From Tubulanus polymorphus (lineage: Eukaryota; Nemertea; Palaeonemertea; Tubulaniformes; Tubulanidae), in contig NC_134031.1 in NCBI RefSeq assembly GCF_964204645.1, positions 6,369,001 to 6,433,000 of the forward strand: a DNA stretch of 64,000 nt. Reading direction: 5' to 3'. A program made the position numbers and the translations under genes. This document shows positions 1-64,000 of the stretch, piece by piece. The stretch's first letter is position 1. Each line of letters opens with the position of its first letter. The notes below the pieces were generated by a model. It had not been told where the DNA came from, searched no databases, and saw only the letters and a list, made by a program, of their open reading frames with translations.

Positions 1-48
1 GACGATTCCACCAATTCGCCGATCTCTTCATTTCATTTGATATTTTAC

Positions 49-3000
49 CTCTAAATTTTGTATGAATCCACCAGTGTTATCGGTATCTTCGTTCACGGTC
101 GGCGATATCCACACATAGCCATTATTCCCCAAGATGATGCTGGCGCCGCACGTCAAATTGTGGAAATGAGTTTTACGACGTTTGATTAAACTGGGCGACA
201 CGTGCAACAAAATGCCTTGACCTAGCTGAAAGTGAATAGGATAATTTCATCCTTCGATCGAACAGAGGTAGATGGTGCATCTAGTATAACACCGCAGAAA
301 CTATAGTAGACTTCACTGACGGTGGTAGTGCAAGGACCAGCAAAGTCTTACCACTACAGATAAATGCCAGTATATGGATTTTCGTATTTTTTCACATTGA
401 CAATATTAGGAAGGACAGAAAATCTTTTTCTTCTTATTCTAATGGTTTGAACGGAATAGACCGGTACCACTTTAGGTGGAGTCCACTGTAGCTTCCAAAT
501 TGCGTAAAATGTCAATATGTTTTAAGTTATGTTATTCAGACCAGGAGGTCAAAGCCTGACTAGCAATTCATAGTTGATTACATCATCTTGCTAGCCTTCG
601 AAACCTCACCTTTCCATATTTTAGACTTCGTGTGTGCAATGATAATGAGCCATCATGAAACACGGACTGCACTTCAGCCTGATAACAATCCGTTAAAGAA
701 AATCATAGTTACATCCAGATTAAACCATTATTTGTACCATAAACAAGTGGAGTTAACTGAAATGACTTATTTATTGATAAAAAGATACACTGATTAGGTC
801 CCCTTCAGCTAGATAATCACGCATCAGTCGTTCATCTTCCTCAGATCTTCTTCGCTTTAAAAAACAACAAATACAAATCAAACTTGGGTCAGATTTGTTA
901 GTTTGCTCACGTATGCACTCCCCTATTGATAAACCTGAGATGTTGAAGATCCCTTTCCATTTCATTTCATTTATTGTAACTTTGTACATAGTACAGTATA
1001 CAAATATCGTTCATGTAATGCATAATATAATATAGTGGCAATACATACATACATATAAATATATAGTGTAGTATTTAGTAATTTAGGGGGATACATCATG
1101 GAGGTTCAAAGGCTGCTTTCAGAAACTTACATAATTTGACTAGAGTATTTTTTGGGGAGTTGAAAAGGGTTGTCAGTTTATAATGACTAGGTCTTGTTAA
1201 ACAGAATTGTGGTAAGCACTATGATCTTAGAATTGTATATTCTGGACATTCAAATAAAAAGTGATATTCATTTCCAATTACATTTTGGTTGCATTTTAAA
1301 CAAAATCTCACCAAAGTGTACCCATCGCAAATTCTATTGTTAATACACAGTTAACCTCGAAGTCATCATTGTATTGTGATAACTTACAATGAGTCATCAC
1401 ATTACTTAAGTCGCCCAGTCCTTACTTTGGAATCCCAATTTGCATTTCTAATTCAATCTATTTATTTTCTAATTCAATCATCATTTGGATAAGTCGTCAA
1501 CATAACAACAAGTCGCAACTACAACAAATTAAGTTTGACCGTGTAACAAACCGTGTTAAGGCTTACGAATTCAGACCAAAGACAGACACCTTTTTGCGAC
1601 ACAAAAAAAATTTTTAACTTACCAATTCACCACCAGGTAGATTCACACTCGACAGCAACAATACTGAGTGAAGTTTTGAATGAGTTTCAACTTTCCATCT
1701 TTTCTGTCCGACTTCAATAACACGGCCAACAATAACATCTCCTATTTCACCATTATACCTACAGGGATTACAATCAAAGCAGCCTATCACAGATGTGAGA
1801 CAGAACTTTCAAATACATGTTTCTAATATGCGAACATCCCCTGCCCGTATATTCCAAAGAATGGGTGAAAAAATTCTTGCAAGGCTTTACAAAATTATGA
1901 AACCTTGTTTTTCCTCATCGACTGGGTCACTTTTGTATACTGCAATAAAATTTGTAATCAGTTCACTTCTATAGCTGCCAGGTCTGTTTCGGTTACTCCG
2001 ATTATGATTCTTTTAAAAGCAATGTACAGGGTAGGCGGCCACCCGGGTAAACTTATAAGCACAGCAGAAAGGAGTAACAAGGTTTAAATTTTTTTAGCCT
2101 AACATGAAGATAGAGATATTTCTGTCATATTAATTGCTGCCGGAGATAGGAAAATTTGCCTTGGTTAGGCCATTGGCGTATTCATTCAGAATTTCGAAGT
2201 AATTCATTAAGGGCCATTTATATGTTCACTTGCATGACTGAACTATTCACATTCTTAGGCGTAAAAATGTTTGAATTTGAATAAATACATCAAGACGCAA
2301 AGCTTGTATGTAGACCTACCTCGTTTTCAGGGGAGTTACACAAATCAACTTGTTCACTCGTTCAACAACTCCAGCGACTGATGCATGCAAGTTTTCATCT
2401 TGAAGATATGTTCCATGACCTCTACAATGAAAACAAAAATTATTAAAAAATGCAGATCTCCTCCTTCGCCTATTCTTTCCAAATTTTGACAAAAAAGCGC
2501 ACATTCCTATGTAGTTAAAACATTTGATTGGTTTTCAGTGAGCTGGGTGGTCTAGTGGTATGATGCTGATATGATGTATGATAATTTACTGGCCCGGGTT
2601 CGAGTCTCGCTCTATCCGCTCTATTTTCTCTAACTCTGTTCTCCACACTTGCCGTGAATTTTCGCGCACCCTAGTGCGCATACGCAACATGAATTGGCCA
2701 ATCAGAATGAAACGTCGTAAATATAGCTAAATTCTATGTATTTTTGATTGTCCACATTCTTTTTGGGATATTTCGCAATCAAAAATAAATAGACTGGGAC
2801 TTTAGTGTCGTCCGTCTACGGCGTTGTAAAAATAGCCAAAGCGTATAAAATGCTTACCACCAATGATTTAAGGTAACAACTAACCAAACCTAGTCAGTAA
2901 ACTGTCTGTGGTTTAGTTTCACGATCGGATATTTTCACAAACCACAAAGTATGGTATAAGCCCATCCGATAATAAAAAGCTTAACACCAACGATTAGGCA

Positions 3001-3230
3001 ACTAACGTTAAAACTAACTAAACCATGAGTATGACAGACATGAGTTTTTGAACTGCTGAAATTGATTTGAATTGAATCACGTAAGCGCAACATTTACTGT
3101 GAAATTCGGACCTCATGAAGCCAGTATCAGTCGTGATTACATCTCCTGGAGTTACCAGATGTAACGGTTCCTCTAATTCCTCGCCAACTGCCTTTTTACG
3201 GCGGTTTCCGAAAAAACGTACGTCCACCAT
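49..3230 (-). CDS. EXOSC2: Exosome complex component RRP4 (EXOSC2), 3'-partial
   Basis: RNA-binding cap subunit of the RNA exosome, acting in 3'-5' RNA processing and decay in nucleus and cytoplasm. Six exons can be placed on the minus strand: 3112-3230 (ATG at 3230), 2320-2421, 1623-1758, 789-854, 610-678 and 49-225. Every junction is GT-AG and keeps frame. The joined product follows known RRP4 proteins throughout: [13 protein letters not shown] in exon 1, VNKLICV in exon 2, [10 protein letters not shown] in exon 3, AEGDLIS in exon 4, HTRSLKYGK in exon 5 and [14 protein letters not shown] plus the KH-region ILGNNGYVW in exon 6. The S1 domain falls in exons 3-5. The last visible exon ends in a gtaaaa donor at 48, so the C-terminal exon(s) lie beyond the left edge. 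Family identity is seen directly; exon borders are inferred. Confidence 0.93.
950..1340 (-). mobile_element. 3' end of a non-LTR retrotransposon (LINE), truncated
   Basis: In the EXOSC2 intron between the exons ending at 854 and 1623. Read on the minus strand, it encodes a C-terminal tail of the type found at the end of LINE ORF2 (a CxxC...H...C knuckle followed by LFECPEY), then a short untranslated stretch and a tail of GAAAT-type repeats near 950-970. Only the 3' end is present, as expected for a 5'-truncated insertion. The clade is not determined. Confidence 0.6.
2541..2640 (+). repeat. tRNA-derived SINE head
   Basis: Contains a good pol III A box (TGGTCTAGTGG, 2548-2558) and a B box (GGTTCGAGTCTC, 2597-2608), followed by a pyrimidine-rich non-tRNA tail. 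The arms do not fold into an intact tRNA cloverleaf, so I call a SINE head and not a tRNA gene. It lies in an EXOSC2 intron. Confidence 0.55.
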
Positions 3231-3574
3231 ATCGATAATACTTGAAAATGTGTGATAATCGACTGAACTACCGCCTGGTGAGTTATTTTGGAGTTAGTCA
3301 ATTCAATGCGTTCAATTTTATTTTCATAAGTAAACGGCGGGATCTTATGAAAACTATAGTTTAACGAACATATGTAAGGACTTTTTAGAAATTATTTTGA
3401 GTACGGATCCGCCTCTCAGAATTCTGCAAAAACCAACAAATTAAAAACATTTTTAGTCTTCCTTCGCGTTTTCATCATTAGTGTTTGTTGGCTTAGGCGT
3501 CGTGGTCTTGCCGGACTACCCTATTGGATTATTAATTTAACCTCACGACGGGACGGCCTTTGAAGTGTTGCCCA

Positions 3575-3680
3575 CACACTGTAAAGCAGCCGGGACTCGA
3601 TCCCACATGGTCACTCAGCACAGATAGTGGACTGATACAAAAGCATCACGCCTGATCTCAGCTACCCGCGAGGCCGCAAT
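3575..3680 (-). repeat. Second tRNA-like SINE fragment
   Basis: On the minus strand a B-box-like GGGATCGAGTCCC lies downstream of GGTAGCTGAGATCAGG, which resembles an A box. It is more degenerate than the copy near 2.55 kb. The rest of 3231-4619, upstream of EXOSC2, shows no convincing coding exon; a 91-codon plus-strand ORF at 3856-4131 has no recognisable feature. Confidence 0.4.
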
Positions 3681-4619
3681 TAACAAAAAAAAACTAGTTT
3701 TTTTTTGCTATGTCCCTCATCATTATTTCCAATCTAGGAACTTGCAAAAGTTTTGTTAATCTCAATTTTCAGTGATTTGCAAAAAACGTTAAAGTTGCTT
3801 TCATTTTCCCATAATTTTAATCAATTTTAATGTGAGGTGAGCGGGTCTTACAGTCGTGTTGGGTTCGATTATTCGTTGCGGGACGACTGCCGTATTCGAA
3901 TATGGAAGTGTGTTTGTATACTTTTGCCCGGTTTTTTTTGTGGAACGGAGGCCTGTGACAACAGAATTTAACTTGCTGACAGACGGTCAGCAAGTGGCCA
4001 GGAACAAATCTGAACAGTACCCGCTCGATTTCTTTTCCGCCCTCGGTCGTTTCGTGTTGGTTTTGTCGCGTTGCAAGTCAGATACTCCAAGTAAGGACAA
4101 CGGACAGGAGAACCCATCAAAAATCTCGTAACGGCGAAAACTACGGCGAGATCGAGGAAGCTGTTACGTTATCTCCTTTTTAAACTGTTTCTACAGTTCT
4201 CCCGAGATTCCGAGGGTAATGCCGGCAAGGCTGGCGCTTTCTTCCGAGACAGGAGTGAGTGCATTCGCAGTGATCTCCATCAATGATCTGTGTATCAAAC
4301 CCGCATTTAGAATTTATAGTTGGGTTTACAATCTAGTCATTATTTGCTACATTCTTCCTCCCAACCATAACTTTAATACTTTGCTGGCCGGGCCGTTTGA
4401 ACATTCCCACTAGTATATTCCGAAACTTTACATAAACAGCACATAAACAAAAAAGTTCAAGAAAGAATCGTTTACTGATATTATAGAGCAAACTTCCTCA
4501 TTGGCATTATCCATTCTCTGCGGTCTCGCGCCCGTCTGTCAATACATTGCAAATAATAAACAACAAAACAATGATCATAACTGTAGTGGTCGCTCGTGAT
4601 GACGATTTAGATCCTTTTT

Positions 4620-5124
4620 TCAATGGCGCCAATTTTGTGCGATCTGAGTCTGGTGGCTTTCATAGAGAATGGGAAAATTAGCAATCATAAGGGCTAACAT
4701 TGGACCAAACGACACTGCAACATAATACCTAGATCTAGTTGCAGGTGGAGCGGGTTTTCTTATATGGTGGATTTCCAGCGACCCGTCGCATTTGTTGGGC
4801 TTGTATCCCAAAGTCGTTTGGCTGCGAATAATCCCGTGGTATCTCCAGATCACCGATATTAAGAAAATAATTACAAAGGCGTAAATTTCGTTTTAGTGAT
4901 CCGATGGCGCACAAAAAGGGAACATACAAATAGATCACTCTGTCGGTAGATATTGCAGGAATGAACATTACCCCTGAATTGCAAAGATGTTCCATATGCA
5001 TTCGTAATGTCGGTATGTAAAATCCGGGGTAGACATGCAATCCTTCCATTCTCAACGCCAATTCTCCCTTTAAAATATAGTACGACGCAAACCTTACAGT
5101 AAAGTAGAAAAACGAACACAACAA
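4620..5124 (-). pseudogene. Decayed receptor-like (class A GPCR-like) fragment
   Basis: Two overlapping minus-strand frames (4735-5124 and 4620-4853) together look like the middle of a seven-transmembrane receptor. The first has a TM3-like stretch ending in ISTDRVIYLYVPF, which resembles the ISIERFVSVRFPF of the B receptors further right, followed by a basic loop. The second carries a hydrophobic stretch, VAVSFGPMLALMIANF, that could be TM5. The frame changes between them, and neither end of a receptor is present. Another membrane-protein origin is possible. Confidence 0.35.
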
Positions 5125-5714
5125 GTATAGAATATCAGCTGCGGTGTTAGATTAAAAGACGAAGTAAATTGAAACAGGAATTTGCGACACTACTTCTATG
5201 TCACGTTTTAAAAGACGGTAACCGTATTCAATCTAAATATGTACGTCTTTTGCATGTACAATAATTATTTCAGAAAGCGTCCGATGGTAAACATATCCGA
5301 TGGTAGATGATACATGGGATGAGAGTTCTTAATCCTGCGTAAGGAATGTAAAGACAATTGCGATTACTCTTTCTCGACACAGGTCGGTTTTTAGGAAAGC
5401 ACTCCATGCAGTAACTGATTCCGCCAAACGAAATGCGACACTCTCGCCACTGAGAGGTTTAGCCCTCTGCACAACTTCCAGCTTATGACAGACTAGGTGA
5501 CGCAGTTGACACTTTAAGACAGATTCGCCGACCAATATGATCAGATGAATGTATTTTTTCGCCGAATGTTCGCCAATATAACGATTCATCGCGGGCGAAT
5601 ATGAAATCCGAAAGGTCGGTGTTGACATCCACATTTCATCTATTTCATTGTTCTATCCGAAAAATAAAACATTCTATCGTGTGTGTTGTTCAGGATTTCT
5701 GTCGAAATCGTTAG
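5125..5714. other. Spacer with no recognised gene
   Basis: A 101-codon minus-strand ORF lies at 5329-5634, but it has no motif, hydrophobic pattern or splice context that I recognise. Nothing else is supported between the decayed receptor fragment and the receptor pseudogene that hosts the Polinton. Confidence 0.4.
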
Positions 5715-5951
5715 TTAATTCTCCTCTCCTATAGTTTTGGACTTTCATTGGGCCCCCGATCCGTTCGGTGGCAACAATCGTGACAATGACGCCGTCTACA
5801 TTCATGGTCGCTTCGATCAACTCTTTTCGGGATTTCCGTCCGGTGAAACAGCACAGCCAGAAATTGATTCACGTACATCAACATCGCTGAAATAGCTTGG
5901 ACCAGAATCGAAAACTGTTCAAAATCGAGTTGTCGGTATACAGTAAACGGG
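5715..5951 (-). pseudogene. Receptor pseudogene (family E), TM6-C-terminal part, split by the Polinton
   Basis: Read on the minus strand, this continues exactly where 20435-20780 stops. It matches the TM6-TM7-tail region of the intact E receptor at 23522-24496 (for example the AISAMLMYVN and FHR/FTGRK regions). An 8-base deletion just after the MYVN codons shifts the frame in TM7, so this copy carries coding damage independent of the Polinton insertion. The 6-bp target duplication forms its inner edge. Confidence 0.8.
5946..5951. repeat. Left target-site duplication AACGGG
   Basis: Six bases immediately outside the left Polinton end. They are repeated exactly outside the right end at 20435-20440. 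Six-base duplications are the hallmark of Polinton integration. Confidence 0.95.
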
Positions 5952-6355
5952 AGTAGTATAGTCAGAGGGGGGTTCTGGCACAGCTAACTTTTGGGCTAAC
6001 TGTGCTAATGTGAGCTAACTTTGAGCTAATGTAAGCTAACTTTTGAGCTAATCTGAGCTAACTTTTGAGCTAATCTGAGCTAATGTCGGTTAACATCTGA
6101 GCAAACTTTTGAGCTAATCTGAGCTAATGTTGGTTAACATCTGAGCTAATCTGAGCAAACTGTTGAGCTAATGTGAGCTAATATCGGTTAACATCTGAGC
6201 TAATTTGAGCTAATGTCGGTTAACATCTGAGCTAATCTGAGCTAACATTGAGCTAATGTGAGTGAATGAATGTTAATACCGAGCTAATGTGAACTAGTTA
6301 TCGGGCTAATGTCTATGTGTTATATGGAGCTAATGTGGGTTAACTATTGAGTTAG
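5952..6355 (+). repeat. Left terminal inverted repeat of the Polinton (404 bp)
   Basis: Matches the reverse complement of 20031-20434 with no gaps and one mismatch (g6173). After a unique opening of about 40 bases it is built almost entirely from degenerate tandem units of GAGCTAAT, GAGCTAAC and GGTTAACATCT. Similarity stops sharply after GAGTTAG at 6355. Confidence 0.95.
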
Positions 6356-7186
6356 CTATTGAGCTAATGTGTGTTAATGTTGTGCTGATGAGGGTTAACA
6401 GCGGGTTGTTTATACTATTTCTGGTATATGAGTAAATTTCTGAAAGTATTGTGAAAGGGGGTACAGTAAAATCTGATAGAACAAAGTATATGTTATAAGT
6501 ATGGTATGATGATGTAATTATTTCGAGTGTTAATTAAACAGGGGAGACAAAACTATAAGTATAGCAAGATATTTTTTATTGAATGTGTCTGAAATGAATT
6601 CAACAGACAGGTGTGGATGTGATGGTGAATGTAGTCGAATAACAATAGGGGCTAACATGATAGTTGGGATATGCATCGAACCCAGATGACCTGTTAATGA
6701 GAATACAGAACAATAACACTCCGGTGTAATTTCGAGAGTTCCCACCGACGGTAATGGCATTTTTTCTCTTTATAATCTTCATTATGAATACTGGGTTCAA
6801 TGTGATTTATTAGGTTTTGCTTCCGAGAATACTATCATAAATGAATTTATCGTCGGACATCTGTATTGAAACTCCCTGTTCTTTTCAAAAAGTAATGTGT
6901 TCAGAAGGTATTATCTGTTTGTTTTATTCGTTTCTGTTGATGACTGTTTGACTGAATAGATAGTAATATAGATTTTCTACTCTGATGACCATCCCGGTGG
7001 TAAACCGTGAGAAAGTTTGAATATTCTCTTAACAGGGGGGTAAAACAGACATAGGTGGAGTGACAGTATTTAAAGAAACAATGAAGATCAATCACGTGAT
7101 TTAAAGTAGACCAATGGTATGATTCTGTGGTAACTTAAAAATTACGTTGATTGGTAAATTTTAACATCCTATTGTTGATCGAACAT
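6356..7186. other. Subterminal Polinton DNA, no gene recognised
   Basis: The first approximately 50 bases continue the GCTAAT-type repeats in degraded form. Two overlapping short minus-strand ORFs (6530-6760, 6600-6800) have no recognisable feature. No TATA-type promoter stands out. Confidence 0.4.
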
Positions 7187-7335
7187 TTAAAAATGCCGAC
7201 TACCGCAGCACGGTCTTTTTCGTTCCAACGCGCCGAAGTATCCAACAACGCAGAACCACGCTATCGTCATCATCATCATCATCATCGACATTATCGTCAC
7301 CAAAGGAGACTAAGGAAAGAAAACTCATTTACTAA
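7187..7335 (+). other. Candidate first coding exon with His tract
   Basis: An ATG at 7193 opens about 48 codons rich in His and Arg (a run of six His codons, then HYRHQRRLRKENSF), ending at a strong donor, AAG|gtaagc. Read through, the frame stays open to 7384. It is basic and low-complexity like a leader or nucleic-acid-binding segment. No partner exon is visible: the next genes are all on the other strand. It may be a real exon of a spliced leader gene or chance. Confidence 0.3.
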
Positions 7336-7479
7336 GGTAAGCTACGTATTATTTTCCTTAATTCTACATAATTCTTTTGTTTAGATATTCTCAATGTGAA
7401 ATATGTATACTCGTTATCGAAATTTTTGCATTGTATCGAAAAATATTTTACAATTTTTATCAATTTTTTAAGATGAAAT

Positions 7480-7947
7480 TTACATTCTAATGAAATACTT
7501 GCTAACAAATTGTTTAACATAATAATCATTATACTCGTAATCAGTTTTACTAAAACTACTGAATATCTCGGGAAAACACATACCGTGTGAGAGAAGAGTT
7601 ACAAAATATATGCAATAATATCCGCAATTCGTACTAAACAAACTTTGTACTCTAACTCGAGAATAATCCCAGTAATGACAGTGTGTATCTAAATAGTTTC
7701 TTAATATAATATTATAGAATTGCGGTTGTTGTCCGTAACTATCTAGGAAATAACCTTGTTTATTTGCAAATATTATAAAACAAATCCAATGTTCTCCGCT
7801 CTTATCACTATTTTGAGAGTTTACAATGAAAATACTGGGATACTCAGGAGGTTCGGGTAAACGATCAGCTGCGTAGACACCTTTAAACAATTTGTTCGCA
7901 CAAGTATCTTCGCGCAAAATATTAATTAATTGATCGGTATACAACAT
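7480..7947 (-). CDS. Adenain-like cysteine protease (Polinton PRO)
   Basis: Capsid-maturation protease of the adenovirus endopeptidase (C5) family. The open frame extends up to 8100, but I choose the internal ATG at 7947. It starts four bases after the capsid gene's stop and opens with MLYTDQLINILRED, the usual beginning of Polinton proteases; the upstream extension would lie wholly inside the capsid gene. The product is 155 residues. The catalytic set is visible: His53 in GEHWICF, Asp69 in FLDSYGQQP, Gln101 in VQSLFS and Cys108 in STNCGYYC. In adenoviruses this enzyme cleaves capsid precursors after assembly; the same role is inferred here. Confidence 0.92.
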   Translation of the reverse strand: MLYTDQLINILREDTCANKLFKGVYAADRLPEPPEYPSIFIVNSQNSDKSGEHWICFIIFANKQGYFLDSYGQQPQFYNIILRNYLDTHCHYWDYSRVRVQSLFSTNCGYYCIYFVTLLSHGMCFPEIFSSFSKTDYEYNDYYVKQFVSKYFIRM

Positions 7948-7951
7948 CTTT

Positions 7952-9271
7952 TTAAAAATCTGTGACAACAGTGCGGTCTTTTGTAATTTCCAACACTTCA
8001 TCAAAGTTGGCGTATAATAGTAAATTAATATTTTCTGGTAGAGGTTTTGAAAATTCCAATTCCACGCGAAGGGAACCCTTTTTACTGATAGCCAGGTCAC
8101 TGAATCCGAAATCCGGTGTCAGATCGAATGCGGTTAGGAAATATCCGTTAGCATAATCTTTTCTGGTTATTCCAATTGTCTTATCTTGATATAAAATACC
8201 GGTGCCAGTGAACAATGAGAAATATCCTTCACTCAAGTCTTTCGACTCGAAATTTATTGCCGACGCTTCAACTTGCGACCCATTGATGGACACCGCAATT
8301 CTAGTGATATCATAGTGTTTAAAGTCGAACGGGTTTTTATCGTAACTTCCACTCAGCGATTCGTCCGAGCAGAATCCGATAATTATATTCCTCGGTAAAT
8401 TTCCAATTATCAGATTATCTCTTATAACACTGCGTACTCCACGTGGTATATTCACCGGAAAAATGCTTGTTTTTACAAAATGGTATTTGGCATTACTAGT
8501 AGCCAATGCTTTCTCATGCGCTAACTGAACTGACGGGCTTAGTTGTACTCGTCGCACATTTAATGTAGCGTTTTCAATTTTCACTTTGAACTTTACGTCT
8601 GGATTCGGGGACATTAAACAAAATGCATCCTTACTTCTGATTAACTTAACTTTAACCGTTACATTCGAGAGAAGTAGTTTATCTAGTCCGAACGCATCGC
8701 TGTGTAATCGAAGTTGCGCTTTTACGAGATTGTTCGGCTTTTTCAGTAAATCATAACGTTCTTTGAGACCCGAGTTACAATTCGCGCTTCTAGGATCTGT
8801 ATCGTTCATACGCCCGGCTTCGTCTTTATATATCATAGCACTTTCCATCCATCCCGGTTTCGTAGATGATTGACAAAATATCAAGTTCTCAATAGCGGCT
8901 CTAATCGGGTGTAAGTCCATTCCATTACTAATTAATTTGTCGTTGAATCGTACCTCGACGTCACTGAATAGTGACTGAGCGTAATTAATAAGGGTAGCTA
9001 CGGGATCATCTGCTTTGTCATTGTTCATCGGACTGCCATCGCCCTTTACAATTTTAAACGTTGCATCTAACCACGTGTGGTTTAAATCTAGATAATGTTG
9101 TGAGTTACCGGTTATAAGAAAATCGATATTTCCGCTATCCGTAATTGTAGCTAACGGTTGATATTTAGCATAATGTGCGGACTCCATAGTGATATTAGTC
9201 ATCGGCAGTGAAAAGATGTCCAATTCACTCTTGAGTGCAGGGTGCGAGTCTTTGTGTACTTTCAAACCCAT
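7952..9271 (-). CDS. Polinton major capsid protein (double jelly-roll, PY type)
   Basis: 439 residues, ATG at 9271. It belongs to the family often annotated as F54H12.2-like in animal genomes, which structure prediction and phylogeny have assigned to the double jelly-roll major capsid proteins. Seen here: the N-terminal block with ITDSGNIDFLITG and YLDLNHTWLDATFKI, the middle block DLHPIRAAIENLIFCQ, and a C-terminal LTPDFGFSDLAISKKGSLRVE region, all typical of the family. The frame is intact. It lies between the pVI-like gene and the protease, the usual Polinton order for the morphogenesis genes. Confidence 0.92.
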   Translation of the reverse strand: MGLKVHKDSHPALKSELDIFSLPMTNITMESAHYAKYQPLATITDSGNIDFLITGNSQHYLDLNHTWLDATFKIVKGDGSPMNNDKADDPVATLINYAQSLFSDVEVRFNDKLISNGMDLHPIRAAIENLIFCQSSTKPGWMESAMIYKDEAGRMNDTDPRSANCNSGLKERYDLLKKPNNLVKAQLRLHSDAFGLDKLLLSNVTVKVKLIRSKDAFCLMSPNPDVKFKVKIENATLNVRRVQLSPSVQLAHEKALATSNAKYHFVKTSIFPVNIPRGVRSVIRDNLIIGNLPRNIIIGFCSDESLSGSYDKNPFDFKHYDITRIAVSINGSQVEASAINFESKDLSEGYFSLFTGTGILYQDKTIGITRKDYANGYFLTAFDLTPDFGFSDLAISKKGSLRVELEFSKPLPENINLLLYANFDEVLEITKDRTVVTDF

Positions 9272-9334
9272 GTTATATCAGTGTTGATGTTGGCGATAAC
9301 AATGAAGATGTTAACAATGATAACGATCAGTTAA

Positions 9335-9727
9335 TTAATATGCTTCCAGGCTTTCGATTGTTCCACGTTGACGTTTCACCCGACGTCTATTCGACTTCGA
9401 TTTTACTTTACGTTTTCTCTGATTATTCGGGGCTTTTAATACATTTCGAACGGCTGTTTTACCGTTATTCAATAACGATTCTCCTAGATCTCTTCCACCA
9501 ATGACGTCACCTATTGTGTTGACACCGGCTTTAACTATATGTGGTGCTGCTTTCTTTGCAATTGTCTTAAACAAAGGGATCGCTCCCCTGAATAATCCTC
9601 CCAGAATAGATCCGATTCCTGCTCCTTTTTGTATCGGTCTACCGTGATAGAAATCATTCCCGCCACCCGCCTGCCGTAAATAATAATTACAGCAAGCGTC
9701 TTGATCTATGATACATTCGGTTTTCAT
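9335..9727 (-). CDS. Small virion protein, adenovirus pVI/pX-like
   Basis: 130 residues. The N-terminal part contains YYLRQAGGG, a glycine-rich turn with an aromatic residue, and YHGRPIQKGAGIGS. An amphipathic stretch follows (ILGGLFRGAIPLFKTIAKKA), then a strongly basic C-terminus (RKRKVKSKSNRRRVKRQR). This layout is shared by membrane-lytic or core proteins found next to the capsid genes in Polintons and adenoviruses. Its ATG overlaps the penton-like gene's stop as ATGA (9724-9727). A membrane-disrupting or DNA-condensing role is inference. Confidence 0.75.
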   Translation of the reverse strand: MKTECIIDQDACCNYYLRQAGGGNDFYHGRPIQKGAGIGSILGGLFRGAIPLFKTIAKKAAPHIVKAGVNTIGDVIGGRDLGESLLNNGKTAVRNVLKAPNNQRKRKVKSKSNRRRVKRQRGTIESLEAY

Positions 9728-10536
9728 AGTAACAACTTTCGTCTAAAATGTAACACGAGGGATACTTTGCCCCTTTTAAAGATGGGCGGAGTACCACTGT
9801 CCTTAAACATATAGATTTCAATAACGTCCAGTCGATTACTCCTGAGCGGAAGATAATAAGGTCGTCTAAATTCACGATCTATAACTGTTTGATTTATATC
9901 GTTTACACCTACAATCCTTAACAAAGGTGCGCTATCGTGTCCAACTTGTTGATGTTGAATTAACTCTGAATAGATTAAGATGTTATGATTATCGGCCATA
10001 AGGTCGACCGGTCTAGACGCTATGACCTCGACGTAGCCGAAGTTATCGGATGAACTTGCTTTTCCTATGATTTTAGTTTCGGTAATATCATCACTAAAAA
10101 TGTCGGCGTCGACTACATGCATCGAAGGGAAGCCCAACACCCAGGCTAATTCCTTCCTGAACTTAATTTTCGCGTTAGCGGATAATCTAATCGAAACTCG
10201 TTGGCTTATCTCATTATACATTAGTTGTATTTTATTCGCTGCCGGTGATCGCGTTATAACCGAGTTCACATGTTCTATCAATGTTTCGATATTTCTATAC
10301 ACACCGCCTGGCACGCTATACGCGTCACTCCATTGTCCATCACCAGAGTCCACATAAAATTCTCCAGTAATTACGTTGTCGAATTCGCAATTGAAATTTA
10401 TGTGAACTAACGCGACTTCCCAATTACCTTCTAGGTTAATCGTCCCTCTCAATTTAACTTTAAACTTTTCTTGAGAGTTTCCTGGAAATTCATCCACGCT
10501 TCCATCGCTCAATAATGTTAGATAAAAGTCATGCAT
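9724..10536 (-). CDS. Minor capsid protein (penton-like, PX type)
   Basis: 270 residues, ATG at 10536. It starts MHDFYLTLLSDGS followed by EFPGNSQEKFKVKL and ..NWEVALVHINF, the N-terminal signature of the Polinton minor capsid family, predicted to be a single jelly-roll penton. A LPLRSN..DVIEIYMFKD region lies near the C-terminus. The start overlaps the integrase stop by eight bases (ATGCATGA), and the end overlaps the pVI-like gene by four. Its place between integrase and the small virion protein is standard. Confidence 0.85.
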   Translation of the reverse strand: MHDFYLTLLSDGSVDEFPGNSQEKFKVKLRGTINLEGNWEVALVHINFNCEFDNVITGEFYVDSGDGQWSDAYSVPGGVYRNIETLIEHVNSVITRSPAANKIQLMYNEISQRVSIRLSANAKIKFRKELAWVLGFPSMHVVDADIFSDDITETKIIGKASSSDNFGYVEVIASRPVDLMADNHNILIYSELIQHQQVGHDSAPLLRIVGVNDINQTVIDREFRRPYYLPLRSNRLDVIEIYMFKDSGTPPIFKRGKVSLVLHFRRKLLL

Positions 10537-11623
10537 TCTTCTTCTTTAGTTCTCGTGCCGGAATCCACGAATTGAATTTCGTCGGGTATCCCAACCACTT
10601 CACGAGCAACTCGCGGTTTCTTCCTCGACCGCGTCTTCTTATAATCTTCTCCACTCGGTAAACATCGTCGTTTTTAATTACTTTTTGTAATTCGTGACGA
10701 TAGAATTGTCCCTGAACCTGCTCACCCATTTGATCTATAACGTTATATGTCGGTGGGTTGTGCGGGATCTGTTTTGAAACCGAGAATATTTCGTGCGACC
10801 ATCCGGGTAAATAACCCTTGTCGAAATCTTTCTTATATCTTGCGATTCTGACGGTATCCCCAATAGAAAACTTGTACTGTTTGTTCATAAGAGACTCTTT
10901 TCCGTATAGGTTTTCCCACACCAACTTCTCATTATTTTCACTAACTTGAGACGGGTTCATTTTTATCGACCTATGATACGAATTGTTGTAGGCATTTATA
11001 ATCTTAGGAAGAACATCTATATAGGTTTTCGTCTTGTACGCGGTCATATAGCGGAATAATCTTCCCTTTAACGTTCTGATGAATCGCTCGACAATACTAC
11101 ATTTCACTGTATCCTCGCTCGTAAAGTGATGAATGTTATACTTCTTTGTTATCTTACTAAAATATGCATTCAAAAATTCTTTGCCCTTATCACTTTGAAC
11201 TTTTTTCATACGACTTTTAATCGCTATACCTTCGAATGCGCTACTAACTTCTCCACCATTTTTCGACTTTAGGGGTATGGCGTAAGCGAATTTAGAAAAA
11301 ACGTCGATCGAAACCAGTAGATATTTAATTCCTTTATTATACTTAGATATATTCGATAAATCACACAAATCGATTTGATGCTGTTGATTGATACCGGATA
11401 CTATTGTTCTATTCCTCTTGAAACGCACGCGAGTAGGACGATGAAGCGTATATGCCTCTTGCGATTTCAGAAAGTCTCTAATAACGTCTATACCAATTTC
11501 ATTTCCGGACAGCTTCGCGGCGCGATGTAATGCATTCAAACCACCGAATGCGCTTGGGTTTTCTGGGTTGTAGTACAGGTTGTTCAGTATCTTTTTCAAG
11601 TCCGAGGTCAGGCGAGTCGACAT
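10529..11623 (-). CDS. Polinton integrase (rve fold) with C-terminal chromodomain
   Basis: 364 residues. Inserts the element's DNA and makes the 6-bp target duplication. The N-terminal region (about 10-80) has the Polinton pattern YYNPENPSAFGG...LHRAAK and YTLHRPTRVRFKRNR. The catalytic core shows Asp85 (QIDLCDLS), Asp145 (VQSDKGKEF) and Glu179 (SIVERFIR). An SH3-like segment follows (KFSIGDTVRI, about 251-260), and residues 320-360 form a chromodomain (YRVEKII...LLVKWLGYP...NSWIPARELK). The acidic triad and frame are intact, so it is probably functional. A chromodomain could steer insertion to marked chromatin (inference). Confidence 0.95.
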   Translation of the reverse strand: MSTRLTSDLKKILNNLYYNPENPSAFGGLNALHRAAKLSGNEIGIDVIRDFLKSQEAYTLHRPTRVRFKRNRTIVSGINQQHQIDLCDLSNISKYNKGIKYLLVSIDVFSKFAYAIPLKSKNGGEVSSAFEGIAIKSRMKKVQSDKGKEFLNAYFSKITKKYNIHHFTSEDTVKCSIVERFIRTLKGRLFRYMTAYKTKTYIDVLPKIINAYNNSYHRSIKMNPSQVSENNEKLVWENLYGKESLMNKQYKFSIGDTVRIARYKKDFDKGYLPGWSHEIFSVSKQIPHNPPTYNVIDQMGEQVQGQFYRHELQKVIKNDDVYRVEKIIRRRGRGRNRELLVKWLGYPTKFNSWIPARELKKKNA

Positions 11624-11733
11624 CGTCTTTCACTTTTGACTGTTGCACACAACACGAAATGTTGAATTTTTTACAATTAATGTTAATGAGCGATTGCGGT
11701 AAACAATCAGACTTCATCATTTCGTTATCCCGA

Positions 11734-12270
11734 TTATTCACACATATGCATATTGAACAACACATGCGGCAACACCGAAATCATCTGCTTTAAAGATTTA
11801 CACCCGCTAATAATCACACATCCCTTATGTTGTATTATAAATGTAACATTTCCACAGCGAGATATGAGGCTGGGGGTGATCTCCGGATCATATCGCCCAC
11901 CTAATAACGTGTGTAGTTGGGATAAGTTAACTTTAATTCCCGTTCTCGCAACACCTGTCATTGTTTGAATTTTAAATTCTGTCAATCTAACGGCGGCAGT
12001 GGTATTAATCTTTTGTATCAATCTAGCAAATCGTCGCACACTGGTATAACTCTCGCTGGATGACTTTGCTCCGTTACATACTATTCTCCCGCTTGCGAAT
12101 AATAGACACGTGCCCCTGATGCGCTTATTCCTAAGAATTAATGCGTTAAATTTACGAGGGTTGTACACTACGTTTGACATTGTCCTAGACAACTCCTCTA
12201 GATTGAGCTTACAATTAAGATTTGCAGTCGCTACTACATTAACAACGTCGATCATTTCTGATGTTACCAT
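11734..12270 (-). CDS. TATA-binding-protein homologue carried by the Polinton
   Basis: 178 residues, about the length of the TBP core alone, with an in-frame stop a few codons upstream of the ATG at 12270. Two TBP repeats are readable. Repeat 1 (about 8-88) includes NVVATANLNCKLNLEEL, YNPRKFNALILR, CLLFASGRIVCNGAKS and RRFARLIQKI, very close to eukaryotic TBP. Repeat 2 (about 96-170) includes FKIQTMTG, YDPEITPSLISR and CVIISGCKS and is more diverged. Of the four phenylalanines that TBP wedges into TATA DNA, those of repeat 1 are present (Phe41, Phe58). Those of repeat 2 appear replaced (Thr132, Gln147). It sits 110 bp upstream of the integrase on the same strand. It probably redirects or replaces host promoter recognition at the element's own genes (inference). 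It lacks the long N-terminal arm of animal TBP. Confidence 0.88.
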   Translation of the reverse strand: MVTSEMIDVVNVVATANLNCKLNLEELSRTMSNVVYNPRKFNALILRNKRIRGTCLLFASGRIVCNGAKSSSESYTSVRRFARLIQKINTTAAVRLTEFKIQTMTGVARTGIKVNLSQLHTLLGGRYDPEITPSLISRCGNVTFIIQHKGCVIISGCKSLKQMISVLPHVLFNMHMCE

Positions 12271-12354
12271 TACGAGAACTAGATACTAAATGAACTTGGA
12301 TAAAATGAGATAGAATCTAAATTTTCTCCATTCATTCTCTTTCAGATATAGATC

Positions 12355-12520
12355 ACTCGACGACAACGACGACGACGACGTATATTAGAATTTCAAACTT
12401 ACATTAGATTCATCAAAACGTATCAAGACAATCGAATAAAAAAGGTAATCCGATGATAAATTAGCTTTATCATTATTATTATTATTACTATTATTATTAT
12501 CATTATATTCTACAAATACA
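12355..12520. repeat. Microsatellites between Polinton genes
   Basis: A GAC/GACG-type trinucleotide run near 12357-12380 and an ATT/ATC trinucleotide run near 12468-12505. They fill the 266-bp gap upstream of the TBP-like gene. No other gene or signal is seen. Confidence 0.7.
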
Positions 12521-12536
12521 CTAAACAAAAATATGT

Positions 12537-13274
12537 TCACATATAAATCCAATTTTCGAAATCTATATCTTTAGAATTTTTAGATGGCGTAGTCATCCTC
12601 CTCCTCTTCGTCATCTTTGCTTCGAATTCATTCTTAACGTTCGGGCGATTGTTAATTAATTTATTTCTAACGAATTTATTCGGGATAAACGTCTGTGGAA
12701 CGGACATATCTTGTAATGCCTTGATGAAATCGTCGAGTCCGTTCATTTGTTGAGACTTGTTAGGTGTCATGCAGAGATTGATTAAATCGACGATATTACT
12801 ATCATCTCTTTTGACACCTTTTACTATTATCTCCCCCTTATCGGTCCATGACAATATTTCGGAATATCGCTTTATTCGCTCCAATAACATTTCCGATTTC
12901 TTTCTATAGTTTTTCGGTACGTTATTCAAAATTTCCTGGTCGAATTCACTTTTAGTTTCGGTAGTTCGTTTTAAATCACGATCGGTATTCAATGCACTGC
13001 TTTTACTTACTATGTTAGAATTAGTGATCGTCGACTCCTTTGAATGTTTTTCGATTTGCATTAGTTTATTCAACGCGTCGTTATACATCTTCAATTTCAC
13101 GTCGTCCTTCACATCATTATCCATTTGAAGGATATCGGACATTTGACTTTCTATATTTTTCACGCGATTCGTTTCACCACTCGAAGATTCTCGCTTGTCA
13201 TCGGTTGATGTGATTTTTTCAATCATGGGAATAAATGATCCCGGAACAACGTAAAGTTTTTCAACGTTCTTCAT
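12537..13274 (-). CDS. Conserved Polinton protein of unknown function (245 aa)
   Basis: It begins MKNVEKLYVVPGSFIPM. A charged, probably coiled middle (about 35-110) follows. Then comes a more conserved block, about 118-200: LNNVPKNYRKKSEMLLERI, ILSWTDKGEIIVKG, DSNIVDLINLCM and DDFIKALQDMSVPQTFI. The block recurs next to capsid genes in many animal Polintons, from general familiarity with such elements. The C-terminus has a basic MTKRRRM segment that may be a nuclear-localisation signal. Its ATG overlaps the previous gene's stop (ATGA, 13271-13274). A virion or scaffold role is possible but not shown. Confidence 0.75.
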   Translation of the reverse strand: MKNVEKLYVVPGSFIPMIEKITSTDDKRESSSGETNRVKNIESQMSDILQMDNDVKDDVKLKMYNDALNKLMQIEKHSKESTITNSNIVSKSSALNTDRDLKRTTETKSEFDQEILNNVPKNYRKKSEMLLERIKRYSEILSWTDKGEIIVKGVKRDDSNIVDLINLCMTPNKSQQMNGLDDFIKALQDMSVPQTFIPNKFVRNKLINNRPNVKNEFEAKMTKRRRMTTPSKNSKDIDFENWIYM

Positions 13275-13597
13275 TCCATAAACCCGAGTAGTCGACCGAT
13301 TCCTTTCAGTATCAGTCCAAGGAAACCGCCTTTTTGCACGATTAATGATTTTTTCGATTTAATCGGTACTCGTCTATTAGCGAGAATTCGAATCCACTTC
13401 TTATGTCGCTTCAATTTCTTTTTATCCGATTCGCTGTGTTTGATATTCCCTCTTAATGAATTTATACAGACTTCGCAAATAACTTTCACTAATCTGTTCG
13501 ACGATGATGACAGAATCGCATCGCGCATATTTTTCTTTCCATCGCATAAAAGTCTTAAGTGAGGAGCGAATTCCTTCAAATGCAAGTGGTTCCTCAT
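13271..13597 (-). CDS. Conserved small Polinton protein, basic with hydrophobic tail (108 aa)
   Basis: Pattern: PHLRLLCDGKKNMRDAIL, then VKVICEVCINSLRGNI, then a basic middle (KKKLKRHKKWIRILANRR) and KKSLIVQKGGFLGLILKGIG at the end. This layout recurs in animal Polintons, where QKGGF precedes a hydrophobic end; the function is unknown. The final segment is short for a membrane anchor but could be membrane-active. It starts 33 bp after the ATPase ends and overlaps the 245-residue gene by four bases, suggesting a common transcription unit with the ATPase. Confidence 0.7.
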   Translation of the reverse strand: MRNHLHLKEFAPHLRLLCDGKKNMRDAILSSSSNRLVKVICEVCINSLRGNIKHSESDKKKLKRHKKWIRILANRRVPIKSKKSLIVQKGGFLGLILKGIGRLLGFME

Positions 13598-13630
13598 TTT
13601 ATCAATTGACGATGTTCGCGTGAAATTACA

Positions 13631-14278
13631 TTATTTAATACTTTTTATCTTATAATAAATATGATATCCCTCGCTGGGAAATATTCGTGTGCGTAATCTC
13701 CATTTGTCCGACGTTTGTGGTTTGAAATCACAAAATAGATATCCACGCGGTGAAATTGAGGTCGCATCTGTAAACGCCTCCTCGAGCGATTTACCTAACC
13801 CGGACTGCATCGCTAAAGTCTTTACTTGGAGTCGATCCCTCGGATGCTTGAATAGAACTATATAATGCGTGTTTAACGATATTGTCCGAAAATGAGGTCC
13901 TCTCGGGAAAAGGGTTTGCGATATTAGAATCACTTGAAGTTTTCTATGATGACTACCACGTGTAAAAATGGTCTCCAATAATTTGGGGTCGCACTCGTTC
14001 AATACATCATCCAAAATAAGTAGTTTTGTTGTCTCTGAACCTGACAAACTTTCGTACAATTCCTCTGTTAAACCCTTAATAAACTCAACTCCCTCTGTAT
14101 CGTGATAGATTTCCTGATCTTCGGCGTACACCCAAACTATACGATCGGGAAATGGATCGAACATTCTTTCTTCAATCAATCTTTTAGTAAAGACTGTCTT
14201 CCCGATACCAGTCATTCCATTGATAATCGACGTGAACCATCCTTGCAATTTAGTCGGCGGTAAATCAGCTATTTCCAT
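13631..14278 (-). CDS. Genome-packaging ATPase (FtsK/HerA type, A32-like)
   Basis: 215 residues, ATG at 14278. Drives DNA into capsids in related viruses. Walker A is GMTGIGKT (21-28), Walker B is LLILDD (86-91), and a polar sensor ISQ lies at 119-121. A conserved FTRGSHHRKLQVILISQ run is visible. Its length is normal for Polinton ATPases. It is divergently arranged with the DNA polymerase; their start codons are separated by 122 bp (14279-14400), which must hold both promoters. Confidence 0.93.
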   Translation of the reverse strand: MEIADLPPTKLQGWFTSIINGMTGIGKTVFTKRLIEERMFDPFPDRIVWVYAEDQEIYHDTEGVEFIKGLTEELYESLSGSETTKLLILDDVLNECDPKLLETIFTRGSHHRKLQVILISQTLFPRGPHFRTISLNTHYIVLFKHPRDRLQVKTLAMQSGLGKSLEEAFTDATSISPRGYLFCDFKPQTSDKWRLRTRIFPSEGYHIYYKIKSIK

Positions 14279-14400
14279 TGCCCCCTTTTACCACAGATTA
14301 ACAGAATCAAAATTAACAGCGATCTATCCAAAACACGTTCATTTTAAAGATTATTATCCACACATTATATTTATTTCTGTCTTCCTTTCTTTTTCTTTAG
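14279..14400. promoter_or_regulatory. Divergent promoter between ATPase and DNA polymerase
   Basis: 122 bp between two divergent start codons. It is AT-rich and contains CATTATATTTATT (about 14362-14374) pointing towards the polymerase. It ends in a long pyrimidine run with TTTAG directly before the polymerase ATG, which reads like a splice acceptor and leaves open a spliced 5' leader. Confidence 0.5.
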
Positions 14401-14942
14401 ATGGCACAGAAACAAGTATCAGAACGACTCAGCTTAGGACCAGTCGCCCTACCCAAGCGGTATGGGTGCACAATGTGCGAGCTGGTGTTCGCACACGCCA
14501 GCTCGAGATCCCGGCACATTAACCGGGTGCACAAAAAGAGTAAACCGCTTTGTGCCAAATGCGGGGAGGGGTTTAGCACGACGGCCTACCGGGACAGGCA
14601 CCAATCACGTTGTGCGAGACCCCTCCCAATCCCAGCGGCACGACGGCGACTGGTCCTTGAAGCACCGGCACCGCCAGCAGCAGCAGTAGGGGCGCCGCCA
14701 GCAGCAGCAGTGCCAGCAGCAGCAGTAGGGGCGCCGCCAGCAGCATCAGTGCCAGCAGCAGCAGTGCCAGCAGCAGTATTGCCAGCAGCAGCAGTAGGGG
14801 CGCCACCAGCAGCATCAGTGCCAGCAGCAGTATTGCCAGCAGCAGCAGTAGGGGCCCCACCAGCAGCAGCAGCAGTGCCAGCAGCAGCAGTGCCAGCAGT
14901 AGTAGGGGCACCACCAGCAGCAGCAGGGGCACCACCAGCAGC

Positions 14943-14986
<44 letters not shown>

Positions 14987-17900
14987 GGGCACCACTGGAA
15001 TGGGAATGGGAAGAGTTACCGGATCTTGATGAGGAAACTCTTGCCCTCATCGGGATCCGGCAAGGTGGCGCCTTAGAGGGGTATGTACGAAAATACGAGT
15101 TCCCATCCACTGAAAACAACAAGTTTGATTTAATTAAATTTTATAACGATATCAAACCGCATCTCATCCGACTGCTTAAAGATGATTTAAGTAGATTGGG
15201 TGGGATAAAATGGTTTACCAGCATTCATATAATTTTAGAAAAAGATATCGATGGTGTCCATCAACAAAGGACTGTGTATTTTACTAGCCACACTCGAAGT
15301 GCTTTCAATGGTGAACAATTTGACGAGCTCTTGGATCAGGCTAAGAATAAAATGATCCAATTATTGGAACAATACAATACTGAGGGTACTGGTTGGAGGT
15401 TTGATTATGTCGAAGTGTTCGATCTACACGTCGGCATATATGAACCATTAGGTGGAGGTTCGTATATACCCTCTCCTCGTGTAATCGTTTCACGAGGAGG
15501 GGTTATAAATATCCAAAATTTCGACAATATGTGCTTTCTTTGGTCTATACTCGCCCACCTCCACCGAATGGACACGAACCCCCAACGAGTATCTAAGTAT
15601 TTACGGTACAGAGACGAATTGAATATGAACAATATCAATTATCCAGTAACCGTAGAACAAATACCCATTTTCGAACAGCAAAACGATATATCAGTTAACG
15701 TATTTGCCTATGAGGATGGAAATATTTTTGTTCGTCGTTTGAGTGATAATCCACGCGCAAATCATGTTAATTTATTATTACTAGTTGATAACGATAACGC
15801 CCATTATTGTTTGATAAATGACCTTAGTAAATTCCTTTTCCATCTAAACAAAAAGAAAGCCAAATGTTTTTGGTGTTTTAAGTGCATGCACTCTTTTTTA
15901 TCGCAAGAAAATCTTGATGTTCATACTCGGTACTGTATTCAAGGAATACAAAAGACAATCATGCCACCGACAGATGAGAATGTCTTGAAATTTGTTAATG
16001 TCACAAAACAGCACAAACTGCCATATGTGATATATGCTGACTTCGAAATGTTTTTAGAACCGATTGAGGGGTGTAAATTGAACCAGAATCAATCTTGGAC
16101 ATATCGTTATCAGGTTCATGAACCGTGTGGATTTTGTTTTAAAGTCGTTGGCCCTGACACCAGACATTCCCATCCGACAGTCCTTTATAGAGGAGACGAT
16201 GTTATGAAGAAATTCTTAACATCCCTCCTCGAAAAAGCAGAGGAAATATTAAAGGAATACAAAAATCCTCAACCTTTGGTTATGAACGACGTCGATGAAA
16301 CACACTTCAAATCAACTGATATTTGTCATATATGTAAGGAAACCATAAATGGTAAGAAATGTCGGGATCACGATCATATAACCGGCAAATACAGAGGCCC
16401 AGCTTGTAATTCATGTAATCTGAGTTATAGGGTTCCTAATTTCATACCTGTGATATTTCATAACTTGAAAAGTTATGACAGTCATGAAATTATTAGATCA
16501 TTGGGCTTGGTTGAATTTAGGGGGTATAGAATTTCAGTGATCCCGACGAACACTGAAAAGTTTATCGGATTTACACTTGGTCCCCTACGCTTCATCGACT
16601 CGTTGGCATTTCTCAATACCTCTCTCAGTACTCTTACAGAAAATTTGGTCAATTCGGGTAGAGAGAAATTCATTCATTTAAACTCGGAGTTCCCCGCCAA
16701 TAAACTTGATCTTTTATTACGTAAAGGTGTTTACCCATACGACTACATGACAGGTTCGGAGAAATTTAATGAGACAAGTCTCCCTCCTAAGGAGGCATTT
16801 ACCAACACCCTGACGAACACTGAAATTTCGGTAGATGACTACAAACATGCACAGAATATTTGGTCGCAGTTTAACATGGCAAACATGGGCGAGTATCACG
16901 ATCTCTATCTTAGAACCGACGTATTGCTACTTTCAGATATTTTCGAGGAATTCCGCAAGTTCGCTCATAAGAGCTACGGATTAGATCCTTGTCATTACTA
17001 CACTCTACCCGGCTACTCATGGGATGCCTGCTTGAAACTGACAAAAGTCGAACTTCAATTGTTCACTGAAGTCGATATGTATTTGTTCATAGAACAGGGG
17101 ATACGCGGCGGAATATCTGTTATTACCCATCGATATTTCGAGGCTAATAACAAGTATTTCGCCGATTACGACGAGGCCAAGGAGTCATCTTATATCATGT
17201 ATTTAGATGCTAATAATCTGTATGGGTGGGCAATGTCTCAGGCATTGCCTGTTGGTGAATTTAGGTGGTTAGAAACAGAAAACGATCCCCTTTGGCCCGA
17301 CGCTCAGGATATTTTAACGATGACGGACGACGCCCATTTCGGCATGATACTCGAAGTGGACCTTGAATACGGTGCCGAGTTACACGATCTACATAACGAT
17401 TTACCGTTAGCTCCGGAGCGCATGTTAGTCAACGAAGATTTAATGTTATCTCCGTATCAAAAGCTTCTATTTCAGACTTTGAAACTATCGTCCAGCAAGA
17501 TACACAAGCTTATCCCTAATCTTTACAATAAAACTCGGTATATTGTTCATTATAGGAATTTGAGGCTTTACATGAAACTTGGTATGAAATTAACAAAGAT
17601 TCATCGTGTTCTCCATTTTCGACAATCAGCCTGGATGTCACCGTACATTGCTTTGAATACCGAATTCCGAAAAAATGCGAAATCCAATTTTGAGAAAGAT
17701 ATGTACAAATTACTGAATAATGCAAGTTTTGGCAAGACAATGGAGAACATTAGGAATCGAATCAACTACCAAATTATTAACGAACCGGGGAAATTGAGAA
17801 AAGCTCTAGCGAAGCCATCTACGATTTCATGGAACATTATTTCGGAGAATGTTGTGGGGGTAAAAAAACAGCAGATTTCGATCAAGTTGGATAAGCCTGT

Positions 17901-18513
17901 GTATCTTGGCTTTTCAATTTTAGACATAAGCAAAACGTTAATGTATGATTTTCATTATAACACCATCAAGGCAGGATACGGGGATAACGCTAAACTTCTT
18001 TTTACAGATACGGATAGTTTAACGTACGCTATTCGCAGCAACGATTTGTACACGGATATGGCGGGGATTTCCGACCAGTTCGACTTTTCAGCCTATCCCA
18101 CCGGCCATCCTTTATTCTCGGACAAAAATAAGAAAGTACTAGGCAAATTTAAGGATGAGACCAATTCTTTTCCCGTTAAAGTGTTCTGCGGTTTACGGAG
18201 TAAGATGTATTCAATGACATATCTTTCTCCGGATAACAACGGAACACTTGTGGAAAAGAAAACTGCAAAAGGTGTTGCGAAGTACGTCGTTAAGCAGTCC
18301 GTATCCCATAATAACTACGTTGATTGCTTGCGTAATCAATCACGTATGATGGCTAACATGCGGTCTATCCGGAGCTTCAATCATAAGTTACATTCAGTTA
18401 ATTTAAATAAAGTCGGATTATCACCATACGACGACAAACGTTATATACTAGATGATGGTGTAAGCACATATGCTTATGGTCATCATAAAATTCCGGAGAT
18501 AAATCATCATTAA
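14401..18513 (+). CDS. Protein-primed family B DNA polymerase (Polinton pPolB), 1370 aa
   Basis: Replicates the element. N-terminus: two C2H2/C2HC fingers (Cys23, Cys26, His39, His44; Cys51, Cys54, His67, Cys71), then an Ala/Pro-rich low-complexity tract (about 86-195). Next is a region with Cys378 (NMCFLWSIL) and His468 (AHYCLI) resembling an OTU/papain-like fold. Another CxxC finger lies near 489. The exonuclease motifs are Asp547/Glu549 (YADFEMF), Asp733 (FIDSLAF) and Asp840 (RTDVLLLSD). Between Exo I and Exo II is an endonuclease-VII-like zinc site (Cys642, Cys645, DHDHITGKYRGPAC, Cys672). Polymerase motif A is LDANNLYGWAMS (Asp936), motif B KLLNNASFGKT (1103-1113) and motif C DTDS (Asp1203, Asp1205). 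All catalytic residues are present. The ATG follows a pyrimidine-AG, so an upstream noncoding exon is possible. Confidence 0.96.
14660..14990 (+). repeat. In-frame GCA/GCAGCC repeat encoding Ala/Pro-rich linker
   Basis: Within the polymerase gene. It has irregular units ending in GGGGCGCCRCCAGCAGCA and a final run of about fifteen alanine codons. GC-rich compared with its neighbours. It encodes a flexible linker between the N-terminal fingers and the rest of the protein, and its length probably varies between copies. Confidence 0.85.
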
Positions 18514-18963
18514 AAGAACAAGTCGTTATACTTAATATATATTTGCATATCTTTATTTATTCATAGTTATAAACATTGATTTATTTACACTCACTTATAC
18601 ATGCGTTTATGTTTTCAGTTTTACTTTAAACTATTTAACTAATATATATATTTATTTATTTATCTTATCTATTTATTTAAGATTATATGAAAGTTGGTAA
18701 ACCATTGGTTTAATATCGTTATAAGTGTTTTCTATATTTCTTTTTATTTCAGGGATGGGATCTAACTCGTACCCCCTCTAAGCGCACCTTTTCCCGTTTT
18801 TTTTTTTTTCTTCCTTTTCTACTTTTTTATGCCAATTTCCCTATAATTCTTTTTTAAAATAAATAAAGAAAAAACCAGCATTTGATTATTAACATAATTC
18901 ATGACTTTAGTTTTTGATATTTATCTATATATGGATTGAGGATACAGGAGATACATATATTCA
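18514..18963. other. AT-rich convergent intergenic region
   Basis: Lies between the converging 3' ends of the polymerase and the PC4-like gene. Contains several TTTATTTATT runs, a poly-T at 18799 and an AATAAATAAAGAA at about 18860 that can serve as the polymerase poly(A) signal. No ORF of interest. Confidence 0.6.
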
Positions 18964-19814
18964 TTAATCATCGATTTGGAATACAGGATGAGGATTACAG
19001 TAAACACACTGGAGAGCACCCATCTGATTCTGATGATCATCATTGAACATACACGCTTTCATCCCAACGAGTTCAGGTTCCAAATCAACGAAAGAAATAT
19101 TCATCAGTTTCTCCCACTGTTTTTCAGATAGTTCTATCCCGGTTTTCGTATGAACTCGTTGTTCCGTTGCAGCTATATAACAAAAATATCTAATGTCGAT
19201 TATAACCTTATTGAAACGTTTGAACACGGTCACGTATCGGTTCCTACCGACGTGTAATCGAAAATCCTCTATGATATTATTGTTATTGTTGCTTTCATTA
19301 AACGAATTGATGGCGGAATTTATGGAATCTCTATGCCAGTCGAGATTAGCCCATTCTTGCAGGTGTAGGCTAATGCCGCGTTTCGTTGGAAATAATCGAA
19401 GGTCATCACTGAGTTCATAAGTTCGTATGTCAACACGTTTAACATCCTGCCACTCGCTGACACACGCAAACACTAAATTGCCCAGATAATGACGTTTCAC
19501 ATCCGCTTTCGCATAGACGTATTCTTCTTTAGACTCACTCAGTTTTATATCCGTTTGTACACAAGCATTCTCTTTAACAACCGTATCTATGACAAAAGAA
19601 AAGATAATATGGTTACATTACAAGTGAAACAATAAATAACTCAAAGGAGGAGAGGATGTTTTACAAACAAACAAATTAATTACACATACATACCAGGCTT
19701 AGCAGCGTTAATATCTAGCTTTAAATTCTTGAAATTCAGTCTTCGAGGCCTCTTTTTTGGAGCATCAGGTTCAGACATGTTTCGTTTCAACACGGGAGTT
19801 GTGTGCGTATCCAT
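18964..19814 (-). CDS. Spliced gene for a tandem PC4-like (SUB1-like) protein
   Basis: Two exons: 19694-19814 (ATG at 19814) and 18964-19586. The 107-bp intron has donor CTG|gtatgt and acceptor catag|AT; the join keeps frame and gives 247 residues. The N-terminus has a basic KKRPRR, a possible nuclear signal. Domain 1 (about 74-125): LVFACVSEW..VKRVDIRTYEL...FPTKRGISLHLQEWANL, the positive-coactivator-4 pattern. Domain 2 (about 149-205): RLHVGRNRYVTV...VIIDIRYF....HTKTGIELSEKQWEKL, a second PC4-like fold. PC4 binds single-stranded DNA and promoter complexes as a dimer, so one chain with two copies could act as a built-in dimer (inference). The C-terminus has a CVYC pair. The first exon contains no other upstream ATG in frame. 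Confidence 0.85.
19587..19693 (-). other. Intron of the Polinton PC4-like gene
   Basis: 107 bp, GT-AG, between codon 40 (phase 1) and its completion. Without splicing, the long frame (from 19586 down) has no ATG before the first PC4 domain. The exon 1 frame cannot reach it, so the intron is needed to make a full protein. Confidence 0.8.
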
Positions 19815-19854
19815 GATCAACTCAACGAATGAAATCACCTTTGGAGAACACACG

Positions 19855-19876
19855 TTATATACCCCTCATGACGTCA
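19855..19876 (-). promoter_or_regulatory. TATA box and CRE-type site upstream of the PC4-like gene
   Basis: On the minus strand, TATATAA (19855-19861) lies about 41 bp before the ATG. A perfect palindrome TGACGTCA (19869-19876), the CREB/ATF consensus, lies just upstream of it. The spacing suits a compact promoter. This is the clearest TATA element found in the Polinton. Confidence 0.6.
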
Positions 19877-20030
19877 GATATTTTTCAGAACGAGGATCGT
19901 AATCATCGAAACAATTGATAATTTGCATATGTTTATATTCATCCAGATCTAACCATATTCAAATGATCTCGTTTATAAATTTCACACACACCAGCTCAAT
20001 AGATTACCATAAAAACCGGTAACTAAATAC

Positions 20031-20434
20031 CTAACTCAATAGTTAACCCACATTAGCTCCATATAACACATAGACATTAGCCCGATAACTAGTTCACATT
20101 AGCTCGGTATTAACATTCATTCACTCACATTAGCTCAATGTTAGCTCAGATTAGCTCAGATGTTAACCGACATTAGCTCAAATTAGCTCAGATGTTAACC
20201 GATATTAGCTCAGATTAGCTCAACAGTTTGCTCAGATTAGCTCAGATGTTAACCAACATTAGCTCAGATTAGCTCAAAAGTTTGCTCAGATGTTAACCGA
20301 CATTAGCTCAGATTAGCTCAAAAGTTAGCTCAGATTAGCTCAAAAGTTAGCTTACATTAGCTCAAAGTTAGCTCACATTAGCACAGTTAGCCCAAAAGTT
20401 AGCTGTGCCAGAACCCCCCTCTGACTATACTACT
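20031..20434 (-). repeat. Right terminal inverted repeat of the Polinton (404 bp)
   Basis: Reverse complement of 5952-6355, differing only at 20213. It ends CTCTGACTATACTACT next to the AACGGG duplication. Confidence 0.95.
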
Positions 20435-20440
20435 AACGGG
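20435..20440. repeat. Right target-site duplication AACGGG
   Basis: Identical to 5946-5951. Confidence 0.95.
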
Positions 20441-20780
20441 AATGACGGAACAAAGAAAATGAAATTCGTTGTCACAAGCATTGAGGTGATACTGCTGGTG
20501 ACGGCTGATGTCTGTGATTGTCTGTCTGCGAGACTCGGCTCGTTTTAGAAAGTAGATGATGATGGCGTTGGAGATGAGAAGTACCGCGAATGGCGCTGCA
20601 CTGACTATACCTAGATGTATGTTAAACCAATACCGGGTCCAGAAAACCGAATAGACCCCTTCCCGTATGTGGCAGGAAAGAAATCCACAAAAATATGTAA
20701 TTTGATGGCAAATATTAGAACAATGAGTACTACAGAAGCGTAGATCATTCTAGCGCGCATCGGAGCGACGACCGACACGC
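20435..20780 (-). pseudogene. Receptor pseudogene (family E), ICL2-TM6 part, split by the Polinton
   Basis: On the minus strand it matches the E receptor from VSVVAPMRAR (end of TM3/ICL2) through TM5 (SAAPFAVLL) to TM6, where the Polinton enters. Small indels against the intact E copy shift the frame around ECL2 and in ICL3, and the 5' part (TM1-TM3) is missing beyond 20780. This copy was already a pseudogene fragment, whatever the order of damage. Confidence 0.8.
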
Positions 20781-20856
20781 ATCATGATTAATATCATGAA
20801 GGGAAAACCCACAATATATTCAAAACAACTGCTCTGGTTTTTTCCCAGACGTTTCC

Positions 20857-20965
20857 ATCCTCCCGTGGCAGGGTTCGAACCTGATGGCATCGCTACACTC
20901 AGCCACGGCACGAACCGTGGCAATCACGATGCCATCAGGTTCGAATCCCTGCCGCGGGAGGATGG
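20857..20965. repeat. Palindromic tRNA-like mobile hairpin, copy 1
   Basis: Arms of about 37 bases, CATCCTCCC..GGTTCGAACC.. and its inverse GGTTCGAATCCCTGCC.., around a short loop. Each arm contains a B-box-like GGTTCGAAYC. Flanking 9-mers GACGTTTCC (20848-20856) and GACATTTCC (20966-20974) look like a target duplication with one change. A second copy is at 49294-49402. Confidence 0.65.
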
Positions 20966-20974
20966 GACATTTCC

Positions 20975-21667
20975 GGTGTTCGGGTGGATTACTTCCGCCC
21001 ATCTTCAGAGTTTATTTCAAATTTCAAATAAACTCTGAACATGCGGTAGCAAGTATTCAACCGGAAACGTTAGAAAAGAAAACAAGAGCTGTGGGTTTTT
21101 TCTCTTCATGACCGCTCCGTGTGTGTTTAATCTTAGTCGTTTATCACTTATTTCTCCTTTCTCTCAATTTTGGTCTTTTGTCATTGTTATAAACGACAGC
21201 ACCGTTCAATCATGATAAGATTACCTTTTATTTCTTGTTCATATTTGTTTCGGAGATTCGTCAACGGGGAATAACTATAATAATGGGCAGTGATTTAGTG
21301 ATGTATGAAAGCAACTTTTCACAAATCAAACTTATTCGTGTATTTAGAATTCGCGCGTTGGTTCGGGATAAAAGCGATTTGACGACGAATCAATTCGTAA
21401 CACAAATTGTAGAACCACTGAGTGGGCAAACATCGAAATGCATCATCAAACAGGACAGTTGTTGCTTTATTCATCGAATGAAAGCCCATCTGAAAAATCA
21501 TTTTCAACCGCGTTTTTATAATCGGGAAGTCCGGCGCGTCAGTGTTGTCAGTTGTCGATGAGCCCACAACTGAAACGCGCGTATCTTCGGAACGAGGACC
21601 ATAACGGAACAACCAGGAAAAGTGCAGACTTTGATACTAATACCATCGACTAAACATTCATTGAGAA
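20975..21667. other. Spacer upstream of a receptor pseudogene
   Basis: Contains an adjacent inverted pair of TTTATTTCAAATT-type sequence near 21009-21035 and otherwise no supported gene. A 108-codon plus-strand ORF (21235-21561) has no recognisable motif. Confidence 0.4.
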
Positions 21668-22649
21668 TTGAACTACACATTACAGTCAGACTTTGACGGG
21701 GCAATACTCGAAATGAACAATTCAACCGAAGAAATAGGAGTGATGCTCGTAGTTTACGGAGCGCCGTTTGTGCTATTATTCGGAATAGTTGGAAATACGT
21801 TGATAATCGTAACATTCAGTGGTAAACGACTTCGTTATAAAAGCTACGCTTGGTTGTTCATTTGTTTATCAGTTTCAGACTCAGGATTTTTGGCTACCAG
21901 TCTGGTGAGGCGATGGGCCTTCTTCTATTATCGTTTGGAATACGATTTTTGCGTGGTGCACGTCTATCTCACTTATTTATTCTTGCACGCTTCGCCTTGG
22001 ATGTTGGTTTTGATCACGATCGAAAGATGCGTATCGGTCGTCGCTCCGATGCGCGCTAGCCGAAAGCGAATGATTTACGCTTCTTTAGCGGTCATTTTTA
22101 TAGTACTTGCCATCAACTCGCATATGTTTTATGGAATACGGATTGGAAATGGTGTCCCGCGGTGGGCTCTGTCACGAACGTGACGGAGTCTAGTCAGTTT
22201 TCTGGAACTGGTATTGGTTGCCCATAGACTTAGTTATAGCCAGCGCAGCGCCATTCGCGGTACTTCTCGTCTGTAACGTTGTCATCATTTACTTTCTAAA
22301 ACGAGCCGAGTCTCGTAGACAAACTCAGACATCAGCCGTCAACAACACCTCGAAAAACCAACACCATCACCTTAATGTCGCGACGAATTTCATATTCGTC
22401 GTGACGTCATTTCCGTTCAGCGTGGTCCTACAACTAGACCTTAATCAGGTTTCGATTCTGGCCCACGCAATCTTAGCAATGTTGATGTACCTGAATTATG
22501 CCATTAATTTCTGGCTGTACTGTTTCACCGGAAGGAAGTTCAGAGAGGAATTGATGATTTTATGCGGCTTTTGCAGTCGAAAGAATCGGGGGCCCACCGC
22601 GTACAGTACTACGAGTCTAGAACTAGGAGAATCCTCCGTACGATTTTAG
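21668..22649 (+). pseudogene. Class A receptor pseudogene, family E
   Basis: Close paralogue of the intact E gene at 23522-24496. Frame 21668-22183 covers TM1-TM4 (canonical GIVGNTLI in TM1, TIERCVSVV at TM3). Frame 22218-22649 covers TM5-TM7 and the tail (NYAINFWLYCFTGRKF). Between them a small indel shifts the frame in ECL2, and in the downstream frame a TAG replaces a Tyr codon near 22188-22192. A short deletion has also removed the basic stretch after APMRA in ICL2. Two independent lesions argue against a sequencing error. Confidence 0.85.
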
Positions 22650-22783
22650 AAAAACATCACTTCACCACATGATTAATGTCTTATTTTTGGCCATACTACA
22701 TCGAAGTCGGATATATTTGCATACGTAGATATACACAAATACATATCTTATCTTATATCTCGGCTCTTCGGAGAATGAACATC

Positions 22784-22917
22784 AGGGCCCGGTTTCACGA
22801 AACAGTTTAAGCCTAAAACAGTTATGTTTTAATTGTTGTCCTCATTGAAAACATGAAGTAACCAATGGCAATTACACCAAAAATTTGAGTTGAACTTGTT
22901 TGTGAAACTGGGCCCAG
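22784..22917. repeat. Palindromic GGGCCC...GTTTCAC element
   Basis: Begins GGGCCCGGTTTCACGAAAC and ends GTTTGTGAAACTGGGCCC, arms inverted around AT-rich centre. This is a common short foldback/MITE type in marine invertebrates. Related copies occur at 60.03-60.4 kb. The rest of 22650-23521 has a G10 run (22966) and a 103-codon ORF at 23169-23480 without recognisable features. Confidence 0.65.
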
Positions 22918-23521
22918 GGATGATTTGTGAAAACAGTTCGTTTTCCTGGCCCGAACACATACTAGGGGGGGGGGGGATGCTTGGAGAAAAAGGGAAATAT
23001 CACCAAAACAAAAAGTCACCTAAGATTGTGACATGGTGGTGGCCGGATTGGGCGATCGCCACGGGAGCGAAGCACGATGAAGGGGGTCGGGAAGTTGTAA
23101 TATTTTGATTGTTTTTAGACCGATTTCCTGCAATCTGGACCAAAAAAATTGGCCTTTAGCCCCTGTGTATGGGTCTGGTCAAACCGGAGAGTATTAGAAA
23201 TGATGCTTTTTATTCTAGGATCAATACACGTTGGTTGATTAAAACAATTTTACGACCAATCAATCATTTGCATTGTGGTCACATTAACGATAACAAAGGC
23301 AAAACCTTAAAGATTCATTATCAAATGGACGACTGGGAATACAATGTCATCACGACGCCATCAACTAAAGACAATAAAGTTATTATTTCAGTAAAAATGT
23401 TAAACGGGATTGTCACGTCGACAGACGAGTCTGTGAGTTCACAACAAGCAGAAGCTTTGAGAGTGAATAACGTGCAGTAGTAAAATCCCACGTTGGCACG
23501 AATATCAACCGCTTAAGGATA

Positions 23522-24496
23522 ATGTACGAATTAACTGCAGCCGGTGAGTTTGGGAGGACGGTCGTAGTTTATGGAGCACCGTTTGTGTTGTTATTCGGAA
23601 TAGTTGAAAATACTTTGATTATCGTAACATTCAGCTGTAAGCGTCTTCGTTATAAGAGCTACGCTTGGTTGTTCATCTGTTTATCAGTTTCAGACTCCGG
23701 ACTTTTAGCAACTCGTCTGGTTGGTCGATGGACCTATTTCTATTACCGTTTTGAATACGATTTCCGCGGTGAAAACTCTGTATTGTGCGTGGCGTCTCCA
23801 TTTCTTGGTCATTTCTTCGCGCACGCTTCGCCTTGGATGTTGGTTTTGATCACGATCGAAAGATGCGTATCGGTCGTCGCTCCGATGCGCGCTAAAATAA
23901 TCTGTTCCCGTAAACGAATGAACTCCGCTTCTTCAGTTGTTATTTGTCTAATATTTGCCATCAACTCGCATATGTTTTATGGAATACGTATCGCTCAAAG
24001 CGGCCACTGCCGCGAACGTGAGGGGGTCTATTCAGTTTTCTGGACCCGGTATTGGTTGCACATAGATCTAGTTATAGCCAGTGCAGCGCCATTCGCGGTA
24101 CTTCTCATCTGTAACGCCATCATCATCTACTTTCTGAAACGAGCCGAGTCTCGCAGACAAATCGAAACATCAACCGTCAACAACCCCTCGAAAAAACCGG
24201 TCACCAACAGCATCACCTTAATGCTTGTGACGACAAATTTCACTTTTCTCGTGACGTCATTCCCATTTACCGTTTGCCTACAACTAAGCGGTGAGATTTC
24301 GACACTGGCCCACGCTATTTCAGCAATGTTGATGTACGTGAATTATGCCATTAGTTTCTGGCTGTACTGTTTCACCGGACGAAAGTTCCGAAAAGAGTTG
24401 GTCGTTTTATGCGGCTGTTGTCACCGAAAAGATCGGATGCCCACTGCTTACAATGTTACACGACCAGAACTAGGAGAATCAAACGTACGATTTTAA
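23522..24496 (+). CDS. Orphan class A GPCR, family E (intact)
   Basis: 324 residues with seven hydrophobic spans at about 14-37, 46-65, 97-119, 133-150, 181-204, 231-255 and 262-288. TM2 has LSVSD; the TM3 end is ERC (113-115) where DRY/ERY is usual; TM7 is NYAISFWLYCF where NPxxY is usual; an FTGRKFRKE helix-8-like segment follows. TM1 has VENTL with Glu29 where its pseudogene sister keeps the usual GN. It resembles invertebrate peptide receptors of the FMRFamide-receptor-like type in overall pattern, but the ligand cannot be told. Two broken sisters (21668-22649 and the Polinton-split copy) lie upstream. Confidence 0.85.
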   Translation: MYELTAAGEFGRTVVVYGAPFVLLFGIVENTLIIVTFSCKRLRYKSYAWLFICLSVSDSGLLATRLVGRWTYFYYRFEYDFRGENSVLCVASPFLGHFFAHASPWMLVLITIERCVSVVAPMRAKIICSRKRMNSASSVVICLIFAINSHMFYGIRIAQSGHCREREGVYSVFWTRYWLHIDLVIASAAPFAVLLICNAIIIYFLKRAESRRQIETSTVNNPSKKPVTNSITLMLVTTNFTFLVTSFPFTVCLQLSGEISTLAHAISAMLMYVNYAISFWLYCFTGRKFRKELVVLCGCCHRKDRMPTAYNVTRPELGESNVRF

Positions 24497-25288
24497 CATC
24501 ATCTAGAAATAAAAAACACTTGATTAAACATCTAATTTTTCGTGAACTTTTTTAACCACTAGCTCGAATATACTCATTGGGATATAAAAGCATTTCACTC
24601 AACTATCGGAACCGATAAATCGTCAGCTTTCATTCGATTCAAAAATAAGCCATCTGAAGATAGCGAACACGATTAATCTACTGGAGGTAAAACGATATAC
24701 AAATGGGGAAGACATCCATATTCACAAACAGTCTGGTTTGGTTTAGCTGTAATGTTAAAATGAAACTAACATTCGAAGATCAAATCATCATCGAATCATG
24801 TGTCAACGTTGTGAATAAATACAGCAACACCATATTGAGAGATATGTTTATGTCTTTTTTTTTTGCTTGGCATTGAAAAGGTCGGCGAGCCGTTACGTTT
24901 TACTACACTTCTGGCTAATGACCAAATTGACTGATTTTTGAGAACCGTAATGGGGCTTACAAGTTAGTTACTGGACCGTTGTGGCCCACCATTCTGAAAG
25001 AAACATTTTACTTTGTTGAATAAGATTGTTTGGCACGTACGTAATAATTTGCACATCACAACACTTCATTTCACGTGGAGAGCTCACTATGTCAGACGGG
25101 TTTTGGAGTGATTATTTAAATGGTACAGTAATCGTGACATTAGACTCTTTGGTGCTAGCCTAGTATATATGACTTATTTCAGCTTACGCATCAATAAATT
25201 TCTTAATTCCCCAATTTACTCATGCTACACATTGAACTATTGCTGTATATCGGACTTGGGCCGGTCGTTTTATACTCCACGGTTTACT
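24497..25288. other. Spacer between receptor genes E and B
   Basis: AT-rich, with a T9 run at about 24857. No gene, RNA or clear repeat is recognised. An 86-codon plus-strand ORF at 25169-25429 overlaps the antisense of the B gene and is a shadow. Confidence 0.45.
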
Positions 25289-26482
25289 TTATTGACTCGA
25301 AATTGTTCCATCACAGTTATACCGACAACTGCTGACAAGTTTGCGTCGGAACACTCTCAGCGTCGTTGCATATATAAAGAAATTCATGCAGAATACGAAA
25401 TGACGAGGAATCATCAATGTTTTGGATAGAAATGGCCACAGCATTGTTGTATAGAAGTGAATGATGGGGGTTTTACTTTCGTGAATTTCTAAATTGTTAA
25501 TTCGATGCACTAACAAGAAAATCAAACTTCCCAAATTATTCCAACATTCGCAAAAAGCGTATGGCATCACGAGTACCAGATAGACAATAACTATCAGAAG
25601 TAGAGTTTTACTGGCCTCGGTTTTATGGCGACTATTGCGAACCGAAACATCAATACGTGTTTTACCGCGGCGAATTTTAGCAGTTGCCACTGATGCTACA
25701 ACTACAACTAAAGCCGGGACTATATCCCGAACAAATACTGCAACAGATCTATACGTATGAAAAATAGCACGAGCTCCACGAAAACCTCTACAATAAAAGA
25801 ACGGATACGTTTGGTTGGTGATGCTATGTTGTCCAATAAGTATCTTACGAATTGGCAAATCCCAGTTAACAGTCATTGCAAACATAACAGCAATAACGAT
25901 GACGCATCTACGTCGAGAAAGTGTGAAATGTTTTATGTGATAAAAAGGAAAACGAACGGAGACAAATCTTTCGATAGAAATCACAACAACGATATAATTA
26001 GACACAGTAATGGCTTGATCTTTAAACAAATTTTCCAAGAAACAAATCGGAATTGTTCGTTCTAACAAACTATGGAAATAGTACCAATAATAGTAAATTG
26101 ACGGACACACTTTATCCCCTTTACCCACGAAGGCGATCCAACCTTTACATTGAGGATATGATCCTAGTTCATAGATGACGTAGGTCATCATGGTGTTGGC
26201 GAATTTTCTCAAACTGAACATTACAACAAGTTGATCTGAAAACGCGAGAGTTATGAGATACGGGAACGTGTAACGAACTGACTGATATCTGCGACACCGG
26301 ATAAGTAGATAGATGGTAAGAAAGTTCAAAACGCTTCCAATCGGATACATGAACAATTCTTCGGTGAACTGAAAGCGTCTATAAACTTTGTAATTTCGAA
26401 TGAATTGAGAAAAGGCCCAGATAAACGGTAGCGGTGGTATGAATATTCCAGGAGGTCTGGATGTAAGGTTTCTCATCTTCAC
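25289..26482 (-). CDS. Orphan class A GPCR, family B, copy 1 (intact)
   Basis: 397 residues, single exon. The N-terminus has NLT and a proline-rich IFIPPLPF. TM1 has MYPIGSVLNFLTIYLL; TM2 LITLAFSDQLVVMF (LAxxD kept); a long Tyr-rich loop CPSIYYYWYYF precedes TM3, which ends ISIERFVSVRFPF (ERF for DRY). ICL3 is basic (KIRRGKTRIDVSVRNSRHKTE). TM7 NFFIYATTLRVFRRK lacks the proline of NPxxY. The closest relative in the window is the gene at 47554-48723. Ligand unknown. Confidence 0.87.
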   Translation of the reverse strand: MKMRNLTSRPPGIFIPPLPFIWAFSQFIRNYKVYRRFQFTEELFMYPIGSVLNFLTIYLLIRCRRYQSVRYTFPYLITLAFSDQLVVMFSLRKFANTMMTYVIYELGSYPQCKGWIAFVGKGDKVCPSIYYYWYYFHSLLERTIPICFLENLFKDQAITVSNYIVVVISIERFVSVRFPFYHIKHFTLSRRRCVIVIAVMFAMTVNWDLPIRKILIGQHSITNQTYPFFYCRGFRGARAIFHTYRSVAVFVRDIVPALVVVVASVATAKIRRGKTRIDVSVRNSRHKTEASKTLLLIVIVYLVLVMPYAFCECWNNLGSLIFLLVHRINNLEIHESKTPIIHFYTTMLWPFLSKTLMIPRHFVFCMNFFIYATTLRVFRRKLVSSCRYNCDGTISSQ

Positions 26483-27449
26483 TCACGGGTACACGTATAT
26501 ATTCCAAAATGTTCGTACAACCGATTTGACTGAAGGCTTTCTACAATATAATGACAGTGCAGGTCGACAGGTCTTCTCGATGCACGCTCATATAAATACC
26601 AGGTCCGAATGCAGTATGAAATATGATACTTTTAATCATGCATTATTTTTGTAGCTAAGAAAACTAGAAATATCGACCAAGCTAACGTTGCATTCCAACA
26701 ATTACTTATTTCATTCGATTTTATCATGATATTATCAAAATATAACGAATCGTTTTCAACGGATCATACTCGAAACAAACCTAACAAAGAATAGGTACGT
26801 CTAGTAACTGTGAAACGTTTCGTGTGCAAAAACTGAACAATAGACGAGACTAGACTTAGAGATAGAGATAGAAATCACAAAAACTATTCAAACAATGTAA
26901 TTTTCATCCATTAATGATTATAGAAATCTACATCATATATAAATACAGAATGTCTTATACATAATAGACTAAGCTTATAACGGGTAATTGAATTATTCAG
27001 AGAATGGTCTTCTTATTTAATTAAAAAGAGCACTTTAAAAGGCATTAAGATGAATAAATTATTTGTTTTGTTCATCGTATCAGTTCACAGAAGTAGAAAG
27101 ATACACACAGATTCGGAAAGAAATTGAAAGAAAAAACAAAAATATTACAAAAAATTACAATGATTACAAAAAAAACCCAAAAACCAGATACCATAATCAC
27201 ACAATCAATACAAAAAGACAAACAATTTTACCTTAACACTCTTATCAGACATAAATATTCTATGACCATCAATGTTACAGTCGTTCGATTCATATCTTAC
27301 ATAGGTCGAGGAAATCTCGAATACGTGTAGCAGATTGTGATACATTATAATTCCATCATTAGAAGTAAGGAAGGATACAGTATATCATTTCTATTCAGGT
27401 TAAATTCATAACAGAGTTATTTGCGTCAGAGTATTTCCTGTCGGGGAAT
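26483..27449. other. Spacer, AT-rich, no gene recognised
   Basis: Lies upstream of the B receptor (which is on the minus strand) and holds its likely promoter. A-rich tract with AAAAA-type runs near 27124-27190 gives a 68-codon lysine-rich ORF that is only a composition artefact. Confidence 0.4.
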
Positions 27450-27850
27450 TACTGCCGGAAATTAGAACTTTACTGAGGGTTTGAAGGACAATATTATTGC
27501 TGTCACACACAAGGGCTTACAAAAATCTATTGTGTAGCTGTAGTCGAATTGGGAGATCATCACAAATACCGTGCAAACAATTATAGTGAGTGCGATAGGG
27601 CAAGTTACCAGTTTGCGAGTTAAACTCTTCGAGGGACTTAAAATAACAACATCATCCGCATATGCAAACGTACTCATAGATAAACCAACGATCTTACAAT
27701 CAAAAACAGACCAGATTTAGACAGTTGATGAATAATTCGTCAATATAGATTTAAAATAACAAGGATGCGAAATAGCCCCTTGTTTAACGCCGTGGCTATT
27801 ACCCTCAAGCCTATCTCTTATTCATTTTTCCTGGAACTATGAATTTTCTT
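27450..27850 (-). mobile_element. Relic of a LINE reverse transcriptase
   Basis: On the minus strand a VKQGAISHP-like stretch (about 27765-27800) is followed by FAYADDVVILSPSKS (27620-27670), matching the conserved GxxQGxxxSP and YADD blocks of non-LTR reverse transcriptases. Stops and frame changes lie between, so it is dead. Confidence 0.65.
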
Positions 27851-28687
27851 TGAATTCCTCAATGACCGTGGCCTTGTAATATTTTGACCAAAGATATATC
27901 ACTACCTAGTCGTTTTACGAGCCAATGGGGAACCCGCCAAATCAGTTATTCCACCAGATGGCGTGACGAACAGTAGGTCGTCCATTAGTCTCAAAATTAG
28001 TTAATTTATCAATGAACTTTGAACGGAATTTCTAGACTCCCGAATCCATATGATAACACCCAGGACGTACCCAATATAAGATGAATTCACTTTTCTATTC
28101 AGATATCGGTATGAATGATTGATTCATTTAAGCGATAGGTTCACTCGCAATCAGAAGAATTCGAATGCGGAATACCAACTACCTACTAGCAAACCTCGTA
28201 GATCCTCGCCTGCCATAAGTGGAATCGCCACAGAAGCACGGAAATCCCATTGATTGCCCATGCTTATAGCCAGGAATTCATTGAGATACAAATTCTGACT
28301 ACAAAAACGAATTGAATTTGTGCAAACATTTCCCAAACCCTTTCAGATGCTTAACGTTTACCATTGGTTTTTGATTCATTTACATCTATGTTTGACAAAT
28401 AAATTCGCTCTCGTTAAAACTAAGTAGGTTGTGTCAGATTTCTAAGAACTAGAGTTTCATTTGATGCGAACAATATTGTAAGCGTCAAAACATACTCTAA
28501 TTTGCATCAGTCCAATTCAGTGAGACAGCCAGCTTACACTTCAATACATGTAGTTAATCATCACGCATCATGAATTCAACTCACATTCAAATTGGCCGCA
28601 CACATCCAGCCTTTACACCAAACTCATGATTCCCGTGAACCGATCTGCAATCGACGACACCGTGTCAACAGTTGATTATCGTGAATC

Positions 28688-29635
28688 ATGAATTCAACAC
28701 AAATTCAAGTAGGTCGAACTTATAACAGTAACATCGTTCTCATGTCCGTAGTGAACTCGTCTAGATTCTACCGCACCGTGTTACTGGCCATTCTACCTAT
28801 CATGTTCCTGTTAGGAGCATTTGGCAATCCAGCTACCTTCCTAACGATGATAACTCGCAGATTCCGCGGTTTGTCTTACGCTAACTATCTTATCGTTTTG
28901 TCTCTCTTTGATTTCATTTTCTGTATCGATTTAACTCTGATGCCTGTTTTACAGTTTGTTCTCTTGAATCTTAACACCGGTCCTATATATATGATGAATT
29001 CACTGATCAGTTGTCAGATCCATGAAATGTTGATGGGAGTTGCCGCTACAAACAGCTCGTGGTTAATAGTAGCAATAACTCTAGAACGTGTGGCAGTTGT
29101 GCTCTTCCCGTTCACATCTCGTTTGATATGTACACCGAGATTCGCTAGATCTGTTATATTGATAATGACCATAGTGAATACACTGGCTATGATTATCCTT
29201 CCCAAGTCAGTGCATTTTAAAGACAGGTTTTTCGGATGTTACTTTGAATTAGTTGACCAAAAGGAATTTCTTGCTCCACTTGGCGTCTACGTTTTTATTT
29301 TCCCTCTTTCTTTGATTTTAGTATCAAATTCTGTAATAATAATTCAGTTATTAAGACGTTCAAAAATAGTTTCGTCTCATCATAAAACTACAGAATCAAA
29401 GCGTACAACAATAATGCTTATAACGGTGTCACTCGTATTTGCAATGTTCACGCTTCCAAACACACTTGCTGCAATCTTACCAATTCACACGGAGCAGAAA
29501 GAATTTTTATATTTCATATTTGCACAAATGCGAGTGTGCAACTATGTGATAAATTTCTATATATATCTTTTACTGGGAAAGGAATTTCGTAAATATTTCT
29601 GCATGAAAATCCGCTGTAAAAGTTCTGTGTATTAA
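28688..29635 (+). CDS. Orphan class A GPCR, family C, copy 1 (intact)
   Basis: 315 residues. The N-terminus carries MNSTQIQVGRTYNSN with a glycosylation site (NST). TM1 is FLLGAFGNPATFLTM (GN kept), TM2 VLSLFDFIF, TM3 SWLIVAITLERVAVVLFPF (ERV for DRY), and TM7 NYVINFYIYLLLGKEFRKYF (NFYIY for NPxxY). Its closest relative is 33263-34222 on the other strand. A short second copy of its first approximately 30 bases lies upstream at 28569-28600, a small local duplication. Ligand unknown. Confidence 0.85.
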   Translation: MNSTQIQVGRTYNSNIVLMSVVNSSRFYRTVLLAILPIMFLLGAFGNPATFLTMITRRFRGLSYANYLIVLSLFDFIFCIDLTLMPVLQFVLLNLNTGPIYMMNSLISCQIHEMLMGVAATNSSWLIVAITLERVAVVLFPFTSRLICTPRFARSVILIMTIVNTLAMIILPKSVHFKDRFFGCYFELVDQKEFLAPLGVYVFIFPLSLILVSNSVIIIQLLRRSKIVSSHHKTTESKRTTIMLITVSLVFAMFTLPNTLAAILPIHTEQKEFLYFIFAQMRVCNYVINFYIYLLLGKEFRKYFCMKIRCKSSVY

Positions 29636-30299
29636 CCATTGATTTCAAGTTTGATTTGCTAGACACAGCTTTATCTCTCATTTACTGTGAACTGGTTACG
29701 ATGACATTTAGTAAATCCAACAATAAAACTTTGTGGACTTTTCTAATTTCACTTTTCATTGGACTCACAAAATTACAAATTCACTTTTGTAACATAAGTC
29801 GATTTCTATTATTACAAGTTCATTCTATTATTACTAGTTCACTGTAAATGAAAGAGAAACCGTTTTGAGCTTTCTTATTATTACTAGATTCCATATTGGA
29901 CCTACCAATTATAAAATGACAGTAATTATTAACAATTGATGTAGATTCTGATATCATTCAACTGAAAATGGAAAGGTGCTCCCACACTACAAGTAGCCAA
30001 CACTCCAATGGTGACAGGTCACGTGTCTCCTCTGAGCGGTCCTGGGTTCTTCGAACCTGCTACCGACCACATTGTCGGAACCAACGGGCCGAGACAAGCT
30101 GTGGAAAACTATTAAGTTGATGACGAAGGGCGGAATGGGAGTCCTCATCTGCCGAGTAACAGCACCCTAAATAGAACAAGGAATACTGAATAAATGATTA
30201 TCACTTTATTTTACAAATGCTGCCTTTCTATTCCGGTTCCTTTCCAAAACGGAAGTGTTACCACAAAATTACAATAGAGAGGGCGCCACAATACAGCAT
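29636..30299. other. Spacer downstream of receptor C1
   Basis: Holds short plus-strand direct repeats of TTATTACTAG type near 29810-29890. No gene is recognised. Confidence 0.4.
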
Positions 30300-30990
30300 C
30301 AACATACAGAAAACACCCTACCGAAATTCGAATTTATATTCAACGACAAATTAGTGGAAGTAGTGGACCAATATATGTATCTTTGAATCATAATCCAGCG
30401 CAACGGAAACTTTCATTAAGCGAGAAAACATCTATGCGATAAAGCACGAAGAGCCATGTTCAGCCTCATTAACAAGAGCCGAACTCTGAAGCTGCCCATA
30501 GATATACAGCTCAAACTTTTCGACGCGACGAAAGTTCCCATACTCCTCTACGGTACGAGGTATGGGACTACGAAGATATAAAACCTCTTGAGACGATCCA
30601 TCTACAATTTCTTAAACACGCGCTAGGTGTCATAAGGACCACACCATCGGTGATAGGTTATGGTGAGACCGGCAGATTCCCGCTTACCATAAACATCAAA
30701 ATGAGAATGCTTAGCTATTGGTGTTGTCATTCAAATAATCAAAGCGAACAAAAAATCAGCCGAATTCTTCATAGAATAACATACGCTTTGCTAAAACAAA
30801 ATCAATATTGTGGGAACTGGCATACATTTATCCAACAAACATTGAACAACTGTCCTGGACTAGCATATCTCTGGAACGAGCCATGGCAGAACTTCAACCA
30901 TGAATTGATGATCGGAACGGTTAGACGAATCCTAGAGGACCAGTTCTTGCGCCAAGGAAAAACAAATTAATGAGAATTAGAGATGAAACT
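30300..30990 (+). mobile_element. 3' part of a LINE ORF2 (degenerate)
   Basis: With frame changes it reads as the end of a non-LTR reverse transcriptase. An EFIFNDKLVEVVDQYMYL-type stretch is at about 30330-30390, a KARRAMFSLINKSRTLKLP stretch at 30446-30500 and a VPILLYG stretch near 30535-30555. The open part at 30650-30970 contains GETGRFPLTINIKMRMLSYW, typical of the thumb/C-terminal region. Frames are broken upstream, so inactive. Confidence 0.75.
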
Positions 30991-31293
30991 AACTACTGAT
31001 ATTTTAATAAAAACATTCGGCTTTGAATTCAATGATATTATATATTTTTCATGGGGCTTAAAATTAAATCAAAATCGGTATAATGAGTTAAGAAATTTGA
31101 TGAACGTACATTTCATTTCATAACATATAATGGATATCTCAAGAAGTGGCATGCAAGTGGTCAATGGATAAACTTAATAGTGGTAATCAATAAATTAACT
31201 CATGAATATTTCAAAATATCAAAATAAGCTATTAGGGCACAGACGGTCAGCAAAGGTAAATAAATGCATAGACATTGTGTGGTGATTTATATA

Positions 31294-32079
31294 AAAACAT
31301 ATCTTCAAACTTTGCTCAATGCAAAAAGTAGTTAACCGTTTCCTTCGTCATATCCTTGGACTCCATAACAGATCACCTATTCTACCTCTCCTTGGAGATC
31401 TTAGCCAATTTCCCATACTCATTGAAATAATTTTATCTTCTGTGAAATATTGGTTAAATTGCATGAAAAATAATCAAAACTCCCTGCTCTATCTTTGTTT
31501 GTTAGATATGCATGAATCCTCGTCCCGAGACTCTCGTTTTAATTTTGTTTCTTGTATAAAAAAAATTCTATTAGACTGTAATCTTAACCATATATGGGAA
31601 AATTTAAGGCACAATCCAAATATAACCAGATCAACTAGAATTGTATGTAAATATATGCAGCAGGGTTTTCTTATTTTTTGGAATTCAGAGATCAATGATC
31701 CAACTCACAGCCGGTATAACTTTTATAGAACTATGAAATCTAAATTTCAGCTAGAACCATATTTATTATTTTTAAAAGACCACTCTCTAAAATCAGCAAT
31801 AGCAAAACTTCGAATGTCATGTCATAACCTTATAATTGAAAAAGGAAGGAGACTCGGCATCGCTCAACCAAATCGTATTTGCCCTCACTGTAACGCTGTC
31901 GGCGATGAATCCCATTTTCTTTTTTATTGTAAACTGCAGGATAATTTAGGAACTAAATATGATATTGTAAATCTAAACCTAGACACTTTTCTTTCGGCCT
32001 TTACTAATCCCAATAAACCAATCTTCTTAAATATTGCGAAATTCATATATCATGGGCTTGTAAATATCACTTAAATAAT

Positions 32080-32110
<31 letters not shown>

Positions 32111-32275
32111 GTTAGACATTGTATTCTCTCTCCTTATATTATTTTTCTGTTAGTGCACATCTTTGTGTCACACATTTTTGTTTTTTGTCTGTTTGTTATT
32201 ATTGTTGTTTTCTTCATTCACAATCTTATACTTTGGATTTATGATGAATAAATTGAAATTGAAATTGAAATTGAA
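31294..32275 (+). mobile_element. 5'-truncated LINE insertion with GAAATT tail
   Basis: A 251-codon open frame (31319-32074) encodes the C-terminal end of a LINE ORF2, including the knuckle CPHCNAVGDESHFLFYC. It is followed by a (TA)n microsatellite (32085-32110) and a tail of ATTGAA repeats (32250-32275). The paralogous segment at 40595-40612 lacks all of this and reads straight through from GATTTATATA to GCAAAC, so the insertion borders are known to within a few bases and share ATATA. Confidence 0.85.
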
Positions 32276-32299
32276 TATATAGCAAACTTGTGCAGTGTC

Positions 32300-32468
32300 T
32301 ATGGTGGCTGATTCGGGCCATACTAAAAAATGTTTCTGTACGGCTGAAGCAACGATAAAAACATTTCTACGTTCTCGCGCGCTAAAAACTGGCCAAAGTG
32401 AAAATTTTGTTATCGTTGCTTTAGCCGTACGGAAAAATTTTTTAGTATGGCCCAATTCAGCCACCATA
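32300..32468. mobile_element. MITE with TATGGTGGCTGA inverted ends and 6-bp target duplication
   Basis: Starts TATGGTGGCTGATTCGGGCC and ends in its inverse, with longer inner inverted arms around CATACTAAAAAAT and GTACGGCTGAAGCAACGATA. The duplication is AGTGTC (32294-32299, 32469-32474). The paralogous site at 40616-40621 has a single AGTGTC and no element. Partial relatives (TAGTATGGCCCGAATC) lie inside the repeats at 35412-35623 and 43401-43619. Confidence 0.88.
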
Positions 32469-32474
32469 AGTGTC

Positions 32475-33262
32475 TGATAACATCAAGGTGAGACAATCAT
32501 CGTAGACTTACCTAAACTATTTCATGAATTGGTCTAATAATCCCAACAAGCAAACCAATCATCCTTGGCCTTTGATAGTCTCCCTCGATATACCATGGAA
32601 ATGGTTGGGGAGTTAATAAAATCCTGAATACTAAAACATACCTTAGTAAATGTATTTGGAAGTGTTAGCATTCTGCTACGAACATTCTACATAGTTTACT
32701 CCTGCTCGGTATTGCAGTCCTAAGTTCCAATCGAATCAAGTAATCATACTTTATAAGATGATAACTAAAGGAAAAAACAACATTCTATTTTCAAGGATAA
32801 TATGTGATTAAGACTCTTAGTTGTGACCCCCCTAAAAATGACCGCACTCTTTATTGAAAATAAGAATATATAATGAGCTTGCCCAATGTTCGATTGTATC
32901 AGTACAATTTAGTTGGTTTGAAAGGATGAAGAGTTTAAAGTTCACTCATTACAAAAACTCAAAGTTTCAGATTAATTACCATATCATCGATGCTATTATT
33001 ACAGTTTTCCATCTTTACTTAGGCCTATCATCATAAAGTACATCCAGATAGATATGTTCAATTTTGTGGAAAGTTGGGACAAATTATGTTTTATCATAAT
33101 AACCACCAAAATACCTCATTCTTAGTTTGTTCCTAAAAGAGGCGTCACAATCGAAAGATGGCGTTACCACTTTTTGAATGCTTGCCAAGGGCCTGTTTTC
33201 TGTGAAACAGCAGAAACCCCTAATACTGATTCGAAAAAAATTGTATGAAGTGAATCAAACTG
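32475..33262. other. 3' flank of receptor C2, duplicated
   Basis: Noncoding; matches 40622-41420 nearly throughout, as part of the large tandem duplication. No gene seen. Confidence 0.6.
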
Positions 33263-34222
33263 TTATTTGACTGAATTTCTGCACTGGATTTTCATACAGA
33301 AATATTCACGAATCTCTCGTCCGAGTAAAAGATATATATAAAAATTTACAACATAGTTACACGATAAAAACTGATTAAAAATGTCATATAGAAATTCGCT
33401 TCGTTCCTGTGAGATTGGTAAAAATGTAATGGCAGTGTTTGGAAGTGTAAACAGTGCAAATGCGAGTGAAACTGTTACAAGCATAATTGTTGTACGTTTT
33501 GATTTTGTAGTTTTCTGACCAGACGAAACCATTTTTGAACCTCTGAATAACTGAATTATTATAACACAATTTAATGTAATGATCAAAGTTAAAGGTAGGA
33601 GATAGACGTGGACAACAATGATGGTGAAATATGTTATTTGGTCAGATAATTCATAATAACATCCGAAAAATCTGTCGGTTAAATATAGCGACAAAGTTGG
33701 TAGAAGAATGAGAACCAGTACATTCACTGCAGTAATTATCAATATAGCAAATCTAGCGAATCTCGGCGCACATATCAAACGAGATGTGAACGGGAAGAGC
33801 ACAACTGCCGCACGTTCTAGAGATATTGCTACTATTAACCACGAGCTATTGATGGCTGCAAGGTTCATTAGAAATTCATAGATTTGACAACTGATCAGTG
33901 AATTCATCATAAATATTGGACCTGTTTTGAAATGCATGAAAACAAACTGTAAAACGGGCATCAGTGTATAGGCCTTATTGATACAGAACGTGGTATCACT
34001 AAGAGACAAAATGATAAGATAGTTAGCGTAAGATAAACTGCGGAGTCTGCAACTTATCATTATCAGGAAAGTAGCTGAATTTCCAAACGCTCCAAACAGG
34101 AACAAGATAGGCAGCATGACCAGTGACGCAGTACGGTAGACTCCAGATCTATTATTCACAACAGACATGAGAACGATGTAGCTGTTATTAGTTCTACCGA
34201 TCAACATCTGAGTAGAATTCAT
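33263..34222 (-). CDS. Orphan class A GPCR, family C, copy 2 (intact)
   Basis: 319 residues. Same plan as 28688-29635: N-terminal NST site, FLFGAFGNSATFLIM in TM1, LSLSDTTF in TM2, SWLIVAISLERAAVVLFPF in TM3, an SKMVSSGQKTTKSKRTT loop and NYVVNFYIYLLLGREIREYF in TM7. The corresponding gene in the second duplication unit (41420-42171) is broken, so this is the functional copy of its pair. It faces the A receptor at 36056 head to head. Confidence 0.86.
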   Translation of the reverse strand: MNSTQMLIGRTNNSYIVLMSVVNNRSGVYRTASLVMLPILFLFGAFGNSATFLIMISCRLRSLSYANYLIILSLSDTTFCINKAYTLMPVLQFVFMHFKTGPIFMMNSLISCQIYEFLMNLAAINSSWLIVAISLERAAVVLFPFTSRLICAPRFARFAILIITAVNVLVLILLPTLSLYLTDRFFGCYYELSDQITYFTIIVVHVYLLPLTLIITLNCVIIIQLFRGSKMVSSGQKTTKSKRTTIMLVTVSLAFALFTLPNTAITFLPISQERSEFLYDIFNQFLSCNYVVNFYIYLLLGREIREYFCMKIQCRNSVK

Positions 34223-34664
34223 GATTCAGGAGGATGAAATGTCTGAGTGGGTACTGACTGACTGATAGTCTATTGACTCTTTGAGAATGTTCTGGAACTG
34301 ACCGTGTCTTCTCGCGTATTGGAAAATTAATTTAACTTTAATGTAAAGATATCAAAGTCTTTATTGCTGCTACTAAAATTCATTTGTAAGATGTATTGTT
34401 AACAGCGAATATCAAATCTCACAAATCTAACATAATTTACTCAGATTTGTGAATTTTTTTTTCATTGTGTGAAATATAAACGTTTCTGAATTAAGTACGA
34501 ATATTTACCGTACAAGAATTAATCGGAAATGGTAAAATAGCTTATAGTAAAACATATGAACAGGTCGGAAAATGTCTATCAGTTCTATACAAGGAAAACA
34601 CAGGTCAAAATAGCAACAGTTCATTATTCAATCACATTAATATATAGGACAGTAAGACAGTAGC

Positions 34665-34830
34665 GGATACATGAACAATTTTTCGGTGAATTAAAAGCAT
34701 CTATAAACTGTGTAATTTTGGGGGTATTGAGAAGAAGCCCAGATAAATGTTAGTGGTGGTATGAATATCGTATGATGTCTTATCTTCTATTCACGATCGG
34801 ATACACGTATTCCAAGATTTTCACTTTATC
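34665..34830 (-). pseudogene. Fragment of a family B receptor (N-terminal part)
   Basis: On the minus strand it resembles the first approximately 150 bases of the B gene at 25289-26482 (N-terminus through start of TM1, including the ATGAACAATTYTTCGGTGAA block). No further part of the gene follows. The sequence just right of it (about 35020-35165) resembles the 5' flank of the B copies. Confidence 0.55.
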
Positions 34831-35411
34831 TGATTCAGCAAGTATTGCTATAAAATATTGGCAGATCCAAGTTCAAAATTGTAGCAAATCTAGCTACTAT
34901 TTTAGCATCTACGGCGATTTACTGTGAAGTGCTGCGTGTGTATTAAAGGAAAACGAACGTCGTAACGTATTTGGATAACTTACCATTTAATCACGCGATT
35001 TAAGAAGTGCTTATACGAATTTTAACGTATAGTCCGCAGATTTCAACTAGCGATTTTTATCATAGAATGATCAATACGATATCGATGCAACCTTTAGTTA
35101 CAAAGCCATCCCAATTTTATACATTCCTCTGTCCGGTTTTGTAGATTCATAATCAGAGTGCAAAAACTAGGAAAAAGGGGATCGATTAAAAATCAAGTAA
35201 ACGCTCTCAGTAAGGTGGTGACTGCACAGGAAGGTGACAGGTAGATACCCTACACACCAGTAAGGTGATAACTGTAGGCCCGTTACGTCAGTAAGATTCC
35301 GTGGACGCGTATAACAATCATCTTTTCTTCTGTTTCGAGGACCTCGTTTACCTAATCAATTATTCCCAAAAATCGATTAATATTATATTCTATTTATTAT
35401 ACTATCATGCA

Positions 35412-35623
35412 GTCTATCTATTTGTCTGACATCGATCTTTTGAATTCTCGCGTGAGAAAACCAAACTTTTTGAATTGTCGTGTGAGAAAACCAAAATGTT
35501 TGTTTTCTCGCGTGAGAAAACCAAAAGTTTGGAATTCTCCACGAGAAAACAAAAAAAGACGGTCAATGCATACAGATAAATTTAGTATGGCCCGAATCCA
35601 GCCATCACAGATTTTAGATAGAC
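35412..35623. repeat. GTCTATCTA element with four 29-bp internal repeats, copy 1
   Basis: Inverted ends GTCTATCTA and TAGATAGAC enclose four tandem units of AATTCTCGCGTGAGAAAACC type, then a TAGTATGGCCCGAATC piece shared with the MITE at 32300. A sister copy is at 43401-43619. Both lie about 0.4 kb upstream of an A receptor. Confidence 0.75.
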
Positions 35624-36055
35624 AAAGACGGTAAAAAGCAACCAAAAGAATAGAATCTCAGCTAAGCTATAACTTCACGCTTGAATCAACAATCGTTCAT
35701 TAATAAGAGTACTCGATTTTTGACTGCTGTATAACTTAGCGAATACTACTCGACCAGCATAACTGATTTCTGTGGACAATCATAGAAGATGCAGCTTCGA
35801 AGATAAAATCAACAGACATCAAAACTGTTTGAATTCATGCCGGCGCACGGAGACCGATTTTAATTTGTCGAAGTAATCGGTATTCGTTTAACGGGATTTA
35901 AAACGCCTAATTAGCCGTTAGATTTATCGAGGACGTCACTCGGCCGTCATCACCATCGCGTTTCACGCACACATCGAATTTAATTGGTTGTTACGGTTTT
36001 TGAAAGGTGTCGTGAATATTACGGTTCGACTGGAACTTGATCGCGCTATCGTGGG

Positions 36056-37174
36056 ATGTTCGATGAAAACATTACTCGCGCGAATACTGCCTCGTTGAGC
36101 GATCAACTCAGCTATTGCCAGAGCGTTCAAACTCGCCCTTTCGTATGGTACAACAAACTCAGGGTTTTAACGTATTTAACCTGGTATCTATCGGCGTCAG
36201 TGCTGGGTATAATGTTCAACGCATTCACGTTGTTAGTTCTAAAACAGTTCAGATCTGACATTTATTTTCTCATCAAAACACTCGCTGTAAATGATCTCTT
36301 GTTTATGATCGCTGCATTCATTCTTTATCCTCTGAGAACTGCGTACCTCTACGCGGTTTTGGGGAATCTTCTATTTTACACACATGACTGGAATTTAGGT
36401 TGGATTTTTATCTCAGCCGCTGTGCCGTTTTTCTACATATTTCAGATGACACGTAACTGGTGCACTGTACTGCTCAGTCTAGAGCGGTTAATCGTCATAT
36501 TTTTTCCGATAAAATCTCGTAGATTCCCTAAAAAGTTGGTATCAAAATGTGCAATGGCATTTACTTTGCTGCTAAGTTTTTGTGGTCATTTTATTCAATT
36601 TTTACCAGAAACTCGGCTTGAATTTATCAACTGCCCTGTCGATTGGCCGTATATTACGATACGTTCTAGGAGATACTATCGCTATCCCACGTGGTTTAGA
36701 CATGGCAAGTGGCTTTATAACATTTCCAGCCTAATTATCTTCATGTATTTAACCGTTATAATCCCAATTTGCCTTCTTATCTCCATCAACGTTATACTTA
36801 TATCGGTGATATTTGTGCGTCGGGTTACTCGACGTTCACAGCTCGGTATTACTGATGAATCGTCTAGAAGGGAAATGAGGGTTTTAAGGATGGTTTTATC
36901 GGTAGTTTCGTTGTTCATTATTTGCGAAGGTTTTGGTTTTATTGACCGCATTGGTCACATGGGGTATGTGCCTAGGATTCCGCATATAAGAACAATAGCG
37001 TTGGGATTTTCAATTACAGATTCGACAGTAAACTTTATCGTCTATTGCGCGACAAATGAACAATTCAGAAAGGTAGCCATTGCTATTCTAAGCGACTGGG
37101 CCGTTTCTATCACAAACATATCTCACTACAAACAACGTACTTCGATAAACTTGGCAAAAAATAAAACACCATAA
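36056..37174 (+). CDS. Orphan class A GPCR, family A, copy 1 (intact)
   Basis: 372 residues. N-terminal NIT site. TM1 contains SVLGIMFNAFTLLVL (FN for GN), TM2 LAVNDLLFMIAAF, TM3 ends LLSLERLIVIFFP (ERL for DRY), ICL3 is RRVTRRSQLGITDESSRREM. TM7 is FSITDSTVNFIVYCATNEQF, with DSTVNFIVY in the NPxxY position. Very similar to 43997-45100 over the whole length and in both flanks. Ligand unknown. Confidence 0.87.
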   Translation: MFDENITRANTASLSDQLSYCQSVQTRPFVWYNKLRVLTYLTWYLSASVLGIMFNAFTLLVLKQFRSDIYFLIKTLAVNDLLFMIAAFILYPLRTAYLYAVLGNLLFYTHDWNLGWIFISAAVPFFYIFQMTRNWCTVLLSLERLIVIFFPIKSRRFPKKLVSKCAMAFTLLLSFCGHFIQFLPETRLEFINCPVDWPYITIRSRRYYRYPTWFRHGKWLYNISSLIIFMYLTVIIPICLLISINVILISVIFVRRVTRRSQLGITDESSRREMRVLRMVLSVVSLFIICEGFGFIDRIGHMGYVPRIPHIRTIALGFSITDSTVNFIVYCATNEQFRKVAIAILSDWAVSITNISHYKQRTSINLAKNKTP

Positions 37175-38240
37175 ACGTGACTATGCGCTGATTTGCATAA
37201 TGCAAATATTTTTATCGTATCATCTGGTTTTACATAATATGGGAGATAATTCGGAGACCTCTGAACCATTTTACTCATTGTCTTGGATAAGATTGACATG
37301 ACGGGTAAAATATTTAAGAGAACATCGAGAAAATGTAAAACATATCTATAATTAGTAAACGTCGTACACGAGATACTCGTATTGTGAATTTCAATGTGGA
37401 AAAAATATTCCAACGAAAGTGGTAAAATCATGCTTACTAAATACGAATTGAAGAAATTGCAGTCGCAATTAAATCAATATATAATATAATGATTATTTCG
37501 CCATGTATATATGCAGCATCAATGATATACAAATGATAAAAAGTTACATTCATGCGCGGCTGGATGCTTGGAAAGTCGCGTATGGACGTAACTTGTTATC
37601 ATTTGCAATAATACACGATCAAAGCATTTTTCAACATGATAAGAAACAGCAAGAAAACGACAGGAAACGATAGCCAAGAAATTAAATCGTGTCTATTTCG
37701 GCCGAATCCTCGCTTCCCTTGGTAGACTTGCCATTTTACAATTGAAATCTTTTTCTGGTTATGTATCCTTTTTCAGGAATCAGATTTTTGAGTTTACCGT
37801 GTTACATATGATGTGGATTTTAATTACGAAATGTTTCCTTTGCTTTTGTTTACTTCCCACAAAATAATTGCAGCAAAATTCCACATTGAAATCACCCCTT
37901 CAGTTACGTATCCTCACCTATATTGCACGGTGGCCAAAATCAACAGAGCTCAGAAACTGTTTCGATTCGTTCTGGAGATTGATCTTCGTTTTCCGAAGAT
38001 ATCACCGTCATTCTAAAATTGTTGCTCATTTAATTTCTAAGCAACGCAGCGAAATCTCGCAGAAATCTTCGCTCGAATTTCCAGTAACGTAAATGTAAGA
38101 ATCAATCAATTGCTATGCGCGTGTGCAATCTAAAATCTTTGCAATTCAGTTAAATTGTTTTGTTTTTTGTTCAGGTAACGAATGAAACTTAAGCCACCAC
38201 CAGAGCAGTCACGTCTCTCCATCGTAGTCGGCCAGGGGGT
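37175..38240. other. 3' flank of receptor A1, conserved in the duplicate
   Basis: Noncoding, near-identical to 45101-46170 (small indels). A 74-codon frame at 37868-38092 is identical in translation in both copies, but it begins at TTG, not ATG, and has no motif. The conservation reflects the recent duplication. Confidence 0.6.
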
Positions 38241-39538
38241 GGATTTCACCATCTATGTCAGCTGATGTGACACCTCTTAGCAACAACCCCGTTGAATCTC
38301 GTTCGTTGTCTGCTTCATTTTAGAGGACCGCCTAATACCTCTAGATTCCCGTCGAGGAGTGTTAAGATACTTAAAAAAACAGTCTCGTTGGATCCATACG
38401 GCACACATGTCTACACCATCGCAGCCGTCTTTTTCCGCAACAGGAGAGATTCATTTCGATGAACAGCACTAATTTTGATGTTATAATCTTTTTTTCGAGT
38501 AAATTCTGATATTCAAATTTTGGTTTCATTAATCTCGGCCTCTGTAAGTGCTCAAATTTGTTAGTGACTGCGCGCAAATAATACTGATTGATCCCAATTT
38601 TTCTTTTTAATCGAATATTCAGTTTTGCCAGGCTGCAGCAGGAGCAGCGAAAAATAACGGTATTCCGAGTAGAGATGGCTGATTTTGTGTTCAAGCTCAA
38701 ACTCATTCGTAAATCAAAGCTTCTAATTAAACTCGTTTAAATAATTTTCTCGGTTCTCTTGTTCATACGTTGTCTGAATGAGAATATTTCGTACTTATTC
38801 CATTTAACCACGGAAATTCCAGATAAAAATGATTCTCAATTATTTCAACATATTTCAACTATAGCGATTATTATCGTAGAATAATTTCTCGGTATCGATG
38901 CAGCGTTTAGTTCCAAACCCATCCCAATTTGATACGAACGGTTCCGTCAAGTATTGTTGAACCACATGTAGAGAGCGCATAAACTGGGGGTCGATTAGAA
39001 AATAATCAAACTTTTTCTCAAAAACAGCATATCAATTCAATGTCATTGTTGTTTTACTCATTCATGTGGTTATGACGAGCTTTGAAGACACGAAACAATA
39101 AATTATTGAATATTATGCTATATAATCTCTTTTGAATTGTCGAGTTCTTAAGGCTCTAGCATTAGAACTGATAAATGTGAAATATGTTAAATGTTAGATT
39201 CTGAGTAAGACTAAGTTTAAGCAGCTTTCATTAACCATTTCAGTAGTGGTTGAATGTGCAAGATAGTTTTATGTTTCATTTCAATCTCTTTTATATTGCC
39301 GCGAGTGAATTGAAGAATATATGTCATGTAGAAAAATCGATTTCACGAAGATCAATATGACTTTTCTTGCAGATGGCAAGTATGAATACATTCATATCTG
39401 TCGCAGTTGATCTATCGATTTGAAGCTTATTCCCTAACCATGTGTGGAAAAGAAAAATATGGGTTGTAAATCGAAAGAGCATACCTGTAGTCGACGTAAA
39501 GAACTCGGCGTAATTACCCGACGATTTCCCAAACACTC
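38241..39538. other. Spacer and 5' flank of the broken B copy
   Basis: 38241-38700 holds unrecognised sequence. From about 38690 to 39538 it matches 46670-47553, the 5' flank of the intact B gene. No gene seen. Confidence 0.5.
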
Positions 39539-40026
39539 TTGAGATTCACGATGCAAAATTTTACTTCTAGCCCACCGAGGATATACATAATACCACGGTC
39601 AAAACCGCCGTTTATTCGGGCTCTCTTTCTATTTCTCCGCAATTATGACGTCTACGAACAAGTAAGATTTGCTAAGGAACTGTACATATATCCACTGGGA
39701 AGCGTGTTCAACTTTCTGACAATCATCTTACTGGTAAAGTGTCGAAAATATCAGTAGGTTCGTTACACGTTTCCGTATCTCATAACTCCAGCGTTTTTGG
39801 ATCAACTTGTCGTGCTGTGTTTGGTTTAAGAAAATTTGCCATGATGACGTACATTATGTTCAAATTTGGATATTATCCGAAAGTTGAAGTTGGACCGCGA
39901 TTGAAGGTAAAAAGGGGCATTGCATTATGTTCATCGATTTACTATTATTGGTATTATTTCTATAGTTTGAATGATGTCCCTGAATTATCCGCCGATACAG
40001 TAATACGTACTTGTGTTGTAAAATAA
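39539..40026 (+). pseudogene. Family B receptor pseudogene, truncated
   Basis: Matches the start of the intact B gene at 47554: N-terminus and TM1 in one frame (to KCRKYQ, then TAG at 39755-39757), the TM2 region in another, and the Tyr-rich loop SIYYYWYYFYSLN near 39935-39970. Small indels break TM2, and the gene stops before TM3, where the copy ends. Everything from TM3 on is absent. Confidence 0.85.
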
Positions 40027-41419
40027 TTAAAACTATTTGATATAATCGACTAATGATAATGATTTAAAGCAGTCACTCTTTAAAAGTACTCCAAACGACC
40101 TTTATATATACTGTATTCTCACCTCTATAAGATCATTTCATTTAATCTCACTACACGCCCGTACGGTCCTACCATTCCCTCTTAGATGCTTACTCGCTAA
40201 CAAATTTGGATTGTAGGAAAAATGGCCTAGGAAGAAATGGAAAAAAACGGAGAGAAATTGCCAAGGAAAAAAAATCATGTGAATTTGAGATGAAACTAAC
40301 TACTGACTATGTTAATAAAACATTAGGCTTTCAATTTAATGACATCATATATTTTTCATGGGGCTTAAAATTGAATCAAAATCGGTATAATTAGTTCAGA
40401 AATTTGATGAACTTACATTTCATTTCATTACATATAATGGATATCTCAAGAAGTGGCATGCAAGTGATCAATGGATAAACTTAATAGTGGTAATCAATAA
40501 ATTAACTAATAAGTATTTCAAAACATCAAAATAAGCTATTAGGGCACAGACTGTCTTAAATCGGCAAAGGTAAATGCATAGAAATTGTGTGGTGATTTAT
40601 ATAGCAAACTGGTGCAGTGTCTGATGACAACAAGGTGAGATAATCATCGTAGATTTACCTAAACTATTTCATGAATTGGACTAATAATCCCAAAAAGCAA
40701 ACCAATCTTCCCTGGCCTTTGATAGTCTCGCTCGATATACCATGGAAATGGTTGAAGTGTAAATAAAATCCTGAATCCTAAAACATACCTTAGTAAATGT
40801 ATTTGGAAATGATAGCATTCTGCTACGAACGTTCTACAGTTTACGCCTGCTCGTCATTGCAGTCCGAAGTTCCAATCGAATCAAATAATCATACTTAAAA
40901 AGATGATAACTAAAGGAAAAAACAACATTATATTTTCAAGGATAAAACGTTATTAAGACTCTTAGTTGTGACCCCCTTAAAATGACCGCACTCTTTATTG
41001 AAAATAAGAATATACAATGAGCTTGTCCAATGTTCGATTGAATCAGTATAATTTAGTTGGTTTGAAAGGATGGAGAGTTTAAAGTTCGCTCGTAAAAAAA
41101 CTTTCAGAAAAGTTCAAAAAAGTTTCAGATTAATTAACATATCATCGATGCTATTATTACAGTTTTCTATCTTAGGCCTACTATCATAAAGTACATCCAG
41201 ATAGATATGTTCAATTGTGTGGAAAGTTGGGACGAATTATGTTTTATCATAATAACTATCAAAAAACCTCATTCTTAGTATGTTCCTAAAAGGCGTCACA
41301 ATCGAAAGATGGCGTTACCACTTTTTCAATGCTTGCCAAGGGCCTGTTTTCTGTGAAACAGCAGAAAACCCAAATATTGAGTCGAAAAAAAGTTGTATGA
41401 GGTGAATCAACTGTTATTT

Positions 41420-42171
41420 GACTGAATTTCTGCAGCGGATTTTCATACAGAAATATTCACGAATCTCTCGTCCCAGTAAAAGATATATGTGAAAATTGAC
41501 CACTTAGTTACACAATAAGAACTGATTGAAAATGTCATATAGAAATTCGCTTCGTTCCGGTGAGATTGGTAAAAATGTAATGGTGGTGTTTGGAAGTGTA
41601 CATATTGCAAATGCGAGTGAAACTGTTACAAGCATTAATTGTAGTACGTATTGATTTTATAGTTTTCTGACCAGAAGAAACCATTTTTGAACCTCTGAAT
41701 AACTGAGTTATCATAACAGAATTCAATGTAATGATCAAAGTGGACTACAAAATTGTGTTATTTGATCAAATAATTCATAATAACATCCGAAAAACTGGTT
41801 GGAAAAATGTAGCGATAAAGTTGGTAGAAGAATGAAAACCAGTACATTCACTGCAATAATTATCAATATAGCAAGTCTTGCGATATGTTCACATCAAACG
41901 AGATGTGAACGGGAAGAGCACAACTGCCGCACGTTCTAGAGATATTGCTACTATTAACCACGAGCTATTGACGGCTGCAAGGTTCATTAGAAATTCAAAG
42001 ATTTGAAAACTGATCAGTAAATTCATCATAAATATTGGACCTGTTTTGAAATGCACGAAAACAAACTGTAAAACGGTCATCAGTGTATAGGCCTTATTGA
42101 TACAGAACGTGGTATCACTAAGAGACAAAACGATAAGATAGTTAGCGTAAGATTAACTGCGGAGTCTGCAA
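41420..42171 (-). pseudogene. Family C receptor pseudogene
   Basis: Paralogue of 33263-34222. TM2-TM3 survive (41889-42128, with SWLIVAISLERAAVVLFPF), but the frame then breaks, a piece around TM4-TM5 is missing, and the TM7 end is frameshifted. TM1 and the start codon are cut off at 42171, where an unrelated AT-rich insert begins. Confidence 0.88.
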
Positions 42172-42232
42172 CTGGTTTATCTTCAGATCTTATAAATTCA
42201 ACTTTAGCAGATATACTTATTTTTCGGGTATT

Positions 42233-42781
42233 CTACGTCTCTGTAATTATTTTTATGATATTTTTCATATTTTCTATATGTTTTTTATTTTCTTCTAATG
42301 TTCCACCTTTGTAAAATTTAAACTCGATAGCAGATGGTCCAATATCACTTTCAAATGTTTCGGTTATTTCAATATCTTTTTTGTCATCTAATGAATTAGT
42401 ATAACTTCTAACATTTTCCATATATGGTCTTTTATTGTTTAATTTATTTCTTATTCTTTTAATCATGTTTTGTTTCTTATCATTATCTTTATCAAAATAA
42501 TCTTCACCTAGTATATCATCATTAATTTTTCTAATATGACTTTTAGATTTTAAATGTTGTTCATAATATCTTTTGTTACTGAATGATTGATTACATGTAT
42601 CACATTTATATAGTTCTTTTTCATTCTTCAATTCTTCTAATTTAGTTTCTAATATATCATCTTTATAATCTAATTTCAATTTATTTTCTAAGTGTTTTTA
42701 AGTTTTATTATGTCTTGCTTTTTGAGATTTATCTATATTAATTTTACATGTTGGACAGTAGTACTTCTTATTTGGTTCCAT
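42233..42781 (-). pseudogene. AT-rich, Lys/Asn-rich two-zinc-finger gene with one in-frame stop
   Basis: An ATG at 42781 opens a C2H2-type finger (YYCPTCKINI...KARHNKT, then KH). A TAA at 42698-42700 (codon 28) interrupts it, and the same frame then runs open to 42233. The second part has a clear finger CDTCNQSFSNKRYYEQHLKSKSH split here as CDTC...H..H, followed by Lys/Asp-rich sequence. Composition is far more AT-rich than neighbouring genes. It resembles zinc-finger proteins of large DNA viruses or virus-like elements in style, but the family is not recognised. Confidence 0.55.
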
Positions 42782-43219
42782 TTATTGTATACATTTTTTT
42801 ATAAAAATTGATTTCATACTATTCGAAATCTATATCATGGTGCCCTTTTTCATTCTAACCTTTATATATAAAATAGAAATCACCGGAACATAATTCTTCT
42901 AGATCGTGACTCGATGATCTATGAAATCTATCTGGTTAATATTTTCCGGATTTATATTTATTACCTTTTAATCCTTCATATTCTGGATGAATATTAATTT
43001 ATTACCATATTTATTAGTAGTTGTTTCAATATTTATAATTAAATATTTCTTATAAATTGTTAATTCTGTTAACTGATTTAGCATTTGTAGTAACTTTAAT
43101 TCTATCTAAGAATGATTTGTTGTTCTCACTGTGTACTTGTTTACTCTCTATTTTAATAACAAATTGTTTATTAAAATTGATTTCATTAATATAATATTCA
43201 TTTATATGTTATTTATATA
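42782..43219. other. Very AT-rich insert flank
   Basis: Continues the foreign-looking composition upstream of the zinc-finger frame. No ORF of note; presumably its promoter side. Its boundaries are 42171 (cut in the C receptor) and about 43400. Confidence 0.4.
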
Positions 43220-43402
43220 TATGGAATTACTAGAGTTATTAGATAATAGTTGTTTCAGATTAAAGGTTGAAAGGTTGAGCGAGTAGAATAATAAAAAATT
43301 GGAGCTTGCGAGAATTTATCTTTTATCTTTATGAGCTCGACCTTTCAACCTTTGATCTGAAATTATATAAGATTATTTAATTACTCTGGTAATTCCTCTA
43401 GT
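43220..43402. repeat. Long hairpin with AAAGGTTGAAAGGT arms
   Basis: The left arm, from GGAATTACTAGAGTTATTAG through AAAGGTTGAAAGGTTGAGC, is matched by its inverse at 43330-43402. The loop is about 30-40 bases. It marks the right edge of the AT-rich insert and may be a terminal repeat of that element or a separate MITE. Confidence 0.7.
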
Positions 43403-43619
43403 CTATCTATTTGTCTGACATCGATTTTTTGAATTCTCGCGTGAGAAAACCAAACTTTTTTAATTCTCGTGCGAGAAAACCAAAATGTTTTGTTCTCGCG
43501 TGAGAAAAATCAAAAGTTATGAATTCTCCACGAGAAAACAAAAAAGACGGGTCAATCTACAGCCATACAGATAATTGTTTAGTATGGCCCGAATCAGCCA
43601 TCACATATTTTAGATAGAC
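43401..43619. repeat. GTCTATCTA element with internal repeats, copy 2
   Basis: Sister of 35412-35623, with the same ends and four AATTCTCGYGTGAGAAAACC-type units, slightly diverged. Confidence 0.75.
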
Positions 43620-43996
43620 AAAACGGTAAAAAGCAACCAAAAGAGAATCTCAGCTATGGGGCTTTTTAAGCGATCTATGAATAACTTCGCGCTTGAATCA
43701 ACAATCGTTCATCAATAAGAGTACTCGAAGATGCAGCCTCGAAGATAAAATCAACAGACATCAAAACTGTTTTAATCCATGCAGTTGCACGCAGGCCGAT
43801 TTTAATTTGTCGAAGTAACCGGTATTCGTTCAAAGGGATTTAAAACGCCTAATTAGCCGTTAGATTTATCGGGAACGTCACTCGGCCCGTCATCACCATC
43901 GCGCTTCGTTCATATCGTATTTAATTGGTTGTCACGGTTTTTGAAAGGTGTCGCGAATATTACGATTCGACTGGAAATTGATGGCGCTATCGTGGG

Positions 43997-45100
43997 ATGT
44001 TCGTTGAAAACGTTACTGCCTCGTTAAGCGATCAACTCAGCTTTTGTCAGAGAATTCAAACTAACTCTATCAAATGGTCCGATAACAAACTCGTGGTTTT
44101 AACGTATTTAACGTGGTATCTATCGGCGTCAGTGATGGGTATGATCTTCAACGCATTCACGTTGTTAGTTCTAAAACAGTTCAGATCTGACATTTATTTT
44201 CTCATCAAAACACTCGCTATAAATGATCTGTTATTTATGATCGCTGCATTCATTCTTTATCCCCTGAGAACTGCTTACCTCTACGCGGTGTTGGGGAATA
44301 TTCTATTTTACATTCATGACTGGAATTTAGGTTGGATTTTTATCTCAGCCGCTGTGCCGTTTTTCTACATATTTCAGATGACACGTAACTGGTGCACTGT
44401 ACTGCTCAGTCTAGAGCGGTTAATCGTCATATTTTTTCCGATAAAATCTCGTAGATTCCCTAAAAAGTTGGTATCAAAATATGCAATGGCATTTACTTTG
44501 CTGCTAAGTTTTTGTGGTCATTTTATTCAATTTTTACCAGAAACTCGGCTTGAATTTATCAACTGCCCTGTCGATTGGCCGTATATTACGATACGCTCTA
44601 AGATATATTATCATTATCCCACGTGGTTAAAACATGGCATATGGCTTTATAGCATTTCCGGCACATTTATCTTCATGTATTTAACCGTTACAATCCCAAT
44701 TTTTCTTTTAATCTTCATCAACGTTATACTTATATCGGTGATATTTGTGCGCCAGGTTACTCGACGTTCACAGCTCGGTATTACTGATGAATCGACTAGA
44801 AGGGAAATGAGGGTTTTAAGGATGGTTTTATCGGTGGTTTCGTTGTTTATTATTTGCGAAGGTTTTGGTTTTATCGACCGCATGAGTCTCATGGGGTATG
44901 TGCCTAGGATTCCGCATATAATAACAATAGCGTTGGGATTTTCAATTACAGATTCGACAGTAAACTTTATCGTCTATTGCGCGACAAATAAACAGTTCAG
45001 AAAAGTAGCCATTACTATTTTAAGCGACTGGGCCATTTCTATCACAAACATTTCTCACTTCAAACAACGTACTTCGATAAACTTTGATAAAACACCATAA
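43997..45100 (+). CDS. Orphan class A GPCR, family A, copy 2 (intact)
   Basis: 367 residues, close paralogue of 36056-37174. Differences cluster at the N-terminus, in the ECL2 region (IYYHYPTWLKHG here, RYYRYPTWFRHG there) and at TM5-ICL3. TM3 LLSLERLIVIFFP and TM7 DSTVNFIVYCATNKQF are unchanged. Its tail is five residues shorter. Both copies open, so both may be in use with different extracellular surfaces (inference). Confidence 0.87.
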   Translation: MFVENVTASLSDQLSFCQRIQTNSIKWSDNKLVVLTYLTWYLSASVMGMIFNAFTLLVLKQFRSDIYFLIKTLAINDLLFMIAAFILYPLRTAYLYAVLGNILFYIHDWNLGWIFISAAVPFFYIFQMTRNWCTVLLSLERLIVIFFPIKSRRFPKKLVSKYAMAFTLLLSFCGHFIQFLPETRLEFINCPVDWPYITIRSKIYYHYPTWLKHGIWLYSISGTFIFMYLTVTIPIFLLIFINVILISVIFVRQVTRRSQLGITDESTRREMRVLRMVLSVVSLFIICEGFGFIDRMSLMGYVPRIPHIITIALGFSITDSTVNFIVYCATNKQFRKVAITILSDWAISITNISHFKQRTSINFDKTP

Positions 45101-46246
45101 ACGTGACTAAGCACTGATTTGCATCATGCAAACATTTTTATCGTATCATCTAGTTTTACATAATATGGGACATAATTCGGAGACCTCTGAACCATTTTAC
45201 TCATTGTCTTGGATAAGATTGACGTGACGGGTAAAATATTAAAGAGAACATCGAGAAAATGTAAAACATATCTACAATGGTAAACGTCGTACACGAGATA
45301 CTCGTATTGTGAATTTCAATGTGGAAAAAATATTCCATCGAAAGTGGTAAAATCATGCTTACTAAATACGAATTGAAGAAATTGCAGTCGCAATTAAATC
45401 GATATATAATATAATGATTATTTCGCCATGTATATATGCAGCATCAATGATATACAAATGATAAAAAGTTACATTCATGCGCGGCTGGATGCTTGGAAAG
45501 TCGCGTATGGACGTAACTTGTTATCATTTGCAATAATACACGATCAAAGCATTTTTCAACATGATAAGAAACGATAGCCAAGAAATTATATCGTGTCTAT
45601 TTCGGCCGAATCCTCGCTTCCCTTGGTAGACTTGCCATTTTACAATTGAAATCTTTTTCTGGTTATGTATCCTTTTTCAGGAATCAGATTTTTGAGTTTA
45701 CCGTGTTACATATGATGTGGATTTTAATTACGAAATGTTTCCTTTGCTTTTTTGTTTACTTCCCACAAAATAATTGCAGCAAAATTCCACATTGAAATCA
45801 CCCCTTCAGTTACGTATCCTCACCTATATTGCACGGTGGCCAAAATCAACAGAGCTCAGAAACTGTTTCGATTCGTTCTGGAGATTGATCTTCGTTTTCC
45901 GACGATATCACCGTCATTCTAAAATTGTTGCTCATTTAATATCTAAGCAACGCAGCGAAATCTCGCAGAAATCTTCGCTCGAATTTCCAGTAACGTAAAT
46001 GTAAGAATCAATCAAATGCTATGCGCGTGTGCAATTTAAAATCTTTGCAATTCAGTTAAATTATTTTGTTTTTTGTTCAGGTAACGCATGAAACTTAAGC
46101 CACCACCAGGGCAGTCACGTCTCTCCATCGTAAGTCGGCCAGGGGGTGGATTTCACCATCTATGCCAGCTGATGTGACACCTCCAGCGCAACAACCCCTT
46201 CGAATCTCGTTCGTTGTCTGCATCTTTTTAGATGACCGCCTACTAC
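45101..46246. other. 3' flank of receptor A2
   Basis: Noncoding; near-identical to 37175-38240 until about 46170. No gene recognised. Confidence 0.6.
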
Positions 46247-46290
46247 CTCGTAGATTCCCTAAAAAGTTGGTATCAAAATGTGCACTACTC
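46247..46290 (+). pseudogene. Short stray fragment of a family A receptor
   Basis: About 36 bases from CGTAGATTCCCTAAAAAG through ATCAAAATGTGCA are identical to the ICL2/TM4 junction of the A1 gene (around 36520-36555), in the same frame of the short ORF 46162-46404. The sequence on each side is unrelated to the receptor, so this is a fragment copied by recombination or filler repair. Confidence 0.6.
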
Positions 46291-47553
46291 TCGTTAACGC
46301 TGCGCCAACAGTACTACGAAATTCTCTACCTATTTCACCGAGAGCATCTGAATCCGTTGAAACTTTTCATCGAAATCTTAAAACCTACCTTTATAAAATT
46401 GTAACCTTTTTTATGTGTTATCTATTGCTTTTATATTCGTAAAAAGTGCGGCGATCGTTTTTTCAGTTCTGCGCTATATAAATAAACAATTAAATTAACA
46501 GCCAATCCCGTCCAGTCATTCCCTCAGCTCATCAGGCTGACATACAGTCTTCGCTTACTATGCCAAGTACTGCGACACGAACTGCGGAATATTGAACGCG
46601 TCAGTGGAATATGTTACCTTGTCCTTCATTCAACCCGGTTACTTCAATCTGTGTTTTTAAATCTAAGCTCAAACTCATTCGTAAATCAAAGCTTTTAATT
46701 AAACTCGTTTAAATAATTTTCTCGGTTCTCTTATTCATACGTTGTCTGAATGAGACTATTTCGTACTTATTCCATTTAACCACGGAAATTCCAGATAAAA
46801 TGATTCTCAATTATTTCAGCATATTATAACTATAGCGATTATTATCGTAGAATAATTTCTCGGTATCGATGAGGGCATTTAGTTCCAAACCCATCCCAAT
46901 TTGATACGAACGGTTCCGTCAAGTATTGTTGAACCACATGTAGAGAGCGCATAAACTGGGGGTCGATTAGAAAATAATCAAAAATCTTCTCAAAAACAGC
47001 ATATCGATTCAATGTCATTGTTGTTTTACTCATTCATGTGGTTATGACGAGCTTTGAAGACACGAAACAATAAATTATTGAATATCATGCTATATAATCT
47101 TCTTTGAATTGTCGAGTTCTTAAGGCTCTAGCATTAGAACAGATGAATGTTAAATATGTTAAATGTTAAATTCTGAGTAAGACTAAGTTTAAGCAGTTTC
47201 AGTGGTCGTTAAATGCATGTGCAAGATAGGTTTATGTTCCATTTCAATCTCTTTTATATTGTCGCGAGTGAATCGAATGAATATATGTCATGTAGAAAGA
47301 TCGATTTCACGAAAATCAATATGACTTTTCTTGCAGATGGCAAGTATATATATATACATTCATATCTGTCGCAGTTGATCTATCGATTTGAAGCTTATTC
47401 CCTAACCATGTGTGGAAAAGAAAAATATGGGTTGTAAATCGAAAGAGCATACCTGTAGTCGACGTAAGGAACTCAGCAATTACCCGGCGAGAAAGGGGAG
47501 TGCAGATGATACTGTCAGCACAGAACACGATTTCCCAAACACTCTCGAGATTC
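46291..47553. other. Spacer and 5' flank of receptor B2
   Basis: From about 46670 it matches 38690-39538. No gene is recognised. Confidence 0.5.
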
Positions 47554-48723
47554 ATGATGCAAAATTTTACTTCTGGACCACGAGGGATATTCATACCACC
47601 ACGACCACCGCCGTTTATCTGGGCTTTTATTCTATTTCTTCGCAATTATGACGTCTATGATCAAGTTACAGTCGCTAAGGAACTGTACATACATCCACTG
47701 GGAAGCGTGTTTAACTTTCTAACAATAATATTACTGGCAAAGTGTCGAAAATATCAGTCAGTTCGTTACACGTTCCCGTATCTCATAACTCTCGCGTTTT
47801 CAGATCAACTTGTCGTGCTGTTTGGTTTAAGAAAATTCGCTAACACGATGATGACGTACATAATCTTGAAATTCGAATATTATCCGAAATGTCGAAGTTG
47901 GATCGCGTTTGAAGGTAAAGGGGGCATTACATTTTGTCCATCTATTTACTATTATTGGTATTATTTCTATAGTTTAATAGAACAAACGATTCCAATATGT
48001 TTCATTGAGAATTTGCTCAAAAATCAAGCCATCACTGTGTCTAATTATATGGTTGTAGTGATTTCTATCGAAAGATTCGTCTCCGTTCGTTTTCCTTTTG
48101 TTCACATGCAGCACTTCACTGTAACTCGACGTAGATATGCAATAATAATTGTAGCTAATTTTGCAACTATTTTGAACTTGGATCTACCAATGTTTCATAG
48201 AATTATTGTACAAACTAGTGTCAACCGAACATTTTTTTACTGTGGTGGTGAGATAAAATACAATGCCATTACAAATACATACAGATCTATTGCGGTATTT
48301 GTACGGGATATAGTCCCAGCTTTAATTGTAGTTATTGCATCAGTGGCAACTGCTAGAATTCGCCGAGGAAGTAACACACGTATTGATGATGTCTCAGTTC
48401 GCACCAGTCGTCGTAAGACGGAGGCCAGTAAAACGTTACTTCTAATAGTTATTGTCTATCTGGTACTCGTAATGCCGTACGCTATCTGTGATTGTTGGAA
48501 CAAACTTGGAACATTGGTTTCATCGTTATTAGGTCGAAAAACAAGTAAAAATCCAGTCATCATATTTTTTACTAAGAGCGTGTGGTATTTTCTCCACAAT
48601 ATATTGACAATTCCTCGCCAGCTTACGTTCTGTGTAAATTTCTTTATATATATGACAACACTGAAAATCTTCAAGCTGAAACTAGTCAGTGGTTTCCGTT
48701 GTAGGAAATATCCAAAGCAATAA
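47554..48723 (+). CDS. Orphan class A GPCR, family B, copy 2 (intact)
   Basis: 389 residues from the ATG at 47554. The frame is open for 48 codons further upstream, but the upstream part is not conserved with the B1 gene, which starts at the equivalent point. TM1 has HPLGSVFNFLTIILL, TM2 LITLAFSDQLVVLF, then the CPSIYYYWYYF loop, TM3 ISIERFVSVRFPF, ICL3 ARIRRGSNTRIDDVSVRTSR, and TM7 NFFIYMTTLKIFKLK. Very similar to 25289-26482. Its duplicate at 39539 is dead, so this is the working copy of the pair. Ligand unknown. Confidence 0.87.
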   Translation: MMQNFTSGPRGIFIPPRPPPFIWAFILFLRNYDVYDQVTVAKELYIHPLGSVFNFLTIILLAKCRKYQSVRYTFPYLITLAFSDQLVVLFGLRKFANTMMTYIILKFEYYPKCRSWIAFEGKGGITFCPSIYYYWYYFYSLIEQTIPICFIENLLKNQAITVSNYMVVVISIERFVSVRFPFVHMQHFTVTRRRYAIIIVANFATILNLDLPMFHRIIVQTSVNRTFFYCGGEIKYNAITNTYRSIAVFVRDIVPALIVVIASVATARIRRGSNTRIDDVSVRTSRRKTEASKTLLLIVIVYLVLVMPYAICDCWNKLGTLVSSLLGRKTSKNPVIIFFTKSVWYFLHNILTIPRQLTFCVNFFIYMTTLKIFKLKLVSGFRCRKYPKQ

Positions 48724-49293
48724 AAAGTATAATTCTTTATATTAACCACGAAATCTTACATAGGAATGATTCTCAATTATTCACTCAATGTAGTCCGCAT
48801 ATTTCAAAGTGCAATGTTGTATCGTAGAATGATTCCACCAGTTGTGTTTGATTTCTTCCACAAAAGGAACTCCAAAACGATTTATTTCTTCAACTTCTCA
48901 GTCAAATCCACATGGCTCTTCATAAAATTTCCAGGATGTGTTCAGCTTGTTAAATTGCACAAATGACATGTTGGAATTCTCGATAGGTCCCTCTTTGCAT
49001 CCGCTAAGGGGCATTATACATGATCAAACGTCAGAGGTCCAAAAGTGATTGTATGAGAAAATTTTCTATTTCCAATTCCATGATTTCAACGTAACGTCAG
49101 CGGGAAAGTCGTGGCTTACGACCTGCATTCAATTTTGTCCGCGGTGGCGCTTTTCTGGAATCGACCGTTTTAAAGCAAAAATATGGGAACCCCGTTTTCA
49201 GAGAATTAGGTTAATTAATGATAATAATAGCTCGGTTCTAGCTCCTTGATTATAACAAAGGTGTCATCGCGTGGAATGTTTTTGTAGTAAAAG
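48724..49293. other. 5' flank of the D unit, duplicated
   Basis: About 48866-49290 matches 52505-52920 with small indels, part of the second (B/D) duplication. No gene. Confidence 0.55.
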
Positions 49294-49402
49294 CATCCCC
49301 CGGCAGGGATTCGAACCCGATGGTATCGAGATTGCCCCGGTACGAAACCCTGCCACACTAGACCGAGTGCCATCAGGTTCGAATCCCTGCCGTGGGAGGA
49401 TG
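49294..49402. repeat. Palindromic tRNA-like mobile hairpin, copy 2
   Basis: Arms CATCCCCCGGCAGGGATTCG and the inverse ending CCCTGCCGTGGGAGGATG, with B-box-like GGTTCGAATCC at 49377-49387. Flanked by a 9-bp direct repeat TAGTAAAAG (49285-49293, 49403-49411). The paralogous flank near 52904-52925 lacks the element. Confidence 0.75.
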
Positions 49403-49445
49403 TAGTAAAAGATGCTTCAATTTATCGTTTAACTTAGTACCCTTA

Positions 49446-50040
49446 GGAAGAGATTTGAATTCATCAAATTCAATCGGAATTATCAGTTTTACTAATATAA
49501 GATACTTGTATGTAGATACGGTATTTCAGATGTCTACTTCGACGAGTACTTGGTTGCTTTCCGTAATGAGTATTGATCGCTATATCGCAATTAGATTTCC
49601 ACTTTCGGCGAGACAATGCTCTACAATAAATGTTGCACGAAGTGTTACAGGTCTATTTTTCCACAATCTTATTCGATGTCCCAACTTGGTGGGACTTAGA
49701 AACAACTCGGATAAACTCAGGTGAAGCGTGCGAACGCGTCGGCCTGAGATGGCTACTGCTATTAAACAAAATTTACTTGCTCTAATACGATTTCCTTTTC
49801 GTTGTGCTGAAGTTAATACCTGGTTTTATCGTTCTTGCATGCAATGTGCACATGTTCATATTGGTACGAAAGGTAGCCCGGGATCGGTGTCAAAATTACC
49901 CAGCAAAGTTGAACAACAGGATGCAACAAGCAGCAAACAAGGCGACAAATTACATTCATGATTATAGCGCTTTATGATATTCTTCATCGAATACGCATTG
50001 GCGTTAATAAACACGATATTGCCGGCATTTTTTTGAATCT
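49446..50040 (+). pseudogene. Family D receptor pseudogene
   Basis: Paralogue of 53299-54306 from the TM2/ECL1 region on. The TM3 region is readable (STSTWLLSVMSIDRYIAIRFPL in two short quotes: STSTWLLSVM, SIDRYIAIRFPL). Small indels shift the frame after TM4 and again in ICL3. TM7 is deleted: the sequence jumps from the ATTGCCGGCAT codons to what in the intact copy is the 3' flank. The 5' third is absent. Confidence 0.87.
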
Positions 50041-50935
50041 GGATATTGCCCACAAACTTACTCGCCACATTTGATAGTTTGTCATTTCAACACGATCGGG
50101 AAACCAAAGGCCACAGAATGAAATTTCAATTAAGTGTATAATAGTAAAGAAATGAAACATGCATAAGATCTGTTAAGTAGTTGGCCAAATTTCAGTGTAA
50201 ATCAATGGTCTATCAGTTGCCCGTGTTTTCGAAACATTGTCTTATTCTAAAATCTAAAATGCATTATACAAAACATTTTGCTACGCACTTCCTGTTATCG
50301 ACAAGCATGGAAATTTCCAATAATACAAACACGAATAGTACAGTAGACTACCAGACAACTTGACGGGTGGAAAATATTCATGCAGCTCAATTCGAAATTC
50401 TCACTGAACTGAAGAGTTTCCAAAACCAAACACAATACGCATGTAGATACGGTATTTCAGATGTTTTCTTGACGAGTTATTGATTGCTTTTCGTAATGAG
50501 TATTGGTTGCTTTAGATCTTGCTATCAAATTTCCATATTTGTCGAGACGATCCTCTGAAATAATGTTGCAGTCTGAATGTATTTCATATTCGTATACGTT
50601 TGTAAGAGTTTTAAAAATTGATGAGATACACGTTACAGTATTATGGATTGTGTATATATTATATCTAATCATCACGAGCTCATCCTATATAAATATAGTG
50701 TCTTTAGTGGCTTGATTAAGATCTACGAGTTGAGACGAATTGTTCGTAATTCAGATATACGATGTGAATGCGATGATCATTCAGTTTTACCAATGGATCT
50801 ATTATTTTTCAGCGATAAAACGCGTGATGGATGGAAAACATATTAACGCGATAAATCACACCAAGCGTTTTTTTCTCACGTCAAGGATATCAACTAATAG
50901 CCAGATTTTAGAGACATTAATGAAAGACATTTAGA
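50041..50935. repeat. Duplicated 3' flank of the D gene, copy 1
   Basis: Matches 54310-55190. Near 50441-50520 and 54765-54840 both copies carry a further short, degraded repeat of the D gene's TM3 region (ATGTAGATACGG...TTTCAGATGTTT...GACGAGTT). So the D locus had been duplicated once before this unit was copied. Confidence 0.65.
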
Positions 50936-51700
50936 TATATTGACAATTCCTCGTCAGTTTTATTCTGTGTAAATTTCTTTACATATATAACACTGAAAAT
51001 CTTCAAGCTGAAACTAGTAAGTGGGTTCAGTTGTAGATGTCTTAGGAAGTATTCAAACCAATAAAAAAAGTATTATTTTCCATTTGCAACATTTTCCATT
51101 TACAATCTCACATTATTAGAAATTATTCTCAATTACTAACTCAATGTAGTCCGCAGATTTCAATGCGCAATTTTTTATCGTAGAATGATTCCACGACATC
51201 AACGAAACTTTTAGTTCGACTATTTCAAAATCCAACACGATTTTGTACATTCCTACCGGTCAGATATATTGTAGAAATAGTTCTTCATGTAAACCACGCT
51301 CAACAGCTGAATCAGTACAAAAAAAAACGATTTCTCAAACACTCGTGAGATTTACATTGCGATTACAATCTTACTTCTAGACTTCCAAAGATATTCATGC
51401 AACCTCAATTAACACCGCTGCCGTTTTCCCGGGTATTTTTTCAAAATATATCTTCGCCGAAAGATATTGTGTCTATGAAAAGGTTCGATTTGCCGAGGAA
51501 TTGTCAACATTACTTACCCACCGGAGAGTAATGTTACCGCGTGTTTAACGACTTTTTAATCGGAGTTTTACTCTAGTTGTACTCTTTGACTTAAGCATCA
51601 GTGGCAACTGCTAAGATTCGCCAATGAAGTAAAACACATATTGATGTCTTAGTTCGCGCCAGTCATCATAAAACGAAGACTAGTAAAACTGTCGGCTTAC
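50936..51700 (+). pseudogene. Scattered family B receptor fragments
   Basis: 50936-51070 matches the TM7 end and stop region of the B2 gene (48599-48725). About 51330-51510 resembles its N-terminal region, and 51595-51690 its TM5-ICL3 (GCATCAGTGGCAACTGCTA). The pieces are out of order, with heavy damage. Confidence 0.7.
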
Positions 51701-51768
51701 CGTAGGCCGGAGTAGAACATGGGCAACTACCCGGATACGGCCGTCGCAAGCCAACTTACGTCGAACGG

Positions 51769-52310
51769 GGTAACAGGTAAAATTCCCCACGCAAAATTTG
51801 CCCTGGTAAAATTTCCCCCGGTAAATATCCCCCTAGGTTAAAAAAATCCCCCTGGTAAAAATCCCCCAAAATTTGATTTCACAGCAAAATTCAATAAAAT
51901 ACTTCAATATTCTTATGTTGAAAAACTTGAATAAATTTCAAAAATGTCAAATTTTCCGTGGTATTTTTCACATTATTCACCTTAGATAATCTGCGACTTT
52001 TACCAAGCTACGTGCATAGAAATTATTCCGTGACTTTAAGATACCAACATGTATAAAAAAAAATACATTATCGTAGTTTTGAAAATTTCTACAAAGAAAT
52101 CTAGTTTGTAATAGTAAAATATCTACGTAGGCCTACCCTAAGTATTAATGTAAAACGTATTATCTGTTTTCATTTAGGTTCTATACTTAAGTTTGATAGA
52201 AAACTGAACTTGGGGGATTTCTACCGGGGAGGGGGATTCTCACCTGAGGGATTTTTACCGTGTGGGATTTTTACCGGGGGGATTTTTACCAGGGTTTTTT
52301 TACCTACAAT
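51769..52310. mobile_element. Foldback element of GGTAAAAATCCCCC subrepeats with 10-bp target duplication
   Basis: The left end has several GGTAAAATTTCCCC-type units and the right end their inverse (GGGGGATTTTTACC), around an AT-rich centre. A 10-bp direct repeat CGTCGAACGG (51759-51768, 52311-52320) flanks it. Nonautonomous; the 9-10 bp duplication length would suit Mutator-like elements (inference). Confidence 0.75.
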
Positions 52311-52320
52311 CGTCGAACGG

Positions 52321-53298
52321 ATATGACGGTAACTGGTGGCCTATCGTAGGCTGCCAGTTGCTGATAGTCGGCGAAAAACGTAGTTGCGTCGGTTGGCGTC
52401 GAGACGCTTGTCGACATAAGCCAGCTTTTATGAATTAGAGCATTGATAATTTTAGCCAATTTTCAGAAACTTTTTAATGTTGCTTTTCAGTTGTATTTTT
52501 TTTTTCTTCCACACAATGAACTTCAAAACGATTCATTTCTCCAACTCCTCAGTCAAGTCCGCACGGTTCTTCATAAAATGTCAGTATGTGTTCAGCTTGT
52601 TAAATTGCACGACATGTTGGAATTCTCGATAGGTCATTCGTTTCGTCCGCTAAGGGGCATTATACATCAAACATCAGGTCCAAAAGTAATTATGTGAAGA
52701 ACAATTTTATTTTCGAGATTTCAACCTGATGTCAGCGGGAAACTTGTGGCATACAACCTGAATTTATTTTTTGTCCGTGGTTGCGCCATTCTGGGATCGA
52801 CCGTTTTAAAGCAAAAATATGGGAACCCCGATTTCAGAAAATTTGGTTCTTTCGGTCCTAGCTCCTAAACTATAACAAAAGGTGTCCTCACGGGGAATTT
52901 TTTTGTAGTACTAGAAAAGACGCTTCAAATGATCTATCGTTTGACATAGCACCCTTTCTTGTTCTTTGGTAGGGTCACCTAGAAATATATCAATAGCAAG
53001 GACAATGGGAACGACAACGCGATGTTAAGGCTTCATTCAGTAATAAATTCAACAAAGTGTGTAGTGTGAAAGGATTGCTGAAAATTGTTGCGGCAGGAGC
53101 TGTAGCTGTAGTTTTCCTCGTGAAATTATATTCTAGTGTTCGAGCTTTGTTGAGGCGTGTCAGATTCTTGATATACATGTATACGCAATAAATAACCACC
53201 CTCTGCACTGTAATCATTCTTCTTCCACCACCGTGAGTCAAAATCCATCGGCATACAATCATCACTCACGTGAATAGTAAAGATGTCGAGTTAAAGCT
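52321..53298. other. 5' flank of receptor D
   Basis: 52505-52920 is the partner of 48866-49290. The rest holds no recognised gene; a minus-strand 91-codon ORF (52990-53265) has no motif. Confidence 0.5.
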
Positions 53299-54306
53299 AT
53301 GAATGAAACGATTATCTGTTGCGGTCGTTGCAATGGCGAAGTTGCTACATACTCGTACGGAGCCATAATGGGTATAGTTCGAGCCTCGATATACCTTATC
53401 GGTATAGCCGCCAACATCTTTTCATTAACGGTACTGAACGTCATGCAGCTTCAAGGAATAAGCAGCATGTTCTATCTAAAGGCTCTCGCAGTAGCCGATC
53501 TCATAAACTGTTTAACTGGAGCATTTGGAAGGGAGTTGATGATGCTCGGAGAAGAGGTTTCATTTGAATTCATAAAATTCAACCGGAGTTATCAGTTTTA
53601 CTATCGTAGCATATACCTGTATGTAGATACGGTATTTCAGATGTCTACTTCGACGAGTTCTTGGTTGCTTTTCGTAATGAGTATTGATCGCTATATCGCT
53701 ATTAGATTTCCATTTTCGGTGAGAAAAATCTCTACAATAAATGTTGCACGACGTGTTACAGGTTTTACCTATTTTTTCACAGTTTTATTCGATTTTCCAA
53801 CTTTGTGGGACTTAGAAACAACTCGGATAAACCCAGGCGAAGCGTGCGAACGCGTCGGCCTGAGATGGCTACTGCTATTCAACAAAAATTACTTGCTCTA
53901 TTACGATTTCCTTTTCGGTACTGTTGTGCTGAAGTTAATTCCTGGTTTTATCGTTCTTATAAGTAATGTACACATGTTCATATTAGTCCGAAAGGCAGCC
54001 CGGGATCGGCATAACATCAGCCAGCAAGGTGAACAACAAGATGCAACAAACAGCAAACGAGGCCGACAAATTACATTCATGATTTTAGCGCTTAATCTGA
54101 TATTTTTCATCGAATATGCATTTGCGTTAATAAACACGATATTGCCGGCAATCTATTCATCGGGATATCGGCCATATCATTTTGGACAATTATTACACGC
54201 TATAAATGCAATGATAAATCTGTTTGTGTATATGGGCATCCGGAGAGGGTTTGGTCAGACGCTCCTTTGGTGTTTGAGTTGTCGTTATTTTGGAAAGCGA
54301 ATGTAG
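53299..54306 (+). CDS. Orphan class A GPCR, family D (intact)
   Basis: 335 residues, ATG at 53299. TM1 ASIYLIGIAANIFSLTVL (AN for GN), TM2 LAVADLINCLTG (canonical LAxAD), TM3 ends FVMSIDRYIAIRFPF with a true DRY, ICL2 RKISTINVARRVTG, TM5 LKLIPGFIVLISNVHMF, ICL3 ISQQGEQQDATNSKRGRQ, TM7 LLHAINAMINLFVYMGIRRGF with NLFVY. Of the five families here it keeps the standard receptor motifs best and most resembles invertebrate peptide receptors. Its duplicate at 49446 is dead. Confidence 0.88.
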   Translation: MNETIICCGRCNGEVATYSYGAIMGIVRASIYLIGIAANIFSLTVLNVMQLQGISSMFYLKALAVADLINCLTGAFGRELMMLGEEVSFEFIKFNRSYQFYYRSIYLYVDTVFQMSTSTSSWLLFVMSIDRYIAIRFPFSVRKISTINVARRVTGFTYFFTVLFDFPTLWDLETTRINPGEACERVGLRWLLLFNKNYLLYYDFLFGTVVLKLIPGFIVLISNVHMFILVRKAARDRHNISQQGEQQDATNSKRGRQITFMILALNLIFFIEYAFALINTILPAIYSSGYRPYHFGQLLHAINAMINLFVYMGIRRGFGQTLLWCLSCRYFGKRM

Positions 54307-54309
54307 ATT

Positions 54310-55190
54310 GAGGTACTAACTTTGCCCACAAACTTACTCGCCACATTTGATAGCTCGTCATCTCAACACGATCGAGGGACCAAAGTCCCCACAGCCGCAG
54401 AATGAAATTTCAATTAAGTGTATAGTAGTAAAGAAATAAACACGCATAAGATCAGTAAAGTAGTTGGCCAAATTGCAGTGGTAATTAATGGTCTATCATA
54501 AGTAGTTGCCTGTGTTTTCGAATGTTTTAACATTGTCTTATTCGAAAATTTATGCATTGTACAAAATGTATTGCCACATACTTCCTTTTATCGACAAGCA
54601 TGGAAATTTCCAATAATACAAACACGAATAGTACAGTAGGCTGCCATATACAACTGATAGACAACTTGACGGGTGAAAAAATATACATGTAGCTCGAGGA
54701 ATATAGTCTTAAGTTCTCACAGAACTGAAGAGTTTCTAAAACAAACACAATACGCATGTATGTAGATACGGCAATTCAGATGTTTACTTGACGAGTTCTT
54801 GGTTGCTTAACGAGTATTGATTATAGATTTTCATTTTTGATGAAACGATTCCCTTAGATAGTTTTGCAGTCTGAATGTATTTCATATTCGTGCAATACGT
54901 TCGTAAGAGTTTAAAAATGAATGAGATACACGTTACAGTATTATGGATTGTGTATCTATCGAATCATCACGAGCTCGTTTTATATAGATATGGCTTGATT
55001 AAGATCAACGAGTTGAGATAATAGCTCGTAGTTCAGATATACGATGTGAATGCGATGATTATCCGGTTTTACCAGTGGATCTATCATTTTTCAGTGATAA
55101 AACGCGTGCCATGGATAGAAAACATATTAACTCGCAGTAAATCACACCAAGCGTTTTGTTCTCACGTCAAGGATTTAACTAATTAATCTG
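54310..55190. repeat. Duplicated 3' flank of the D gene, copy 2
   Basis: Partner of 50041-50935, noncoding, including a degraded TM3-like piece near 54765-54840. Confidence 0.65.
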
Positions 55191-55360
55191 TTAAGACATT
55201 TATGTACGCGCTCCAGCGCTGACCATTCACAACGAGTTAGACATTCTAAGCGGAAGCGATTGGTTGGCCAACTCACATACACTCTCAAGCTCAAGAGGAA
55301 GTAAATCTGATCGTTTTATCTTGGACCCAAAGTACTAGCTTAAATACAACAAGGCAAGTA

Positions 55361-55494
55361 GTACTGTAATGGTTAACTATTTTATTTGACGCACGAGCTT
55401 TCGCTACTTTAGGTTATCTCATTTACCTGATGAAGCTACTAAACACTAGTAGTGAAAGCTCGTGCATCTAATAAGATAGTTAACCATTACAGTA
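55361..55494. repeat. Foldback element with GTACTGTAATGGTTAACTAT arms
   Basis: Arms of about 47 bases (55361-55408 and 55449-55494, inverted, a few mismatches) around a loop with TTTACCTGATGAAGCTACTA. The right part has the order CTGATGA, a 6-bp stem CTACTA/TAGTAG, then GAAA. Between here and the Kv gene (55500-56319) no gene is recognised. Confidence 0.7.
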
Positions 55495-56319
55495 CCTGGT
55501 GAAGCTACGGAATTATGGCTTCAGACGACAAAGTTTGACTGATCACACGGAGTGGTCGGTTTGGAAAACCATATGCGCAATATCTATTGTATTGAATTAT
55601 CAGGAAAACGTGGATTCGGTATTATAAATTACTGGTTACATCGCTCACAGATACCACATTAATCACTTGCCGCGATGAAAAATAATCACATAATCGCATA
55701 ATGATCTTCCCAGTGATCATTCTACTCGAGAAGTCAAGTCGCAACAGGCTACCATGGAGACAAACCAGATGACTTGTCGCTATTTACTACGGATCAACTT
55801 GAAATATCATTACTAATCGTAAAACCGCCAACAGATCTGCGTATATATGCACGTAGGTCGCAACATGTACAAATCTGGAAATCTTTCAAAAGACATTCAA
55901 TATTGATTCTACTATATTCAACGATATAGATCGTAGCAGTTGACTGGAATATTTACGAAAGTGTTTCTATAAATCTGGACAACTGGATAGTTTCCATTTC
56001 GTGAAATATTACGTTTGTGTGTGTCATTAAACGCCAATAAGAAGTTACGTATTGCGGTTGATATTGGCGCACGCATTATCAATAATTCTCAATGGTTGGT
56101 TATAATGGATTGTATGTTCATCACCAGCCGGCCCTCGGCTTAATTAATCACAGACGAGTCTAATTCCAATTAGAAAATTGATTTTCAGCGATACCGTAAT
56201 AATAGATTGCACCATAAAACATAAAACTACCTCATTATGTTTTCGCTTGATTTCATAACGAACAATTAGATCAAGTCGAACGAGCTGATCGGATTGTGTC
56301 GGCGACGAACGCGGCATTC

Positions 56320-56326
56320 TATAAAA
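56320..56326 (+). promoter_or_regulatory. Probable TATA box of the Kv gene
   Basis: TATAAAA, 73 bp before the chosen ATG at 56399, in otherwise unremarkable upstream sequence. Spacing is reasonable for a short 5' leader. Confidence 0.45.
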
Positions 56327-56398
56327 ACCGAGTATAGAAGTAACCGAACGACCAGAGAGTTCTACCGGTACCATTAATAGTAGAAATTGGTTGATAAA

Positions 56399-58388
56399 AT
56401 GACCGCTGAACTCGAAGAGCAAGATTTAGAAATGGACGACAAATGTAACAATGAAGAGAATGATAGTTTGGTCAAAATAAATGTCGGTGGGCGAGTTTTC
56501 GAAACGAAAATCTCCACGTTAAAACGAATCCCGAATACGCGACTCGCTACATTGCCAACCGACGAGGAGCATTTCATAGTCGATAGACAGGAATACTATT
56601 TCGATCGTAATCCTACAGTTTTTGAATCGGTTTTGGAATTCTATCGAACTGGTGAACTGCATACGCCCGTATCGTTGTGCGGACCGCAGGTCAAGCGCGA
56701 GTTGAAATACTGGGGAATCGACCAGAGGGATGTCGAAAGATGTTGCTGGGCGAACTATTACGGCAGCGCGGGAACTAGAGATGACTTGATTAACTTTGAA
56801 AAGTCGTTATTGAAGTATAAGGCACCTCTGGCTGGTAAAGGGTGCACAGCGTGGAAGGAGCAAGTGTGGATGTTTTTAGATAACCCGTCATCATCTATTG
56901 GTGCCACGGTAAGTGCCACGCATGTGGACAGAATACCGACGAATGTCACCCAATTTGATCGATTTAAGGTTTGTTTCGGGGATAGATTTTCAATTACCGT
57001 GAACTATATGAATCAGTGAAAATCACAATATCCGTGATAAGACGATCAGTAAAAATCCCGTAATATATTGAATGAATCTAAAAATTTTTTTGAAATTATA
57101 AATATTTCTGGTGGATGCTACCACCCCTCTTCAGTCTAAAAAGAAGGGTGGTAGCATCCACCCGAAATATTTCTAAATTTTAGAATAATCTTTTTAGATC
57201 CATTGATTTATTGTGGGAGTTTTACTCACCATGAACTATAGTTTCACCCTATCGAGATAATAGGATGGTTTGCCTTATTCACAAAAAACGATTCCAAGTA
57301 AGCCTTATGCTAGTTTTTTTTCAGTTTTAATTTCCGGAAATGTAACATTATACGACATTACAGTTTTCAGATTGATATGTACATTTCTAGTTCCACGGCA
57401 GGCTTCCCGCTAAATTAGTCAATCAATAACATTGCGTGTTTTCGTCTCATTTCAGATGTTTGCCGTCTTATCGCAACTGATAATCATCATTTCGGTAATA
57501 TCGCTTATCCTGGAATCGATACACGACGTTCAAGTACCGATGAGTCGCTATGACAATGAGACGTTACGCATGTTACCAGGGATCCGTCAAGCGGGCGACA
57601 CGACCGTTCCTCCAATAGAACTCCTATACGTCGATTGGTTCTGCTACATATTTTTCATCGTCGAATACATTGTGCGCTTCATTTTTTGCCCGGAAAGAAA
57701 AATGTTCGTGACGAATATGTATTTCATCATCGACTTACAGGCCATAATTTGGCCGATTATATATTACGTCACGCGACAAGCCGACGAAGAATTCGCGGCG
57801 AAACCAGAATTTATGATCACGCTTCGCGCTTTGGAGTCGCTCCGCGTGATCAGATTGTTGCACATCATGCGCAACATTCACGCCGGCGAAGTAGTTCTGT
57901 ACTCGCTGCGCAAGAGTATGAGGGAAATAGGGCTGACGATTTTACTGTTTATAATCGGAACCGTCTGCTGCGGTTGCTTAATGTACTACGCCGAAAAAGA
58001 CAACACGAAAAACTTCCTGGACATCACATCCTCCATCTGGTGGGCTATGGTTACGATGACGACGGTCGGGTACGGCGACATGTACCCGACTCAATCATGG
58101 GGATACCTAGTCGGTGCTTTGACTATGGTCATCGGCATACTCCTTGTCGGTTTAACCTTTTCTACGATCGTCAACAATTTCATGTTGTACTTCGGCCACG
58201 ATCCAAAAGCCGACAACTATCGGTGTCCCAGGTCGTACACACCCCCGAGCATAACCGAGGAGGTGTTCAACCAGAGTATTTACAACGCGGACGATAAACC
58301 TGAGACGCGTTACCCTTACCCTATCGGCTCTGCCGAGTGCGGAATAGTCAACGGTGGATATTACAGACGCGAGTCGAAAATCTACTAA
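56399..58388 (+). CDS. Voltage-gated potassium channel, Shaw/Kv3-like, two coding exons
   Basis: Exons 56399-56908 (donor ACG|gtaagt) and 57456-58388 (acceptor tttcag|ATG), phase 0, total 480 residues. The open frame begins at a TTG four codons earlier; I use the ATG. The T1 tetramerisation domain (about 24-120) carries the zinc site His88, Cys94, Cys115, Cys116, in the HX5CX20CC spacing of non-Shaker Kv channels. S1-S6 follow. S4 (294-309) reads LRALESLRVIRLLHIMR, so the every-third-residue series is Arg294, Glu297, Arg300, Arg303, His306, Arg309. The filter is TVGYGD (373-378). The usual PVP hinge of S6 is TFS here (404-406), before TIVNNF. Plasma membrane; K+ selective; gating may be unusual. 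Shaw-like assignment is from T1 and pore context, moderately sure. Confidence 0.88.
57047..57226. repeat. Hairpin element in the Kv intron
   Basis: Inverted arms from AGTAAAAATCCC (left) to GGGAGTTTTACT (right), with a strong inner stem GGTGGATGCTACCACCC against GGGTGGTAGCATCCACC around a 20-base loop. A MITE-type insertion; spliced out with the intron. Confidence 0.7.
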
Positions 58389-58403
58389 GTGCAAGGGCAA
58401 AAT

Positions 58404-58620
58404 TGGGTAAAAGTGCAGATCCGCACCTCTCCGCGTAAACGGTTCAATCAATTACGTTAAATATCATTGTTTCAGATTCAAAATGTCATCAGCAATTCAG
58501 TACATTGCCATTGGTTAATTTTAAGATATCTTCACTAGAGAGTAGAAAGATTTTAGCCAGGATTCTGGCATTCAGCAGATTGCGTCAATCACGAGAGGTG
58601 CGGATCTGCACTTTTACCCA
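58404..58620. repeat. Foldback pair with 28-bp perfect arms just after the Kv stop
   Basis: 58404-58431 and 58593-58620 are exact inverse copies, each containing AAAAGTGCAGATCCGCACCT, 161 bp apart. The pair starts 15 bp after the stop codon, so it would lie in the 3' untranslated region and could form a long RNA stem. Confidence 0.8.
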
Positions 58621-60030
58621 AGAGAGCCGAGAAAACTGCTGAGAAAATGGCAGCGTTGGATCCAGGATTTCAGGTGCACAAATTATGAAGGGGGTCTGGG
58701 GAAAATATTTAAAATTAGACGCGTTCTAGGTACGATCAGAGTCCGTCTGACCCGGAACCAGTCCAATCATAAAACGCAGCAATGACGCAGCAACATCGAC
58801 GAAACGCCATAAAATAGATGACTGCCGAAAAAAGCATCGGTAAACGACGACAACGCTTAGGCCAACCCCATCAGGGATTTTTCACATACTTTTTCTTCTT
58901 CCTCACGAAAAGGCCAGTCCCTAAAAATAGCAAGGACTTTTGTGCACAGGCATCCTCGCTTGCCAGGGGTCCGGTATCACCCCCGCACCAACCGCCTTAG
59001 CGCAGTGGGTTCGGATCCCTTGACCGGTGAAGATGGTGCACAGTGAAACGTGCACCCCCTGGATCCACCGCTGAAGCGCTTAGTTTTCCGAGGAATAAAT
59101 TCCTGTAGCGATAATGTCAAATATTCGTAGATACGGTACTTTCTTTTCATTAGAACATTTTCTAATCTTGTAATATTCGTTGAATTAGTATCACCGGGCT
59201 TTATTGCCTTTCAATTCGGTTGTTTTTTTTTATAGTACATGTAGCTATTTAGAGTCTACGTCTGAGAAATGAACGTTTTGAAAGTGCAACCCATTTGTTA
59301 ACAGTGACTTTGTGATAGCAACTCTTACCGTAACGCTACTCTCAAAACACATCGTTTTAAAAAGTCAACTATTGAAAACCATCAGTTATCCACTTATTCA
59401 GTCAACAATGGACCCTTTTAGACTCTACTAGATAGTAGAGGGTAATGTGTACTGAATAACATTTTTAGTACATATCCTGCAGTACTTGTGTTTTCCATTG
59501 AAGCGTGGAGTAATCAATGAATGATTACTCATATTCTGAAGCAACTATTCAGACTCATGAGGATGGAAATGTGAATAAAAAAGAAAATAATTTAAAAGAC
59601 TAATAATTACAGTACATCGCGTCATTACTAGACAAAAGTTTATTTCAATCAACTTAAAATGTTCGTTGATCTCAAGATATTCGTATATATATTCTATAAA
59701 ATATTTGTTCAGCAGCTATTTATGAATTTAAGTACATTATGTGCATTTAATACAAGTTGTACATAAGATAGTCGGTGTTATAACGCGGGACCGCTAGAGA
59801 CCCCTATTGTTAATCAGCTCCTCGACTATTTACATCTCGTTCGTCAGCATTTAGCATGATTCCATCCACGTGGAACTAACATGAATTATGACTTTCTTAC
59901 AAAATCAATAACGTGTGTATATTCAAATTTTAATAGTTATGTCCGAATATTGAGGTTCGAGCTACTTTCATCATTAAAGATACTTTAAAATATGCAGGGC
60001 AGCCAACTCCAAGAACGCAGTTTGAATGGT
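58621..60030. other. Intergenic, no gene recognised
   Basis: Simple AT-rich sequence with no convincing exon on either strand. A 60-codon ORF at 58818-59000 lacks features. Confidence 0.45.
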
Positions 60031-60400
60031 TTCTAGGGACCCGTTTCACAGTCTAAGACCAACTTAGTTCTATAGCCAATCTAACAATTTAATACCAGTC
60101 TTAATATTTAAGACCACTTTTTGGACTTAAGTCACGACTGTGCAACTGGGCCCAGGGTTCGGTTTCATGAAAAGGATTGAGGCCTAAATCGATTTAAGAT
60201 TAACTGAATTGATGAAGAAATTAAATCGATTTAAGAGTTAAACCTTGTTGTGAAACTGGGCCCTGGGGCCGGTTGCTTAGTCATGGATTAAACTTAAGAG
60301 CAGTCTACTGTCTAAGACCAACTTAGTTCAATCTGACAAATTACAACCAGCCTGAAGATTTGAGACCACTTTTTGACTTACCGGTAAGTCACGACTGTCA
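60030..60400. repeat. Cluster of palindromic GGGCCC/TTTCAC-type elements
   Basis: At least two nested foldback units: CAACTGGGCCCAGGG at about 60141-60155, GTTTCATG...GTTGTGAAACTGGGCCC at 60160-60265, and repeated CTAAGACCAACTTAGTTC blocks at 60052-60073 and 60323-60341. Related to 22784-22917. Confidence 0.6.
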
Positions 60401-62064
60401 GTTGCACCTGGAGCTTATCAAAAGGCCAAGAAGGATCCTGAAATAGTTTACAGAACTGATTTCGAAATACATGGGGCTCATTCTCTTGACTGGTCAGTGG
60501 AGAAAATACAATTAAGAGCATTACATCGCTTTAGAAATGCTTCAAGTGATTTTCAAGTGAAACAGAAATCACAAATACAGAAAAATAAGTAATAGTTGGA
60601 AACTTTGCATTCATATTTGTGATGACACACACAACGGTCTAACCATGACACATCACACAATATCTAGAAACATACAAATTAATTTAAAAAAAATTTTAAG
60701 ACTGAAAATTCTTTAAGAATCGTTTATCGGCGTTTTATATAAACCGGTTATATAAAACATTGGATAGAAGAATAAAGAATTCTTATACTGCTGAATCTTA
60801 CATCATCGAAATAATATGGAAGAAACGATAAAAATAGAATACGCAACTAGTTACAGATCAGCAGTGAATCATAACATTCTAATTCACCAAAAGAATTTAT
60901 CATGGTTCCCACAGTTACGTGAATTAAAAATCTCCATTACATTTTGTGGTGGCTGGTTGATAAAAAAGGTGATTTTCAAGGGAAATCGCTGAAGAAAGTT
61001 GCCCGTAGCAAATACAATACCCAGTATGTGAAACGTAAATGAATTTCCCAAATATTTCTCCGATTTTAGGAAAGTTTTTGAAATTCCCAAATATTTCCAA
61101 GCTGGGAATCATTACCGGGGTATTTCGAAATTCCCTAGTTTTTCCCAATAAGTTTCCCTGTCCTGTGGGAACCATGATACGAGAATATTGGCATTTGCGA
61201 TGATATTCATTTTGTAATAATAACCAAGTATTGATGTATACATAGCTTATCAACAACAATTTTCAATGATAGACTACTTTCAACAGAACAGATGTTTCAA
61301 AATCTTCACCGAGTCCCCTAAATCCCGAAATTAAAATGATTCAAACATCTGGGATGATAAACTAAATTGTGGGTTATCTATTCTATATGAATGGTTTACA
61401 GTAGTCTTTACTATGTCTACCTTATTTACTCATATATCGATAATCCATAGATTTTCTTGCCCCGTAATTAGGAAGATCATAGCACTACATTGTTTTTTAT
61501 GTTGAGTCAGCGATCCATTTTAAACCCCCTCCCTCACCTCAATGACACTTGTGTGTTGTGCACAGAGCTGCCAACCTCTGAAAAGTGCAATCAGTAACAA
61601 ATTGATTTTTTTCAGTAACATTTCATTGAAATATGAAAGAAAATGTTCAAATAAATCAGTAATCAACAGTAAGACCCTCAGTAACATATTTCATATTTCT
61701 GTACACAGCAAACAAATGAAATCAGTATTTCTCATTATGAAATAGTAACAAATACTAAAAAACAGGAACAGTTGGCAACTCTGTAATGCACAATAAAGCC
61801 AGGCTAGAAACTGGTCGCCCCGCCTAACAATCATGTATTTTTTACAAATATAACAAACAAAACAGTTAACATCCATTTCATTTTCGTCGATTTATATTTA
61901 CAAAACAATAATCAGGAATAAATATAAAATCTATCTACAGAGCACCAACTCTTTGAACAAATCTCTCCATCAAACCACAATAAGCCATTTTCCCTTTTCC
62001 GGGATTTGGCAAAAAGCCCTACCCTAGTTGACCGGACGCAGCTATTTGTCACACAGAAACACAG
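60401..62064. other. Intergenic, no gene recognised
   Basis: AT-rich sequence downstream of RAPGEF1. Contains no splice-consistent exon for a known protein that I can see. Confidence 0.4.
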
Positions 62065-62241
62065 TAAACCTCGCCTAACTCGGACAAACCGGGACCTGCA
62101 AAGTTGGTCCGAGGTTAAGAGATGTCCGAGTTAAAGATAGGAAAGATAAGTTAGGGAAATCACGAAAAATGATTTAGTTTTTGTCCGAATTAGTCGAGAA
62201 TCTGAGTTGCGTATGTCCGAGTAAGGCCAGGGGTTTACTGT
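62065..62241. mobile_element. Pogo/Tigger-like MITE
   Basis: Starts CAGTAAACCTCGCCTAACTC and ends in the inverse GGCCAGGGGTTTACTG followed by TA. The CTCGxxTAAxTCGGAC pattern of the inner arms is typical of pogo/Tigger family ends. About 177 bp, nonautonomous. Confidence 0.6.
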
Positions 62242-62569
62242 ATACACACTCAATCAGATTCCCAACGGTGTTTTTTCGTTGACGAAAATCATCGACTAAA
62301 TTAACCCCAATTTCCGATTCCTGGCTAACTTCGATATCATATTTCGGAACAAGTTCCGCGTGTGCAAGTTAGATTTAATTCACAGTCGAATTAGTTCATT
62401 TTCAATCTCGGTTCTGATTTTTAACACGGAACACCGACCCGGTGTGCAAATGCCTGCACTGTCTAATAGGGCAGGGTATTGTTAAGGCTAGCGGAGAACG
62501 TCGAATCTACATTCACGTGTAGCATAACAATGGTACGTATATATAGGTGTCAGCACCTATCTTCATCGG

Positions 62570-63792
62570 CTATGATTTACTAGCGCCCCCACGCGGTTTG
62601 ATCGTTTCCGATATCTGCCACAGAGATTCCTCGCACAGTACGTCGTCGAAATTGTTGAACATCAATATGATCTTCGAATGTCGTTTGAACGGATAATCGC
62701 TGCAACGATAGAAAGAAAAAAAAAACGGTGAAACCGGTTAGAAGAAAGCGCAAAACAGCTACCGGTAGATATGTCTTAAGGCGTACGCATTTTGTACCGT
62801 GCTAAGTCAGATGTACAGTCAACTCCGATATAATGTCCTCCCATTTACCGCCACCCCCGCCTACCGCCAGGTTTTCTCTATGTACATCTCCATACAAATA
62901 CAGAGTAAAACATCCAATATACCAATCATTGCCTTACCATTTTCTGAATCTGCGCAGGGCGTCGAGCAAGTTGAAAAACTGCCATCGCTTCGAAAAGTTG
63001 ACATTTCCATCCGGGAGTAAATCGGGGTTACCGATGTGGACGAACGTCAAATCTTGAAGTATCATTCCGCTGGAGAGAAAAACATATGCGTCAAATATTC
63101 GTCAGAATTCTCGCCCAGTTGATCAGGTACGAATAATACAGCAAAGTAAAATCGAAATGCTTACATATATGGAATACAGGGAGGTTCCGTTTCAGCGAGG
63201 GCGTGTCTATAAGCCCGGAATGACTGTGAGCTGTCAATCAAATCACACATATCCTTCAATGTCTACAAAACATCAATCAATAACATTTTAAGCAAATAGA
63301 TATGTAAACTTTGAGAGTTGGTCTGTTATCAAGCTGACCCTCTGAACGTAGTTCCAGTTCTTGGTAAATTTTGACTCTCTGAAATTTGAACAGAGAACGG
63401 TGGAACTGGGTTGTGCTTTAACTCCAGGAACTACAATGATTCATTAGTTTTCGGTTTTCATACTCCCCTCGAACTTGATATTGGTTTCAGGAGTTTTAAA
63501 ATCAATTCATACTTACATCAGTAATAGTTTTAGGCCACTCGAGACGTCCGACCGGGGCTGAATTCAACGCTGACAATATGGCCAGGTACGAATTAAAGTT
63601 ATGCATCTTGCGCAGGTATTTCATGATTTTGATGAACTTCAGCATGATTTTCTCGCGGTCTTTGCTGTCGTCTTTTTCGAGAATCCGCGTTCGCACCCAG
63701 TACGACATTTTGTTGAAATGCTCCGTGAATCTCGTCAGATTCGGACTCAGTTCCTCCGATTGCTCCTTCGCCCACGATAACGTCTCTGGAAT
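62570..63792 (-). CDS. RAPGEF1: RAPGEF1 (C3G) C-terminal RasGEF domain, 5'-partial
   Basis: Guanine-nucleotide exchange factor for Rap1, acting downstream of Crk-type adaptors in adhesion signalling. Four exons on the minus strand: 63517-63792, 63165-63262, 62938-63069 and 62570-62699, all GT-AG and in frame, giving the last 211 residues and the stop at 62570-62572. The CDC25 catalytic domain is unmistakable: PETLSWAKEQSEELSPNLT, FNKMSYWVRTRIL, LRKMHNFNSYLAILSALNSA, RLEWPK, LIDSSQSFRAYRHAL, EPPCIPY, LQDLTFVHIGNPD, NVNFSKRWQFFN and a final EESLWQISETIKPR. The match follows C3G more closely than PDZ-GEF or Epac. Upstream exons lie beyond the right edge. Confidence 0.93.
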
Positions 63793-64000
63793 CTGAAATA
63801 CAATTTAAGAAAATCTCTTCATTCAATTGACGAATCATTCGACACACATTTAGCTACCGGTAGATGAAACTGAAGCATGAAAAGTTGAAAAAATATATAC
63901 AACAGTTTATTCGGACAGCTCCGAAGTTTTCAATAAACTTCATCGTCAGAGAAATGAAAATGTTTATTATATCATTATATCATTGCTCATTAACTCTGAA
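63793..64000. other. Start of an upstream RAPGEF1 intron
   Basis: Follows the exon acceptor (tttcag). AT-rich; nothing else is recognised before the window ends. A TTTATTCGGACAGCTCCGAA stretch near 63906 has a short inverted GTTCGGA-like match and may be another foldback end. Confidence 0.5.

What the first reader, a model, noticed from the sequence alone, without database searches (positions are those of the whole stretch)
11734..19814. A Polinton that carries both a TBP homologue and a tandem-PC4 gene
Seen: within one intact Polinton, a 178-residue protein with two readable TBP repeats (11734-12270) and a spliced 247-residue protein with two PC4-like domains (18964-19814). Known: TBP nucleates pol II/III initiation at TATA promoters and PC4/SUB1 is a coactivator that binds single-stranded DNA and the initiation complex. 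Polinton core genes do not include either as far as I know. Inference: the element brings its own promoter-recognition and promoter-melting helpers to drive late or early genes with host RNA polymerase, a virus-like transcription strategy not described for Polintons to my knowledge.
Basis: partly seen in the sequence, partly recalled or inferred. Interest (0 to 1): 0.9.

Follow-up and report, generated by a model that had tools for sequence, protein, structure and literature searches.

The report
Polinton carrying TBP and tandem-PC4 genes
A virus-like jumping element in a ribbon-worm genome carries its own altered version of the cell's master promoter-finding protein and a double single-strand-DNA-binding type protein, and several lineages of the element have kept both genes intact under selection.

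Summary
A 14.5 kb Polinton (duplication AACGGG, 415-nt inverted repeats with 4 mismatches) at 5946-20440 in the nemertean Tubulanus polymorphus encodes a two-repeat TBP homologue (11734-12270, minus; PF00352 E 1.4e-33) and a spliced tandem-PC4 protein (18964-19814, minus; PF02229 E 2.5e-17) with a conserved Cys-His-Cys-Cys tail. In this genome 14 of 24 TBP loci have PC4 within 15 kb and 12 also a capsid gene. Four diverged lineages keep both genes under purifying selection (finite omegas 0.08-0.25; most pairs saturated), so they are not decayed passengers. One lineage has PC4 at the other end; the window lineage has another PolB type. The TBP keeps the N-lobe DNA-binding Phe pair and host-factor patch (15 of 15 rows) but lacks the C-lobe L5.1 Phe (11 of 11). 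Most likely it redirects host Pol II to the element's TATA-less promoters; the tandem PC4 is at least as likely a replication single-strand-binding protein as a coactivator. All function is inferred. Outside this genome I found PC4 relatives and one weak TBP candidate, never the pair. The papers I could search do not report either gene in a Polinton; key reviews were not held.

The parts
5946..5951 (.). left copy of 6-bp target-site duplication AACGGG
   Evidence: direct reading
5952..6366 (+). left terminal inverted repeat, 415 nt
   Evidence: 4 mismatches of 415
7480..8001 (-). adenain-like protease (PRO)
   Evidence: Peptidase_C5 E 0.0011, below Pfam cut-off; conserved in place in families B and C
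7952..9271 (-). major capsid protein gene, named from place and from homologues in the other Polinton families (recalled gene order)
   Evidence: no Pfam hit; 42 matches in the genome, merged to 31 loci; 40% identical to families B and C
9335..9727 (-). basic Polinton protein PX, function unknown
   Evidence: conserved in families B, C, D
9724..10536 (-). probable minor capsid (penton-like) protein; label recalled
   Evidence: conserved in families B, C, D and in L086
10529..11623 (-). integrase with rve and chromo domains
   Evidence: PF00665 2.9e-9, PF00385 1e-8
11734..12270 (-). TBP homologue, 178 aa, two TBP repeats
   Evidence: PF00352 1.4e-33, two stretches; alignments; tree
12537..13274 (-). 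unknown protein U12537
   Evidence: conserved in families B, C, D
13271..13597 (-). small basic protein with QKGGFL motif, U13271
   Evidence: conserved in B, C, D and in L086
13631..14278 (-). packaging-type ATPase
   Evidence: weak P-loop hits from 7.2e-5 (NB-ARC) to 0.035, incl. Pox_A32 0.0033 and Adeno_IVa2 0.012, all below cut-offs; 50-54% identical to B, C, D
14401..18513 (+). PolB, 1370 aa, with N-terminal C2H2-like fingers (by eye) and an endonuclease VII-like stretch
   Evidence: Endonuclease_7 2.8e-6; 31.7% tblastn match to L086; polymerase motifs recalled; E 0.016 alignment with the DNA_pol_B_2 protein of L085 around TDTDS
18964..19586 (-). exon 2 of the tandem-PC4 gene: both PC4 domains and the C-H-C-C tail
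19694..19814 (-). exon 1 of the tandem-PC4 gene; intron 19587-19693
   Evidence: similar N-terminal parts in paralogues
19851..19864 (-). TATA block of the PC4 promoter (GGGTATATAACGTG on the minus strand); the TATA starts 47 nt before the ATG
   Evidence: block shared with the diverged A2 lineage
19868..19876 (-). TGACGTCAT block upstream of the TATA block
   Evidence: shared with A2
20020..20434 (-). right terminal inverted repeat
20435..20440 (.). right copy of target-site duplication AACGGG

Best explanation
The element is an animal Polinton whose lineage took up two genes for nucleic-acid-binding factors and made them part of its lasting gene set. The TBP homologue is a promoter-selectivity factor: its N-lobe grips DNA and docks on host regulators, its C-lobe stirrup still carries one of the two Glu contacts for TFIIB, and its altered C-lobe DNA face releases it from strict TATA recognition, so that host TFIIB/Pol II is brought to the element's own TATA-less promoters. 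The tandem-PC4 protein is a covalent PC4 dimer with a zinc-type tail that coats single-stranded DNA. It is made early, from a host-type TGACGTCA + TATA promoter (window and A2 lineages), and serves strand-displacement replication by PolB, possibly also promoter opening. SHOWN: the genes, their families, linkage, co-inheritance, purifying selection, residue patterns, and shared PC4 promoter blocks. INFERRED: DNA targets, TFIIB use, order of expression, dimer, zinc, replication role.
For: Profile hits over curated cut-offs with two repeats each. 14 of 24 TBP loci have PC4 within 15 kb, 15 of 24 an MCP, 12 of 24 both (merged from the matches). B-C is the closest pair for 10 of 10 proteins; of the eight scored in all four families, seven have A as the most distant (U12537 is the exception, D being about as far), so TBP and PC4 follow the core genes. 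Purifying selection: TBP omega 0.08-0.20 in the 8 of 21 pairs with a finite value, PC4 exon 2 0.08-0.25 in 10 of 36; pairs with dS below 1 give 0.15 (TBP, 1 pair) and 0.10, 0.11, 0.17 (PC4, 3 pairs). PC4 lies at the protease end in family B but is kept. Residues in 15 Polinton rows, some of them near-copies: N-lobe Phe pair 15 of 15, N-lobe Asn 15 of 15, H2 triad R-R-K/R 15 of 15; in the 11 rows that reach the C-lobe stirrup, C.L3.4 Glu 11 of 11 and L5.1 Phe replaced by Q (3) or H (8). PMC7221094 (passages) ties C.L3.2/C.L3.4 to TFIIB, the basic N-lobe patch to host regulators and L5.1 Phe to TATA binding. TATAWA is not enriched upstream of the element's genes, while the PC4 promoters of A and A2 share GGGTATATAACGTG and TGACGTCAT; 0 of 20,000 mononucleotide shuffles shared a 14-mer, a control that does not allow for common descent. 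Protein-primed viruses encode their own SSBs (PMC8276246, passages).
Against: No expression, binding or structure data; structure prediction never ran (13 busy replies). C.L3.2, the other TFIIB contact, is N in 8 of 11 rows (lineages A2, B, C), D in 2, E in 1. No shared promoter motif was found for the TBP to recognise. The ssDNA-contact residue recalled from human PC4 as W89 is not aromatic in either domain of the window protein (alignments). The TATA box is not general even for PC4: 5 of 19 distinct PC4 upstream sequences have TATAWA within 90 nt, no shuffle control run; family B has none, family C has an ATATAAA box at -84 and a GACGTCAT in another order, and for family D I did not find exon 1.
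Confidence: 0.5

Rival explanations
1. One reading: TBP and PC4 are a pair of initiation helpers, both acting at the element's promoters (recognition plus melting/coactivation) with host RNA polymerase.
For: Both belong to families of the pol II initiation machinery and are co-inherited in at least four families.
Against: The two are not always together: 4 of 31 MCP loci have PC4 but no TBP within 15 kb, and 4 have TBP but no PC4; some may be decayed or cut. PC4 lies beside PolB or next to the inverted repeat, which I take as a place for replication genes (inference). PC4 relatives outside this genome were found without any view of a TBP partner (their surroundings could not be read).
Confidence: 0.25
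2. The TBP is a decoy: it keeps the surfaces that bind host regulators and TFIIB but has lost full TATA binding, so it titrates host initiation factors and dampens host transcription or antiviral response.
For: Host-facing patches (H2 R-R-K/R 15 of 15, C.L3.4 Glu 11 of 11) are conserved while the C-lobe L5.1 Phe is lost in 11 of 11 rows.
Against: The N-lobe DNA-binding residues are conserved in 15 of 15 Polinton rows, which a pure decoy would not need; purifying selection over the gene.
Confidence: 0.15
3. Captured host genes or decayed passengers without a function for the element.
For: Some copies are broken: 10 of the 22 Polinton-type TBP loci lack an open frame of 177 aa or more (host loci set aside), and one of the 12 long frames (L031) has a changed C-terminal end.
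Against: 12 of 22 have long frames; omega far below 1 between lineages where it can be estimated; one clade apart from host TBP and the TLF-like gene; same place between U12537 and INT in families A, B, C, D.
Confidence: 0.03
4. The TBP serves host Pol III (through Brf) rather than Pol II for some element transcripts.
For: PMC7221094 (passages) states that Brf1/2 use the same TBP surface as TFIIB.
Against: Element genes are protein-coding and one is spliced; no Pol III promoter was looked for.
Confidence: 0.05

Closest known systems
Polintons / Mavericks (adintovirus-type elements)
   Same: 14.5 kb, inverted repeats, 6-bp duplication, integrase with chromodomain, PolB-like, packaging-ATPase-like, adenain-like and capsid genes.
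   Different: Adds TBP and tandem-PC4 genes as lasting members of the gene set. A second, diverged Polinton family of the same genome (L086) shows neither in the 9 kb read, nor any match within 15 kb in the genome-wide searches.
TBP-like proteins of large DNA viruses incl. poxviruses, and of mirusviruses (PMC7221094, PMC10132985; passages only)
   Same: A DNA virus-like element coding for a two-lobe TBP homologue.
   Different: According to PMC7221094, viral TBPs keep the L5.1 Phe in about 90% of sequences, lose the N-lobe host signature, and almost all come with a viral TFIIB (none found in poxviruses). Here the N-lobe basic triad is kept, the C-lobe L5.1 Phe is lost, and no TFIIB-like match shows among the ten element proteins or the PC4 protein; the genome-wide TFIIB search did not complete.
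Animal TBP paralogue TLF/TBPL1 (TRF2)
   Same: A TBP relative with altered stirrup Phe residues, expected to read non-TATA promoters.
   Different: The TLF-like gene of this host (named by likeness) has Trp at the N-lobe L5.1 and His for the first C-lobe Phe, and keeps the C-lobe L5.1 Phe (L034); the Polinton TBP keeps the N-lobe and changes the C-lobe, and forms its own clade.
Human PC4/SUB1
   Same: PC4 by profile; PDB hits 6ycs, 4usg and 1pcf E 0.001-0.0015.
   Different: Two PC4 domains in one chain plus a C-terminal C-H-C-C tail, shared with P0011-P0016 including an oyster protein with a CARD domain.
SSBs of protein-primed viruses (phi29, Bam35; PMC8276246, passages)
   Same: Small element-encoded ssDNA binder in a protein-primed type of replication (proposed here).
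   Different: Those SSBs are described as divergent OB-fold-like, not PC4-fold.

Membership tests
Polinton/Maverick | long terminal inverted repeats and 6-bp target duplication | tested here: met
   415-nt arms, 4 mismatches; AACGGG on both sides
Polinton/Maverick | retroviral-type integrase | tested here: met
   rve 2.9e-9 and chromo 1e-8, both over cut-off
Polinton/Maverick | protein-primed PolB | tested here: inconclusive
   no Pfam PolB hit for the window protein; 31.7% to L086; motifs recalled; families C and D carry PF03175, family B the same type by eye
Polinton/Maverick | adenain-like protease, packaging ATPase | tested here: inconclusive
   hits at 0.0011 and from 7.2e-5 to 0.035, all below curated cut-offs
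Polinton/Maverick | double jelly-roll major capsid protein | not tested
   no Pfam hit; no structure model of it was asked for, and the two models asked for never ran
TBP (PF00352) | profile match over cut-off with two lobes | tested here: met
   115 bits vs 22.9, two stretches
TBP (PF00352) | four DNA-intercalating Phe (recalled; L5.1 from PMC7221094) | tested here: not met
   N-lobe pair 15 of 15 rows; first C-lobe Phe F in 7, T in 3, L in 1 of 11; C-lobe L5.1 Q in 3, H in 8 of 11
TBP (PF00352) | acidic C.L3.2 and C.L3.4 contacts for TFIIB | tested here: inconclusive
   C.L3.4 Glu 11 of 11; C.L3.2 N in 8, D in 2, E in 1 of 11; mapping of the names to residues is my inference
TBP (PF00352) | binding of DNA and TFIIB | not testable with these tools
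   needs protein assays
PC4 (PF02229) | profile match over cut-off, two domains | tested here: met
   62.5 bits vs 25, two stretches
PC4 (PF02229) | single-stranded DNA binding | not testable with these tools
   needs protein assays; Arg of the DIR motif invariant in both domains of nine nemertean rows, W89 not kept in the window protein
replication SSB of a protein-primed element | stimulates PolB strand-displacement synthesis | not testable with these tools
   inference from fold and place only

The most novel reading that the evidence does not exclude
A clade of animal Polintons runs its own transcription switch: a half-TATA TBP variant, neither an orthogonal viral TBP/TFIIB system nor the host TBP, re-aims the host initiation machinery to element promoters, while a PC4 dimer made early from a host-type promoter doubles as replication SSB. 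To my knowledge it would be the first general transcription factor from the Polinton/adintovirus branch of the Bamfordvirae, and an intermediate between host-dependent small viruses and large viruses that bring their own initiation factors.
Probability: 0.3. Interest if true: 0.85.

Novelty: new variant of a known kind. Interest (0 to 1): 0.68.

Why it matters
Polintons are thought to depend on host transcription (recalled). A TBP kept for long under selection in several Polinton lineages would mean that control of initiation by a virus-encoded general factor reaches down to 14 kb elements, and gives a natural test of which TBP surfaces matter: host-factor docking kept, C-lobe DNA face changed. 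The tandem-PC4 gene is a candidate for the unknown single-strand-binding protein of Polinton replication, which can be tested directly.

Tried and rejected
Chance or artefact: rejected, both profiles are far over cut-off and recur at many loci. Decayed passengers: rejected by selection and synteny. A shared promoter motif for the TBP: counts of three TATA-like patterns and of shared 7-mers lay within the range of shuffles in sets A-D (11, 7, 7 and 4 upstream regions; some gene starts in B-D set by eye), and the aligned stretches upstream of TBP and INT showed no clear block. Relatives in IMG/VR: all 8 scans used; none encoded a relative of the TBP, PC4, capsid, PolB or P0007 queries; one contig matched a PolB motif, and its record had no TBP match. 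Protein database: the TBP query gave 7 hits, most archaeal-looking to me (an impression, not tested); the single PC4 sequence gave none; the PC4 profile gave 9. Rows: the matches (41 TBP; 71 PC4; 42 MCP), which the tool calls lower bounds, were merged by hand to 24, 45 and 31 loci. Two TBP loci are host genes; two of the three C9 loci were not fetched and are counted as Polinton-type by likeness only; the best PC4 match (C5) is presumed to be the host gene and was not checked. One search used 15 Polinton rows; the fetched loci L019 (identical to the window copy), L020, L035, L036 and L037 (broken or partial) were left out.

Literature: polinton + TATA-binding protein, 3 papers, two read in passages and not about TBP in Polintons, the third seen in the listing only; polinton + PC4, 0 papers; further searches (65 and 111 list only 20 of 957 and 20 of 49). 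Term finds in PMC10120064, PMC10328495, PMC4642659 and PMC6431247 gave 0 for TBP and PC4; in PMC12220804 TBP gave 0 and PC4 was not asked. Three papers I wanted are not held, so absence from print is not proven.
Full report
1. Observation. The window is G000:C7:6369001-6433000 of a 268 Mb, 77-contig genome. Three proteins found with the PC4 profile are named by NCBI as Tubulanus polymorphus (Nemertea) and lie on contigs of 21,623,276 and 32,063,560 bases, the lengths of G000 C7 and C1, so the host is very probably this ribbon worm. An element of 14.5 kb has 415-nt inverted repeats with 4 mismatches and AACGGG on both sides. The 178-aa ORF 11734-12270 is on the minus strand and matches TBP at E 1.4e-33 with two stretches. 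The spliced gene 19814-19694 + 19586-18964 gives 247 aa and matches PC4 at 2.5e-17 with two stretches.

2. Gene set. From left to right: protease-like, capsid gene, PX, minor-capsid-like, integrase, TBP, two unknown proteins, ATPase (all minus strand), PolB (plus strand), tandem PC4 (minus strand). The integrase is over the Pfam cut-off; protease and ATPase are below it; the capsid genes have no Pfam match and are named by place and conservation.

3. Recurrence. TBP gave 41 matches in this genome, PC4 71, the capsid protein 42, all lower bounds. I merged them to 24, 45 and 31 loci. Of 24 TBP loci, two are host genes: canonical TBP (L017) and a TLF-like gene (L034). 14 of 24 have PC4 within 15 kb, 15 of 24 a capsid gene, 12 of 24 both. 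Of 31 capsid loci, 11 have both TBP and PC4, 4 TBP only, 4 PC4 only, 12 neither. A copy on C6 is identical to the window copy over the two stretches compared (1,601 and 1,801 bases), so the family moved recently.

4. Lineages. Family A (window) and A2 (C8:7.78) are 69% identical in TBP. Families B (L081), C (L084) and D (L085) keep the order ATPase, U13271, U12537, TBP, INT, mCP, PX, with MCP and PRO also read in B and C. B-C is the closest pair for 10 of 10 proteins, and family A is the most distant for seven of the eight scored in all four families, TBP and PC4 included. The PC4 gene is at the PolB end in A, C and D but beyond the protease in B. The PolB of D and C matches PF03175 (2e-44 and 2.8e-21); that of B looks of the same type (L088). 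The window PolB found no tblastn match in L084 or L085 and aligns with the D enzyme only at E 0.016. So PolB was probably exchanged while TBP and PC4 stayed.

5. Selection. Nei-Gojobori estimates on open frames: TBP omega 0.08-0.20 for the 8 of 21 pairs with finite values (12 saturated, one without synonymous change), PC4 exon 2 0.08-0.25 for 10 of 36 (26 saturated). Pairs with dS below 1 give 0.15 for TBP (one pair) and 0.10, 0.11, 0.17 for PC4 (three pairs). Twelve of the 22 Polinton-type TBP loci have an open frame of 177 aa or more; in one of these, L031, the C-terminal end is changed.

6. What the TBP looks like. The six Polinton TBPs in the tree form one group (95/96 support) on a branch of 0.82, apart from host TBP, the TLF-like protein and plant TBP; P0007, from a 21.7 kb contig of unknown origin, is a weak sister (81/68); 4 of 13 inner branches are unresolved. 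At positions recalled as DNA contacts, the N-lobe Phe pair and Asn are kept in 15 of 15 Polinton rows. In the C-lobe the L5.1 Phe is Q or H in 11 of 11 rows that reach it, the first Phe is F in 7, T in 3, L in 1, and the Asn is T in 14 of 14. The basic helix triad is R-R-K/R in 15 of 15. Of the two acidic TFIIB contacts one is Glu in 11 of 11, the other N in 8, D in 2, E in 1. Several rows are near-copies, so these are five lineages rather than 15 independent cases. In PMC7221094 (passages) viral TBPs keep L5.1 Phe in 90% of sequences, lose the N-lobe host signature, and usually come with a viral TFIIB. The Polinton protein has close to the opposite pattern, so I expect it to use host TFIIB and regulators.

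7. What the PC4 protein looks like. Two PC4 domains are followed by a tail whose C, H, C, C are invariant in nine nemertean sequences and in relatives from an oyster (with a CARD domain) and from sequences without a named source. A short first exon was found for 27 of 39 PC4 loci searched (one of them weakly, E 0.022); family D was among those without. Upstream of the ATG, A and A2 share TGACGTCAT and GGGTATATAACGTG. TATAWA lies within 90 nt of the ATG in 11 of 27 loci, 5 of 19 distinct sequences; family C has it at -84 with a GACGTCAT in another order, family B has none. No other gene of the window element has TATAWA within 150 nt, and sets A-D show no excess over shuffles.

8. Mechanism. I take TBP as a selectivity factor for TATA-less element promoters acting through host TFIIB and Pol II, and PC4 as an early ssDNA-binding protein for strand-displacement replication that may also help at promoters. 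Protein-primed viruses are known to bring their own SSBs (PMC8276246, passages), and PC4 is said to have roles in transcription and replication (PMC9409219, abstract start in the listing). All steps beyond sequence are inferred.

9. Limits. Structure prediction and the PolB and TFIIB genome searches never ran. No eukaryote genome other than the host was open to me, so the spread of the pair among animals is unknown. A second Polinton family in the same genome (L086) shows neither gene in 9 kb, so the pair is a trait of one clade in this genome.

Noticed in passing
L077 1217-6528; also L078/L079 and L080: Palindromic derivatives of these Polintons: a PC4 gene in inverted copies at both sides (in L078/L079 and L080 with protease remains); in L077 the arms are 2,516 nt and 99.8% identical. 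They look like snap-back products of terminal replication that were integrated.
   Followed up: partly
window 14401-18513; L084 90-869; L085 3-2147; L088: Two very different PolB types within one Polinton clade: DNA_pol_B_2 type in families C and D (and by eye B), another type in the window family, while the other genes are co-inherited.
   Followed up: partly
L086 3517-3981: A second Polinton family of this genome (capsid 31% identical) carries a dUTPase (PF00692, 2.9e-27) beside the protease and no TBP or PC4 in the 9 kb read.
   Followed up: partly
P0013 (oyster Saccostrea cucullata): A CARD domain fused to the tandem-PC4 plus C-H-C-C module on a 24 kb contig; Polinton gene, host nucleic-acid sensor or gene-model fusion.
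   Followed up: no
window about 11640-11730; L081 about 3280-3405; L084 about 5320-5455: Short Cys-rich reading frame just upstream of the integrase start, alike between families (by eye).
   Followed up: no
window 7194-7340, plus strand: ATG-led His/Arg-rich frame ending at a splice-donor-like AAG|GTAAGC between the left inverted repeat and the protease gene; possible extra spliced gene or leader (by eye).
   Followed up: no
window 14586-15050: The N-terminal part of PolB has long Ala/Pro repeats (GAPPAAAVPAA) after the finger motifs.
   Followed up: no
window 20520-37174: Several single-exon GPCR-like genes around the insertion (by eye); the element seems to sit in such a stretch.
   Followed up: no
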